This document shows positions 1 through 64,000 of a DNA stretch of 64,000 nucleotides, one piece after another. The stretch's first letter is position 1, and each line of letters starts with the position of its first letter. The translations under genes and the position numbers were made by a program. Under the pieces are notes generated by a model that was given only the letters and a program-made list of their open reading frames with translations, had not been told where the DNA came from and did no database searches. Origin of the DNA: Polytrichum commune (taxonomy: Eukaryota; Streptophyta; Polytrichopsida; Polytrichales; Polytrichaceae); contig OX485805.1 in the NCBI GenBank assembly GCA_950295325.1, positions 9,920,501 through 9,984,500 of the forward strand, in the 5' to 3' direction.

Positions 1-87
1 TGTTTGTTCGTAAGCTCCCACACTTTCTCTTGATAAGTTTTATTGTCACCATCATTATCTTCATCCCAGTCAAAATCATCGAGGGAT

Positions 88-2549
88 TCATTTTTTATTT
101 TTTTTCTTAGTATGAAGATTTGACGATATGTCCTGATGATGATGAACTTGTTGAGATGGATGATTTTGAGTTGAATGCATTGTGGAATCATCATCAGTAG
201 AAATAAGAGTCTTTCTCTCCAAATCCATTGATTGGTCCTAAAACAAACGAAATAAGTTTCATAAATATTTCTAAAACCAGTAGCAACACATTAGCAATAA
301 CATTACAAAAATAATAGCAATAGCAACAACAATAAGAATAGAATACCAAGAACACAAGGAAGAATGACAAAAATTATTGTAGACACTGCCATTTGTATCT
401 TTTAAATATTGTACGATTAGGGTGGCCGCTCACCCAAAAATTACAAGGGCAGACCCTGTGCGATAACGCACAGGGTCTGTGTGTCCAACTACAGGTCTAC
501 CAAAGTTCGACGCGAGGTTTGGGTCCAACGACCCAAACTGTCCACGCGGTTTCGATCGAGCGACCCAAACCGCCTACAGCCAGTTTGGGTCGAACGACCC
601 AAACTTTCTGCGCAAGGTTTGGGTCGCTCTATCCAAACTAGGCAAACAGTTTGGGTCGTTCGACCCAAACTAGGCAGACATTTTGGGTTGTTCGACCCAA
701 ATCATGCTCACAGTTTGGGTCGTTCGACCCAAATTAGGCACACAGTTTGGATCGTTCGACCCAAACTAGGCAAACAGTTTGGGTCGTTCCAAACTAGGCA
801 AATAGTTTGCGTCGTTCGACCCAAACTGTCCGAAATTTACGCCTGATTATGCGCAATTATCCCGTCATCACGAAAGTGCAAACAAACCTTGTACTGCACC
901 TGTAGATGAGAAAGCTTGCAGCGACGAGCTCAGGTCCGACAGATGAGAGAAAAAAGACTGAATGCTTTGGGGGTGTGGCAATTTATACTACTCGTCCCTG
1001 CAGCCATATTTAGCGTGGCTCTTCGTGGCCCCGCTTAGCCGCTAGAAAGTTGCCAGCGTAGACCCTGTGCGTTAACGCACAGGGTCTACTTGCTCAACTT
1101 TGCGAAGCCTCTAGCTAGGCAAGTAGACCCTGTGCGTTAACGCACAGGGTCCGCGCTAGCAACTTTGAGGCCACTGTGCGTTAGCGCATACACCCTGTGC
1201 GTTAACGCACAAGGCCGAGACATGAATTTTTTTTTTAAGTCTGGAATTCGTACATTTGCCAAAACTTGTAAAATCTAAAAAAAATGCTAATGTGGTCCAA
1301 AATAAAATAAAATAAATGCTATATTATCTAAATCTCCGTAGCTACAAATGCTTCTTATATTTTATTTTGGTTTGAAATCGTTTTCTTTTCTCATTCTTCT
1401 ATCTATTTCCTTGTTTTGGGCCACCTCGTAGATTTTGGGTTTCAGGGCAAAAAAAAAATTATGCTATTTTGTGTCATTTTCTAGCTGCTATAACGTATTG
1501 CATAAATACTTGAGTAGACATATTTCTCATTTCTTGCATTCTAATCCCGTTTTGAATAGTTTTTTTGCTACTACGCTCTAAACATCGATTTAAATTCATA
1601 CAATAGATATTTGTTGTACTTTTAGGCTCTCCTAGTCGTTTTACCTCCTAACTTTTGGCCTTCCTAAGTTGCTATTACAAACCCTGTGCGTTAACGCACA
1701 GGGTTTTAGCTCCCAACTTTTGGCCTCCCTAAGTTGCTTGTTTAAACCTTGTGCGTTAACGTACAGGGTTTTACCTCCCAACTTTTTGCCTCCTAAGTTG
1801 CTCTTACAAACCCTGTGCGTTAACACACAGGGTTTGACCTCCCAACTTTGGCCTTTCTAAGTTGCGCTTACAAACCCTGTGCGTTAACGCATAGGATTTT
1901 TCCTCCCAACTTTGGCCTTCCTAAGTTGCGCTTACAAACCCTGTGCGTTAACGCACCGGGTTTTAGCTCCCAACTTTTGGCCTCCCTAAGTTGCTCATAT
2001 AAACCCTGTGCGTTAACGCACAGGGTTTTACCTCTCAACTTCTCGCCTCCTAAATTGCTCTTATAAACCCTGTGCGTTCTCCTCCTGACTTCTAGCCTTC
2101 CTAAATTTCTGTTATATATCATGTGCATTAACGTATAGGGTTTCTCCTCTCCAATTTATAACGTCTATAAATTACTATTACATGACATGTGAGTGAACGT
2201 ACAAGGTTCTCCGTCCTAACTTACAACTTATGCACTATCAAATTATGTGAACGTTGAACTAACTTACCTTTTTGTTTGTCGTCTTCTTTGAACCCGTCTT
2301 CAATTCGGACTCTGATATACGATCGTTTACATCTTCTTTGCTCTTTGAACCTTCATTATCCTCCATCGCATCAAAATCCAGTGTCTTCACAGTTTCTTCT
2401 ACCGTATTCAACAAGTTTCTTTTCCCTTCCTTATTTGCACTCTTCTTTCCCACATTCAGTCTGAACCTCTTTTTCTCGGAAGTGAAATACAAAGTTTTCC
2501 TACGTCTTCTCTTCGGCCTCACAGGTGTTCTCTCTACATCGTCCACCAT
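88..2549 (-). CDS. Two-exon lysine-rich hypothetical protein
   Basis: I do not recognise the family. Exon 1 runs from an ATG at 2549 to about 2266 and ends AAG before a consensus GTAAGT donor. Exon 2 begins at about 237 after a pyrimidine-rich TTTGTTTTAG acceptor and stops at a TGA at 88-90. Both junctions are phase 0, giving about 145 residues. The protein is highly charged: a basic N-terminal run (RPKRRRRK) that could be a nuclear signal, an acidic Ser/Glu middle, a His/Gln-rich stretch (QQVHHHQ) and a Lys-rich end (TKKKNKK). No enzyme motif is visible. The 2-kb intron is filled by palindrome families A and B. The upstream ATG and the gene itself are predicted from splice signals only; exon 1 could extend further 5'. 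Confidence 0.45.
452..1215. repeat. Palindrome family B, dispersed copies
   Basis: Perfect palindromes with arms CCCTGTGCGT and ACGCACAGGG around a TA centre (GTTAAC at the middle). Clean copies are at 1062-1085 and 1127-1150. Variant copies lie at about 452-475 (centre GATAAC-like) and 1193-1213. The 1062 and 1127 copies are palindromic over 24-26 bp. They sit in the same intron as family A and the tandem family B array downstream. Confidence 0.88.
517..826. repeat. Palindrome family A cluster
   Basis: About nine copies of a 22-bp inverted repeat with arms GTTTGGGTCG and CGACCCAAAC around a variable 2-nt centre (TT, AA and others). Copies are spaced 30-45 bp with short related spacers such as AGGCAAACA. 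Several copies are degenerate or lack one arm (for example at 780-800). All lie in the intron of the lysine-rich gene. Open frames across the cluster only reflect the repeat, which encodes FGSxDPN-like peptides on either strand. Confidence 0.9.
1636..2130. repeat. Palindrome family B tandem array
   Basis: Seven to eight tandem monomers of about 64 bp, each with one family B palindrome (first clean copy at 1681-1704) and a conserved spacer containing CTCCCAACTT and CTAAGTTGC. The right-hand monomers decay: the copy near 2070 has lost its second arm and the one near 2119 is diverged. Antisense and sense frames through the array are repeat-derived and not called. Confidence 0.88.
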
Positions 2550-3054
2550 CGTTGGTGTCTATGATATGTTTTCTATCAGGTACTATCATTTATTCTTCCA
2601 ATGTATCTATCTCATAAAATCCGGCGTATATTACGATCACATGTTATAATTGGCGTTCAATAAACGAGATATTTCGACGCGTTTGTCAATATGTGTTTAT
2701 TTTTGTTATATCCGCCAAAATTTTCTGACACCTACTTTGTTCTATTCATAATGATCAATAATTTATTTTTCCAACCAATTTTAATTCTTTCTACATCTAC
2801 GTCAGTCCACACATATATATTCTTAATTTCTACCAATACTTTTAGTATTTGACGCCATTTTGTGTATATCATGCTCGTAAATATTCTCTGACTATTATTG
2901 TATTATGTCCACTTCTGGAGTATTAGATTTTATGTATCACACGCTTTCATCTCCATCCATTATTATATCACACGTTTTCATTTCCATTCATTTCCTCACA
3001 CAACTCTATACAAAAGCAACATTCATCCCAATTTTTGTGATGTGTCGCTAATAA
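2550..3054. other. AT-rich interval without recognised feature
   Basis: No ORF with recognisable homology and no clear repeat. It is AT-rich sequence 5' of the lysine-rich gene and may hold its promoter. No convincing TATA box or start site could be assigned. Confidence 0.5.
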
Positions 3055-3640
3055 TGTGAGCCCAAAATTGATGCCCACATTGGTTGTTAACACTTGTAAA
3101 ACATTACAAGTGGTGTTTTGGTGATTTATGATTATTCACAAAAATATAAAAAGAGTGAAGCTTGAAGAAAAACTTAGTTTGAAGCATTAGGCTTTTGTGG
3201 AGTGGATTTAAGTAGGAGAAGGACAAACCTTGGTAAAGTGTGGTAGGTAGAAAGCCAAGGTTAGTTAAATGTTTGAATTATGATCCTTGTTGATCATTTG
3301 AGGGAGGAAGGCTTAGGAGATAGGATAAGAGCCTACAAAGTAGGAGGAAATCTCGAGGGCTTATCGTGAGCCTTGAGGGTGCTCACCCCCTCAAACTCAC
3401 TATATAATCCCTCATTCTTCCCTCACTCATCCTCTCTTTCCTTCGTGCTCCTTGGCACTCCACGTGTTATAAATGTGGGTGCGTGGGAAGCAAGATAGGA
3501 GCACGTGTGTGTGCATGGATGTAAGGTTAGGAGCCAAGGCTAGTTGGCCTTGAAGAGGGCTTGACCTCTTATTAGTAATAGTTGGGCGTGAATGATTTAA
3601 AGTTTAATTTATGGCTTTGTTTGAATACTTGGATTTACAT
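3055..3640 (+). mobile_element. Truncated, diverged LTR of the 49.8-60.3 kb family
   Basis: It starts TGTGAGCCCAAAA exactly like the terminus of the full LTRs read on the minus strand. It then follows them through conserved blocks: the GGTAGGTAGAAAGCCAAGG block, TTGTTGATCATTTG, GGGTGCTCACCCCCTC and a TATATAAT promoter-like stretch at about 3402-3410. The far LTR end (CGCTTAAGGG...GGCCTCA) is absent, so it is 3'-truncated. Many substitutions and indels make it older than the retrotransposon at 49.8 kb. Confidence 0.8.
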
Positions 3641-3706
3641 TGATTAGCCTTATACTTATGCGGATGTGCAAAGTCTCTTATTGAAGCATTTAGTTTTGTT
3701 GGACTT

Positions 3707-3960
3707 CATATGAATTTTTGAGAGCCAAAAAACCGAGACTATGTCCAAAGTTCCAAAAACTAGTGAAAAAATGTAGGTTCAAAGGGAACAGCGTAGAATT
3801 GCGACCATATACTTTGTGGCAGTAAAAATATTATTGCATATTAATGTAGAGGACTTCATTACCTATCCATGGATACCAAGAACTCATTTTTTGGACTTCA
3901 TATGAATTTTTGAGAGCCAAAAAACCGAGACTATGTCCAAACTTCCAAACTTCCAAACTT
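3707..3960. repeat. Direct repeat pair
   Basis: About 47-50 bp beginning GGACTTCATATGAATTTTTG at about 3709 recurs at about 3893, separated by roughly 135 bp of unrelated sequence. The second copy is followed by a short CTTCCAAA tandem repeat. Function unknown. Confidence 0.7.
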
Positions 3961-3965
3961 CGAGA

Positions 3966-4409
3966 TTAAGGAGTGTAAGAAGACATAGTATAGACTTGGG
4001 TAAGTTGCGTATATTCCAACGATAGATTGGAATCATACATTGTGTTACAAAGAGAGAAATCTCTACATGTCATTATAAACTTCTCCATTCGGGCTAGGAC
4101 GAAATTGAAGGGTGGAGGCTTTTTGGTGACAATGGTCTTTTGATTTTCTATGGCTACCATTAGAGCTCATGGATCTTTTGTTCCCTTCATCTTGCCACTC
4201 CAAGATGATGGTCATGTGAGTGTTTCAGAGGATTTATTTAGTTTGAGATTCAACCTCCAGATAGGAACCATGTATTTAGAGTATGAGATGTACTCTGCAG
4301 ATGGAGAGGTGTATGAAACGATTTTGGTTCCAAAAAATAGAACTGATGTTGGTTTATATGGATCTTAGGACCTGGTTCATTTAGGGTGATAGGACTTTTT
4401 GAGTCTAAG
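3966..4409. other. 5' flank of the first MULE-like copy
   Basis: It contains a 72-codon open frame (4150-4368, ATG MATIRAHGSF...) just upstream of the transposase frame but not in frame with it. It may be a remnant first exon or leader. No terminal inverted repeat was recognised. Confidence 0.35.
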
Positions 4410-7400
4410 ATGCAAGCTTCAACTGTCATTTTGACAAACGAATCCGGTTCATCCACAGTTCAAATTCCCTCTATCGCACCTGTTAAGGTAGAACCCCTTG
4501 ATGATAGTGTGTTTGTGCTATCAGATTCAGAAGATGACATTTGTACATCTGTTGATCTTTCAAACACATCGCCATTTCCATTTAGAAGTGTTCATTCTAC
4601 TCCTTCCCAACTTCCTATACATGTAGCCAAATTCCCTTGCGGTCTTATGTACAAGAAGGTGGTTTCCCAAATCTCACCTTCTCAACGTCCTCCACTACAC
4701 CCTTCACCTTCATCTACATGGTTGACTATGGTTGATGCCTTGAAGCTGACAAAGTCAAGAAAAAAATCAAAGTCCGATCTTGCATCCATTGATTTTGACA
4801 GTATAGATGTTCGTGCAGTCAAGTACTTACCATCTTCTTTTAATGGTGATGTTTTGTTTCTCTTGCCTCCTGTGGCACTCAAAGCTCCAAGTACGTATGG
4901 TCGCTCAATGGACGGCATGGACAAGATGTGTGACGGTCACCCTTGGTGCACCACCAAAACCACGAATATCCAAAATGACTTTGGACTATTCTTCCGGCGC
5001 TCTAATTGTGCTGGTCATCTCCAATGTCATAATGACTACTGTGATTACATGAATCGCAATGGGGGCCTCTGGAACAACACTGAATGGGCCGGTTCAACTA
5101 CTATCCCATTTGTTGTGGGTGTTGTTCCTCCTACTAAGTCCACTGTCGAGTGTAAGGTTTGTCGTTCCACACCTGTGTGCATTGCTTTGTGTAATGCTCG
5201 AATCATATACATCCACTCCATATCCGTTGGAATATCCAGGGTTTGCATTCATCTTGGTGTACATGATCACCCTTTGGCCAATGGCACATGCCGTGAATCA
5301 TTGGACATGACATACCAATGCGTTGCAAATGAAGTATTGAAAACACCCACAGCAAAAAATTCAGCCATAGTTATGGCGGCGAGCAAACAATTCTTGGCCG
5401 ATTACCTTCTCAAATCTCTCGCAAATGTCGAAGGCCATCACTTGGTTGGTTCATCCCTAGAGGTCGTCATGGACTAATTCAGCACTCTTGCGTCTCCAAA
5501 TTGTCGTAACTTTGTATTTGGATCAAAGAATTTTTTGTGTAGTGGAATGAGAATTATAGATAGTATTATGGCGTTCAAAGACCACTCTGCTTTCAAATTC
5601 GTCCATGGTAGTCAAAGGACAAAGTGTTTGTTTTCAAGATGTCTGTAGACCTTCTAGGTAGTGGTGTGGAGCTTGTGAAGAGGATGCAAGTCGGTGGGGA
5701 TATGGAGAATTCATGGATTATGTTTGACCATGTCAAACGTTTGAAGGACTGGACGACCATGGCTTGCCATCTGTACGACAGTCGATACTGTAAAGTGTTG
5801 ACTATTGCGTGTTGTGACATGCAATTTGAAGATGGTGCAGCACAAATTCTCTTTTGAGAAAATTTGAATGTTGTCATGGCAAAAAATGGTGTACCAAACG
5901 TAAACTTCAAAGGGTTTATGACTGATAGTGCTCAAGCTAATTGGAATGCGGTGAGGGCGATTTACGGGGATGGTGATCCAAGTCTACCCATGGTTGCATG
6001 TGAGCGTACATGTCTTTTCCATTGGTCCGCAAGCTTGGATAAGATGACCCAAAAGTATATCAAACCATCCTTGCAATTTCAACACAAACAAATATGCAAG
6101 GATTACAAAGACGCGAAAACAATGGACGACGCTGAGACCAAGTACCATATGATTCGTTCTTGGTGGTTGTCATCTAAAGCTGCCCCCGTAGAAGGCATCC
6201 TTGGCCTTTCAAAGTGGTTGGGATTTTGGCACTTTCGTTACAGACAATGGGGTGGCCATATGCTACTTGTAAGTACATATCAAACTTCATTATTCAATGT
6301 AATATATCTTATGTTTTTCTTATCTTTGTCTTTCTGTGTTGTTCATAGGATATGACAATAGAAGAGCGTGCGAGAATGCCAACATGCAACCTTGCAGAGA
6401 CTGTACACAACAAACAACAAATAGTTTGGGTCGTTCGACCCAAACCTTGTAGGCAATTTGGGTCGTTCGACCCAAACGTGGCAGCCATTTTGGGTCGAAC
6501 GACCCAAACCTAGATATATAATCTATCTTATGTTTGTTTTATCCTTGTATTTGTGTGTTGTTCATAGGATATGACAATAGAAGAGCGTGCGGAAATGCCA
6601 ACATGCAACCTTGAAGAGACTGTACACAACAAATGGCTCCAACTGTCCGGCAACAAGATGACTTGTTTATATGAAGCTACAGTGGACGACATGATCCGTG
6701 CCTTCATGCAAATTGCAAATTACCGGACATGGTTGAAAAGGGGGTCTGATGGTAAAGGTCCTGATTCGGCATCCTTGAAACTCAAAGCAGCTGCCAGGTG
6801 TGGAGATCCAAAAATGTTGGCCGATGCCATGAAGTCTTATCTAGGGGCAGAAGACGTCAACACTACAAATTGTGCATTGGAAGGGTCAGAGCTCTTTGGT
6901 TCCACCAAACGCAAACTCAACCTACCACCGGGTGCTAATTGTGACTCTCATCGACCCGACAAAGTGAACTATTCCATTCCTCGTCCCAACACCCGAGCAA
7001 CTCGTCAACGCATAGAGGAATCGTTGAGTTCTGCAATTCATGGTGTGGCTCATACTACATCCGTGTTAGAGACAGATTGTCTTGCTTCCAAGTGGCACAT
7101 TGCAAGATTACCACCCAACTCAGCCAAACGATGTTGGGCACTGCAGGCCATCACAGGGACTATGTGCAATGCCAAAGTCGGGACTGGGAAACATGGCACA
7201 CCTGCTCCAACATACAAAGGGCTCAGGAAGGAATTTCGCTCTCCCAACAATGTGGAGTATGAATTTTGGTTTTGCCTTGACGACATCAAACTTTATGTGA
7301 GTGGCAGTAAGAAGAAATATGTGTTGGACTGGCCTATAGTACCCAACACGTGGCCGGTGAAGATAGGTACCAATCTATCGCGAGAGGAGGTTTTGGCACT

Positions 7401-7934
7401 TGAAGATGCTGGATTTCAACTACAACAGAGGGAGGCATTGTCCCCTCGTCGTAGGCTTCAACAATCGCAACTCTCCCCATCCCTCGCTCGCATTTTTCTA
7501 TGCCACCAAACCCGGACGCCCACCCTACATTTAGGTTTGGGAAGACAGTGCGTCGTAATCCAACAGCACCGCTAGCGGATCACAAAAATAAATGGGAGAG
7601 TGCCGGGCTCATGGAGGGTTACTATGTGGTTGGGGTCACTGCCATTCCATATCCGGGCTTTGGAGTGATAATCAACATTGTCTCCAAGCACGATATCACA
7701 TATCATGTCACAATTGGCGACATCCCGCATTGCACATGCCCGGATTTCACAAAAATGTCCTCTCATGCATTGGGAAAGAAAGGTAAATGGGTGTATTGTA
7801 AACATCTTTATTATGTGTTTAGATTTTTGTGCAAGGTGGATTACGAGAGTGACAAGTTCATTCATGCACCTACATATACCTATAACGAGGTCATGCGACT
7901 ACTTGAACTTGCTGGTATTGTAGAGTGTGAGTAG
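4410..7934 (+). pseudogene. MULE-like transposase with SWIM zinc finger, copy 1 (disrupted)
   Basis: Homologous along its length to the minus-strand gene at 30.7-34.0 kb. The first ATG of the homologous frame is at 4410. Order of parts: N-terminal VKVEP followed by VFVLSDSEDD; a Cys/His-rich region (MDGMDKMCDGH, CHNDYCDYM); a MULE-type core with FMTDSAQANW (candidate catalytic Asp), then ERTCLFHW (the C-x2-H motif usual between MULE catalytic Asps and Glu); and a C-terminal SWIM finger CTCPDF...CKHLYY. Lesions: TAA at 5475-5477, a frameshift near 5600-5624, TGA at 5855-5857 where copy 2 has Trp, and a frameshift near 7490. An intron starts with GTAAGT at 6269; its acceptor region is duplicated around family A palindromes. 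The protein would have been roughly 1,050-1,100 residues. DNA binding and transposition are inferred from the family; this copy cannot make the whole protein. Confidence 0.75.
6301..6633 (+). repeat. 113-bp direct duplication flanking three family A palindromes
   Basis: The intron end and following exon start (6301-6413) recur at about 6515-6633 with roughly 90% identity, including the TTCATAG acceptor and the exon start for DMTIEERA. Between them lie three family A palindromes at 6424-6445, 6456-6477 and 6488-6509, with centres TT, TT and AA. Only the second acceptor leads into the intact downstream reading frame. Confidence 0.88.
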
Positions 7935-8610
7935 TATTGCAAATGGTCTATTAAGTACCATATATTTGAATGTCAAAATATGACATGTTTTGGTTTGGAT
8001 TTTTATAATAAAAATCAGCAATGGGCTGGAAGTATTTCAAATGATTCAGTACGACCCAACCGTGAGCAGTTTGATTGATTGACATGGATAAATAATAACA
8101 AGTTTCTAAAAATAAAAAATAATTGATAAGATTCTACGCACATCCGCGTAGTAACGTCTTCTTGGTATCCGCCTATAGATTATTCCTACTTTATCACTAG
8201 CTCAATTTGGGATAGCACCAGTCAATGTAACCAACCGGATTTGAACCCGGGTTGATACAGACCTAATACCAGTCTCTTACACAACTCGCATCCACAGGCG
8301 GATGTCTCAAAACCTAGTAGTTACCTACATATTGACTATTTCTAATATCTAATTTCCTTTCATTTGTAGATTTTGGGCCTTAATTCAACCCGTGAGCAGT
8401 TTGAGTGGCTCACAATTATGGCACCTACATGTACGTATAATGAGGTTATGCACCTACTTGAACTTGCTGGTGTTGTGGAATGTGAGTAGTTGTGCAAGTG
8501 TTGGTTGTAACTACATGTATAAGGATGTCAATAAATGACATGTATTGGTTTGGATTATTATAATAAAAATCAGCAATGAATTGAAAGTGTTTTAAATGAT
8601 CCATGGAAAT
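7935..8610. repeat. Duplicated MULE 3' end with a tRNA-derived SINE candidate between
   Basis: 8395-8610 repeats the last coding bases and 3' flank of the first MULE copy (7865-8060). Shared landmarks are CACCTACATNTAC, CTACTTGAACTTGCTGGT, GAGTAGT and AATAAAAATCAGCAATG. Identity is about 80%, so this is an old duplicate or the end of another copy. Both copies keep a stop at the same place and an AATAAA-like polyadenylation signal (about 8005 and 8560). Confidence 0.7.
8120..8310 (-). mobile_element. Possible tRNA-derived SINE
   Basis: On the minus strand there is a good pol III B box, GGTTCAAATCC (about 8231-8241), in a CCCGGGTTCAAATCCGG context like a tRNA T-arm. An A-box-like GCGAGTTGTGTAAGAG lies about 40 bp upstream. 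After the tRNA-like head comes an unrelated body and an A/T-rich tail near 8110-8125. The acceptor stem does not pair as in a functional tRNA, so I do not call a tRNA gene. Target duplications were not identified. Confidence 0.4.
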
Positions 8611-8737
8611 AGGGCCCTTTCACTTGTGCTTCATTTAAAATATTGGCAATTTACAATTAAAAATATGCAATTAATTTGTCAAAATTTTGGTTGTGTACCC
8701 TAAACCCGTGTGTCTTTACTAAATTTGGAATCATTGC

Positions 8738-8825
8738 TCATATGTTACTGCTCATTGCTCATATGTTACTGCTCATTGCTCATGTGTTACTGCTCACCGC
8801 TCACCGCTCACTGCTCATCGCTCAT
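8738..8825. repeat. Short tandem repeat (GCTCATTGCTCATATGTTACT)
   Basis: Three copies of a roughly 22-bp unit followed by a run of GCTCACC/GCTCACT/GCTCATC heptamer-like units. Simple tandem repeat. Confidence 0.85.
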
Positions 8826-10183
8826 AAGATAGCTTCCCTCAGGTAGATGAGGCCAATTCGGTTAGCTTTCTTAATCGGACACCTATTTTTGGCTCCTAAT
8901 CGGCATTACAATCGCTCTAGTTCGGTGGGTGAGTAATACATGTTGATTAAGTTGTCACCTTGATGGTATTTGAGCTAGTCATCTTTGCGAAAATCAAACT
9001 ACAACCATCATCCTCCATAATTAGGAGTGCTATCCACCAAGCTATGATATGCTTGATTTTTGTGAGTGAGGTGGGCAAATTAGGAGGTGGCAACTTGGAC
9101 AAATTAGGAAGCAGTATGTGGTTGTGAGGTGCCAAACAACTTGTATTGTGGGTTTTTTATGATGAAAAGCTAGTTTGGCAACATTTTATCTTACCCATGA
9201 CCACTTTAGAGACATGATACAATCAATATTGGCATTAAACTTGGTCTTCATTGACAAATGACCCATGTAGAATTTGCTACTAATGTCATCCACTTACACA
9301 ACATTGAATGATGGAATAGTTTCCCCCTATAACACCAAAATGGAAGCATAGTACCTTTGATTTTAGAACCTAGATCAAGACCTTCCTCAACTCCACTTTC
9401 AACAATTTCAAATTCTTTCGTCCTCATTCACAATTGCTAACATGCTCAAACTTCTAATGCTCAAATCCATTGGTTTGATGATTCCACATTGATGGAGGTG
9501 TCCACATTAGCTTCATCTACCTTAACCAAAATTGTGCGTCATCGCAATATGTTTAAAGCCTCTCCACCACACCCCTACTCCATTGCCCAAACCTACCCAT
9601 ATTACCATGGTAGGTTCAAACACATGACATGTCAATATGGAACTCTCATTTTTTGCCACATTTTCTTCTGGTTGGATGTGAGACCCATTTATTATATTTG
9701 AGAAAATCATTTTACTTTAATTTATTGGACACCACTAGAAAATGAATTGTAATCCTAGAGATAAGCATGAAACCCTAGCTTGACCCTCGTTTCTAGTATT
9801 TTTGTATCCATGACTAGCCAAGATTTATACCTCGCAACTTGGAATGCATCGTCACTTAACACGGCCATGCCTTCCATCCAAGACCTTGTTACAAACACAC
9901 AAACATCCCCAACAATCATCTTTATACAAAAAGCCAAATAAACAAACACTAAATCCATGAAACATAAACAAAGATTATTTCCACATCATAAATTATTTTA
10001 AAACAATACATATGATATCACATGGATCATGCATCAAAAATGACATACAAAGGCCATAAAGGAGGTCTACTTGCACAAACTCACAACAATTATACATTCC
10101 TTGGTAATATTTCCAAAATACCCAGTCTAGCCAACATACCACCATTTCTCCACATAATCTGAATTGCGAACCAACCATTTCAA

Positions 10184-10259
<76 letters not shown>

Positions 10260-11989
10260 ACCATCACATAAGGAAGACCTACCCCTCATATCTATCATAC
10301 AAATCACCATAATATATTAAAAAAGTACTCACCTTGATCACACATCTATATGAAAAGGAAACTTCAATTGCGATATAACTTCAAATGATAGACAAAATGA
10401 CCAACACACACCACCACAAATTGAAGATTACCAATGGAGAACATTCATAGAAAAATTTGAACTTTTATACATCCCAACAAATGCGAATATCTCAAGGCAA
10501 GGTGGACATAGCTACACACGAAATGCCTAATTGATGGTTTCTTCATCAAAACTTCCACTATGTGTTAGCCACAAACATCAATACTAACCTCAATTTAGAC
10601 CACATGCCAATACACCTCTACATCCCACCAAACACATTGCTTGCAAGGACAACCCCCCACCACCCGACCCTAAACCCTAAAATATTCAATCACGTACCAA
10701 AAAAATCCTTGAAACCTTCCACATACAATTCTTTGATGCAAATTCGACACCCATAAATGAATATCACAACAATTAAAAAACGATGATGACCTCACATTAG
10801 AACAATGGCAAATAACATATCCATCCTTAGACTCTATTGTTTACAACATTTTAGCCACAGTCCAAGAAACATGCAGAGCACCCCAAAACATAATAGCCAA
10901 CAAGGTGGATATACTTGGAGAATACACCTCACAACATGCTACATAATTATGAAAACTATATATATAATACAAAATATCCAAAATTGGATAAGCCATCCCA
11001 TACTACAAAAAATATGTACACATATCCAAACAATCATACCACCACCCCCAATTATTGTTGAAGGTAGAACATTAGATTGCTCGTAGTCGATAGAAATGTA
11101 ATACAAGAAGGAATAAGGTTGTTGTAGAAGGTAGAGCTTTAGATTGCTCGTAGTCATTAGTAATGTAATGGAATAGGCATGAGAAACAATAAGGTTAGAA
11201 TAAGGCTACAACGCTAGTCCGAGAGGGATAAGAGTTATCCCATATTGTTTGTATGAATCAAGGGAAAAAAGAAAAGCAATAAAAGGCAAAGCAAGGAGAG
11301 CATGAGACAAATTATATACCAACAACTATACAATAAAAGCCCTTAAAAACAATGAGGTACTCCCACTAGATTGCCTAAAACAAAGACACAATAATATACT
11401 CACAAACCTATAAGATATTGCAAAATAAATCCATGTGCAACAATCAATTAGCAGTAGACTAACGGTCCCAACATGTCACTACCAACCTGACCACCCATAA
11501 CACTGCATTTGTGGTGTCAAACAATACCCACGGCACAATTTGGAAGGATATGCCACAAAGAAAAGAGGGAACCCACTAACCCCACTCCATACTTGCCTCG
11601 ACTAAACAACATACGATATTTGCCTCAAAATCCAGCCAATTTTAACTCTATGACCAGACAAAATCCCTAACTCCATATTAAAAACATGCCACCTTGTTTT
11701 CATAAACTCCCTCTTTTATTCTTCACACATCGTTATAAACTAGATTAAATTTCCACATGTTGGAAAACAAGGCACACCGTACTTCTATAGAAGAAGGATA
11801 ACTCTTATTACCTCACCAACCATAAGCCAATAGCCCTCGCTAACACAATATACAGACTATTCACTAGCACAATTACTAGGATTTTCTCTACCTATGACGA
11901 ACGGCACCACATCCTACATGATAGCCTAGAAGGGTTAAGAGCGGCAAAATGCACATCAAACCAATTACAAACCCAAATAAGGGCATTGG
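8826..11989. other. Long interval without recognisable genes
   Basis: AT-rich, with only short open frames that show no recognisable motif. It holds one dinucleotide microsatellite (separate entry), a single CCCTAAACCCTAAA-like stretch at about 10668-10681 and a 40-bp direct repeat (TTAGATTGCTCGTAGTC at about 11069 and 11139). Nothing else supported. Confidence 0.6.
10186..10256. repeat. Compound (TA)n(GA)n microsatellite
   Basis: About 14 TA units followed directly by about 19 GA units. The open minus-strand frame across it (Tyr/Ile then Ser/Leu runs) is an artefact. Confidence 0.97.
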
Positions 11990-12019
11990 AAGATGCTAGA
12001 TTCACAAACATGTTCTGCT

Positions 12020-13097
12020 AGCTCAAAGTCCAATGTGGGTGCCATTGCGGGAGGTGTGGCTGGAGGCATTCTTGTCATTGTGATCATTATGATGTTGATT
12101 AATTTATTGCCTTTGCTTGAAGAAAAAAACTCTTTCGTATAGCAAACCCTCCCAACCACATGGAGGTATTCAAATTTTCATAGCCACTAAAAACTCCTTC
12201 ATGAGATGATTTGGACCATAGTGATATGTAGTTCTGGTGGCTAACATTCACAAATGTTTTAGTGCATTTTCGAATTATTCATGGACACATATATTTACTA
12301 ACTGATGGTTTGAGTGGATAGATGAAGAAGAGGCATCCTCATGCCTTAGTTCCAATGGAACCAAGTACACATTTGCACAGGTCAATGCATGAACAAATAA
12401 CAATGCAAGACTCCTTGACAGAGGAAGATTCGGTCCGGTGTATTATGGAAAATTACCTAGTGGACAAGAAGTAGCTGTTAAAGTTTCTGCCAAAGGGTCT
12501 CCCCAAGGGACTCACGAGTTTCTCAATGAGGTAGGTCTATTTTCTTGAACAATGAATGTAATAGGTAGACCATTTGTGACTGTTGAGGTTAGTGCTTGGT
12601 TTTCCTAGATCTCAACCAACTCTTCTAAACCTTGTTTAGAGTAAGTTTTTTCCTTTAAGTGTACAAACTGGGATAGTTGAAGGTTATAGAGATTTTCGCT
12701 GGGAGACTTTTAGTTGTTATAAAATGGCATTCCCACATCCCAGCCAGAGTTCATCGATGCATAGAGATATATTATAATTGAACTCGCAAGGTGCCTTGTG
12801 TCATTGGAGAACATTCCTTTCTTCCGACTACCGTTTTGGTAGAGGGCATTGACCTTCCACGTGAAGAGGTCTTGAGTTACATCATAACCTTTAGATGTGT
12901 ATCCTTGTTGTAGATTTTTGAAATTTTTGGTTGAAAACCTTTGTTGATGAGCAGAGAGTTGTTGTGTAGATTGAGCTCTTAACCATAATTCATTATAAGA
13001 ATTTGGTGTCTTTGATGGGCTACTGTCAAGAAGGTGACTGTCTCATTTTGTTTTAGGAGTATATGCCTAATGGCAAAGTACATGAACATCTTACGGT
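12020..13097 (+). pseudogene. Receptor-like kinase pseudogene fragment
   Basis: Three exon-like pieces in order on the plus strand. 12020-12142 encodes a glycine-rich lead (VGAIAGGVAGG) into a hydrophobic transmembrane-like stretch (ILVIVIIMMLI). About 12363-12530 encodes YTFAQVN, a glycine-rich loop (GRFGPVYYG) and the subdomain II motif (EVAVKV), ending LNE at a GTAGGT donor. About 12970-13097 encodes KNLVSLMGYC and EYMPNGKVHEHL. This is the juxtamembrane-to-hinge order of plant LRR/malectin-type receptor kinases. In-frame stops are at 12390-12392 and 13054-13056, and the rest of the kinase domain is not found. It is a dead fragment. Confidence 0.75.
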
Positions 13098-14801
13098 ACA
13101 TATGATAAATTCCTTCAAATTCCCATAAGTTAACATGATGGATGTGTATCCTGCTCTCCCCGAGGATCAATGAAGACTTGATCAATGGGTAGGTTTATCA
13201 TTTTCTGAGGCAACTTCTGACATTCCTAATAATCGGCACTTGCACCAATATACAAGTCTAAAGGCTTTCACGAGACAAGCGTGTTTGAAATTTGGTGGTT
13301 AGGGTTTAGGGTTTATGAAATTAATGGTTCTGATTCTTTTAAGTATCCTTAGAGCACCATCACTAGGGACACACCAAATGGGCCTCTATTGTTGGCTTTT
13401 CTAGCCTAATGGGGCAAGATGGAATGCTTATTTCACCATTTATTTATATATTCTTCACTGATCACCGATTATGGCGTAGAGGAGAGGTCTTAAGAAACCT
13501 ACGACTTTTGAAAAAACCTGGCATTTGGTGTGTAAAAGGACTTTGAAGACCTCTCCCCATGTTCGCAACTCCCGTATTATATGGTCCTTATTATAATTAC
13601 TTATAATGCATTTCACAGTTTCACTCCAATCTCGAGTGATATAATTTGTTTTAATGTAGGAAACTCTTGTAGCCCTTCTAACAAGAAATTCAAAAATGTA
13701 ATTATATATAGGAAACGAATATTCCTTGAAGCATATAATTGCATAAAAAACTAATTATATGAGTTTTTAATATAGGTACCATAGGCCAAACTACCCAACT
13801 CTTTGGGATTTTTAATTTTTAAAATTAATATTTTAAAATTATAAATAAAGCATTGCCAATGAATTTTAATATTCCTTGGAGGTAACTACTCGTGTGGATC
13901 TTTTAGAATTAGACGCTTTACATGGTTTTCTTTATATACGTTGTGGAGAATTTTTTGTTATTAAATATGCAACCCAACTTTTTCTACATCTCATTTTATT
14001 TAATTTGGTCGTCACCCAACGTTTTGATCCTTTTATTTTTGTATATTTTGATATAATTTTTACAAAACTTGACCTCTAAGCCGTTTTAATGCTGATGCCC
14101 CTTGCGTATAATATGGGAGTTGCGTACCCAAGTTGGTATTACGAAGGATAAGTCATCTAGAAGCTGGGAGCTTCGCTGATCCTGGACCTCTCCCATGCCA
14201 TAATGAATGGCCAATGCACATCTGTTTGAATACAAAGGAAGACCTATAGGTGGTGGTGGTAGTGGTGATAGTGGTGAGGTTGTCACTTTGCCATTCCCTA
14301 CCGTTATTGCCAAAACAAATAGCTTTACAATAAAATAAAAATAAAAATGTCACATGCTAAAGATTCCTCTCCAAATAAACACGTAACAATGAAAAAGAGA
14401 AATAGAGGTGGAAAGGTGGAAAGGTGGAGGGACTACGAGTGCAGAAGATGGGTATGGTGGGGGGAATCCGGGGGAGGTCATGGGCATGAAATCAAGGTGA
14501 CAACCATGGCATGGACATATGTGTACATGCATTTGGCGGGTATGCATGGGCATGGAGGACATATGATTGCATGGGCTTAGGGGGTTGGGGTGGCATGGGA
14601 TATTAATTTAAATGCACATGTTCAATGGATTGGGACAACATGGATCATAGCTATTTTTGGAGACATGCAGTGAGACAAACATTCCGCCTTGCCCCATAAA
14701 GCTAGAAAGCCGATGATGGAGGCATGTTTGGTGTGATCTAGGTGGGGGACATTCTCACATGTAATGTTATGCACCTCTCATATGAGGTCCCATATGAGGT
14801 A
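13098..14801. other. Interval without recognisable genes
   Basis: AT-rich with a few short open frames lacking any recognisable motif. It contains a GTGGTGGTAGTGGTGATAG-type low-complexity patch near 14250 and a TTTAGGG-like pair near 13303. Nothing else supported. Confidence 0.55.
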
Positions 14802-16197
14802 CAGTCTAACCTCGTTAGTAGGACACTCGTTTATAGGACACCCTCGATATTGCGACACACTTTTGCGCGACCAAACTTTCTAGTTCAAAACTCCCTCTAT
14901 ACGACTACGACACTCAATAATACGACATTCAAAATCCCCATTTTGTTATATTAAAGAGGTAATTGATGCTAAAATTCCTTTCATCTATTTTATGTACATC
15001 TAAAATACATCGATTTTCACTTGGGAACTACTTGGGAACTTCATTTATCATTGGGAACTCAATGATAATTAGGGTTACTAGTGTAGAATGGACTTGGTTA
15101 GGGTTAGAGTGGCCTCCTTCCTACTCTTTTGTCATATTATGAGCTTGAAGATGTTTATAACATGGATGAGATTGGATTGTATTTTAGAGCACATCCTAAT
15201 AAAACATTAGCACAAGGGAAGGTTAAGGGTCGGAAGTTACTGAAGGAGCGTGTAACACTTACTCTTGTTGTTAATTCAACTGGGACTGTTAAGTTGAAGT
15301 TACTTGTGATTTATATGTCTAAGCAACCACAATATTTTGGAAGGTGGCAACCTCATGAATATGTTCGGTGGCACTCAAGTAAAACAACTTGGATGAAGGG
15401 GGATATAGTTGAAGCTTGGATTTTGCAACTCAACAATCAATTCAAAGGCCAAAATCGAAATGTGATTATGATTTTGGATAATGCATCTTCATATGTTGTT
15501 AGCTCTTCCAAATTTGGTAAGTCTCGTGGTTTTACAACCTTGGAAATGAGCAACTTGACTTTGGTATTCTTTCCTCCCAATGTTACAAGCGTAGTTCAAC
15601 CTTTGGATCAAGGTATAATAACATCTTTCAAAATTCACTACAAGAATAAACTTTTGCAGTGGGTTTTATCAGAGTATGATGATGCTACATTGAAGGACTT
15701 GAAGAAGGTGGTGCCCAACATCAGACATGCTATCATGTGGAGTTATGAAGTATGAAACAAATAGTCAAGAATTGTTAGAGGATGGCGTGTATATTACTTG
15801 CAACATGGAATGTTGATTTTCCCCTAGTTGATGAAAGGGAGAAGAATAAAATGCAAGACGAATCAGATGAACTTGGTGCTCTGATTTCAAAGTTGCGATT
15901 GGGTGATGATGAGGTGTCAATCGAGACTTACATTCAAATGGAAAGGGAAGAAATTACCGAGCTAGAATTGATTACTGATGAGTTGATGGATGCTACTTTG
16001 GGAATAAATTGTGCTTTATAAATAAACAAAGCTTTGATCTTAATGTTGATCTACATTCAGTAGATGTGGATGATGTTGCTCCACCTACAGTTAAGCTTAG
16101 TGATGCTAAACGTCATGCATTATTGTTAACACTATATTCGTTAATTTGGGAATTTTTCAGCATTTTGAGACATTTACAAACAGAAGAACATGGATAA
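14802..16197 (+). mobile_element. pogo/Tigger-like DNA transposon remnant with DDE_1-type transposase fragment
   Basis: The left end at 14802 begins CAGTCTAACCTCGTTAGTA after a TA dinucleotide, the usual pogo/Tigger terminus and target. The transposase frame (15129-15755) carries the DDE_1 signature set: YNMDEIGL with the first Asp, MILDNAS with the second, and FFPPNVTSVVQPLDQG with the third. A second frame (15782-16021) continues with the family's C-terminal acidic region after a frameshift and an in-frame stop near 15777. The N-terminal CENP-B-type helix-turn-helix region is missing: only about 190 bp separate the terminal repeat from the catalytic core. No right-hand inverted repeat was found. 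Non-autonomous and inactive. Confidence 0.82.
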
Positions 16198-16530
16198 AAT
16201 CACAAAGATGTTGGAGAATGTTGTGAGATACAAATACTTTGAAGCGGACATTCATGTCAAGAACCCAATTAAGAACTCGTATCAAGATGATTTAGATAGG
16301 ACAATCCAAACATTAGACCATATTGAAAGGAAAATCATATAACAATCATAATATTGCAAATAGAATATACAACGTATGGCATGTAAATTAAATAGCATGC
16401 TAACGCCACACATTCATTGGATAGTGCGACCTAAAATCATGATCATGTCTATGGCCCAAACCCCTACGCCTACGATGGCCTATCTAGCTTTGGAGACCGC
16501 ATCTTTTTCTTTTGCCGCCGATTCTTTTGC
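16198..16530. other. Interval between Tigger remnant and FCP1-like locus
   Basis: No gene recognised. Contains the decayed 3' part of the Tigger element up to about 16340 and short unrelated frames. Confidence 0.45.
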
Positions 16531-19131
16531 TCACATGGCTTCAACATTCTTGAAAATCTCTTCCCCGTGACTATAGCCAAGGTCAAGGCCGGGGCCCACC
16601 ATAACACATTTTGGAGTCTGTTGACCGCCCGAATTATACAACGAAGAATTCGAATACGATGAAGTGGATTGTCTTGCATTTATGGGCATGGCGTACAAAC
16701 ACTCCAACTCGATGGACGCATTGGACCGCGGAGGTTTAGGGTTGGACGCAACCTGCAACGCATTAGACCAAGAAAACATATGTTAGTTTGAGGAGAAAGA
16801 CTTAAATATGTTACACGCTCCTTTTAGGATGGAAGGACTGTAATGTGTGGTTTAGCCATGGGCGGGGGGTCACCTTGGCACAAGGGGCGCTCGCGTCCGA
16901 GTTGGCGAGGAGGGACAAAGTGTTCCGCAAAGGAGTAGGGAGGGGTCCACTCTTTGCACGCCGAGCGTCCATCCGTAGCTGCCGTTGAGGTGTAATACTG
17001 CCGTGGGGCCGAGAGGGGGACGCCCGGACGCAGTTGCGCTCTATGCCCTTGAGTGGTGACAGAGACGGAGATTGTTGAAATATTTGCTTGGGTGGGGGGG
17101 CTATCGACGACGCCGACATCAAGAGGCTCCTTGGAGTAGTCAATGGTAGACGCTGCATTGTAAACGGTCTTACAAAAAGAAGTTTTCCAAGTTTGAGTCA
17201 CTGACGATCTATAGCGAGGGCTCCAAACGATGATGCCAATATAAAAACAAAAAAAAAACAAAGGGAAGGGGAGAGGGAGCATGTGAAAATCGATATACAT
17301 TTGAAGTGAATTTATTATATTTTGCGTGAGTGTACAACTCTTTGTACATATAGTCCCTCGGATCCATGTATCTCTTGTCTATTGGATTACAACTTAGGAA
17401 TTGGGGCATAGGTAGTCCGCTCCCCACGAGTGTCTGAAGGTATTTAATGAGGTCAAACAAAAAGCGGTCTTGGACCTTCCCAACCGTCCATGTAGGGCAA
17501 ACTATGAAGTTGGAGGTCGGGTTCAAAATGTTTTTGGAAGCGCCGTCATCCACCATTAGCGGGTTGTCATGGGTGGGGCGAAAGTCGTAGGGACAACTGA
17601 CCATAGAGGGACGCTGGTCCCATATAATTGGCTTCAAGACCTTAAGATATTGATTTATCGCGGGGTTGTTGAGCTTCTTAACAACCCTGATGTCGAGGGT
17701 GTATACTCTTACAGGGGCTCTTGTCCTATGACCAAGCAAGGGGGTTGGAGGCCCTTAAAGATGAATTCCACAACTACATGGGTGTTCTTGGACTTCATGG
17801 AGTTCCACACGATCACCCGCCATTTCAATAGGGCGATCTGCAGGAAGCTCCGAAGACATGGCCGGAGGTACACAAACTTGCTTTTGATATACATGAGGGG
17901 GGAGGGGCATCGTAGTTCGCGTCCTCAGGCTTGCACAAATGCATTGTGGGGACCCTGGGACAATGCACACATTGGACAAGGACCCCATTGAGGTCTAACA
18001 CCAAGAATCGGGTCTTAGGCGGCAAAGGTGGCGCAGGTAAAATCGGGTGGGGGGGGGGGCACCACATTGTCCTCCACGCTTCTGGGAGCGGAGCAGTGGG
18101 AGCCGCAACACTATGCTCCAAGCCCTACGGAGACGATTGAGAGAAATGGGGGGACGGCTATGTCATGCTATGTCCACATGAAGCATTACAAATTTTTTTG
18201 GTGCAAATACAAAAACAATTGAACCAATGGTGGCAACAAAAATATACGAGGGGAAAAAACACACAAGATGCATTTGAACACAAAAGCAAACATACATGGA
18301 CCAAATATAATGATTTTATTTAACAATGCTCTTTGTACAATTTGCATGGGGGGATCCACGTTGAACGAGCCATTCACACTTTCCTAATTGTACATCTACA
18401 AAATTGCTTGTGTGCCGCCAAGATTGAGCATAGTCAAGCGCATGGCGACATAGGGATCGGTGGGGATGAAGGGCGCAAGTGCAGGCATGGGTGGGGGTGG
18501 GGGGCAATTCCTCCTAGCTAAGGGGACATGACCACGCCAACAAGACAATGACCCAGGGAGTTTGGGTCGATCAACCCAAACTGGGAGGTCAACATATTAC
18601 CTCATCCTGGTCATGCCTGGACGTTGTGGAAGCCTCCACCGTCCCCACTGCCCCACCTCTCTTGTCACCGCCTTCTCCGACGACGTCAACAACCTGCTCC
18701 TGCAAAGACTCAGTATCAGGCCTTTGTCCTAACCCAACCTTCGCATGTGCATCATGCATGGGTTCATCAATTTGGTTAGGAGCAGAAATATCACCAGACT
18801 TTTGCGGGCCTTCAACATTTGACATGGTTGTGTCTCTTTGACACCCATGTTGGTCAAGGGGAGACTGAACTGCAACGGGGTTTGGGTCACCCGACCCAAA
18901 CTCTCCCGCATCAGGGGAGTCGTCTTGGGGCACTGCAGGGGCGGCTGGGTTTGGGTTGGGCGACCCAAACATCTTGGGGTTGTCATGTTGATGGGGTGGG
19001 GACATCACTGTGGGCGGCCGAAGTGGTGGGGGGGGGGGGGGCAAAGGGGAGGAAACCCTGGGGATGCACCAGAGGTTGGGGTTGTCCACTTGTTGGACCG
19101 GGGCGTACGGACGGTTGTGGGGCCGCATCAT
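16531..19131 (-). pseudogene. FCP1/NIF-like HAD phosphatase-domain gene, copy 1 (disrupted)
   Basis: Paralogous to the plus-strand copy at 60.3-61.7 kb. A Pro/Gln-rich disordered exon starts at or near the ATG at 19131 (MMRPHNRPYAP) and ends at 18601 before GTAATA. The next exon starts at 18124 after a GTAG acceptor and contains the HAD motif FLVLDLNGVLVQ. The second acidic residue is Asn, as in several plant FCP1-homology proteins, so catalysis is uncertain. A 7-nt length difference from copy 2 at about 17903-17922 shifts frame; the downstream frame continues YIKSKFVYLRP and WRVIVW. Another shift near 17710-17739 leads to the C-terminal frame (to 17209). Further exon-like pieces follow at about 17200-16824 and 16752-16531. 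Two family A palindromes (18880-18901, 18949-18970) lie in frame in the first exon and one (18560-18581) in the intron. A phosphatase role is known for the family; here it is inference and the copy is probably dead. Confidence 0.62.
18560..18970. repeat. Three family A palindromes in the FCP1-like copy 1
   Basis: Copies at 18560-18581 (intron; centre degenerate), 18880-18901 and 18949-18970 (exon). Read on the minus strand the two exonic copies encode FGSGDPN and FGSPNPN. The same three positions carry family A palindromes in copy 2 at 60.6-61.0 kb. Confidence 0.85.
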
Positions 19132-19690
19132 GTGCTGGAAGGTGAATGACGGCTACAAGACGGACTACTAAGGGATGTTTTGCACAGGGAAACCGGGGGG
19201 AAAGTGTGGAAAAGAGCTCAAGGGAGCCACCCCAAAACCTTGAGCCCACATTCCTTGTATCACCTGTGAGATCAAGTCCGCACTGGACGGGGGTTGCGCC
19301 ATCGCCCTTTGTCACTCCTGCTCCAACAGGAAAACCCTCAACTCTGCAACTTCGTTTCATACCGAGGGTTATTATGCGGAAACCCTCTACAAGCGGACGC
19401 GTTGCTCTTCGTCCCTCATCATCTTCTCATTAGCCTCTTGCACAGTGAGGACTTTGGGTTTCACCCTCACCATGCCTGCGAACACTATAGGGGAGGATGA
19501 TCCGACCTAAGCCGTTTGGTGAGCTCCATGTCGCCCTCGTCCTCGTTGCTTGTGGCAATGGTCTTTTCCATTGCATAGTCGCCGTAGAGTTTTTTCCCCT
19601 TTAGCCTCCTCCTCTCCCTAAACGTGGCAGTCGCGTCCCTTGAGTACATATCCTTCGCATTGTCCACCGTGAGGACGGGTCACCAGCTTG

Positions 19691-21440
19691 TATGAGCCCA
19701 AAATGGTTGCTCATATTTGTTTTATGCTTAGAATTTACTTAGAATTGCATTTGAAGTTGTTATTGAAACAATCAAAAGTATAAAAAGAGTGAGGCTTGGT
19801 GTGGATTTATGTTTAGGCCTTAAGCTTATTTTGTGTGGTTAGTTAGAAGCTTAGTGGCATTAGGGATTGCTTTGGTTAAGTGAGTGGTGTTTGAGAGGCA
19901 AGGGGAAGGGCCTTGGATTTAAATGTTTGAATTAAAACATGTTCTTGTTGGTTTAGGGGGTGAGGGTTTAGTGGATAGGATAAGGTCCTACTAAGTAGGA
20001 GAGGGTTAAGGAGCTTGTGGTTTTGGGAGCCTCTCCCCTTTTTCTCTTCTCTCTCCTTTTTTTTTTTTCCCTTCCTCTCCTCTCTCTTTCTCTCCTCTCG
20101 AGGTTCTTGAGCTCTTAGAGCTAGAAATATGTGTGAATCAGGTAAGGAGGTTTTAGGGGAATTAGTGAAATTAAGTAAGGAAATTAGGTAGGGGGTTTGG
20201 GAAATTAGTGGAATTAGGTAGGAGCTTAGTGGGATTTACTAGGAAGCTGGTCATTAGACGGCCAAGGTGTTGGTTAGACTGCCGAGGTTACTACTGGAGA
20301 TGCCCAAAGTGCTGGTTAGACTGCCGAGGTTACTGCTGGAGCTGCCCAAGGTGCTGGTGATTAGATGGCCAAGGTGCTGGTTAGACTGCCAAGGTTACTA
20401 CTGGATACGCCCAAGGCTGCTGGTCATTAGACGCCCAAGGTGCTGGTTAGACTGCCGAGGTTACTATTGGATACGCCCAAGGCTGCTGGTCATTAGACGG
20501 CCGAGGTTACTGCTAGAGCTGCCCAAGGTGCTGGTCATTAGACGCCCAAGGTGTTGGTTAGACTGCCGAGGTTACTGCTGGAGCTGCCCAAGGTGTTGGT
20601 CATTAGACGGCCGAGGTGCTGGTTAGACTGCCGAGGTTACTACTGGAGATGCCCAAAGTGCTGGTTAGACTGCCAAGGTTACTGCTGGAGCTGCCCAAGG
20701 TGCTGGTGATTAGATGGCCAAGGTGTTGGTTAGACTGCCAAGGTTACTACTGGATACGCCCAAGGCTGCTGGTCATTAGACGCCCAAGGTGCTGGTTAGA
20801 CTGCCGAGGTTACTACTGGATACGCCCAAGGCTGCTGGTCATTAGACGGCCGAGGTTACTGCTGGAGCTGCCCAAGGTGCTGGTCATTAGACGGCCGAGG
20901 TGCTGGTTAGACTGCCGCGGTTACTGCTGGAGCTACCCAAGGTGCTGGTTAGACTACCGAGGTTACTACTGGAGCTGCCCAAGGCTGCTGGTCATTAGAC
21001 GGCCAAGTTGTTGGTTAGACTGCCGAGGTACTACTGGAGCTGCTCAAAGCCTACAAGGTGAATTTGGGGGCGGCTTCAAGGCTTAAGGCTCGTCATTGAG
21101 GGATTTAAGTAGATGGCTTAAGGGGGACCAAGGTGATATAGAGGGGGAAGCCGTGGTGCTACCTTAGGCTCGGGGATAGTTAGTTAATTAGGTTATTGCT
21201 TAATATTAGTTTAGATAATTAGCTCATTAGCAAGCTAGGAGAATGCTATGATTGTGATGATAGAGAAGAGCGTTTGTTAACGCTTGTAATATTATCGTGG
21301 AATGGATTGGTGTGCGAGATTTGATGGGAAATGTAATGGATTCTCACGAAGTTGGTAAGATGGAGTTATGGGAACACGAATGTGATATCCATTCCCTCAC
21401 CCGGACTAGGACGCTTAAGGGTGTGTGGTTTGGCCTCATA
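19691..21440 (+). mobile_element. Solo LTR with perfect 5-bp target duplication
   Basis: Begins TATGAGCCCAAAA and ends GGACGCTTAAGGG...TGGCCTCATA, matching the ends of the LTRs at 49.8-60.3 kb but in the opposite orientation, so it is a diverged member of that family. It is flanked by GCTTG at 19686-19690 and again at 21441-21445, a perfect 5-bp target-site duplication. No internal region is present, as expected after LTR-LTR recombination. Its middle has expanded as a minisatellite. Confidence 0.92.
20250..21060 (+). repeat. Minisatellite inside the solo LTR
   Basis: Repeats of roughly 40-65 bp built from the phrases CTGGTTAGACTGCCGAGG, TTACTGCTGGAGCTGCCC and CTGGTCATTAGACGGCC. A higher-order unit of about 349 bp is visible: the long open frames beginning at 20267 and 20616 start with the same block. 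Those frames are by-products of the repeat and not genes. Confidence 0.9.
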
Positions 21441-21904
21441 GCTTGCTTTGCGGGGTTGCCACCCACATAACTTTCTTCCGTTGAGGGACTTTGGATTCCT
21501 GCGTGAATCCCGTTGCCCCTTCCTCCACCTTGCCACTTGCTGCCTGGGATAGATTGCTCGGATGCAATCCGACCAGAGGTTCGAGAATTTGGACTGTGGC
21601 CCTCATGGCCATTTCTTTTGAGTTGATTCTCCTTGCCATATCCAGCGGGTCTTCACCCCCTTGAATTGTCTCTTCGACGTAGCTTCCCAGGATCCTGTCG
21701 AGGATGTCCATCTTCTTCACGAGTGATCTCTGGGTCTTGTAGAATTGAACATCAACATCCTCTATATAGGTGTATATGTTCAACCCCAAAATTTGCACAT
21801 TCCCATATCAATAATATAAGAATTATGCCAAAAAAAAGAAGAAAAAAGAAATAGGACAAGAAAACCAAAACAAAGGGACCCATCTAACAAAAAAAGAATG
21901 CCTA

Positions 21905-21962
21905 GTTTGGGTCGGTTGACCCAAACCAACACAACACCTAGTTTGGGTCAATTGACCCAAAG
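21905..21962. repeat. Two family A palindromes in a probable intron
   Basis: At 21905-21926 (centre GT-like, one arm mismatch) and 21941-21962. In the second, both arms carry the matching change that gives GGTCAATTGACC at the centre, so it is palindromic despite the substitution. Confidence 0.85.
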
Positions 21963-22778
21963 CGTGAACCAACTATTTAAAGTTACTTACCATGGTAGCA
22001 TAGACGGATTTGGAGTCCCCAAAGATGTTGAAGTTGCCGTCCCCTCTCCTAGTTAGAGTCCTCATCATCCGTAATTCATCTGCATGATAGTTTCCGTATT
22101 TGGCCTCGTTGTAGAGGCATTTGTTGGCACCCAACCTTTCTAGAACTCGGAAGAGTTTGTCCATCCAGGTTATAGGGTGGTTCTGCACCCTCGAGTCTGC
22201 ACCTTCAGCAACTCTGCTTTGTGCACAAAGTACAAACACAAGACGTTGGCGACCTTGGTTTTATTGTTCTTCAACGTAGTGTACGGCCCCTTTGCCGGTG
22301 CAGCAATGTAATGAGATTTCAAAGCTACAAAATTTTGCTGTACATTCTGCACAATCTCGTACACCTGCTCCGCCCTCATATCCTTGACTATCCACAACCA
22401 TATATAGAATTCCCTAAATTTGAGGTTCGCATAGTCGATGAACTTAGACATGAAGTTCTCATAGAACGGGGTGCTCATGGTGCTTTCAAATTAGCTTTCA
22501 GGAATGTTCCTGAAGTCTATCATTTCAAAGAGAAATCGGTCCTTTGCTTTTGTCCTTATCGCCATTCTGGCATCAACGCTAGGCCAGCCCTAGATATTCA
22601 AAGGCTCGAAGGTGATAAGGTTGAAATGCGCATCCCCTTCAAAACGGACAATCTTCTTCTCCTTTATGAAGTTGGAAAAAACACGCGTTGTATAATCTAG
22701 AAACGCCCGGTTCTTCTCACCGTTGACCAATTTGGACCTCATGAAGTCTTCCCCTGCCTCCCTAATCACAACCATCAT

Positions 22779-24890
22779 GGATGCACTGGTGAATGTGTAC
22801 TCATCTACATTTCAAATCTTGGTCAACTTTCTATCAACTACATGCACTCACACTCACATGACATTATATCTTGCAAACAACATCAACATTAAGCTTGTTG
22901 CTCGTCTTATTATTCCTCTTCGCTGCTGGTGATGTGAACGAGGAAACTTCTATCACTAATCAATCTAACTACTCTAACTAATCAAGTGACTAATCTTGAA
23001 CTAAGTAACCAATGTGAAACTCACTGACTCCAATACTTATGCCCCCTCCCCACCTGGCTTTAGCTATGCCTAAAAGTTGGTTCTAAAAACATGGCCTTCA
23101 CACCATTGACATTATCTAGTGCCCAACATAGTTGGCAAATGATGTGGCATGGTTTAAAAGTGGAGGTTTTAAGCCTCAAGCACCGACCCTCCCATCGGTA
23201 CCTAGACATGAGGCAAGAATATATGTCGCAACCCTTGCTAGGTCCCTTAATAATCTTGCCAATTTTCAATTCTAGCAAAGGTTACGAGTCGCTAACCCTT
23301 CGCATTCCGCCATGCTAATGGATAGCTCCTCTTACCCCGGACCAATAGTTCATAGGAGGGAACCAACCCTCCTACTTTGCTTTCGGGACTCACCCCTTAA
23401 TCGGTAACCCATTTCCCCAATGTGGACTTCCATCCATGGAAGTCCAATCCTATGTTGATCATCGCGTTGCCGGAGCAACACTACAACAACCCGAACCATA
23501 CTAGGCAACTATGGCCTCACAATAGGCCAAAGCCCATGGAGGCCTTGCCGTTCGGCCTCGGGTGGGTGAGGCCACACCACCTCACCCATATAAGCCTCTA
23601 GGACTCTACGCGGGGCCCCTACCCCACCGTCAACCAACCTCTTGTCTCTCTACCAAGAGTTGGGGCCAAGTGGACATTTTCCTTTAGCTGCTGGGCCTAG
23701 AACCCCCCAGCAGCTTCAGACCATCATAACTTCCTTGTATGATGTCTGATTCCAGAAACCAACCACTCCATCTTCATCTACGCTTCACGTAGATGCCGAT
23801 GGACTCCTCACTTGCCCCATTCGGGCAAGTGGTGAGGAAGTTATGCCTGTTTGAACCTTTGCAGTCCCGGGAATCACTCCCAGGCACTGCTGTAGCAGGG
23901 CGCTGTCCCGGGACAGCGCCCCACTCAAATGGCCATAACTCCTAGCTCACACCTCCGATTGAGGTGTTCTTGAGCTTTCTAGAATCACCACGCCATGAGC
24001 TACGCATAGCTCATGGCCTTACCCTTGTGCCTCCTAGTCTTCGTGGGTGGGAGGCGTTCCCAACGCCCGGGGCCCTCACCCACACTAGGATCACTTGGGC
24101 CCTCTCACCAACGGCGCCACAAGTCCCGGGTGTCACTCCGGGGTCCCCCTTGTGCCCATGGTGTTTCGGGCACTCCTCATGGAGAGGTGCGCGACAATAT
24201 AGGACCTTTAAAAGTGTCGCCTCCCGCCCTTGTGATTGGTTGCTTTTAGTCTTAGCTATGAGGGCACGAGGAGCTTCATTAACAAGAACCGATGGTAAGA
24301 TAGATGAGCAGTAAGGCATTTGGGGATGGGACAAAAACTACCCAACATTCATTGCTTGGTAGATGACACAATGAACATGTGTGAAAACTATTTATTAACT
24401 AAAACCTACTCAAAAATCTCCGGAGCAAGTTCTTGTAGGTGCATTGGGAGAGCCGGATGCCTCCGCTATAACCGAGGGAGCTTTATCTGGTTCTTAGGGA
24501 AAGACTTTGGTTATTTGGTAAAGTCAGGTGAGGAGGGGTCATTATTTATTCATTTATTTATATTTTTTGAGACAGAAGGCCAACATGCCAACGCCAAAGC
24601 ACATGAGGCAGATGACCACCTCGCCAGTTATACTGTCAAGTAGAGAGCTTGGGGGGTGCACCTTTCATTAAAACCTAGAATCACGTGCGTTCACTGCATA
24701 CTCTAAAAACCCCCTATATACAAGTTATTTTTTGTGAAATGAAGTAATACACATACAATTGCAACAATAAATATACAAGTGACAATATGTATACACAAAA
24801 AAACATCCATTCATATATAGTCATTAACATAAGTATACAAATATACTTTTGAACAATAATCAACCTCTATAATATGTATAACAAAATATC
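22779..24890. other. Non-coding repeat-derived region with one family E palindrome
   Basis: No gene recognised. About 23700-23897 is the reverse complement of two segments inside the palindrome C array (36944-37140 and 37432-37626), sharing CTTCACGTAGATGCCGATGG, TTGCCCCATTCGGGCAA and GTTATGCCTGTTTGAA-type blocks. It is therefore part of a dispersed element. The rest has short frames without motifs. 24550-24580 is an ATTTATTCATTTATTT-like low-complexity patch. Confidence 0.6.
23898..23921. repeat. Palindrome family E (single copy)
   Basis: A perfect 24-bp palindrome; the inner 22 bp have arms GGCGCTGTCC and GGACAGCGCC around a CG centre (CCCGGG at the middle). Only one copy in the window, at the edge of the dispersed element described above. 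Confidence 0.85.
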
Positions 24891-26242
24891 CTAGCTTTCA
24901 TCAGCAAAGTCGTTGAAAACTTTTTCATCTCTCGGATGTAACTCATAAACATTTGATTCACCAATATATGTCATTGTAGCCAATGCAATTATTGTCTCTA
25001 AGTCTACCATCAAATGATCAATAAGATCATATGTCCACTTGTTGTTAGCCCCTTTTTGATACCAACATAAACCAATCTCCACGTTTGATGGACGGTCCAT
25101 CAAGTCAATTGGATCCCTATACTCCACCCAACGATTACCAAACTTCCTCCGCATCCTATAAACTCTCCCAACAAACCAAACCTTAACTTGAGTAGATTTT
25201 TTTGGCCTACCTCGTTTTTTCACAGTTTTAGCTTCAGGTGTGTTCAAAAAACACACACCACAGTCACAACCAAGCTTTAACAAAGTGCCATGGTTTCTAG
25301 CACTCAGGAGTTTAGGCTTCATATATAATATGCCAGCTCTAATTCGAGTCAACCGATCTTTAGACAAAGAAGGATTGCCATTCAATTGATTAACAAATGT
25401 ACTTTTAAAAATTCTAGACTCCCCTACCATTACATAAGCCACAGCTGACTTTGCATTTGATAGAGAGGGAATTTCAGCACCTTCATGTTCATCAACAAGA
25501 ACATCTAAAGTATATATGTCGAAGTTGACTCTCCAACTCAACATCTTCATTTATGTCATCTTCAGCCAATGACTGCAACCCTTCAGCCTCTATGAAAGCA
25601 TCCTTGCATGAATTTGAATTGCCTCCTTCAATACCACAATCTTCCTTTTCACCACCCTGTGTAATAGGATCATCAATGAATATGTGATCATAATCACATA
25701 TATCTTCCTCCATACTTCCAAACAAATGAGCTTCAATTTTTTTTTTCATGTATCCATAGTTCTACCCACCAACTGCCATCTCTCACAACATTGGGTTTCA
25801 TACCCAATTCAGCACACATTTCTTGAGCCTCTTGAAATCCCAACTTCAAAGCTAAGACAATGAGATCATCATTTTCCACACATGAATAATCTCTCAAATC
25901 TGCAGCTTCTCATGTAGAATTCTTCTCCAACTCATTCCATATGTGAGTTTGTTTCTTGTGAGCCCTCACAAAACGTGGATCAATAGGATCGGCCTCAAAT
26001 TCCGCAATGCGTGCTCATGCTCCTGCACTTTCCACAAGATCAATCCCATCATAGCTTCTCTCATTTGAAATCATACCACCGACTTTACTAAATTTTTTTT
26101 CACAAAAATCTGATCCAAGCAAGCCAAATGGAACTTCTAAGTGGTTGTACTTATCCTTGAACAACTTGATAAGCAACACAATATAATGACACGAAATCTG
26201 CATATCTAAATAAGCTTGAGGACTAATAAAATTTGTCTTCAA
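24891..26242 (-). pseudogene. Degraded transposase-like gene
   Basis: Three overlapping or adjacent minus-strand frames. The upstream one (26242-26015) contains PFGLLGSDFCEKKFSKVGGM followed by an in-frame stop and residues that resume in the same frame (PIDPRFVRAHKK). A middle frame (25749-25492) is acidic. The last (25550-24891, 219 codons) contains CDCGVCFLN, an AT-hook-like KKRGRPKKS, WFVGRVYRMRRKFG and a C-terminal acidic end. The 'GSD-x-CEKxFS' block resembles a conserved C-terminal motif of domesticated or mobile transposase-like families, but I cannot name the superfamily. Stops and frame changes mark it as dead. Two overlapping frames near 25500-25550 suggest a frameshift. Confidence 0.45.
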
Positions 26243-26244
26243 AG

Positions 26245-26306
26245 AACACTATATTCGTTAAATTGAGACTTTCTCTAGTCTCAAATTAATATATGGATCA
26301 AACAAC
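26245..26306. repeat. 62-bp dispersed repeat, copy 1
   Basis: Nearly identical (one mismatch seen) to 48013-48074. It contains the inverted pair TTGAGAC / GTCTCAA around TTTCTCTA and starts with the 17-mer AACACTATATTCGTTAA, which also occurs at 16128-16144 inside the Tigger remnant. Possibly a MITE end. Confidence 0.75.
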
Positions 26307-26776
26307 ATTCCGTGTTCCGAAACTATATTGAGAACGATCTCAAATATATTATATGTTCTAATATCCCAAGTCTATTATGTGTGGACATAAGCACATGTGG
26401 TAGAGCACTCAACACCAACTTCATCTACAAAAACACTTTGGGTAGAGCACTCCAAACTAGTTTCACCCAAGAAACATATAAAATAATTTCTATTATTAGC
26501 ATGGTCAATAAAATATAGACATTGCAACATACAAAGTGCATGCAATAAATGCATTTTTCTTCAATGGAAAATTTAGTCCCAAACTTAATAAAAAAAATGA
26601 ACTTCACAACTGTATTGAAATATAGTAAATGGATATTCATCCAACCCCAAACAATATAGCATTCGCAAGTTCTACCCAAACTTTGCCCCAAGTTTGAGGA
26701 GCACACATATGAGTAATATATATTCGTCGAATTACAGTTTACACTATAATCATGCTAATACAATCCTACCAACTTC

Positions 26777-29520
26777 TCATTCAACGTGGGTTGCTTCTTC
26801 TGCGATCCGAGCAAGGTTGTCTTTTGCAAAAGTTATGTACTTTTGAGGGATGGACACTGATCCACTATGATTTTTCCGTGGTTTCCATGCTATGAATATG
26901 GAATCTGTATCTACCCAAGATGGACCATGCTCAGAATCCACCTTCCACCGAAAGTTAGGGTTTGTATCCCAGCCTGTATAATGCCGAACAACATCTTCAT
27001 TCCGTGCTGTCGGTCGGTAGTACTCTACTTGTATTTGTCGAAAATGAGGGCTGGAAGTTACAAAATTTGGTTTGGACAAAGCTCTTGCCACCCACACTGG
27101 CTTTGCATATGTCTCATCTCCAGGACCCAAAATGAGCATATAACCTTCATGACAATCCACTGCAATGCGGAAAGATGGTGGCGGACGACTACTAGCAGGC
27201 CCCACGTAATGGTCGTCCACATCAAACTCCTCTTGAACCTCTCCATTTCCCAAAAGACTAGCCTCCGAAGCTTGTACATTGACACGTGTTTGTGGCCAAA
27301 ACCCATGCCTTAAAGTAAGGGGTGTATCTTGATGAAGGTTTGCCAAAGCGCCACGAACACGTGTCCAATATTGTATCCAACTTCCGTAACGAAGCCAACA
27401 CGATCCACCAACATCCGCTACCCTCAAACTCTCCCAATATTGTATGAAGCCTGATATGCCTTTACAAATGTCCTCCAAATTCTTCATGGGTATTGGTTTG
27501 CAAGGCTTAGGCTCTCCGTCAGGCAACATCGTCCTTCCTTCCCCATCAACACTCCATACAAGGAGACCCTCCGGCGGGCTCCAGTCTTGTGATGTGCACA
27601 ACAACTTGTATTGCATGGCGGGGACACCATCGTCACGCACGTAGAACCGAAATTGTTGTGCCTTCGTATGCCCGATCAATCGGTGAGCTCCGCTTCGAAT
27701 ATACGGTTCTATAAATGCCTTGAAGTCTGGAACCTCCTCGATCATATGGGGGATGACGGGAATGTTCTCCAAATTCATGTACGACTTCATCAACAATGGG
27801 ATTGTTGGAAAATCCTCCTCGCGCAACTTCATGCTCCACCGCCCAAAGGACGCATCAATATCATCGTGCGTATGGCCTACCAATAGAAAGGACACAAAAA
27901 CCTCCTTGAAAATGCCTTTCGCAACCAACAACGACCAATATGCAAAAACATATCTACTTTTATTGTCCTTCGCACAATTGTCCAATTGGACACGCAGAGT
28001 TGGGGGCAACTTCTTGGCAATCACATCTTCACTTGGTGGCTCCGGCAATGAGTGCACGCATACATCTCTTCCATCCAAGACCGCTTCATATAGAGGTGTT
28101 GATCCCGAGTTTTCAAATAACAATCTTGATGAATAGGACGGCGGTTTCTCCAAATCACGTAAAAGCTTTGCAAATGACCCTATCGTGTGGTTTGAATCCG
28201 CCGGATACAAATCAAGAGCATAATGAGCATATTTGACATCACCATGCCCATGTGCAATCATTCCTGCAAAGGCAACCCAATGGTTTAATATTCAACTATA
28301 ACACCAAAAAATTCACATGGTGTACATGTATGGCCCCAAGTACAAACCTAAACGCACAAATTTGTGTTTAGGTAATGCAATGCAATTGTTATCAAAATCA
28401 CCTGTAACCGAAACAGGAAGCTTAAAAAGGCCGTCCGTGGCTTTGATTCGATTTGCAAAACATGGTGAGGCTGTTTTGGCATGGTCCATCTTGTCATGGA
28501 TGATTGTAAGGACTTCCAAAGGCCTGGAGATGGACAAAGCTCTATTTGTGTAGTAATCATTACGGTGTGCCTCTTGCATGTTCACATGCTTGAAATAGTT
28601 CATTTGATGTGCGGCATAGGACTCTGTCCCCATCGTGTGTGCATCTCGAAGGCGTTTCAACTTCTCGCATTTGGAACAATGGGCAAATTTGTCGCCTCGT
28701 CTTTTTGTGATGTATTCGCTAAAGTGAGATTTTTTGATAGCACTCAGTTTCGACAACGAAATTGGGTCCAACCCGGCCTTCTCGCCAACTGCGTTTACGT
28801 CCAACAATATGTCTTTCCATTTCGTGCCTGTAGGAAGAACCTTCTCCACAACCTTTTCACCGGTTGCGAGTGTGCGTGTTTTGTGCGGCATTGCATCGGC
28901 AAGGGGGACAATGATGGTTGCCAAAGTGGCTGTTGCTTGTCTCGTTGCTTCTCTTGGTTTCTTTAAGCCCATGTTCCCATGGTGACGGGCACGGCGGCCT
29001 TCATTGGCATACGCGGCTTGTCTATAAAATTCCGCTTTCGACACACCATGAATGGTGTACCATGCCGTACAACACACGTCTATGCTCTCAAGGGTGATGA
29101 CCTTGCGACCCGCTCCGTTCACATGTATCGCCCTATGGACATCAAGTTTTTTGGTGGATCTTAGACGGAAATCTCCAAGCCACATTTCTTCACGGATGGC
29201 CTTCAATTTATCTCTTGGGAACAATTGGCAACAACGATGTACACAACAATCCTTCGTAGCAACTTCTCTAATAGACTCCTCACAGAGCAACCTTTGACGT
29301 TTACACTTATTTGCAGACGGAGTAGGACGTGTCAATGTTTCGTACTTCCGAAGGCCTTTGCGTGGCCGAATGTTTGCTTGGAGCTCCTGTTGGATTTGGA
29401 CATGTCGTCGCTCATGGTCGCGCAAGCTAACCCCCTCAATTGTCACATTCCTCAACGGCCACCTTCGCAACGAGAACCTATGAATTGGATTGACTTCCGA
29501 ATGGACGACACTTGTATGTG
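26777..29520 (-). CDS. DUF7869-like protein (probable transposon-derived)
   Basis: Two exons. Exon 1 lies between about 29520 and 28320 and contains RQRLLCEESIREVA, a Cys-rich CSKCEKLKRLRD and IHDKMDHAKTASPC. Exon 2 starts at 28263 after TTTGCAG and ends at 26777. It contains LRVQLDNCAKDNKSR and FLLVGHTHDDIDASFGRWS, the Asp/His-rich signature I associate with DUF7869-type proteins; whether this is an RNase-H-like nuclease is inference. The exon 2 C-terminus includes a region rich in aromatic residues and ends WKPRKNHSGS...EEATHVE. The total is about 890 residues with no internal stop, so it could be expressed. The true start is uncertain: the open frame continues 5' through the GAGCGGA repeat to 29740. 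The exact donor near 28340-28400 was not fixed. Confidence 0.6.
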
Positions 29521-29525
29521 AGCGT

Positions 29526-29584
<59 letters not shown>

Positions 29585-29728
29585 TTTGGAGAGCGGAGAG
29601 CGTAGAGGAAATAAAAATAGTAAACTTGTCAGACTAAAATTAGGATATTCCAAAATAGCCAAGAATATACCAAGAATATTCCAGAATTTGACAATAATAG
29701 TAAAAAAATTGGACCTATTTCCGTGGGA
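29514..29728. repeat. GAGCGGA minisatellite and conserved flank, left copy
   Basis: GTATGTGAGCGTAGAG followed by about eleven GCGGAGA-type units to about 29620, then CCTATTTCCGTGG at 29714-29726. The same block order occurs in inverted orientation at 45531-45638. It lies at the 5' end of the DUF7869-like gene. Confidence 0.85.
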
Positions 29729-30060
29729 TGTATAGGTCATAAAATAAAATAAAAACCCTGAATTTGAAATGGTCTCATTAAGTTTGGAAACCGTGAGGTG
29801 GTTGAATTATTAAAACCAATGATGACTACAAAAAAAATCAATGAAAATGGATTTTTTGAGATTGGTATAATTGAAGAATGAGTCAATCAATATACAAAGG
29901 AATCAAAATAATAAACTTGCTTGGTTTTTATTCATCACTTTTCTCTTTGTCTTATATGTGAGTCTATTCTATAGCTTGGACTTTAGCAATTATCGTTTGT
30001 GGCCGAATAGATTATAAATTGGACTCATACCCAACATAATTGTATATACAGTTGCACACA
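29729..30060. other. Intergenic AT-rich interval
   Basis: No gene recognised. It separates the minus-strand DUF7869-like gene from the plus-strand charged-protein gene and may hold the promoter of the latter. Confidence 0.4.
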
Positions 30061-30528
30061 ATGGGAGATGAGAGAGACATGTTTGCTGGATTAGGATGGG
30101 AGAAGGAAATTAGAAGTCTAGGAGATCCTCATATTCCATTTAATCCATCGCCGGAATTTGAGTTTGCTGCTGGAAATCAAAGTAGTGATGACTATGAGCT
30201 GACTCCATTTTCGCAGTCTACACAAGCATGGAGGTGGAGGGTGCAGGAGGAGCAAAAACAATATGAGAAAAAGGAAAAAAGGCAGGAAGATGTGCCGGAG
30301 AAGGATGTTGATTTAGATGAAGACAAATCGAACGAAACGGAGGAGGAGGTGAAGGTGGAAGGGGAATCTTCGAAGTCTCTTTCATTTCGCGAACGGATGA
30401 GAGGAATGACGCCGCATCATCTTCCGCTGAAGGATCGAAAGAGAGATAAGACAATTTCTTATATGGATTTGCTTCGACCGGGTCCACCTCCCTCGCAATC
30501 ATCTAAGAAGTATGCAAAACGGAAATAG
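30061..30528 (+). CDS. Hypothetical charged protein, 155 residues
   Basis: Uninterrupted frame from ATG at 30061 (MGDERDMFAGLGWEKE) to TAG at 30526-30528. I do not recognise it. The N-terminal third contains IPFNPSPEFEF; the middle is a Lys/Glu-rich, coiled-coil-like stretch (QEEQKQYEKKEKRQE followed by acidic residues); the C-terminal third is basic (SFRERMRGM, KDRKRDKT) and ends KKYAKRK. An AATAAA-like signal lies about 45 bp downstream (about 30572). It is convergent with the MULE-like gene on the other strand. Codon use and length suggest a real small gene, possibly carried within the surrounding 29.5-45.6 kb unit. Confidence 0.55.
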   Translation: MGDERDMFAGLGWEKEIRSLGDPHIPFNPSPEFEFAAGNQSSDDYELTPFSQSTQAWRWRVQEEQKQYEKKEKRQEDVPEKDVDLDEDKSNETEEEVKVEGESSKSLSFRERMRGMTPHHLPLKDRKRDKTISYMDLLRPGPPPSQSSKKYAKRK

Positions 30529-30689
30529 AGTTGATAGACATAGGAAGCATTGTAATACAAAATTTTGAAGCAAATAAAAATAATCATTGAGATTATACCT
30601 TTATTATATCAATCAATTATTGCTTCACAAGAGGTCCAGAAATGGACACATATATCATAGCCCAAAGTACTGCTAGGCTGAGATAAATC

Positions 30690-33600
30690 CTAAGAAGTAG
30701 ACTTTGTCAAAAGACCCCCTTCGAAGATGAGTTTGACTTCGTTGAAGCTAAATGTCGGGGCGTGAATGAACAAATTCACTTCCGCATCCAAATTAGAAAC
30801 CTTGATGAAAATGTAATACAAATGCTTACAATTCAAATAAGAATTTCGTTTGCGGCTGAACTTGGAAATCATATCCAAGAAAAATGCGCAGTTGCACTCT
30901 GTAAGAGAACTGACTGTCACTTGGTAGATCGGTGGTTGGGGTTCTGATTTGGACTGCAGTGTGATAATGCAACCAAATCCCGGTTGAGGGATCATAGTTA
31001 ACTTCATAACGGTACCATGCATAGCTTCAGCAGAGGCCACCATCTGCCTCTGCTTTGCCGAAGGTGCGCTACTGGATCGCCGAACAAGCTTGGACAATCT
31101 TGTCGGAGGGATCATGTCGGGGTTTTCTGGAACACGGATTCCAGACATATCCAGTGGGGGAGCAGAGTTGGTGAAGAGTTGAGTCGGTGTGATGCGCTCC
31201 TTTGGTGGGAGTTGAAAACCTGCGTTCTCAAGGGCGAAGATATCCGAGCGGGTGAGGTTGGTACCAATCTTCACGGGCCAGATTGGGGGAATAGGAGGCT
31301 TCTGGTCATGAGCAGAGAACGGCATGACCCATTTCCGACGAGGGCCCTTCACGCAACGCTCAATGTCGTCGGGGCAAAAGACAAAGTCCGTGTGCTTCAT
31401 AGATTGGAGTTTGTAATGATGCCACATACCGGTGTAGGTCGGCGCAGGGACGCTCTTATTATTAGTGACGATTCTTGCGGTGCACTTCTTCTTCGTGCCC
31501 GCATGATTAGCCCAACAAGACTTCCCAGACGTATAGGGTATGCGGGCAATATGCCAAAGAGAGACATCTACTTTGGTTTCTTGCACGGCAGTGACACGCT
31601 GGAAACCAAGTCCTGCAGGTGAAGGCACTTGAACCTCTTGTACAGAGGGGGAAGACTCCTCAATGATAGTGGGTAGTGTTTCTGGTTGAGATCGAGTGAC
31701 ACGCTTACCGGGGGGAGGACGAGAGAAGTTCACGGTATCGGGGCGGTGGGTCTCGCCATCATCACCAATTGGAGTGTCTGATCTTCGCTTCTGCGATCCA
31801 AACACCTCGGCGCCCTCAAGGTGTGGATCGCGAGTGCAAAATTCTTCCCCACCGGACATGTCAAGCAAGACCTTCTGCAACACTGTGGGGTCGCCAGTAC
31901 GCTGAGCTCGACGTTGAGCACCCCTGAGCTTTAGTTCTTCTTTGCTTGGACCATCTCCGCCAATTCCACCTTTAAGGAACTGGTAGTATGCAACAACTTG
32001 TAAGAAGGCGCGAATGTAGTCGTCAACCGTAGCCACGTATAGATCTCCACCCTTGTTGCCGGAGGCTTGAAGCCATTTGTTGTGGATGGACTCCGCAAGA
32101 TTGCACGACGGCATCTCGGCCAATTGGTCTTGGATTAAAACCTTTTCCTGATTGGAGAAATCAAGTATTAATATAAATGTACAGAGAGAGGAAATCGAAT
32201 CCAAGAAAAACCAATAATGAATTATGAAGGAGATGTACCAGTTCCATGAAACCACCCCATTGAAGGTAGCGGAAGTGCCAAAAAGCAAGCCAGAGCTGAA
32301 GATGCTTGATACCGTCCTCACTTGTACAATTCGATGACGCCCACCAAGCCTTGATAGCTAGGTACCTAGTCTCAGCCTCTTCCATAGATGACGCATTTCG
32401 ATATTGAAGGCAAAGATGTCTATGTTGGTCTTGTAACTCATGCTTTATATACGATTTCGTATGTTTTTCGAGCGATTGTTTCCAATGGAAAAAACAAGTG
32501 CGCTCACGACCCTCCATTGGAACTTTGGGATCCCCCGAACCATATACAATGCGAACAGCGTTCCAATTGGCTTGGGCACTGTCCGCCATGAAGCCTATAA
32601 AGTTTGGATGTGGGATACCGTGTCGGGCCATGACGTGGTTGAGGTTCTGCCAGAAGAGAACTTGGGCATCCTTATCCTCCGATTGGAAATCACAACATGA
32701 AATGGTCATGACCCGTTGATAAGTCCCATCGTACACATGAGCGGCCATGGTGGTCCACCCTTTGACCCGCTTCACGTGATCGGACATCATCCACGCGTTC
32801 TCCAGGTCCCCACCCGGTTGCATCCGACGAACCAAATCCACTCCACTTCCAGGACCAACCTCCGACATCTTGAAGACGAACACCTTGTCTGTATCGTCAC
32901 CTTGTCCTGGGAATTGGTTCCGTTGGACGTAGGCCCAATTGCTAACGCCTCGGAGCTTTGCGATGCCATCCATAACACCAAACCTCCGCAAATATTTGAA
33001 AGAGGTAACCTTAGAGCAAAGGTTTGGGGAATTCAACTCTCTACAGCTCTCAAAAACAGGTTCAAGCTCTTTTAAAGAGAAGAGACGGTGTGTGTCATTA
33101 TCGCCAGAAAGGAGAAACTCACCAACAATGTCCTTGCTAGCTTCAAGGACGATCTTGCTGTGGGTGGCTTGAGGCGTACGTTCAACGTGCTCCTCAAGAA
33201 GTGCATTGATACGCTTCCGACTGTCTCTGCAGTCTCCAACCTTCACTGGATGTTGATGAGAACCGAGATGAATGCAGGCTCTTTGGGATGACTCCTTCCC
33301 ATGGACGTAGAAGATTTTGGCCTCGCATAGTGCAATGCATTTGGGAGGCTCTTTACAGATCCTGCAGACAAGAGTAGATCCGGATGGCACAATGCCAGAG
33401 AGACGGAAAGGATCTTTAGTGAAACCTTCAAATTCTGTGTCATTGACCTTAGAGGTACGATGGGCGCGTTGAAGGTAATCACAACTCGGGTTTTGGCATT
33501 GGAGATGGCCAACACAGGTAGAGGAACGAAATGCAAGGCCAACGTCGTTTGTAATGTTGGTGGTTTGAGTCTTAGTCCAAACATGGCCATCATATTGCTT

Positions 33601-34026
33601 GTCCATGCCGTCCAACGACTTGGCCCTGGTTTGAGATGAAGAGACTTCTGCTGCAGGGAGGACAAATAACTAGGTGCCATCGAAACGAGGGGGAAGGTGA
33701 TTAACTTCTTGGATTTTGATTTTATCGTAATCTATTTTCTTGAGGACGTTCTTACTACCGGGCATAGAGCCAAGACGACGAAGACATTGAACAATAGTTT
33801 GAGGAGGTTTAGATGTAGGGACCGAAGGAGTTGAAGGGACAAAGCTAGATGGAGAAGGCGTTATGTAGGATGCAAAGGGAAACAAATGAGGGGAATCATG
33901 GACAGCAACCTTATACACTGGTACATCTTCACTCGAAGAATCAGACAAGTCTATAACGTTGTCTACACCAGGCTCGGTCTTGACGCTTATTACGGGGGGT
34001 GTGCTAAAGGCAACAGTGGATATCAT
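30690..34026 (-). CDS. MULE-like transposase with SWIM zinc finger, copy 2 (one premature stop)
   Basis: The first exon runs from an ATG at about 34026 to 32239, with an in-frame TAG at 33670-33672 between FDGT and LFVLPA. The intron is 32148-32238 (GTACAT...AATCAG). The last exon runs 32147-30690. Roughly 1,080 residues apart from the stop. Parts in order: VKTEP and a SUMO-interaction-like VIDLSDSSSED; a Cys/His-rich region (MDGMDKQYDGH, CQNPSCDYL, CRICKEPPKCIALC); a MULE-type core (MMSDHVKR, FMADSAQANW, ERTCFFHW); a QWGG motif at the splice site; WHIARIPYTSGKSCWA; and a SWIM finger CNCAFF...CKHLYY. Copy 1 confirms the alignment through the stop. One substitution would explain the lesion, so loss is recent or read-through is possible. 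The palindrome C array begins only about 65 bp upstream. Confidence 0.72.
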
Positions 34027-34091
34027 GTGCACATCATGTTGCTCTCGGCCTTGTCTCGTTTTGTGTAGTGCACAAGAACGAGCTAGGGCAA

Positions 34092-36050
34092 GAGGCCTCG
34101 GATCCGAGGCCTCATATTTGTGTAAGTTTGAGTATGTGAGAGGTAGGGTTTTGAGGGAGGTGAGGTTCTTGATTTCTCAACCTAATAGAATGTCAACTTT
34201 CTTGCTTTCTTGATTCCTTGCTCTCGGCCATTTCTTCTATTGTGTAGTGCATAAGTGGGAGCCATAGGAAGAGGCCTCGGATCCGAGGCCTCTTATTTGT
34301 GGGTAGGTTTGTGCTTGAAAAATCAAAATGTTATGTGCACATCAATTGCTCTCGGCCTTGTCTTGTTTTGTGTAGTGCATAAGAAGGAGCTAGGGGAAGA
34401 GGCCTCGGATCCGAGGCCTCTTATTTGTGTAAGTTTGAGTATGTGAGAGGTAGGGTTTTGAGAGAGGCGAGGTTCTTGATTTCTCAAACTAATGGAATGT
34501 CAACTTTCTTGCTTTCTTGATTCCTTGCTCTCGGCCATTTCTTCTATTGTGTAGTGCATAAGTGGGAGCCATAGGAAGAGGCCTCGGATCCGAGGCCTCT
34601 TATTTGTGGGTAGGTTTGTGCTTGAAAAATCAAAATGTTATGTGCACATCCATTGCTCTCGGCCTTGTCTTGTTTTGTGTAGTGCATAAGAAGGAGCTAG
34701 GGGAAGAGGCCTCGGATCCGAGGCCTCTTATTTGTGTAAGTTTGAGTATGTGAGAGGTAGGGTTTTGAGAGAGGTGAGGTTCTTGATTTCTCAAACTAAT
34801 GGAATGTCAACTTTCTTGCTTTCTTGATTCCTTGCTCTCGGCCATTTCTTCTATTGTGTAGTGCATAAGTGGGAGCCATAGGAAGAGGCCTCGGATCCGA
34901 GGCCTCTTATTTGTGGGTAGGTTTGTGCTTGAAAAATCAAAATGTTTTGTCCACATCGATTGCTCTCGGCCTTGTCTCGTTTTGTGTAGTGCATAAGAAG
35001 GAGCTAGGGGAAGAGGCCTCGGATCCGAGGCCTCTTATTTGTGTAAGTTTGAGTATGTGAGAGGTAGGGTTTTGAGAGAGGCGAGGTTCTTGATTTCTCA
35101 AACTAATGGAATGTCAACTTTCTTGCTTTCTTGATTCCTTGCTCTCGGCCATTTCTTCTATTGTGTAGTGCATAAGTGGGAGCCATAGGAAGAGGCCTCG
35201 GATCCGAGGCCTCTTATTTGTGGGTAGGTTTGTGCTTGAAAAATCAAAATGTTTTGTCCACATCGATTGCTCTCGGCCTTGTCTCGTTTTGTGTAGTGCA
35301 TAAGAAGGAGCTAGGGGAAGAGGCCTCGGATCCGAGGCCTCTTATTTGTGTAAGTTTGAGTATGTGAGAGGTAGGGTTTTGAGAGAGGCGAGGTTCTTGA
35401 TTTCTCAAACTAATGGAATGTCAACTTTCTTGCTTTCTTGATTCCTTGCTCTCGGCCATTTCTTCTATTGTGTAGTGCATAAGTGGGAGCCATAGGAAGA
35501 GGCCTCGGATCCGAGGCCTCTTATTTGTGGGTAGGTTTGTGCTTGAAAAATCAAAATGTTATGTGCACATCAATTGCTCTCGGCCTTGTCTTGTTTTGTG
35601 TAGTGCATAAGAAGGAGCTAGGGGAAGAGGCCTCGGATCCGAGGCCTCTTATTTGTGTAAGTTTGAGTATGTGAGAGGTAGGGTTTTGAGAGAGGCGAGG
35701 TTCTTGATTTCTCAAACTAATGGAATGTCAACTTTCTTGCTTTCTTGATTCCTTGCTCTCGGCCATTTCTTCTATTGTGTAGTGCATAAGTGGGAGCCAT
35801 AGGAAGAGGCCTCGGATCCGAGGCCTCTTATTTGTGGGTAGGTTTGTGCTTGAAAAATCAAAATGTTATGTGCACATCAATTGCTCTCGGCCTTGTCTTG
35901 TTTTGTGTAGTGCACAAGAACGAGCTAGGGCAAGAGGCCTCGGATCCGAGGCCTCATATTTGTGTAAGTTTGAGTATGTGAGAGGTAGGGTTTTGAGAGA
36001 GGCGAGGTTCTTGATTTCTCAAACTAATGGAATGTCAACTTTCTTCCATT
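34092..36050. repeat. Array C sub-region 1: 307-bp higher-order repeat
   Basis: Six to seven near-identical 307-bp units, each with two palindromes spaced about 128 and 179 bp. Unit boundaries can be read at 34255, 34562, 34869, 35176, 35483 and 35790. Units differ by only a few bases, so homogenisation is recent. The same 307-bp unit reappears at 38475 and 38782. Confidence 0.92.
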
Positions 36051-36077
36051 TTTGATTCCTTGCTCTCTGCCTTGTGC

Positions 36078-36099
36078 CCCACGGGCGAACGCCCGTGGG
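36078..36099. repeat. Palindrome family F, copy 1
   Basis: Arms CCCACGGGCG and CGCCCGTGGG around an AA centre, followed by GCCATGTAAC. Compared with the copies at 39070 and 39140 both arms carry the matching T-to-C / A-to-G change, preserving the palindrome. Confidence 0.85.
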
Positions 36100-36180
36100 C
36101 CATGTAACAAGTAACTTGGTTAGGCATGTCTTTATGAGGCACTTTGGTTGGTTCTGAGTATGTAAACTAGTTTGTGTGTG

Positions 36181-36937
36181 AGGCCTCGGATCCGAGGCCT
36201 CTCGGCCGAGGCCACTTGAGGTTTTTTGATTCAAAGTATAACTTGTATGAATGAGGCACTTTGCTTGTTTTTGAGGATGTAAACTAGTTTGTGAATGAGG
36301 CCTCGGATCCGAGGCCTCTTTTATGTGTTCCAAAACAAGTGTAGAGAAGAGGCACTTTGGTTGGTTTTGAGTATGTAAACTAGTTTGTGAATGAGGCCTC
36401 GGATCCGAGGCCTCTTTTATGTGTTCCAAAACAAGTGTACGGAAGAGGCACTTTGGTTGGTTTTGAGTATGTAAACTAGTTTGTGTGTAAGGCCTCGGAT
36501 CCGAGGCCTCTCGGCCGAGGCCACTTGAGGTTTTTTGATTCAAAGTATAACTTGTATGAATGAGGCACTTTGCTTGTTTTTGAGGATGTAAACTAGTTTG
36601 TGAATGAGGCCTCGGATCCGAGGCCTCTTTTATGTGTTCCAAAACATGTGTACGGATGAGGCACCTTGGTTTGTTTTGAGTATGTAAACTAGTTTGTGAA
36701 TGAGGCCTCGGATCCGAGGCCTCTCTTATGTGTTCCAAAACAAGTGTACGGAAGAGGCACTTTGGTTGGTTTTGAGTATGTAAACTAGTTTGTGTGTAAG
36801 GCCTCGGATCCGAGGCCTCTCGGCCGAGGCCACTTGAGGTTTTTTGATTCAACGTATAGCTTGTATGAATGAGGCACTTTGCTTGTTTTTGAGTATGTAA
36901 ACTAGTTTGAAAATGAGGCCTCGGATCCGAGGCCTCC
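36181..36937. repeat. Array C sub-region 2: 309-bp higher-order repeat with three palindromes
   Basis: Palindromes at about 36181, 36298, 36392, 36490, 36607, 36702, 36799 and 36916 give spacings of about 117, 95 and 97 bp, repeating every 309 bp. The spacer differs from sub-region 1 (TTGGTTTTGAGTATGTAAACTAG-like). Three copies are extended by a nested TCGGCCGAGGCC inverted repeat. Confidence 0.88.
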
Positions 36938-36943
36938 TTTTAG

Positions 36944-37640
36944 TGCCCTCGATCAGCAGTCCCCAGGGAGTGGCTCCCGGGACTCCGAATGTTCAAACAG
37001 GCATAACTTCCTTGATTTTTGCCCAAATGGGGCAAGTGAGGTGTCCATCGGCATCTACATTTCACGTAGATGACGATAGAGTGGTTGATTGTTAGATTCG
37101 GAGACCACACGTGGAAGATATGGAGGTCTGAAGCTGCCGGGGGGGGGGAAATGTGTTTTGTTAAGTGCATATGTAGAAGCTAGGAGAAGAGGCCTCGGAT
37201 CCGAGGCCTCTTTTATGTGTTCCAAAACTAGTGTACGGATGAGGCACTATGGTTGGTTTGGAGTACGTAAATTACTTTGTGTGTGAGCCCTCGGATCCGA
37301 GGCCTCTCAGCCGAGGCCACTTGAGGTTTTTTGATTCAACGTATAGCTTGTATGAATGAGGCACTTTGCTTGTTTTTGAGTATGTACACTAGTTTGAAAA
37401 TGAGGCCTCGGATCCGAGGCCTCCTTTTAGTGCCCTCGATCAGCAGTCCCCTGGGAGTGGCTCCCGGGACTGCGAATGTTTAAACAGGCATAACTTCCTT
37501 GATTTTTGCCCAAATGGGGCAAGTGAGGTGTCCATCGGCATCTACATTTCACGTAGATGACGATAGAGTGGTTGATTGTTAGATTTGGAGACCACACGTG
37601 GAAGATATGGAGGTCTGAAGCTGCGGGGGGGAGGGAAATG
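36944..37640. repeat. 487-bp duplication carrying reverse copies of the dispersed element
   Basis: 36944-37140 and 37432-37626 are near-identical and are reverse-complement homologues of 23700-23897. They contain a CATCTACATTTCACGTAGATG hairpin and end in poly-G (about 37140 and 37626). Between them lie family C palindromes. The element was captured in the array and then duplicated with it. Confidence 0.82.
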
Positions 37641-37676
37641 TGTTTTGTTAAGTGCATAAGTAGGAGCTTTGGGAAG

Positions 37677-38950
37677 AGGCCTCGGATCCGAGGCCTCTTT
37701 TTTGTGTCAAGGTTTGTGCTTGAAAAATCAAAATGTTAGGTTCATTTTTGAATTCTCTCGGCCATTTTCTGTAGTATGTATTTCATAAGGAGGGGCATTC
37801 GGAAGAGGCCTCGGATCCGAGGCCTCATTTTTGTGTCAAGGTATGTGCTTGAAAAATGAAAATCTTATGTTCATTTTTGAATGCTCTTGGCCTTCTTGTT
37901 TTGGGTAGTGCATAAGTAGGTACTTTGTGAAGAGGCCTCGGATCCGAGGCCTCATTTTTGTGTCAAGGTATGTGCTTGAAAAATGAAAATCTTATGTTCA
38001 TTTTTGAATGCTCTTGGCCTTCTTGTTTTGGGTAGTGCATAAGTAGGTACTTTGTGAAGAGGCCTCGGATCCGAGGCCTCATTTTTGTGTCAAGGTATGT
38101 GCTTGAAAAATGAAAATCTCATGTTCATTTTTGAATGCTCTTGGCCTTCTTGTTTTGGGTAGTGAATAAGTATGTGTTTTGGGAAGAGGCCTCGGATCCG
38201 AGGCCTCATGTTTGAATCAATTTTATTTAAGAAAAATCAAAATGTTATGTTCGTGTAAGATTACTCTCGGCCTTCTTGTTTTGGGTACTACATGAGTAGG
38301 AGGTTTGTGAAGAGGCCTCGGATCCGAGGCCTCTTGTTTGTGTAAGTTTGAGTATGTGAGAGGTAGGGTTTTGAGAGAGGCGAGGTTCTTGATTTCTCAA
38401 ACTAATGGAATGTCAACTTTCTTGCTTTCTTGATTCCTTGCTATCGGCCATTTCTTCTATTGTGTAGTGCATAAGTGGGAGCCATAGGAAAAGGCCTCGG
38501 ATCCGAGGCCTCTTATTTGTGGGTAGGTTTGTGCTTGAAAAATCAAAATGTTATGTGCACATCAATTGCTCTCGGCCTTGTCTTGTTTTGTGTAGTGCAT
38601 AAGAAGCAGCTAGGGGAAGAGGCCTCGGATCCGAGGCCTCATATTTGTGTAAGTTTGAGTATGTGAGAGGTAGGGTTTTGAGAGAGGCGAGGTTCTTGAT
38701 TTCTCAAACTAATGGAATGTCAACTTTCTTGCTTTCTTGATTCCTTGCTATCGGCCATTTCTTCTATTGTGTAGTGCATAAGTGGGAGCCATAGGAAGAG
38801 GCCTCGGATCCGAGGCCTCTTATTTGTGGGTAGGTTTGTGCTTGAAAAATCAAAATGTTATGTGCACATCAATTGCTCTCGGTCTTGTCTTGTTTTCTGT
38901 AGTGCATAAGAACCAGCTAGGGGAAGAGGCCTCGGATCCGAAGCCTCCTA
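37677..38950. repeat. Array C sub-region 3: 127-bp monomers and two more 307-bp units
   Basis: Single-palindrome monomers at about 37677, 37806, 37933, 38060, 38186 and 38311 (about 127 bp), followed by 307-bp units starting at 38475 and 38782. Confidence 0.88.
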
Positions 38951-39059
38951 TTTGTGTAAGTTTGAGTATGTGAAAGGTAGGGTTTTGAGAGAGGTGAGGT
39001 TCTTGATTTCTCAAACTAATAGAATGTCAACTTTCCTGCTTTTTTGGTTCCTTGCTCTC

Positions 39060-39600
39060 TGCCTTGTGCCCCACGGGTGAACACCCGTGGGCCATGTAAC
39101 AAGTAATTTGGTTAGGTTTTAACATCATCAAATGTGTGCCCCACGGGTGAACACCCGTGGGCCATGTAACAGGTAACTTGGGTAGGATTTAGCATCATCA
39201 CGGGGAGATGTCTCCATGTCAAATATTTTTAAAAATTATGATTTTTTTTCTCTATATTCATAACTATTGATTATATCTTTTGTATATTTTTTTGAAATTT
39301 TTTGTCATCTTCATTTTTCTAGTAATTGTTTTAGTTGAATTCTGCGTCATTCTAGGTAGAAATGGTATGTTTTCTAGAAAAATATGGTCATCAAATTTGG
39401 TCATGATATTTTAGTCCGTAATAGATATCATGTATATCTACGTCCCAAAAAAATTTGAGAAAATTTTGACCCATTTTGGTGATGCAACTTGGCAATGGAG
39501 TGACCTCCCCTGGAACATCATCAAATGTGAACCTCACGGGTGAACACCCGTGAGCCATGTAACAAGTAAATTGGTTAGGTTTTAAAATCATCAAGGAGGG
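39060..39600. repeat. Break in array C with three family F palindromes
   Basis: Family F copies at 39070-39091 and 39140-39161 have arms CCCACGGGTG / CACCCGTGGG with an AA centre. The copy at 39533-39554 has CTCACGGGTG / CACCCGTGAG, again with matching changes in both arms. Each is followed by GCCATGTAACANGTAA. 39200-39500 is AT-rich without features. Confidence 0.85.
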
Positions 39601-40268
39601 GCATTTGGAAGAGGCCTCGGATCCGAGGCCTCATTTTTGAGTCAGGTTGTGTGCTTGAAAAATGAAAATGTTAGGTTCATTTTTTAATTCTCTCGGCCAT
39701 TTTCTGTAGTATGTATTTCATAAGGAGGGGCATTCGGAAGAGGCCTCGGATCCGAGGCCTCATTTTTGTGTCAAGGTATGTGCATGAAAAGTTAAAATGT
39801 TATGTTCATTTTTGAATGCGCTTGGCCCTCTTGTTTTGGGTAGTGCATAAGTAGGTACTTTGTGAAGAGGCCTCGGATCCGAGGCCTCATTTTTGTGTCA
39901 AGGTATGTGCTTGAAAAATGAAAATCTTATGTTCATTTTCGAATCCTCTCGGCCTTCTTGTTTTGGGAAGTGAATAAGTATGTGTTTTGGGAAGAGGCCT
40001 CGGATCCGAGGCCTCATGTTTGTGTCAATTTTATGCTAGAAAAATCAAAATGTTATGTTCGTGTAAGATTGCTCTCGGCCTTCTTGTTTTGGGTACTACA
40101 TGAGTAGGAGGTTTGTGAAGAGGCCTCGGATCCGAGGCCTCATTTTGGAGACAATGTATGTGCTTGAAAAGTCAAACTGCTATGTTCACATAAGATTTCT
40201 CTCGGCCTTTTTCTTTTGGGTAGTGCATAAGGAGGAGGTAGGAAAAGAGGCCTCGGATCCGAGGCCTC

Positions 40269-40440
40269 TCATTCGTAGGTAGGTTAGTGCTAGAGTTGAG
40301 CACTTGACTTAGCATTCGGCCATTTCCATTTGTAGTTTGCTCTCGGCCTTGTATTGTTTTTGTGAGGATTTGTTTCTTTATAGTTACGAAGTTATTGACT
40401 TTTCTTTGTGAAATTCTCAATTTCTCCATGTTCTTAGGAT
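40269..40440 (+). promoter_or_regulatory. Probable promoter/5' UTR of the ParB/methyltransferase-like gene
   Basis: The 172 bp between the last family C palindrome and the ATG. It carries the array's usual CTCTCGGCCTTGT spacer phrase, then array-unrelated AT-rich sequence. No clear TATA box was seen. The palindromes are therefore the nearest upstream repeated element and may act in regulation; this is inference. Confidence 0.35.
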
Positions 40441-43400
40441 ATGGACTCTTCACAGGTTGCGCAATCGCAACCCCAATCTGGAGAGGATGTTGTTCTTGCG
40501 GCCCCCGCGGTTGAAGTTGAAGCTGTGCAGGTTGAGAGTCTCAATTCGCAGGGCCCATTACAAGTAGAGGTGAGTTGGATAGTTGTTGAATAATTTGTTA
40601 AGCAAGTTTTTTGAGTTCTAGCTTTCTAAGCATGGTTTTATTGTTTGTGTTTTTGTTAGGCTCTCGCAATGAGCGAAGATGCCGTTCAAGCAGTTGCCGA
40701 CACGGATCCCGTGGTGTGTGAGCTTGAGCTTCGGAAATCACAAAAGGAGGACTCCATTGGTGTTATCCAACGCCTTCGGATTAAGCCAACATGTAAGTCC
40801 CGCTTATCCATTCCTTTATGCCGCTTGAGAGCCCTCTCTCTCGTCCGTCCTATCAGTGAGGTTGAGGTGCAGCGCTTGGAATGTGAATTTGTAATGGGAT
40901 ACCGAGAGGGTGATCGGGTTCTTTACGTGTCTTCTTTCAACGACGTTCCCGTGGACCTCCCCATTCCCCCTGGCATTATGGCCTCTTGGAGCCCTCTCTG
41001 GCAAGAGGCCTCCGCAGAATTTGACGCCAAGCTCAAGGAGGATCCGGATCTTGCACATTTCGCCGGGAAGATGTTCTTCGTCTGGGAAGGCAATCATCGT
41101 CTCACCGCTTGGTGGAGACACATCAATAACCACCACGCCGATGACAAGAGTTGGCATATCTCGGTGGATTGCATTGTTGTTGACCCTAGAGGATACACCG
41201 GTATATTCCTCAATGCCATGAGCGACATTAATTGGTAAGCTCACTCATTTTTTTCATTCATTTTTCATTTTTGTTTCAATTCTTTTCCATTCTTTTCAGC
41301 TCACGTTCCTCACATATTTTTTCTCAGGTCAACCGAGCATGATTATGTCAAGGCAAACATTCCGGCCAAGCTCCTTCGAATCCGCACTTTTGGGAGGTTA
41401 GAGTTGTCCACCTTCAAGGATCTTATATCGCCATCTGACTACAAAGCATGCGAGAAGATAAAGGAGAGTCGCCCAACTTGGTACACCTTGACCGCGGATG
41501 TGTTCGTTAAGTTTCTTTACAAGGTATGGTTTTATGCATTCAATCATTTAGAGCTTCCAACATAGATAATTTCCATACCGATTATATGAACTCACAAGGT
41601 CATTTCTTGCAGAGAGACATTTCGGCTCAAGCAGACCTTGCAGTGAGGCATTACCGTGAGACCACACCCGTTGCGGAGAGGTCGGCCACTGAGATTTGGA
41701 ATGTTATGACCAAGGCCCAGGAGAGGATAATCAAAAGTATTCGGGCCCGTTCTTTTGAGAAGTACATATCCGTTGCACACCCTGACAATGGAGAGGATTT
41801 CTTTCATGAGGTACTCTTTTGAACTCAAATCACTCTTGAACGCAATTCATCCAAATCACTCTTCAACTCTATTACTCTTTTGAACTCAAATCATTTTTAT
41901 TTTGTGCACAGATTGACCGTCATTTTAATGAGTTCTCTTCGACGGACATGACAATTAAAAAATTGCAAAAAATTGTCACATGCCCGGTCGAAGCTTCGTT
42001 CAAAGCTAAGTGGCTTCACTGGTGGAACGCCCCCCTTCGTGAAAGGTTAGATAACAAGTTCCCCGTCGACAAGCCTATGAGGGAGAGGGCTTTGGACGAC
42101 TGGCTACACAAGGCGTCCTTCTGGGCTCAAGTAAATCCATTCCTCGGCCTTCTTCATTTTCATTTTCCTCTATTCCATTTATTTCATATCTAATCATCTC
42201 CTTCTCTGCAGTTGGAGAAAGAAGTCGCGGTTGAAATTGAGACCTTAGAGGAGAGCCTCTCCGTCGACATTGATTGGGACGCATCAGAAACTATCTTGCG
42301 CCCTCGTGAGTACGTTGATCATTGGCGGATTGTCCTTTGGGACAAGGCCTTCAAGCCTTATCTCGGCGATAAGCCTGACATCGCATTTGCCAAAGGTGAT
42401 AATCTCTTGGAGTTCGAGGAGGGGGCTCTCGCTATCAAGCGTGTAGCCTATCGGTAATACATCTATCCTCCACTTTGCACCTCTCCTTAATGTCATTTCT
42501 TGCTCGTTTTGTTGGTTTTCTTACATTCTTGTTTTGTCATGTAGGTATATCATGAGAGAATTGGTTGTGAAGAATGCATTGGCCTCATCTTCCTTGCCGG
42601 ACTACCTCTCGGACTGGGTGAATATTTTTTCTAGCCTCTGCGTGTATACGACCGCGCAAACAAACAAGTTTTCCGAATTGCACTTGCAGGGTGGTGGATG
42701 GTACTTGGATTGTGCTGCAGGATTTGTCCCCGGGGAAGAGAAGGCTTTGTTTGCTAGCCTTGTGGGTAGTGCTCTGGATAATAACATTGTTACCTTGGAG
42801 GACCCTGACATTGTTGAGCTTCCCCCTCCTCCTCCTAAGGCACCAAGGAGAAAGGGCAGAGCAAAGAAGACCGCCACTCAAGCATCTACCCAAATTCTCA
42901 CTCGGTCTGCTTCTAAGACCCCGGTTGAGCCACCCACCCTTCCACACAGTCCATCTATCGCTCCCTCCGTTGCTCCCTCTCTTGCCCCTTCTGTTACTCC
43001 ATCTGCATTTCATCCACAATCTCTTGCCACTCCATCTCATAGTGGCACTTCTCTCCTCTCTTTGCCTCGCAAGAGGAAGGCCGCTCTCTTGGATACCAGT
43101 GCCACCTCTTCGGATGCCACTAACACGCTTACCCTCATCGAAAATGTGGACATGGTTCAACTAATGCTGGATTCCGAGGTTGCCGGAGGTCCCCTCCCCG
43201 CATATACCCGCATCCAAGAGTTCATTGCCAAGGTTTGTATACTTGCCTTCGTCAATTCTCAATTTTTTTTCCTTTGCTTTGTTTATTTCTTTCCTTCTTA
43301 TTTTCTCATGAAGTTTCAATTGCAGGTTGGGGCAGGTCGTTCCCGTGTGAACACCTCGACTACAACTCACAAGGGCCTCGATTTGCTCTTCGCCGACATT

Positions 43401-44641
43401 CCCGAAAATTTGCCGGTGCCGAACATCTCCACCGATGTTCCTGCTTGGAACAAGCTCCATGAATCATACTATGAGTGTCTTTTTGCATTTGCGAAATCTA
43501 ACCTCTATGATCATGGTGTCCTTGTTCTTGCCCATTGTGCGAGTGCCAGTGTTTTTAGGAGTATTTTCGATTGGGCACACACTTATGACTTCTACGTCGC
43601 GGAAGATTGGTTTGGAATGAATGATTTAGACCTCCAATCTCCCGTTGTTCCCTCTGGAGTGGTAAGCAAGTCTCCCTCTCTTCCCCTTCCGTATTGCTTA
43701 TCATTTCAATTTCAATTCAATTTCAATTCCATTTCATTTCAATTCAATTTCATTTTCATTGTTGCAGACTCGGAAGTTCAACATCAAAGTTCTTGTTCGT
43801 GTTAACTCCGTTCTTAGAGTGCGGGAGGAGGCCATACAAGAGTATGGTTACAACCTCCAACGAGATGGATGGTTGAATACCTTCACCGATGAGAAGAGCC
43901 AGACGATGCGCAGTGATGGGGTACCTTGGCGAGGTACCCATGAGAAGCATCCTGTTTTTTTTTCCATCCTTCTCGCTACTCTCACCGACAAGAATGATGT
44001 TATTATGGACTGGCAGTGTGGTATAGGTACGCCTTCTTTTTCAACTTCATCCTTACTTTGAATTTTCCATTATTTTTCCTTGACTAGTTTTCATACTAAC
44101 ATTTTACCTCTCTTTGCTTTAGGTGGTTCGATTACAGCATGTCGCTCCCTTGAGCGGCATATTGTGGCCCTTGAGAGTGACCCCGTCATTTTCAATTCAC
44201 TCCTACTCCCCATGCGCGATCCCCAGCCTGCGCGTATATCTCGCTCAGTTGCCGCACCGTCTACATCTATCTTTGATCCTCCTCAAAAGATGACCAAGAG
44301 GGCATTCGGATTTCTTTGTGCGTAAGTTTGCTTTCTATATTTTGCCATGTTTGCTTTGATTTCAAATTCTCATTTTCTAGTGTCATCATGTTTCTAATCC
44401 TTTTGCTTGGGTGTTTAGAGAGCCAGCGGAGGTCGCAGTCATTCGTCGAGACATGTTTTCAAGTCCTCCGAAGCCGTTTGAGCTTCCCCCGTATGCTAGT
44501 GCAATGGCGGATTGTTTTGCGAAGGCGGAGTCCCCATCTCCTCCTCGCGTTCGTCATTTCTCGCGTGGAACACGAAATCTTTTCTTGTTAGAAGCAAATG
44601 AGGGTGAGGAGAGTGATAGGGAATGTTCTCCAAGCCCTTAG
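40441..44641 (+). CDS. ParB-like / DNA-amino-methyltransferase-like fusion protein, 11 exons
   Basis: Exons 40441-40569, 40660-41234, 41328-41523, 41613-41810, 41912-42130, 42212-42453, 42545-43232, 43326-43661, 43768-44026, 44123-44321 and 44419-44641. All introns are GT-AG, phases agree, and the sum is 3,264 nt (1,087 residues) with no internal stop. N-terminal region: IPLCRLRALS (about 94-103) and WEGNHRLTAWW (about 185-195) resemble the ParB/sulfiredoxin fold with its G-x-H-R motif. Middle: a Pro/Ser linker (about 610-715) with basic patches PRRKGRAKK and LPRKRK, possible nuclear signals. C-terminal: GLDLLFADIPEN (about 767-777) aligns with motif IV, HPVFFSILLATL (922-933) with motif X, VIMDWQCGIGG (939-949) with motif I and VALESD (962-967) with motif II. 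That is the order of beta-class N6A/N4C methyltransferases. Motif IV reads DIPE where D/N/S-PP-Y/F/W is expected, so activity is uncertain. Prokaryotic and phage ParB-methylase fusions are known; the assignment here rests on motifs only. Confidence 0.8.
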
Positions 44642-44689
44642 TTTATCATTTTGGTTTTGGAGATTATAACTCCGTTTGTTGTTGTTATC

Positions 44690-44702
44690 CGGCTTTAATA
44701 AA
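44690..44702 (+). terminator. Polyadenylation signal
   Basis: TTTAATAAAAG about 50 bp after the stop codon of the ParB/methyltransferase-like gene. Confidence 0.55.
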
Positions 44703-45530
44703 AGTTGTGTGTTGGTTTTATTTTTGATATCCGGCGCAAGTTTCATTCTTTCTTTCCATTATTTCATATTCATATGTCAACCCGCATTGCATTCTTTATT
44801 TTTTCTTCATCGTTCGGATCTCTTAACTTCTAGTCACAAAACAATCTAGCTCTCGGCTCTTAGTGTGAGATCTTAGTTATAGGGGGACCATACTTTCTAT
44901 TAGTGTGGATGGTTTATTTTATGGTTGTGCACACTAATCACATTGGCCGTCTTCCAATCCCAATTGCTATATAGCAATTGGAAGTTTTGTTTGGCACGCG
45001 AACATAACCTCGTCAAACTTTTTAAATTGAAATTCATGTTGTTCTCAAAGAGCCGGCACGTCACCTCAAAAATTTCCAAGAGGATTCTAAGGTTGGACTT
45101 GGGGGATTTGTCTTTGAGGTCTTTGGCTAAGCTAAGGACTGAATTGGAAGGCTGTTATGGTGCGACGGAGTTTTATGGCATGTTCTTTGGATCATTTTAC
45201 CCATATTGGACATGCCCGGCAGATAGGGTGTAGATGGCCCTAAACTAGAGTATATAGTTATTTTAACTAACTACCCATTTTTGTAAGTCTTGAGGTTGGC
45301 TACATTTTGTTGACCAATAAAATATTTTGTGTATGGTATTTTGATTTCAATTTGGTGACGTCAGCCCTAATTTAATATGATACATTTGAAAACATATACT
45401 ATAAGATGTTTGATAACAAATGCAATCTTCCACGCCTATAGGATCCGTTGGTTTCTCAAACAATTCTGGGTTATTATGTCCACGGGAATGGGGGTACCTT
45501 TCCAAATATAGAATTCAAACTATCTCTAAT
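44703..45530. other. Interval without recognised genes
   Basis: Short open frames only (for example 44925-45233 on the plus strand), with no recognisable motif. Confidence 0.45.
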
Positions 45531-45638
45531 TCCACGGAAATAGGCACTGCTTCTCCTAAAATTACCCAACAAAATCTAAATTTTCCGCTCTCCAATCTCC
45601 GCTCTCCGCTCTCTGCTCTCCGCTCTACGCTCACATAC
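45531..45638. repeat. GAGCGGA minisatellite and flank, right copy (inverted)
   Basis: Reads CCACGGAAATAGG ... CTCCAATCTCCGCTCTCCG ... CTCTACGCTCACATAC, the inverted counterpart of 29514-29728. It has fewer repeat units than the left copy. Confidence 0.82.
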
Positions 45639-46003
45639 TTGAGTTTCCCACTTCCGAATGTACGAGTGATTCTAATATAACAACTCCAACGTCCTCGGTG
45701 CCAAGGGGGTGTTCATCAATGCAATCTTGTGGATGTGTGTTACGACAAATACCCTCCGCCACAGTAACTCCACTGTCATTAACAAGTACCACATCCAAAT
45801 TCACCCATGAAGCTCGTGAAAGCCCCGCACATTCCACAATGGGGCAAAAAGGGTCAGATGGCGAAGGACTCCCCAAATGACCTTCATCTGCACTGTCATC
45901 AAAACTATCCTCCCCGACAATGTCTAGCTCATCCCCAGACAGAGATTGGGTGCTGCCCATGTCTTCAGAGAAGGAATCCCCTCTTCCACCAACTCCCTCC
46001 ATT
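45639..46003 (-). CDS. Acidic hypothetical protein, last exon
   Basis: Minus-strand frame after a TGTGTAG acceptor at about 46004, with an ATG close by (MEGVGGRGDSF). Acidic N-terminal half (SGDELDIVGEDSFDDSADE), then CPIVECAGLSR, WVNLDVVLVNDSG and an acidic end; the frame closes in the GTATGTGAGCG flank of the inverted repeat at about 45631. I do not recognise it. Upstream on the same strand is the family A array, which may sit in its intron or promoter, as in the lysine-rich gene. Could also be a non-coding open frame. Confidence 0.35.
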
Positions 46004-46202
46004 ACGCCTACACACATGCACATGAAACCTCAACAAACATGGACACAACGTAAGGGTCCAAAAGAATCAAATATTGGAAAATGCAAAACATCACGATGAA
46101 TGGGGACACTGAGGATCAAGACATTTGCAACACAAATGCAATGTGAGCTCCCAATACTGTGCGCCAGTCCACAAAATGTTCCACAAAATATTTTGGGTGG
46201 GA

Positions 46203-47257
46203 GTTTGGGTCGGCCGACCTAAACCCTGTGGCACCAGGGATTGAGGGCCATCCCCACCTTGCCCGTGGGATAGGGTCGGGTTCCGGTCGACCGACTCAAA
46301 CCTTGTACAATGATGGGTTGAGGGCCATTTAGAATTCCATCACACTGTGGGGAAAACTTTGGGTCGACCGACCCAATCCTTGTCATGGTCAACTACAACC
46401 GCCGAAACTGGGGAAGGGGTTTGGGTCGACCGACCCAAACTTTCACAGGGTAAACCCACCCACACTCAGAAGGGGTTTGGGTCGGTCGACCCAAACTTTC
46501 ACAGGGTAAGTCCACCCACACCGGGAAAGGGTTTGGGTCGGTCGACCCAAACTTTCGCAGTGTAAATCCACCCACACTGGGATGAGGTTTGGGTCGCTCG
46601 ACCCAAACATTACATATGATGGGATAAGGTTCCTACTCTGTCCGTCCAAACCTTCTGAGTACCTTGGGTAAGGGCCATTAACAATTCGTTCACGATGTGC
46701 GAAAAAGTTTGGGTCGACCGACCCAAACCTTCTAAAAGGTTTTACGATAAACGCCCACAGTGGGGTAGGGGTTTGGGTCGACCGACCCAAACCTCACAAG
46801 GGTCAGAGTAGACCCCCCCCCAACACTAGTGAAGGGGTTTGGGTCGACCGACCCAAACCTCACAAGGGTCAGAGTAGACCCCCCCCCCAACACTAGTGAA
46901 GGGGTTTGGGTCGACCGACCCAAACCTCACAAGGGTCAGAGTAGACCCCCCCCCAACACTAGTGAAGGGGTTTGGGTCGACCGACCCAAACCTCACAAGG
47001 GTCAGAGTAGACCCCCCCCCCAACACTAGTGAAGGGGTTTGGGTCGACCGACCCAAACCTCACAAGGGTCAGAGTAGACCCCCCCCCCAACACTAGTGAA
47101 GGGGTTTGGGTCGACCGACCCAAACCTCACAAGGATCAGAGTAGACCCCCCCCCCCAACACTAGTGAAGGGGTTTGGGTCGACCGACCCAAACCTCACAA
47201 GGGTGAGACTAGAACCCGCCCACACTACTAGAGGGGTTTGGGTCGACCGACCCAAAC
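46203..47257. repeat. Palindrome family A tandem array
   Basis: About sixteen copies. From 46768 on, a 67-bp monomer repeats seven or eight times: family A palindrome (centre AC, in many copies palindromic to 24 bp as GGTTTGGG/CCCAAACC), CTCACAAGGGTCAGAGTAGA, a poly-C run of 8-10, and CAACACTAGTGAAGGG. The left part has more diverse spacers and centres (AC, GT, GC and others). Long frames on both strands encoding FGSTDPN/VWVDRPKP repeats are artefacts. Confidence 0.93.
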
Positions 47258-49809
47258 CTCACAAGGGTCAGACTGGAACCCGCCAACACTAGTGTCGACC
47301 GACGTATAATACAGCGTATAATGCGGCGTATAATGCAGCGGATATTGAGAGGTGTGTGGAATTTCAGCTCATTGCAAAGTTCACTGCGCACTTGCATGCT
47401 GTGGATAGGTCCTCATGAACAGCAGCGTGAACGAACCTCGAAGTACAGCTCCGACTAAGAGTTCTCTCTACGAATTCAGGAGTGGGAGAAGAGCAAAAAG
47501 AAACCAACTTTTGGGGGGTGCGCCCCTTTATACTATCCACCTCCACTTGCCCGACTTCCTCATTGGATGCCTTTCCCGCCTTGTTATTTCAAACCTCCTG
47601 ACAGAATTCCCCGTTTTCTGTTTATTGTAGAAAATGTGCATCTTTCAATGCCCCTCTCATACCCCAGCCGTCATATGATTTAGTCTATGATATTTAATTT
47701 TTTTTTGGTTTTGTGTGTATATGACATACGACATTGGGAGGAAGGGTGGCGGCCACATTAATTTTTTCAAGTGTCACAACGGTATATTTTAACCAATATG
47801 TATACCCAACCACAACTCCATTCAATGCTTTCAAGTGCAAACCTATTTCGGTGGGGTTGGGGCCATTTGGAGGCTGCAATTATGAGAGAGTTTCCAAGGC
47901 TTGAGGCCATTGTCATGATGAATAAAATTATTTATTTGTCTCCCCTAAACCCTAAACCCTAGAACATTGCTCTATTATCTCGCATGGAAGTGTGGCAATG
48001 ATAAACGTATGTAACACTATATTCGTTAAATTCAGACTTTCTCTAGTCTCAAATTAATATATGGATCAAACAAAAACTTCTACAATGTCACCCTAATGCA
48101 TCATATACATATTAAATGATGATATTGATTTACTTTAATTCAAACATTACGGTATGGCATTAACCAATATGTAGACAAAAGAAGTCTAAACATTGTGTAA
48201 CGCCTTATGGTAAGAGTCACTAAATACAATAGTTAAAGTGGTTATGAAGATCCTCGCAAGGGGAATTATTAATTTTGAAATCAAATTATGTCATGACAAA
48301 GTTCATTTATTGTTCCAAATCTGAATTTGCAACAATGCAAGTGACAAGAGCTTTTATATATAATATGTTGTCATCCCTAAACCCTAAACCCTACAATATT
48401 GTCCTCTTCTCTCGCATGCAAGTGTGGCAATGACGAATGTATGTGGACGTCGATAAAGGGATACTAACTACCAATGTCGCTTTTTAGTTCAATATTTCCA
48501 TGCTAATTGAATCCATCCTCAAGTTCACTTCAAGCTTACTAATGTGTGTGAACAAAACATCCAAAGTTGAACCCTAAACCCTTATAACATCCACAACATG
48601 AAATTATACGTATTGACTAAACCATACACCAATTAGTATATCATGTTTAGACGTTCCAAATAACATATTCACATGATCAAGATTGTGGTCACTATAACCT
48701 TCCTATTAGATTCTTCTTAATATATAAACAACATTTCTTATATCTTTCTCCATTATCTAATATACGTGGAGGGAACAATGAACAACAACACGATTGCTTG
48801 CATGGCTTCATTTGATGTTGTGCTTAACCGATTTACGTTTATATCACATTCCATATATTAAATACATCACGAACCATAGTTTATTGGCGACTATGTGATT
48901 CATCAAAGGGAGCAAAACATCCAAAGTTAGACCCCTAAGTCCTAATAACATCCACAACATGAAATGCTATTTGAATAAACACAAGACCAATTAGTATATC
49001 ACGTTTAAACGTCCCAAATAACAACTTAACATACTCAACATCATCTTTACTATAACCTTCCTATAAGACTCTTCTCACCAGTAAGTCAATGTTGTACGTT
49101 AATATTGGATAGATTAATATGTTATAACCATGACTCCTAAACCCTAAACCCTAAACCCTAAACCCCAAATCTTGTAGTTGTTCAGTGCTACCTCCATATA
49201 CAAACAACATCAAGTTTGTCTTGCGCCATTATCTAATATACTTGGAGCGAACCTTCAATAACAACATGATTGCTTGAAGGGCTTCATATGATGTTGTGGT
49301 TCTCCGATTTGCTTTTATATCACATTCCAAATACATATATCACGATCCATGGTTTATTGGCGACTATGTGATTCATCAAAGTGAATATCTAGGGGATACC
49401 CTATAAAACTTGAGCATGTTAGCATTTTGAAATAAAGATCATGCAATTCCAAACCCTCACAATATGCACTTGGGGAAGGTATTCATTTAGGCTCCACATT
49501 CAAATATCCTCAATTTCCGAATTTCATGTTGGGGGGTGGGGATTGTCTTTTTTATTCATTGCATATTGTGTGAGTTGTTGGCATCAATGGTAAAGTCTAT
49601 TGTATTTGGCACGTAATTGTATTTTTTTTATAACGTGCTCAAACAAACGAGAAACCAATGACTTCAACTTGTTTGGAAAATTTAGTTAATGGTGTCATGT
49701 AAGTAGGAATTAAGTATTAGTGTTAGCATAAAGTTGCGTTGTAAAGATGTATTAGTTGTATAAATGGTTTAGTTTTTTAGAATACCTCATTTGATGTATA
49801 CCTTAGGCT
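47258..49809. other. Non-coding region with degenerate tandem repeats and telomere-like tracts
   Basis: No gene recognised. CCCTAAA tracts occur at about 47943-47962, 48372-48391, 48566-48580 and 49136-49170 (four to five units in the last). The tracts sit in related sequence: 47880-48010 matches 48340-48450 (CTCGCATGNAAGTGTGGCAATGA), and 48555-48907 matches 48905-49380 (ATTGGCGACTATGTGATTC, ATCACATTCCA). A short GCGTATAATGC triplet repeat lies at 47304-47340. 48013-48074 is copy 2 of the 62-bp dispersed repeat. Confidence 0.7.
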
Positions 49810-51639
49810 TGTGAGGCCAAACCCCCCACCCTTAAGCGTCCGTAGTCCGAGTAGTGGGTTTGGGCTCACATTCCTCCGCGGTATTGGATTTGGACTTGGA
49901 TGAGTCCATGGTGCAATGTTCACCCTTCAAGTGGTCTTGGATTTAACTTTGGTCTTTGCTTCCTTTGTCTTGCCATCGCGAGAGTGCTCCACATTCTCCA
50001 TTAAGTTGTGCACGTGGTTTATTTTTAAAGAGAGGATGCAAGTGTTAAAAAAAACACTATTCTCTATAGTCAATCTCAAATACATTTACTTGTGAAAGCC
50101 ACACATAACACTAACTAGCATAATGTAACTAACTACTTGTCTATGAGCTAATTAGGTAGGCTATCTACTAAGCTCCTTCATGAACCCATCTCTTTACTTT
50201 CTAATTACATAAACCTAGCTCCTTCATAAACCCAGCTCCTTCATAAACCCAGCTTCTTAGCTTCTAACTAAACAAACCCAGCTCCTTCATAAACCCAGCT
50301 CCTTCATGAACCCAGCTCCTTAGCTTCTAACTAAACAAACCCAGGTCCTTCATAAACCCAGCTCTTTACTTTCTAACTAAACAAACCCAGCTCCTTCATA
50401 AACCCAGCTCCTTCATGAACCCACAACTTTGTAGTTGTAATCCCCAACTACCTCACTAATTATTCAAGCCCTTAACTAATCTTCCTACCTAATTTCCCTA
50501 ATTCTACTAACAACCCCTTTCTAATCACGCAATTCTTCTCTAATCTTAAAATCCTAAAATCCTAGAGAGGAGAGGGGGAGAGAGAATTTCCTAACTTCAC
50601 TAAGACTAACTAATCCACACAAGTATATTTTTGCACTCATCACAACATCAAGTGCTCAACTCTTAAACATGGAACTTGCAACCACGTGTATTCAAAACAT
50701 GAACTTTAAGTACCACAAATTGGAATCATGAATTAACTTTAAAATCCTTCACGTCAACACTAATTCTACCAAGAGGTCAAGCCCTCTTCAAGGCTAACAA
50801 GCCTTGGCTCTCAAACTAAAAACTAAGCACACACATGTGCTCCAATATGGCTTCCCACACCCACACTTATAACTCGTGGGGTGCCTTGGAGCACAAAGGA
50901 AAGAGAGGATGAGTGAGGGAAGAATGAGGGATTATATAGTAAGCTTGAGGGGGTGAGCACCCTCAAGGCTTACGATAAGCCCTTGAGATTTCCTCCTACT
51001 TAGTAGGCGCCAATCCTATCTTCTAAGCCTTCCTCCTTCAAATGATCAACAAGGATCCTAATTCGAACATTTAACTAGCCTTGGCTTTCTACCTACCACA
51101 CTTTACCAAACTTGGGATGCTTCAACCCAAACTTAGCCTCCTTCGCTTTCCGCCGCCATAACTTTCTCCCCTTACTTTCCCAAATCGTCGCTCACCACTT
51201 AATTCAAACCACGATGCTTAACTTGTGATTTGATTGGTGCTTTGAGAATTTGCTTATCCTCCACCTTGCATTCTTCCTTGGGCCTTCCCCATTAAGTGGC
51301 CATGATGAGGTGGTCCACTTGTGCGCTCCATGTGATCCTCCATTCATCCCAATTCGAATGCACTTGCCTCTTGAGTCACTTTGGTTGTCTCCATCCATTT
51401 GTACTAGCCTACTCACTAACTACTCAATCCAAGTTCTCCTTACCTATCCTCATTCACTCAAATCCTTCCGAAGGTAAAAACACAATAACAACTCACATCC
51501 TAGCCTCTTACAACATGGTACTTCTAAGACTAACATTTCACTTTTTTTATATTTTTGTGAAGTAACATGCTACTTCAAAGTGCATCAACTAACGTTTCAA
51601 GGGTCTAAGACTAAATATGGGCACCCTTTTGGACTCACA
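49810..51639 (-). repeat. 3' LTR (1,830 bp)
   Basis: About 330 bp longer than its partner. The extra sequence lies at about 49938-50217 plus additional AACCCAGCTCCTTCAT units (50217-50430). A TATATAAT-like promoter element reads on the minus strand at about 50932-50939. Confidence 0.93.
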
Positions 51640-51700
51640 TAATTGGCGACCATCGGGGGATGAATCCAAACATCTCTTGCTCCAAGGGTAAGTTGCCTAG

Positions 51701-54700
51701 TCAAGCTCGGTACTCCTTACATCTACTTCCCGATGTACGGGTAGGAAAGAGCTCACCATTCAACGTTTCCAATTGAATTGAATTATTAGGAAAGACCTCA
51801 TAGACAAGGTAAGGTCCTAACCATACCGCATTGAATTTCGCCGGAAATTCAAGCTTTCGTGCGTCTTGAATCATGACCATCATTCCCGGTGTTAGGGCCC
51901 TTCTCTTATGTCGTTTGTCGAAAGTAATCTTTCTCCTTCTTTGGATTGCCTCAATATGTTGAGCCGCCATTCTCCTCCCTTCGTCAAGTGCTTCCAAATC
52001 GGTTAGTCGATTTCGTAAGGATTGACTTTCGGTAAGTCTCGTACTCACGGCCACCCTAAGTGACTCGACTTCATATTCGATTGGTAGTGTCGCTTCAAGA
52101 CCATAGACTAAGGAAAATGGTGTAGCACGTGTAGTTACCTTATAGGTTGTACGGTATGCCCAAAGTGCCGCCGTTAGTTTCGTATCCCAATCCCGCTTCG
52201 AGTCTATAACCGTCTTGCGTAGTATACTCACCAAAATTCCGTTAACCCTTTCCGTTTGTCCATTGGTTTGTGGGTGGTAGGGAGTAGTCTTCCGGTGATC
52301 AATTTTAAATTTCTCTGTCATCTCTCGAATCAAGTCATTCAAAAAGTGAGTACCCCTATCGCTTACTAGGATCTTCGGCACCCCGAACCGCGAAATTATG
52401 TTTTCGTACATAAATGTTGCCGCGTGTTCCGCCGTGTCGGTCTTCACCGCTTTGGCTTCCGCCCACTTGGTGAGGTACTCGGTTGCCACCACAATATATT
52501 TCATTCCTTTTGAAGATTGGGGATGGACCTCACCCACATAGTCGATGCCCCATTTTTCGAAAGGAATTAAGGGTAATGATACATGTAAAGGCATCTCCAT
52601 TCTAAGGTCGTTTCGGGCATACCGTTGGCAAGCGTCGCATTTCCTTACATAGTCATGGGCGTCCTTAAATAGTGTAGGCCAAAAGTAGCCCGCTCTAAGT
52701 ATTTTTTGCCCGGTGAGTTGACCCGAGAAGTGACCGCCGCAAGCGCTATCGTGGCAAGCGATTAAAATCGCTTCAACCTCCGTTTTTGACACGCATCGTC
52801 GTAAAATACCATCGGACCCCCTTCTAAACAACCTATGGCCCACTACAACAAATTGCCTACTATTTACCCTCACCTTCCTTCTCTCTTCTTTTGTCCACTC
52901 TTTGGGCAACTTGTGGGTTGTTAGAAATTCCACTATGCCCGCATACCACTCCGGTGTAGAAGTGACCACAAAGAGGCTATCATCTACTAACATATCATTT
53001 ACCGGATTTTTTCCTATCTCCTCCGACAACCTAGACAAGTGGTCCGCTTGTAAATGCATACGACCCGGTTTATATTCCACCGTGTAGTCGAATTCTTCTA
53101 ATAACAAAACCCACCTAGCTAACCTACCACTTAACTCCGCCTTGTTAATTAGATACTTGATAGCCATGTGGTCAACAAAAAATACAACCGGGTTGCACAT
53201 GAGGTAATGCCTAAACTTTTTAACGGAAAACACCATGGCTAGGCACTCCCTGTCCGTTGTAGAGTAGTTTCTTTCGGCGGGGGTCAATTGCTTACTCGCA
53301 TAAGCTATAGGTTGATCCTTCTCTTTTTCTCCCGTTGCTTGACAAAGCGCACTCCCTATTGCCACATTACTAGCATCACAATAGACGTGAAAAGGTTTAC
53401 CCCAATTGGGTGGTATCAACACCGGATAGGTGCTCAACCTATCCCGCAATTCCTCAAAGGCTTTTTGACAAGCATCCGTCCACTCGAATTTGACATCCTT
53501 TTTGAGCAAATGGGTAATGGGCACCGCTATCTTTGAAAAATTAGGAATAAGTTCCCGGTACCATCCCACATGTCCTAACAACTTAGAGATCCCCTTGGAA
53601 TTGGTTGGAGTTGCCAAGTCGCTTATGGCCGCAATCTTATCCGGATCGGGTTCTCTACCTTTCTCACTAACAACATAACCCAACAACACTCCCTTATTCA
53701 CTCCCAAAAATGTCTTATCCGGGTTCAATGCTAACCTCATCTTCCTACACCTAACCAATGCCTCCCTAACACAATGTAGGTGATCATTCACATTACTTTG
53801 TGTGCTAAAATCGTCCACAAAGACGGTCATGGATTTGAACAACAAGTCGGTGAAGATATACATTACTAATCGTTGGAAAGTAGCCGGGGCATTACATAAC
53901 CCAAATGGCATCACTACCCACACAAAAGTACCCCAAGGTGTAGTAAAAGCCGTTTTATGGATATCTTGGAGGGCTATGGAAATTTGATTATAACCCGCAT
54001 ACCCATCCATAAAGGTATATCGCGAATGACCTCCAACCTCCTCAAGCAACAAGGTGATAAAAGGTAAGGGGAAGTGATCCTTTTGTGTGCACGAATTCAA
54101 TTTCCTATAGTCGACACAAACCCTTAATTTCCCATTTTTTTTCTTTACTAAGACCATAGGAGAAACCCAATCCGTGATTTCCACCGGCTTGATAAACCCG
54201 GCCTTCAATAACCTTTCCAATTCCGCTTTCACCAACAATTGCAATTGAGGATTCATCCTCCTCTCCTTTTGTCTAATTGGCCTCGCCCCCGGAATTAAAG
54301 GAATCCGGTGCTCTACCATTTCCCTAGGAATTCCCTTAAGCTCATCGTAGGACCATGCAAAAGTATCACTAAACTCATCCACCAAATTGCTATACTCCCT
54401 AACCTCTTTCTCCCCCAATTTGGAGCCCATCTTCATTTGTCGGGTTTTTCCATTCTTTAATTTCACATCCACGTACCGCCAATCCGCTTCCGACACATGT
54501 GCTTGTTCCTCTTTGTTCCGATACCAATCGGAAGGCACATTGGGGTAATCTTTCACATCTTGACCTACAACTATCCCCGTAGACGTGGTCTTGAAATGTA
54601 AAGGCTCCTCCAATTTCGATGACTCAATAATCACATCCTCCTCTTGAGTCCCATCTACATGAATTAAACTAACCTCACCCTCTTCCACGTCATCTACCCA

Positions 54701-57700
54701 AGGTGTTAACCCACCGCTAACCCACTCTTCCTCGGTGAGCACCTCACATGGCTCCAACAATGAGCCCTCTCCTAAACTAACACTAGGAAATTCACTCCCT
54801 AAGCCTACTTGGTGAAATGTAACCATTACATCAACCTCGGACTCGGGGTACTCCCTTAGCCATTGGGCATAATCCCCATTATCCCCATAATTGTAAAAAT
54901 TAGGACCTAGACTTCCCGAGCCCGAATCTATAACAACCCTTTGACCTTCGGGATGGACGACTCCCACCAATGCCTTGCCAATCTCATTCTCGTTTAAGTC
55001 ATCAATTTCCTTCTCCAATGGCAAATACATCTCCTTCTTCATCCATCCTTCTAATGAACCAATGGACACTATGACCCTATTACCCTCCGGACCATAAGTG
55101 ATGGATGGTTTAGGTCCACCCCAATTGACCATAGCATTCGCCATCCGCAACCAAGGCCTACCTAGCAAAATGGGGAAGGTGTCCTTGTTGGAGTGCATTC
55201 TAATGACATGGAAGGTGACCAAGTACTCCTCACCTCCCGTAGTCATTCTACAATCCTTGATCATCCCCAAAGGCGTAGTCGAACTTTGATTTGCCATATT
55301 TATGACCAAAGGTGAAGGCCCCGTGAGTCCAAGTCCCAATTTTTTCATAGTATCCTCCGGTAGTATATTTAGACTACTCCCTCCGTCGACTAGCACATTA
55401 GGAACCACCTTATCTACTATAACAACTTCTATTTCTATAGCTTTCACGTCTCTTCCACCTTGTGATTGGATCCTAGCGGCTATTTTAGCTTTCACCTTCC
55501 TCATCCTCTTGTGTACCGGCATTCCCTCCTTTAATGTTTTCCTTGCCGTGGGTGAAATTTCCAATAGTTGGCCGAAAGTAATATCCGCCTTGAGTGTACT
55601 AAGGTCCGCCCACAAGTCGTACCCGGTAGATCTTTCCACCTTAGAATTACCCACTACGTCGAATTCGTCTACGGGAACCCCCGGTCCTTCCCATTCACCC
55701 ACATCGCTATTATCCAAGTCATGTACCGCATTAGTCCTCTCCCTATCTTGTAAAATTATATTTTCCCTCTCCACATCCTTAGTAGCTCTTCTAGCTACCC
55801 TATCCAACTCGGAGAGATTAATCTCTTCATCCGAAGAGTAATTTCCTTGCTCTCCTATTCCTACCTCCAACGGGGCATCCCCTCTCCTAGCCCTAGTAGT
55901 TACCGCTAGTGCAGGTGCTTCTTCAACCACACCCTTACCCTTCACTAACTCATATGTAATAGCATTGGTGTGAGGAGGCCATTGACTTTGCTCCTCTCCA
56001 ATTCTCGTTGGGAGAGGAAGCATGTCATCACATGTGGCCTCCAACACTCCATCCATGAACCTAACATCTTGGGAGTTAGATGGTCCCGGATCCGTTGGAG
56101 GCGCTTGTCTCCCGTTACTACCATTAGGTGGAACTCCTTGTCTATTTTGTATTGGAATGTAACCGGTTGTAGTTTGCAAGCCCGCCGGTGGATGAAAAGT
56201 TTGCCTAGCATTACTATGGTCATAGTATAAGTTAGGTGGCCTAAGTTCATTGGCCGGTACTCCTTGTGGCCTAGCACCTCGCATATTATCCCTTGCTTGT
56301 TGTTGTGGATTAGCCACCGGGTAAGGGACATTAATTATTTTGTCCGGTTGGCGACACGTATCCGAGGGATGACTTCCTCCACAATTGCTACAATTAAACT
56401 CTTGACCTTCGGACCAACATTGTCCTTGAGCGTGCCACCTTCCACAAAAGGGATGAAATTCCTTCTTCTCTAAATTTTGGCCACCTTGCCCTCTAGGTTG
56501 TGGTCCTCTATTGCTTCCATTTCCATAGTGAGGTGGCGCTTGACCTCGTTGATTTTGTTGAGGTGGGTTACCGTTTCCTCTTTGGTCACGGTTTTGTCCA
56601 CTTCTACAAAATTGACGCGTGTGGCCCGGTTGGCCACATTGGACACACCATAATCCGGAAGAATGCCTACCCGACTCAACCGGGGGTGGAGGCCCCGGTT
56701 GTTGACTCCGGATCATTAATGACATTTGATCCGTGAGGCTTTGCATTTGTTTTATCATAGCCTCTTGGAATCCTAGTTGGCTAGCACCTAGTCTTCTCTC
56801 AACCTCCTCCAAGTGTGGATCCGTTCTAGGGGCCGGTAGTGCCAAAAGAGGTGCCGGTTCCCTAACCGCTAAAGGTCGGGGACCGGTGTCCACAATGGCA
56901 TATGGAATTTGGTTCTCATACTTAGCGGGTTCTACCGCTACCACCCTAGGGCGTATGGGGATGAATTGTGGGATCAATTCATCCTCCCTTCTCCATAGCC
57001 TTTCGTGATCTTTATCCAAGTTTTCAATATCTCTAGCCGCACGCTTGGCATCCGCCAAGGTCAAGGGATTCCTTTCTAGAACACCCCTAATAGTTCCGGA
57101 CTTAAAAAACCCTTGAATGAAAAATTGCTTTAGCGTGTCGTCGTTGAGCATGGTACCCACAAATCTAGTGCACACTAAATCAAACCTCCTAATGTAAGCC
57201 GAAATTTCTTCCTCCCTTCCTTGCTTCAATGACGACAATGCCCTTAATGCGGTACTTTGACCCACTTCCGGCCTAAATTCGTTAAGAAACTCCCTTTGTA
57301 ATTGTTCCCATCCCCTAAAATGTCCCTCGGCATGATCCCGATACCATTCATAGGCTTCCCCCTCTAGAGTGGTAGGAAACCACACTAACCAATAACCCGG
57401 GTCGGTTATGAGGAAGCTAGCCAACCGTTCGATATACCGTTCCATGTGCCGAGAGGGGTCCTCATCCTTGGTCCCATAAAATTTAGGGAGATGAGATGGC
57501 ATATCCATCGCCGCTAAATTTTGTGGAACCACAATTGGTAGGCCTCTTGGCCTAACCAATGGGTCTATTGGAGGTATAGGAGGTATGGGCGGAATTGGGG
57601 GTATGGGTGGTGGATCCATCCCCCGTTCCTCGGCCATGGTGACCGGTGAACTATTCAACAATCCCCTATCAACTTCTACCGGGAATTCTTCTCTAAGTGT

Positions 57701-57940
57701 GTAATTTTCCGAAGAAGTTTCACCACTCAATTTGGAGGGAGTGATCTCCTCTTCAAGTTGAGCTCCAAGTTCTAAGGTGTCTAGAATTGACCTAGTCCTA
57801 GGTTCGACGTTCAAACAACTCTCTATTCTAACATTATCTTGTTCTAATCTATCACTGATTTTAGAGGACCGCCTCTTTCGAGTAGATTTCTCTAGTCCTA
57901 CTATCAAACTTGGTTTTTGTGAGCGAGTCCTACCTTGCAT
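51701..57940 (-). CDS. gag-pol polyprotein (2,079 residues, intact)
   Basis: A single uninterrupted frame from ATG at 57940. Gag core with FYGTKDEDP and EWYRDHAEG. Zinc knuckle CVQCGQPGHTRQFC (about 432-445) and a second Cys/His cluster. Aspartic protease with VDGGSS (about 850), a form often seen in this lineage in place of DTG/DSG. Reverse transcriptase with VCVDYRKLN and the catalytic FVDD (about 1373). RNase H with YCDASNVAIG (about 1520). Integrase with an HHCC-type finger (HDSACGGH ... CDACQR) and a catalytic triad in GIDYVG (about 1797), SDRGT (about 1859) and QTERVN (about 1894); the last two are about 35 residues apart as in DD35E enzymes. No frameshift separates gag from pol. Transcribed from the right-hand LTR. 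It looks coding-competent. Confidence 0.96.
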   Translation of the reverse strand: MQGRTRSQKPSLIVGLEKSTRKRRSSKISDRLEQDNVRIESCLNVEPRTRSILDTLELGAQLEEEITPSKLSGETSSENYTLREEFPVEVDRGLLNSSPVTMAEERGMDPPPIPPIPPIPPIPPIDPLVRPRGLPIVVPQNLAAMDMPSHLPKFYGTKDEDPSRHMERYIERLASFLITDPGYWLVWFPTTLEGEAYEWYRDHAEGHFRGWEQLQREFLNEFRPEVGQSTALRALSSLKQGREEEISAYIRRFDLVCTRFVGTMLNDDTLKQFFIQGFFKSGTIRGVLERNPLTLADAKRAARDIENLDKDHERLWRREDELIPQFIPIRPRVVAVEPAKYENQIPYAIVDTGPRPLAVREPAPLLALPAPRTDPHLEEVERRLGASQLGFQEAMIKQMQSLTDQMSLMIRSQQPGPPPPVESGRHSSGLWCVQCGQPGHTRQFCRSGQNRDQRGNGNPPQQNQRGQAPPHYGNGSNRGPQPRGQGGQNLEKKEFHPFCGRWHAQGQCWSEGQEFNCSNCGGSHPSDTCRQPDKIINVPYPVANPQQQARDNMRGARPQGVPANELRPPNLYYDHSNARQTFHPPAGLQTTTGYIPIQNRQGVPPNGSNGRQAPPTDPGPSNSQDVRFMDGVLEATCDDMLPLPTRIGEEQSQWPPHTNAITYELVKGKGVVEEAPALAVTTRARRGDAPLEVGIGEQGNYSSDEEINLSELDRVARRATKDVERENIILQDRERTNAVHDLDNSDVGEWEGPGVPVDEFDVVGNSKVERSTGYDLWADLSTLKADITFGQLLEISPTARKTLKEGMPVHKRMRKVKAKIAARIQSQGGRDVKAIEIEVVIVDKVVPNVLVDGGSSLNILPEDTMKKLGLGLTGPSPLVINMANQSSTTPLGMIKDCRMTTGGEEYLVTFHVIRMHSNKDTFPILLGRPWLRMANAMVNWGGPKPSITYGPEGNRVIVSIGSLEGWMKKEMYLPLEKEIDDLNENEIGKALVGVVHPEGQRVVIDSGSGSLGPNFYNYGDNGDYAQWLREYPESEVDVMVTFHQVGLGSEFPSVSLGEGSLLEPCEVLTEEEWVSGGLTPWVDDVEEGEVSLIHVDGTQEEDVIIESSKLEEPLHFKTTSTGIVVGQDVKDYPNVPSDWYRNKEEQAHVSEADWRYVDVKLKNGKTRQMKMGSKLGEKEVREYSNLVDEFSDTFAWSYDELKGIPREMVEHRIPLIPGARPIRQKERRMNPQLQLLVKAELERLLKAGFIKPVEITDWVSPMVLVKKKNGKLRVCVDYRKLNSCTQKDHFPLPFITLLLEEVGGHSRYTFMDGYAGYNQISIALQDIHKTAFTTPWGTFVWVVMPFGLCNAPATFQRLVMYIFTDLLFKSMTVFVDDFSTQSNVNDHLHCVREALVRCRKMRLALNPDKTFLGVNKGVLLGYVVSEKGREPDPDKIAAISDLATPTNSKGISKLLGHVGWYRELIPNFSKIAVPITHLLKKDVKFEWTDACQKAFEELRDRLSTYPVLIPPNWGKPFHVYCDASNVAIGSALCQATGEKEKDQPIAYASKQLTPAERNYSTTDRECLAMVFSVKKFRHYLMCNPVVFFVDHMAIKYLINKAELSGRLARWVLLLEEFDYTVEYKPGRMHLQADHLSRLSEEIGKNPVNDMLVDDSLFVVTSTPEWYAGIVEFLTTHKLPKEWTKEERRKVRVNSRQFVVVGHRLFRRGSDGILRRCVSKTEVEAILIACHDSACGGHFSGQLTGQKILRAGYFWPTLFKDAHDYVRKCDACQRYARNDLRMEMPLHVSLPLIPFEKWGIDYVGEVHPQSSKGMKYIVVATEYLTKWAEAKAVKTDTAEHAATFMYENIISRFGVPKILVSDRGTHFLNDLIREMTEKFKIDHRKTTPYHPQTNGQTERVNGILVSILRKTVIDSKRDWDTKLTAALWAYRTTYKVTTRATPFSLVYGLEATLPIEYEVESLRVAVSTRLTESQSLRNRLTDLEALDEGRRMAAQHIEAIQRRRKITFDKRHKRRALTPGMMVMIQDARKLEFPAKFNAVWLGPYLVYEVFPNNSIQLETLNGELFPTRTSGSRCKEYRA

Positions 57941-58827
57941 TCCATAAGAATCGATCGACCCTCACTTGACCACACATAATCCTAGCAATTCCCCTCTTAA
58001 TATTTTCACTTGTCTTGGTGTGGTTATAATTTTTTTAGGAGGTGAGGAAAAGAACCTGCAAGCCCACTTAGGTGAAAGAATCCCAATAGGGGATAGGCAT
58101 GTTCATGTTAATTTTTTGGTTAAGTCGGAGCATCATCTCCGCACCTTCCCGCAAATTAACACTCACCACAATACCGATTGTGAGGGGGTGACCTTCCGAG
58201 TAGATTATGTTAAAAGTCGAGGCTTCACCCTTCAACTTCTCACACCATCCACAATTCGGGAATTACCCTCTACAACGGATAACAACAATCACGAGTACAA
58301 AAGGCATTCCTTAATTAGTTAATGAGTTCACTTTGAAGAAATAAACATACCTTGAGCAATCGCATCCCCCTGTGAGTTAGCACTCCCCTCAATCATGACT
58401 CAATGTAACAACACCATAAACTTTGTGAAATATTAATTTAATCTAGAGCATGAAATGACAACTCCCAAAACTTTGAGACTCACCCCGAGGTGAGTGTCAA
58501 AGTTCAATGTCCTAAGGTGAATTTACCCTCTAATGTTTTAATGAGCTACTCGGTTATAGGTTCCTTTAAAGTTCTTAGCAAATCCCCAAAAAGGTTGAGG
58601 ACGTACCTTCGCCGCGCTCCTTCCTCAAAAATAAATTTGCGTAATTGACAATGCAATTCATTCCAAGGAATAGTTGAAATACAATGAATTCAAATGTAAC
58701 CCAAAGAGAGAATACTTACCGAGTTTCGGGTGCTCCTTCCCTTCTCTCAAGTTTGTGTCTCCAATTTTTCCTAGTTGCCTCCAAGTCTCCTAGTCGCCTC
58801 CAAGTCTTGTAACTACCTTCCGCTTCG
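57941..58827 (-). other. 5' leader of the retrotransposon
   Basis: About 890 bp between primer-binding site and gag start. No coding content on the minus strand; a plus-strand open frame here is considered chance. Confidence 0.6.
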
Positions 58828-58845
58828 CTCCCGGCGGACGCACCA
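58828..58845 (-). other. Primer-binding site
   Basis: On the minus strand TGGTGCGTCCGCCGGGAG starts four bases inside the 5' LTR. Its complement is an 18-nt tRNA 3' end terminating in CCA, close to what I know of plant tRNA-Gly (acceptor GCGTCYG); the tRNA identity is inference. Confidence 0.75.
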
Positions 58846-58849
58846 ATTA

Positions 58850-60348
58850 CGTGAGGCCAAACCCCCCACCCTTAAGCGTCCGTAGTCCGAGTAGTGGGTT
58901 TGGGCTCACATTCCTCCGCGGTATTGGATTTGGACTTGGATGAGTCCATGGTGCAATGTTCACCCTTCAAGTGGTCTTGGATTTAACTAGCTCCTTCATA
59001 AACCCAGCTCCTTCATAAACCCAGCTTCTTAGCTTCTAACTAAACAAACTCAGCTCCTTCATAAACCCAGCTCTTTACTTTCTAACTAAACAAACCCAGC
59101 TCCTTCATAAACCCAGCTCCTTCATGAACCCACAACTTTGTAGTTGTAATCCCCAACTACCTCACTAATTATTCAAGCCCTTAACTAATCTTCCTACCTA
59201 ATTTCCCTAATTCTACTAACAACCCCTTTCTAATCACACAATTCTTCTCTAATCCTAAAATCCTAAAATCCTAGAGAGGAGAGGGGGAGAGAGAATTTCC
59301 TAACTTCACTAAGACTAACTAATCCACACAAGTATATTTTTGCACTCATCACAACATCAAGTGCTCAACTCTTAAACATGGAACTTGCAACCACGTGTAT
59401 TCAAAACATGAACTTTAAGTACCACAAATTGGAATCATGAATTAACTTTAAAATCCTTCACGTCAACACTAATTCTACCAAGAGGTCAAGCCCTCTTCAA
59501 GGCTAACAAGCCTTGGCTCTCAAACTAAAAACTAAGCACACACATGTGCTCCAATATGGCTTCCCACACCCACACTTATAACTCGTGGGGTGCCTTGGAG
59601 CACAAAGGAAAGAGAGGATGAGTGAGGGAAGAATGAGGGATTATATAGTAAGCTTGAGGGGGTGAGCACCCTCAAGGCTTACGATAAGCCCTTGAGATTT
59701 CCTCCTACTTAGTAGGCGCCAATCCTATCTTCTAAGCCTTCCTCCTTCAAATGATCAACAAGGATCCTAATTCGAACATTTAACTAGCCTTGGCTTTCTA
59801 CCTACCACACTTTACCAAACTTGGGATGCTTCAACCCAAACTTAGCCTCCTTCGCTTTCCGCCGCCATAACTTTCTCCCCTTACTTTCCCAAATCGTCGC
59901 TCACCACTTAATTCAAACCACGATGCTTAACTTGTGATTTGATTGGTGCTTTGAGAATTTGCTTATCCTCCACCTTGCATTCTTCCTTGGGCCTTCCCCA
60001 TTAAGTGGCCATGATGAGGTGGTCCACTTGTGCGCTCCATGTGATCCTCCATTCATCCCAATTCGAATGCACTTGCCTCTTGAGTCACTTTGGTTGTCTC
60101 CATCCATTTGTACTAGCCTACTCACTAACTACTCAATCCAAGTTCTCCTTACCTATCCTCATTCACTCAAATCCTTCCGAAGGTAAAAACACAATAACAA
60201 CTCACATCCTAGCCTCTTACAACATGGTACTTCTAAGACTAACATTTCACTTTTTTTATATTTTTGTGAAGTAACATGCTACTTCAAAGTGCATCAACTA
60301 ACGTTTCAAGGGTCTAAGACTAAATGTGGGCACCCTTTTGGGCTCACA
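58850..60348 (-). repeat. 5' LTR (about 1,499 bp)
   Basis: The source of the genomic transcript, which reads leftward. Minus-strand TATA-like element at about 59641-59648, followed by ATCCCTCATTCTTCCC. It carries fewer AACCCAGCTCCTTCAT units than the 3' LTR. Its inner end reads CTCACG where the partner has CTCACA. Confidence 0.93.
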
Positions 60349-61706
60349 GGCTCCATCCAGCTCGTTTCCGCACTTGCCCCCCGGTTTCCCAGCGCAGAGC
60401 ATCCCTCAGCACCCAGTGTCGCAAGGGTCATTCAGCTTCCAGCACATGATGCGGCCGCCCCATGTTCCGTACGCGCCGGTCCAACAAGTGGACGATCCCA
60501 ACATCTGGCGCGTATCTGGAGCCTCCTCCCCGTTGGGCCCTCCACCACTACGACCCCCCATAGTGATGGCGCCCCCTCACCAGCCGGACGATCCCAGGAT
60601 GTTTGGGTCGACCGACCCAAACCCACCCTCGACTGTAGTGCCCCAAGGCGCCTCCCCCGATGCAGGACAGTTTGGGTCGCCCGACCCAAACCCCGGAGCA
60701 GCTCAGTCCTCCCTTGACGAACTTGTGTCTCAAAGAGACACAACCATGTTAGATGTTGAAGGCCTCCAAGGGCCTGGTGATACCTCTAATCCTAACCAAA
60801 TCGATGAACCCATGCATGATGCATATGCGGAGATTGGTTTAGGACAAGGGCCTGATGCTCAACCTTTGCTGGACAAGGTCCCTGACGTAGGCGGAGAAGG
60901 CGGTGGCGAGAGAGGTGGGGCACCGGGGACGGTGGAGGCATCCACATCGTCGAGACATGACCAGGGCGAGGTAACACACTGAGCCCTCCCAGTTTGGGTC
61001 GACCGACCCAAACCTCCTTGGTCATTGTCTTGTTGGCGTGGTCTTGTCCCCCCTAGCTATGAGGAACTACACCCCCCCGACGCACCCAACAACGTGCTCC
61101 CCCCGCGATCCCCTTCGTCTCACCTCACTCGACTACGCTCAACCTTGGCGGCGCGCAACCAATTTTGTAGATGTACAATTAGGATAGTGTGAATGCCCTC
61201 GTTCACCGCGCCCCCCCCCTCAAATTGTACATAGAGATTTGTAACAATAAAATTATTATTTTTGGCGCCCATATGTTAGCATCCGTGTCCCAATGTATGT
61301 TGTTCCCCTTGTATGTTTTTGTTGCCACCAATGGTCCAATTCTTCTTGTGTTTGCACAAAATTTCTGTTCTGCTTGAATTAAACATAGCATAACATAGTC
61401 CTCGCCGCCTTCTCTCGCTCGTCGCCGCAGGGATCGGAGCATAGCGTCGTGGCTCCCCACCGGTCCTCCCCGAGGAGCGTGGAGGACAGCGCGGTGGTCC
61501 CCCCGATTTTGCCCTCCCCGTCTCCGCCGCCCAAGACACGGTTCCTGGTGCTAGACCTCAACGGGGTCCTCGTCCAGTGCGTGCACTGTCCCAAGGTCCC
61601 CACGGTGCCTTTCTGCAAGCCCGAGGACGCCAACTACGATGGTCCCCCCGCGTACATCAAAAGCAAGCTAGTGTACCTCCGCCCGTGGCTTCGGCGCTTC
61701 CTGCAG
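60349..61706 (+). pseudogene. FCP1/NIF-like HAD phosphatase-domain gene, copy 2 (5' part removed by the LTR)
   Basis: Homology to copy 1 starts abruptly at the LTR end. The exon runs to 60970 (Pro-rich; HMMRPPHVPYAPVQQ, FGSTDPN, FGSPDPN) before GTAACA. The intron (60971-61430) ends GCCGCAG. The second exon (61431-61706) carries the HAD motif FLVLDLNGVLVQ and YIKSKLVYLRPW and ends FLQ at a CAG|GT donor. All junctions are phase 0 and this part has no stop, unlike copy 1. Upstream exons are not present on the far side of the retrotransposon, and downstream exons are not found before the window ends. The first Asp of the HAD motif is kept, the second is Asn. Incomplete locus; function as a phosphatase is a family inference. 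Confidence 0.65.
60601..61013. repeat. Three family A palindromes in the FCP1-like copy 2
   Basis: At 60601-60622 (centre AC) and 60670-60691 (centre CC), in frame in the exon, and 60992-61013 (centre AC) in the intron. Positions correspond to those in copy 1. Confidence 0.9.
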
Positions 61707-63049
61707 GTCGCAACTATGTATAGTGGTTTCGTTTATTTGCACAAACATAGATAAGATAGAAGTTAAGGTAGAAGTTAGCACCGTGTTTTAAGAACATAAA
61801 ATGTTCATAGTAAACCAACCCATCAAAAACTAACTAGTTGGTCGCGAATTGTCGAAAGGGCAAAAGAATGCTAGTTTACTAGTTGACGTCAAATTTGTCC
61901 CTAATGCAATTAGTTGTTAAAACGTCCACTAATTGGTTTTTTACTGTTTTACTACTGAGCAATTTATTCAGTAGTAGTAATTATTTGGTGTTAATAATTT
62001 AGTTGGTCAGATAATGACTTGTTGGTCCAAAGTTATTAAATAGCATTGCATTTCTGTGACTAGTTGATCATTTTTTATGACCTCAGTATGCCAGTTGGTC
62101 ATGTATTGGACAAAGGGCAAAAACGCGTGAGGACAGCTAGTTGCAGTGTTTTGACAGGGTGGTAACCTACCAAGTTGACCCACCTAGTAGGTAGTTGTTT
62201 TGAGGTATATAAAGATTGTCCTAGAACCTTTTGGCTCTCTTAGTACACATATGTGAAGATAGCTTAGACTCTTAGAGAAGGTGTGTATGCTTGTAAGTTT
62301 AGACCTAGAAATGTGAGGCAGTCCAGACGGACAACAGTCTTGGAAAACAAGCAACAAAGTGTTGAAAGAGGGATTTGAAGAGTAGATTCATTGTTGGCAT
62401 TCTCCTATTACTACTCTCCTTCTAAGATAACATAGTCCTTAGTGTTGGCAAGACAAAGGTGTTGAAGGTGTTATTGAAAATGTGCATTGGACAACTTGTC
62501 ATGTAGGAACAAAGAATGTATTAGAAAGTAGAGAGGGTGGGTATGCGCGAACGTGACACTCATAGGAGACGTCTAGAGCAAGTAGTTAGAATGACTTGAA
62601 AAATGTACCATAGGTTGGTTGAAGCTTAGAAACGTTGGATCTGGATTCGGTTTGCGAAAACCACCTTTGACCAAAAACGTCAGCTAGTCATAAGGACCCG
62701 AAAACTCCACTATAGGTTGTAGAAGGTTAGAGATGCCAGCTCTAAGCTTATATTATGGAAACAACATCTAAAAGTTGGCCATTCAGACAAAAAACGTGAG
62801 CTCGTAGGTAGCGTCCAAGACATATTTTTTAGCCTTAAACATAAGTTTAAGGCGATCATACGTCAAAGGAGTTTTCTAGAGATGCACTAGGTTGGGAGGT
62901 GCTTTTGCAAGGCTTGGAAATGACTAGCAACAAAAGAATTAATGTAGCAAAGAAGGACTGCAAACACCCATTAACAATGGTCTTTCATATATACGTACTC
63001 CTATTCGCTATTGATTATTGTAGCACGGGGGTGGTGCACATTTTCATTG
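61707..63049. other. Interval without recognised genes
   Basis: No coding motif. It contains several TAGTTGGTC-type words (61825-62100) and a TATATAAAG box at about 62204-62212 followed by pyrimidine-rich sequence, which could mark a promoter (possibly of an LTR), with no gene assigned. The sequence would also be expected to hold later exons of the FCP1-like gene, but none was recognised. Confidence 0.45.
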
Positions 63050-64000
63050 TATGTAGCCAAGGTTTATGAGCGTGCATTCGTAAACATGCAGCCCTTGGTT
63101 ATTACGCCGAAGTTCACAATTGCATGTTCGTAAATATGCAACCTTTGTTGTTGGCCAAGGTTTACAACCGCGCATTTGTAAATACTCGTCGAGGTTTACG
63201 AACGCAAGTTCGTAACAGTGCAACACTTGGTTGATGAGCAGAAGTTTACGAAAATGTGGGCCGAAGTTTACGAACGCCCGTTCGTAAAAATCGGCGCACA
63301 TTTAAAAACTATGCAGCACTTGGTTGCTGCGTAGAAGTTTACGAAAATGTGGGCCGAGGTTTACGAACGCCCGTTCGTAAATGTGGCGGAGATTTACGAA
63401 CACCCGTTCGTAAATGTGGGCCGAGGTTTACGAACGCCCGTTCGTAAAAGTCGGCGCACATTTACTAACTATGCAGCACTTGGTAGCTGCGCAAAATTTT
63501 ACGAAAATGTGGGCCGAAGTTTACGAACGCACGTTCGTAAATGTAAGCCGAGATTTACGAACGCCCGTTCGTAAAAGTCGGCGCACATTTACTAACTATG
63601 CAGCACTTGGTTGTTGCGCAAAATTTTACGAAAATGTGGGCCGAGGTTTACGAACGCACGTTCGTAAATGTGGGCCGAGATTTACGAACGCCCGTTCGTA
63701 AATGTGGGCCGAGGTTTACGAACGCCCGTTCGTAAAAGTCGGCGCACATTTACTAACTATGCAGCACTTGGTTGCTGCGCAGAATTTTACGAAAATGTGG
63801 GCCGAGGTTTACGAACGCACGTTCGTAAATGTGGGCCGAGATTTACGAACGCCCGTTCGTAAACGTGAGCCGACGTTTACGAACGCACGTTCGTAAAAGT
63901 CGGCGCACATTTACTAACTATGCAGCACTTGGTTGTTGCGCAGAATTTTACGAAAATGTGGGCCGAGGTTTACGAACGCACGTTCGTAAATGTGGGCCGA
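63050..64000. repeat. Palindrome family D array (continues beyond the window)
   Basis: At least thirteen palindromes from 63267 on, with arms TTTACGAACG and CGTTCGTAAA around CC or CA. They are spaced about 32-36 bp within clusters and about 93 bp across a spacer containing CACATTTACTAACTATGCAG and CACTTGGTTGCTGCGCAGAA. A higher-order unit of roughly 130-160 bp is visible. The left edge (63050-63240) holds degenerate copies. Open frames encoding RTPVRKCGPRFTNARS repeats are artefacts. Confidence 0.93.

Follow-up and report, generated by a model that had tools for sequence, protein, structure and literature searches.

A MULE-like transposon of Polytrichum commune with a central palindrome array and a predicted ParB-fold protein as candidate factor acting on its own element

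Introduction

In a stretch of 64,000 nucleotides of the Polytrichum commune genome (here called the window; C3:9920501-9984500 of a 408-Mb assembly in 64 contigs), an array of one palindrome ends shortly before a gene whose product combines a ParB-like and a DNA-methyltransferase-like region. An initial annotation saw in this arrangement a protein paired with its cognate site. The question raised by the locus is whether protein and palindromes belong together and, if so, on which DNA the protein would act. A survey of the features, in window coordinates, is compiled in Table 1.

The palindrome array and the element that contains it

Perfect palindromes built on the core CCTCGGATCCGAGG number 39 between 34092 and 40269; five first-order Markov sequences of 64 kb contained 3 to 8 each, counting palindromes of every kind with arms ≥7. 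The complete site of this family C, GAGGCCTCGGATCCGAGGCCTC, is 22 bp long and consists of two 10-bp half-sites around 2 bp; 35 exact copies are joined by five with one mismatch and by four overlapping partial ones (4-5 mismatches), and no copy at ≤5 mismatches was found outside the array on the + strand of the window, the motif being its own complement. The approximately 40 parS-like palindromes reported upstream of the gene are thus confirmed (40 sites at ≤1 mismatch), as is the distance of 172 bp, the final 22-mer ending at 40268 and the ParB-like gene starting with the ATG at 40441. At the other end, the first palindrome (34092) lies 66 bp from the start of a transposase gene at about 34026. 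The repeat units are arranged in tandem and measure 307 bp, 309 bp (composed of 96 and 117) and 127 bp; a second motif, CTCTCGGCC, precedes 20 of the 40 sites by 48-50 nt, start to start, and has no copy elsewhere on the + strand of the window. Genome-wide, the exact 22-mer occurs 1903 times and the same pattern read backwards not once. Among the first 50 places listed of these 1903, 49 fall into arrays beside a ParB-like gene (29 at locus R1, 2 at R2 and 18 at R4), and the remaining one adjoins a distant relative, R3. No exact match to the 22-mer was obtained in IMG/VR.

Both the array and the 11-exon gene are situated inside one 16,146-bp MULE-like DNA transposon (29504-45649). The inverted pair 29514-29568 / 45584-45638, one member reversed, is identical at 52 of 55 positions, and excision of 29504-45649 together with one target repeat fuses the flanks (600 and 420 nt) into a single open frame of 326 aa on the minus strand; the region entered by the transposon is of the DUF7869 type (E 9.2e-41 for the frame 26777-28261). 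A second copy, R1 (C1:2246925-2261912; 14,988 bp), shares both termini and is flanked by a target duplication of its own, the 11-bp TCCTTATATAG. According to the excerpted text of PMC6446971, target site duplications of MULEs measure 8-11 bp, a range into which the 11 bp of both copies fall; terminal inverted repeats, a feature of many, not all, MULEs, are likewise present in both. The transposase gene runs leftward from the array and the ParB-like gene rightward, with the array between the divergent genes. The start codon of the former at 34026 is our own reading. CxxH and SWIM-like CxC...CxH patterns were recognized by eye in this transposase and also in that of a second element at 4347-7934, to which it is 66-70% identical at the DNA level, in pieces; the MULE Pfam model matched neither transposase at E ≤ 10, and Pfam SWIM reached E 0.015, below the cut-off, for the second one only. 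The window copy is interrupted by one in-frame stop (33670-33672); the transposase place of R1 holds an unbroken frame of 766 codons. In the short accessory frame, only the last 26-28 residues were matched at R1 and R2. R1 adjoins a frame (L017 and L018, C1:2262277-2263581) in which a likeness to the DUF7869 frame (KDNK...EVHVSY) was recognized by eye, a hint of an insertion preference for DUF7869-type elements.

The initial annotation placed the gene next to the array; the adjacency stands, the gene is no stand-alone locus, and the shared transposon as well as the transposase-like gene abutting the other end of the array had been overlooked. Being parts of one transposon, gene and array are therefore inherited together, and the suggested marking or silencing of palindrome-bearing DNA becomes less likely than an action directed at the own element.

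Table 1. Features of the transposon and its surroundings (window coordinates)
Feature	Position	Strand	Basis or remark
DUF7869 gene region entered by the transposon, 3' part	26777..29492	-	5' part 45661-46008
Left target site duplication ACTTCCGAATG, 11 bp	29493..29503	.	+ strand of window: only at 29493 and 45650
Left terminus and inverted terminal repeat, GAGCGGA heptamers	29504..29568	+	self-comparison
Short accessory frame of 155 aa without a convincing family	30061..30528	+	open frame list
MULE-like transposase gene	30690..34026	-	frames 30690-32357, 32161-33669, 33670-34176
Second recurring motif CTCTCGGCC, 24 copies	34042..40348 (outer limits)	+	motif count
Array, 40 sites GAGGCCTCGGATCCGAGGCCTC at ≤1 mismatch	34092..40268	.	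307-, 309/96/117- and 127-bp repeat units
Family D, 22-bp palindrome CCCACGGG(C/T)GAAC(G/A)CCCGTGGG, four copies	36078..39554	.	at 36078, 39070, 39140, 39533
ParB-like gene, 11 exons, 1087 aa	40441..44640	+	gene model
Exons of the ParB-like gene	40441-40569, 40660-41234, 41328-41523, 41613-41810, 41912-42130, 42212-42453, 42545-43232, 43326-43661, 43768-44026, 44123-44321, 44419-44640		
Predicted ParB/sulfiredoxin-fold domain, GNHR motif	40660..41234 (exon 2)	+	alignment and fold prediction
Beta-class DNA-methyltransferase-like region, DIPE in place of DPPY	43326..44321 (exons 8-10)	+	profile matches, alignment
Right terminus and inverted terminal repeat	45584..45649	-	self-comparison
Right target site duplication copy	45650..45660	.	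same 11 bp ACTTCCGAATG

The ParB-like gene and its predicted product

The gene had been described as intact, and the model predicted from the sequence is indeed open, with ten GT-AG introns and no stop. All of its exons recur at R4, all but exon 8 at R1 (7 and 9 in part), and exons 2-8 at R2 within the stretch fetched. The designation as ParB-like originally went back to one motif, GNHR, which is present in 63 of the 71 aligned rows; the whole 1087-aa protein has no Pfam family at E ≤ 10, and the exon-2 profile gave no match among PDB sequences at E ≤ 10. The likeness was later backed by structure prediction and fold matches: AF2 with an alignment predicts for exon 2 the N-terminal ParB/Srx fold (single-sequence AF2 gave a pLDDT of 35.6), and the matches of the predicted fold include the transcriptional repressor KorB (8qa8, 8qa9). 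PF20188, with 2 of the 71 members and a best value of 0.19, was rejected as a chance match, other families likewise drawing few members. A full-length protein search found no relatives, probably because the database has them as single exons that are not within its length range; exon-wise protein searches returned 230 relatives for exon 2 and 102 for the methylase-like exons. No confirmed relative of exon 2 was seen in IMG/VR. Comparison of exon 2 with that of R2 gave dN 0.107 and dS 0.991, and exon 2 is thus under purifying selection.

The methyltransferase-like part is borne out as well, with a sequence likeness that is weak (DpnA, E 0.0075; CcrM, E 0.024; N6_N4_Mtase, E 0.11), and its alignment indicates that the DPPY motif has been lost. 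The pattern (N/S/D)PP(Y/F/W) is found in none of the 102 relatives, about a third of which are fragments without that stretch; no aromatic residue stands at the DPPY place in the 66 readable rows, 44 of which read DIPE or DVPE. DIPE also occurs in the distant relative R3, at about 40% identity. At the place of the AdoMet-binding FxGxG-type motif, dwqcgiggs is aligned to dpfmgsgtt of DpnA. DNA methylation by the ParB-like protein, as initially envisaged, is thus disfavoured.

Relatives in the genome and their sites

For exon 2, 150 relatives were scored of 1281 candidates in the genome. By our count, 55, among them the window's own exon, show ≥90% identity, 13 lie at 71-86% and 82 at 59-67%; 34 of the 150 have a stop inside exon 2. 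The high proportion of close copies suggests a recent spread. At R1 and R2 the order is transposase, array, ParB-like gene; R4 comprises an array and a ParB-like gene with two stops in exon 2, and no transposase match was obtained within the 30 kb fetched. In R3 (C1:13834501-13844500; L020, C1:13840532-13841570) only the methylase-like part was matched, and two family C sites lie about 1 kb downstream of it. In the 30 closest paralogues (L024-L053, L024 being the window's own), the 1.5 kb preceding exon 2 contain 5-8 sites of family C (≤3 mismatches), and the downstream side has none; as near-copies, they prove little.

A comparison set of 18 upstream stretches was searched at ≤4 mismatches. 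It consists of the window, R2 and 16 paralogues, L054-L069 (1.2 kb each), a small, non-random sample chosen by hand from the 150 for its spread of identity; R3 was left aside, as were R1, R4 and L025-L053, the latter three being near copies of the window's element. Site I, GAGGCCTCGGnnCCGAGGCCTC, is present in all seven stretches with an exon-2 identity of ≥71%; in R2, L062 and L069 the best copy has one mismatch, a one-sided variant of this sub-clade. Site II, ACCCTCTCGGnnCCGAGAGGGT, occurs in eight of the nine stretches at 60-67%, exactly in L057, L058, L066, L067 and L068, with one mismatch at best in L054 and L056, and with two in L055; L060 has none of the sites I, II and III in its 1.2 kb at ≤4 mismatches. 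Site III, AATCCCACGGATCCGTGGGATT, was found once in each of the two stretches at 59%, which are 99% identical to each other. In none of the 18 stretches do two of these sites occur together, that of the window also holds one family D site, and shuffles of the first ten stretches contained no sites. Sites I, II and III are built alike, with half-sites of 10 bp around a 2-bp centre and CGG-nn-CCG as the inner part; the differences lie in the outer 7 bp. Sites I and III have a GATC centre, as does the site II of L068; in L057, L058, L066 and L067 the centre of site II is AA or TT, with no GATC. The arrays of the 78-80% sub-clade (L019, L062, L069) show a one-sided change of site I throughout, as GAGGCCTCGGATCCGAGGGCTC or in the complementary form (16 of 18 sites in R2).

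Each paralogue was expected to lie beside its own palindrome family, and this association of protein clade and site is observed in 17 of the 18 stretches, the window's own included. A stratification count of 1 in 875,160 is not used as a probability because the copies are related. That related copies of the element carry different palindromes suggests that the protein recognises the DNA of its own element; as far as sequences can tell, the idea of a cognate pair is favoured.

Other palindrome families and elements in the window

Further palindrome families of similar geometry (A, B, D and E) are found in the window, which holds no additional ParB-like gene. In family D, two paired changes keep the symmetry, and one copy has two more changes. 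Paired changes number two in D (four copies), three in A, none in B and C, and one in E, the changes in A, B, C and E being mostly one-sided; only family D hints at compensatory change, and symmetry-keeping substitution is therefore not claimed in general. A tandem array of family A, GTTTGGGTCGnnCGACCCAAAC, occupies 46203-47258. It lies immediately upstream of the 5' part of the DUF7869 gene, which is on the minus strand with its start at about 46008 and therefore also begins beside a 10+2+10 palindrome array. The second MULE-like transposase (450-2222 and 4347-7934) is spread over several frames, with its left part outside the window, and upstream of it lies an array of family B, ACCCTGTGCGTTAACGCACAGGGT, which extends to 24-32 bp. 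An array of the palindrome TTTACGAACGnnCGTTCGTAAA (63063-64000; 17 sites at ≤6 mismatches) runs off the right end of the window. Two inverted copies of another element, 17833-19252 and 60323-61711, are 77% identical and have GTTTGGGTCGnnCGACCCAAAC-type palindromes at matching places, some within open frames. A retrotransposon with one frame of 2086 codons (51701-57961), presumably similar to Ty3/gypsy as judged from its motifs, is flanked by direct repeats (50280-51639 and 58989-60348; 99.4% identical over 1360 bp), and a short run of CCTAAAC units at 49136-49169 is taken by us to resemble the plant-type telomere repeat.

Proposed function and alternatives

The reading preferred here, to which a probability of about 0.5 is assigned, is that of a self-acting transposon factor, in the form of a ParB-fold pseudo-methyltransferase, that works on the promoter array of its own element in a way most like the anti-silencing by VANC in Arabidopsis. 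Besides its transposase, the 16-kb MULE-like transposon would encode a ParB-fold protein whose methyltransferase-like domain is catalytically altered, and the two genes are transcribed outward from the central array of about 40 copies of the 22-bp palindrome. The ParB-fold protein would bind the palindromes as a dimer and probably spread or cluster along the array; both divergent promoters would thereby stay open against host silencing, and so, in trans, would sister copies. With clades and palindromes diverging together, each transposon family would act only on its own kind. The position of the array between divergent promoters, the symmetry of the site, the predicted fold and the clade-specific sites point to such recognition of the own element. 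Binding of the array palindromes by the ParB-like protein appears likely and self-directed action on the promoters somewhat better than even; given both, the chances of anti-silencing rather than repression are about equal. Loading and spreading of the ParB type (PMC8367383, in excerpt) may possibly be the means. A more far-reaching proposal, which we consider unlikely, would be the first eukaryotic ParB-parS-like system, in which a nucleotide-dependent clamp loads at its own palindromes, spreads over the element and insulates it from silencing or gathers sister copies, protein and site diversifying through at least three specificities, with families A, B, D and E perhaps as further ones.

The alternative that survives best, doubtful as it seems, is that the transposase or a host factor binds the palindromes, and that the ParB-like gene has another job and co-travels in the element. 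Linkage inside one element would be enough to produce the clade-site association, and the palindromes could be bound by the transposase, whose gene also adjoins the array (34026 and 34092); furthermore, family A (beside DUF7869) and family B (beside the second transposase) provide similar arrays next to genes in the window without a second ParB-like gene. On the other hand, a MULE transposase acts at the termini of its element, whereas the array is located in the middle. In addition, exon 2 is conserved relative to R2, and the best-known members of the superfamily use palindromic sites; R4 has a ParB-like gene and an array with no transposase match in the 30 kb fetched, although this gene has the two stops in exon 2.

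Rather improbable is the same cognate pair with the opposite sign, whereby the protein would bind the array to repress or limit its family's transposition as a form of copy control, or would mark the element for silencing, as the initial annotation suggested. Repression shares the evidence for binding with the anti-silencing reading, and a repressor, KorB, is among the fold matches; the recent spread suggested by 55 of 150 relatives at ≥90% identity argues against it, and methyl marking is unlikely without DPPY.

A neutral, satellite-like tandem repeat, whose palindrome arose by accident or persists through hairpin-based errors of replication, would agree with units that are clearly tandem duplicates and with some likeness of the flanks in register (0.42-0.47 ungapped, versus 0.96 for the sites). 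Against it, the sites are conserved far above the spacers: in the window array, ten flank classes surround identical sites, and the gapped identity of the flanks, 0.768, has fallen to that of shuffled flanks (0.759). Spacers of different stretches were compared by the best local match per pair. For site I, two groups emerged (window/L061/L063/L065 and R2/L062/L069), with matches of 22-31 bp between them, or 120 bp at 71% for L061; for site II, about four groups can be told apart (L054/L056; L055; L057/L066/L067; L058/L068), which share matches of 23-86 bp and, in one case, of 208 bp at 70%, so that the matches between groups mostly span 22-86 bp. Of the 88 CpGs expected in the sites (two in each of 44, partial ones included), 87 are kept, while CpG is depleted in the spacers (observed/expected 0.45). 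This pattern fits lasting occupancy of the sites or selection on them and is a poor fit to a plain satellite, as is the finding that the sites of different clades differ yet share the 10+2+10 plan and a comparable position; this alternative is accordingly very improbable.

Least credible of all is an active DNA methyltransferase with the palindrome as its substrate, as in bacterial ParB-methylase proteins, since the order of ParB-fold and methylase-like parts, the local similarity to DpnA and CcrM, and the GATC centres of sites I and III and of the L068 copy of site II are opposed by the lack of an aromatic residue at the DPPY place (0/66), the DIPE shared with R3, and four site II stretches without GATC.

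Comparison with known systems

Additional genes are known from other MULEs. The excerpted text of PMC6446971 describes extra ORFs (PMD, SET, DUF and antisense MutB), that is, a second gene, sometimes antisense, as found here; the word methyltransferase does not appear in the text of that paper. Among the matches listed from open PMC papers, none deals with a ParB-like protein encoded by a eukaryotic transposon. A Mycobacterium phage Vincenzo protein (BFVD, named DNA methylase) is a ParB-fold match (Foldseek E 0.011, probability 0.99); the protein considered here has lost DPPY and is more than twice as long (1087 versus 479 aa), and its gene has ten introns and is transposon-borne.

With ParB, Noc and KorB the present system would share the ParB/Srx fold, as predicted, and has in common the clustered palindromic sites near the gene; it differs in belonging to a nuclear transposon and in the long unrelated middle part of the protein. 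Within 29504-45649, a scan with the parS letters used, allowing ≤3 mismatches, gave no 16-bp parS site, and in the list of open frames no ParA ATPase gene was noticed. The CTP pocket of Caulobacter ParB includes residue E102 (PMC8367383, in excerpt), to which, judging from the motif, the N of GNHR may correspond.

The closest parallel is VANC. As far as the excerpts of PMC5735166 go, VANC of the VANDAL MULEs binds short motifs that lie in its own family's tandem repeats and brings about demethylation, VANC6 having other motifs. In both cases an additional MULE gene is accompanied by short motifs in tandem repeats of the non-coding DNA of the element, and the motif varies between related families, as the sites differ here by clade (PMC5735166 and PMC10398659, in excerpt). 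The ParB-like protein has no Pfam domain at E ≤ 10 and hence neither DUF1985 nor DUF287 of VANC; instead, it has a predicted ParB fold and a methylase-like part, its 22-bp palindromes contrast with the 8-9-bp motifs given for VANC in the excerpts, and they form one central array between divergent genes. Binding to the own motif and demethylation are properties of VANC, whereas the moss-element counterpart is an association of clade and site, with anti-silencing as a putative function. In the literature searched, only VANC of Arabidopsis has been worked out as a sequence-specific factor that is encoded by a transposon and has tandem target arrays of its own. If the preferred reading is true, an unrelated fold in another genome would have reached the same arrangement, with at least 150 relatives and clade-specific sites, and the ParB fold would have found a nuclear use with palindromic sites. 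The arms race between transposon and silencing would then be open to simple swap experiments, and the three sites on one half-site plan offer material for working out the recognition code.
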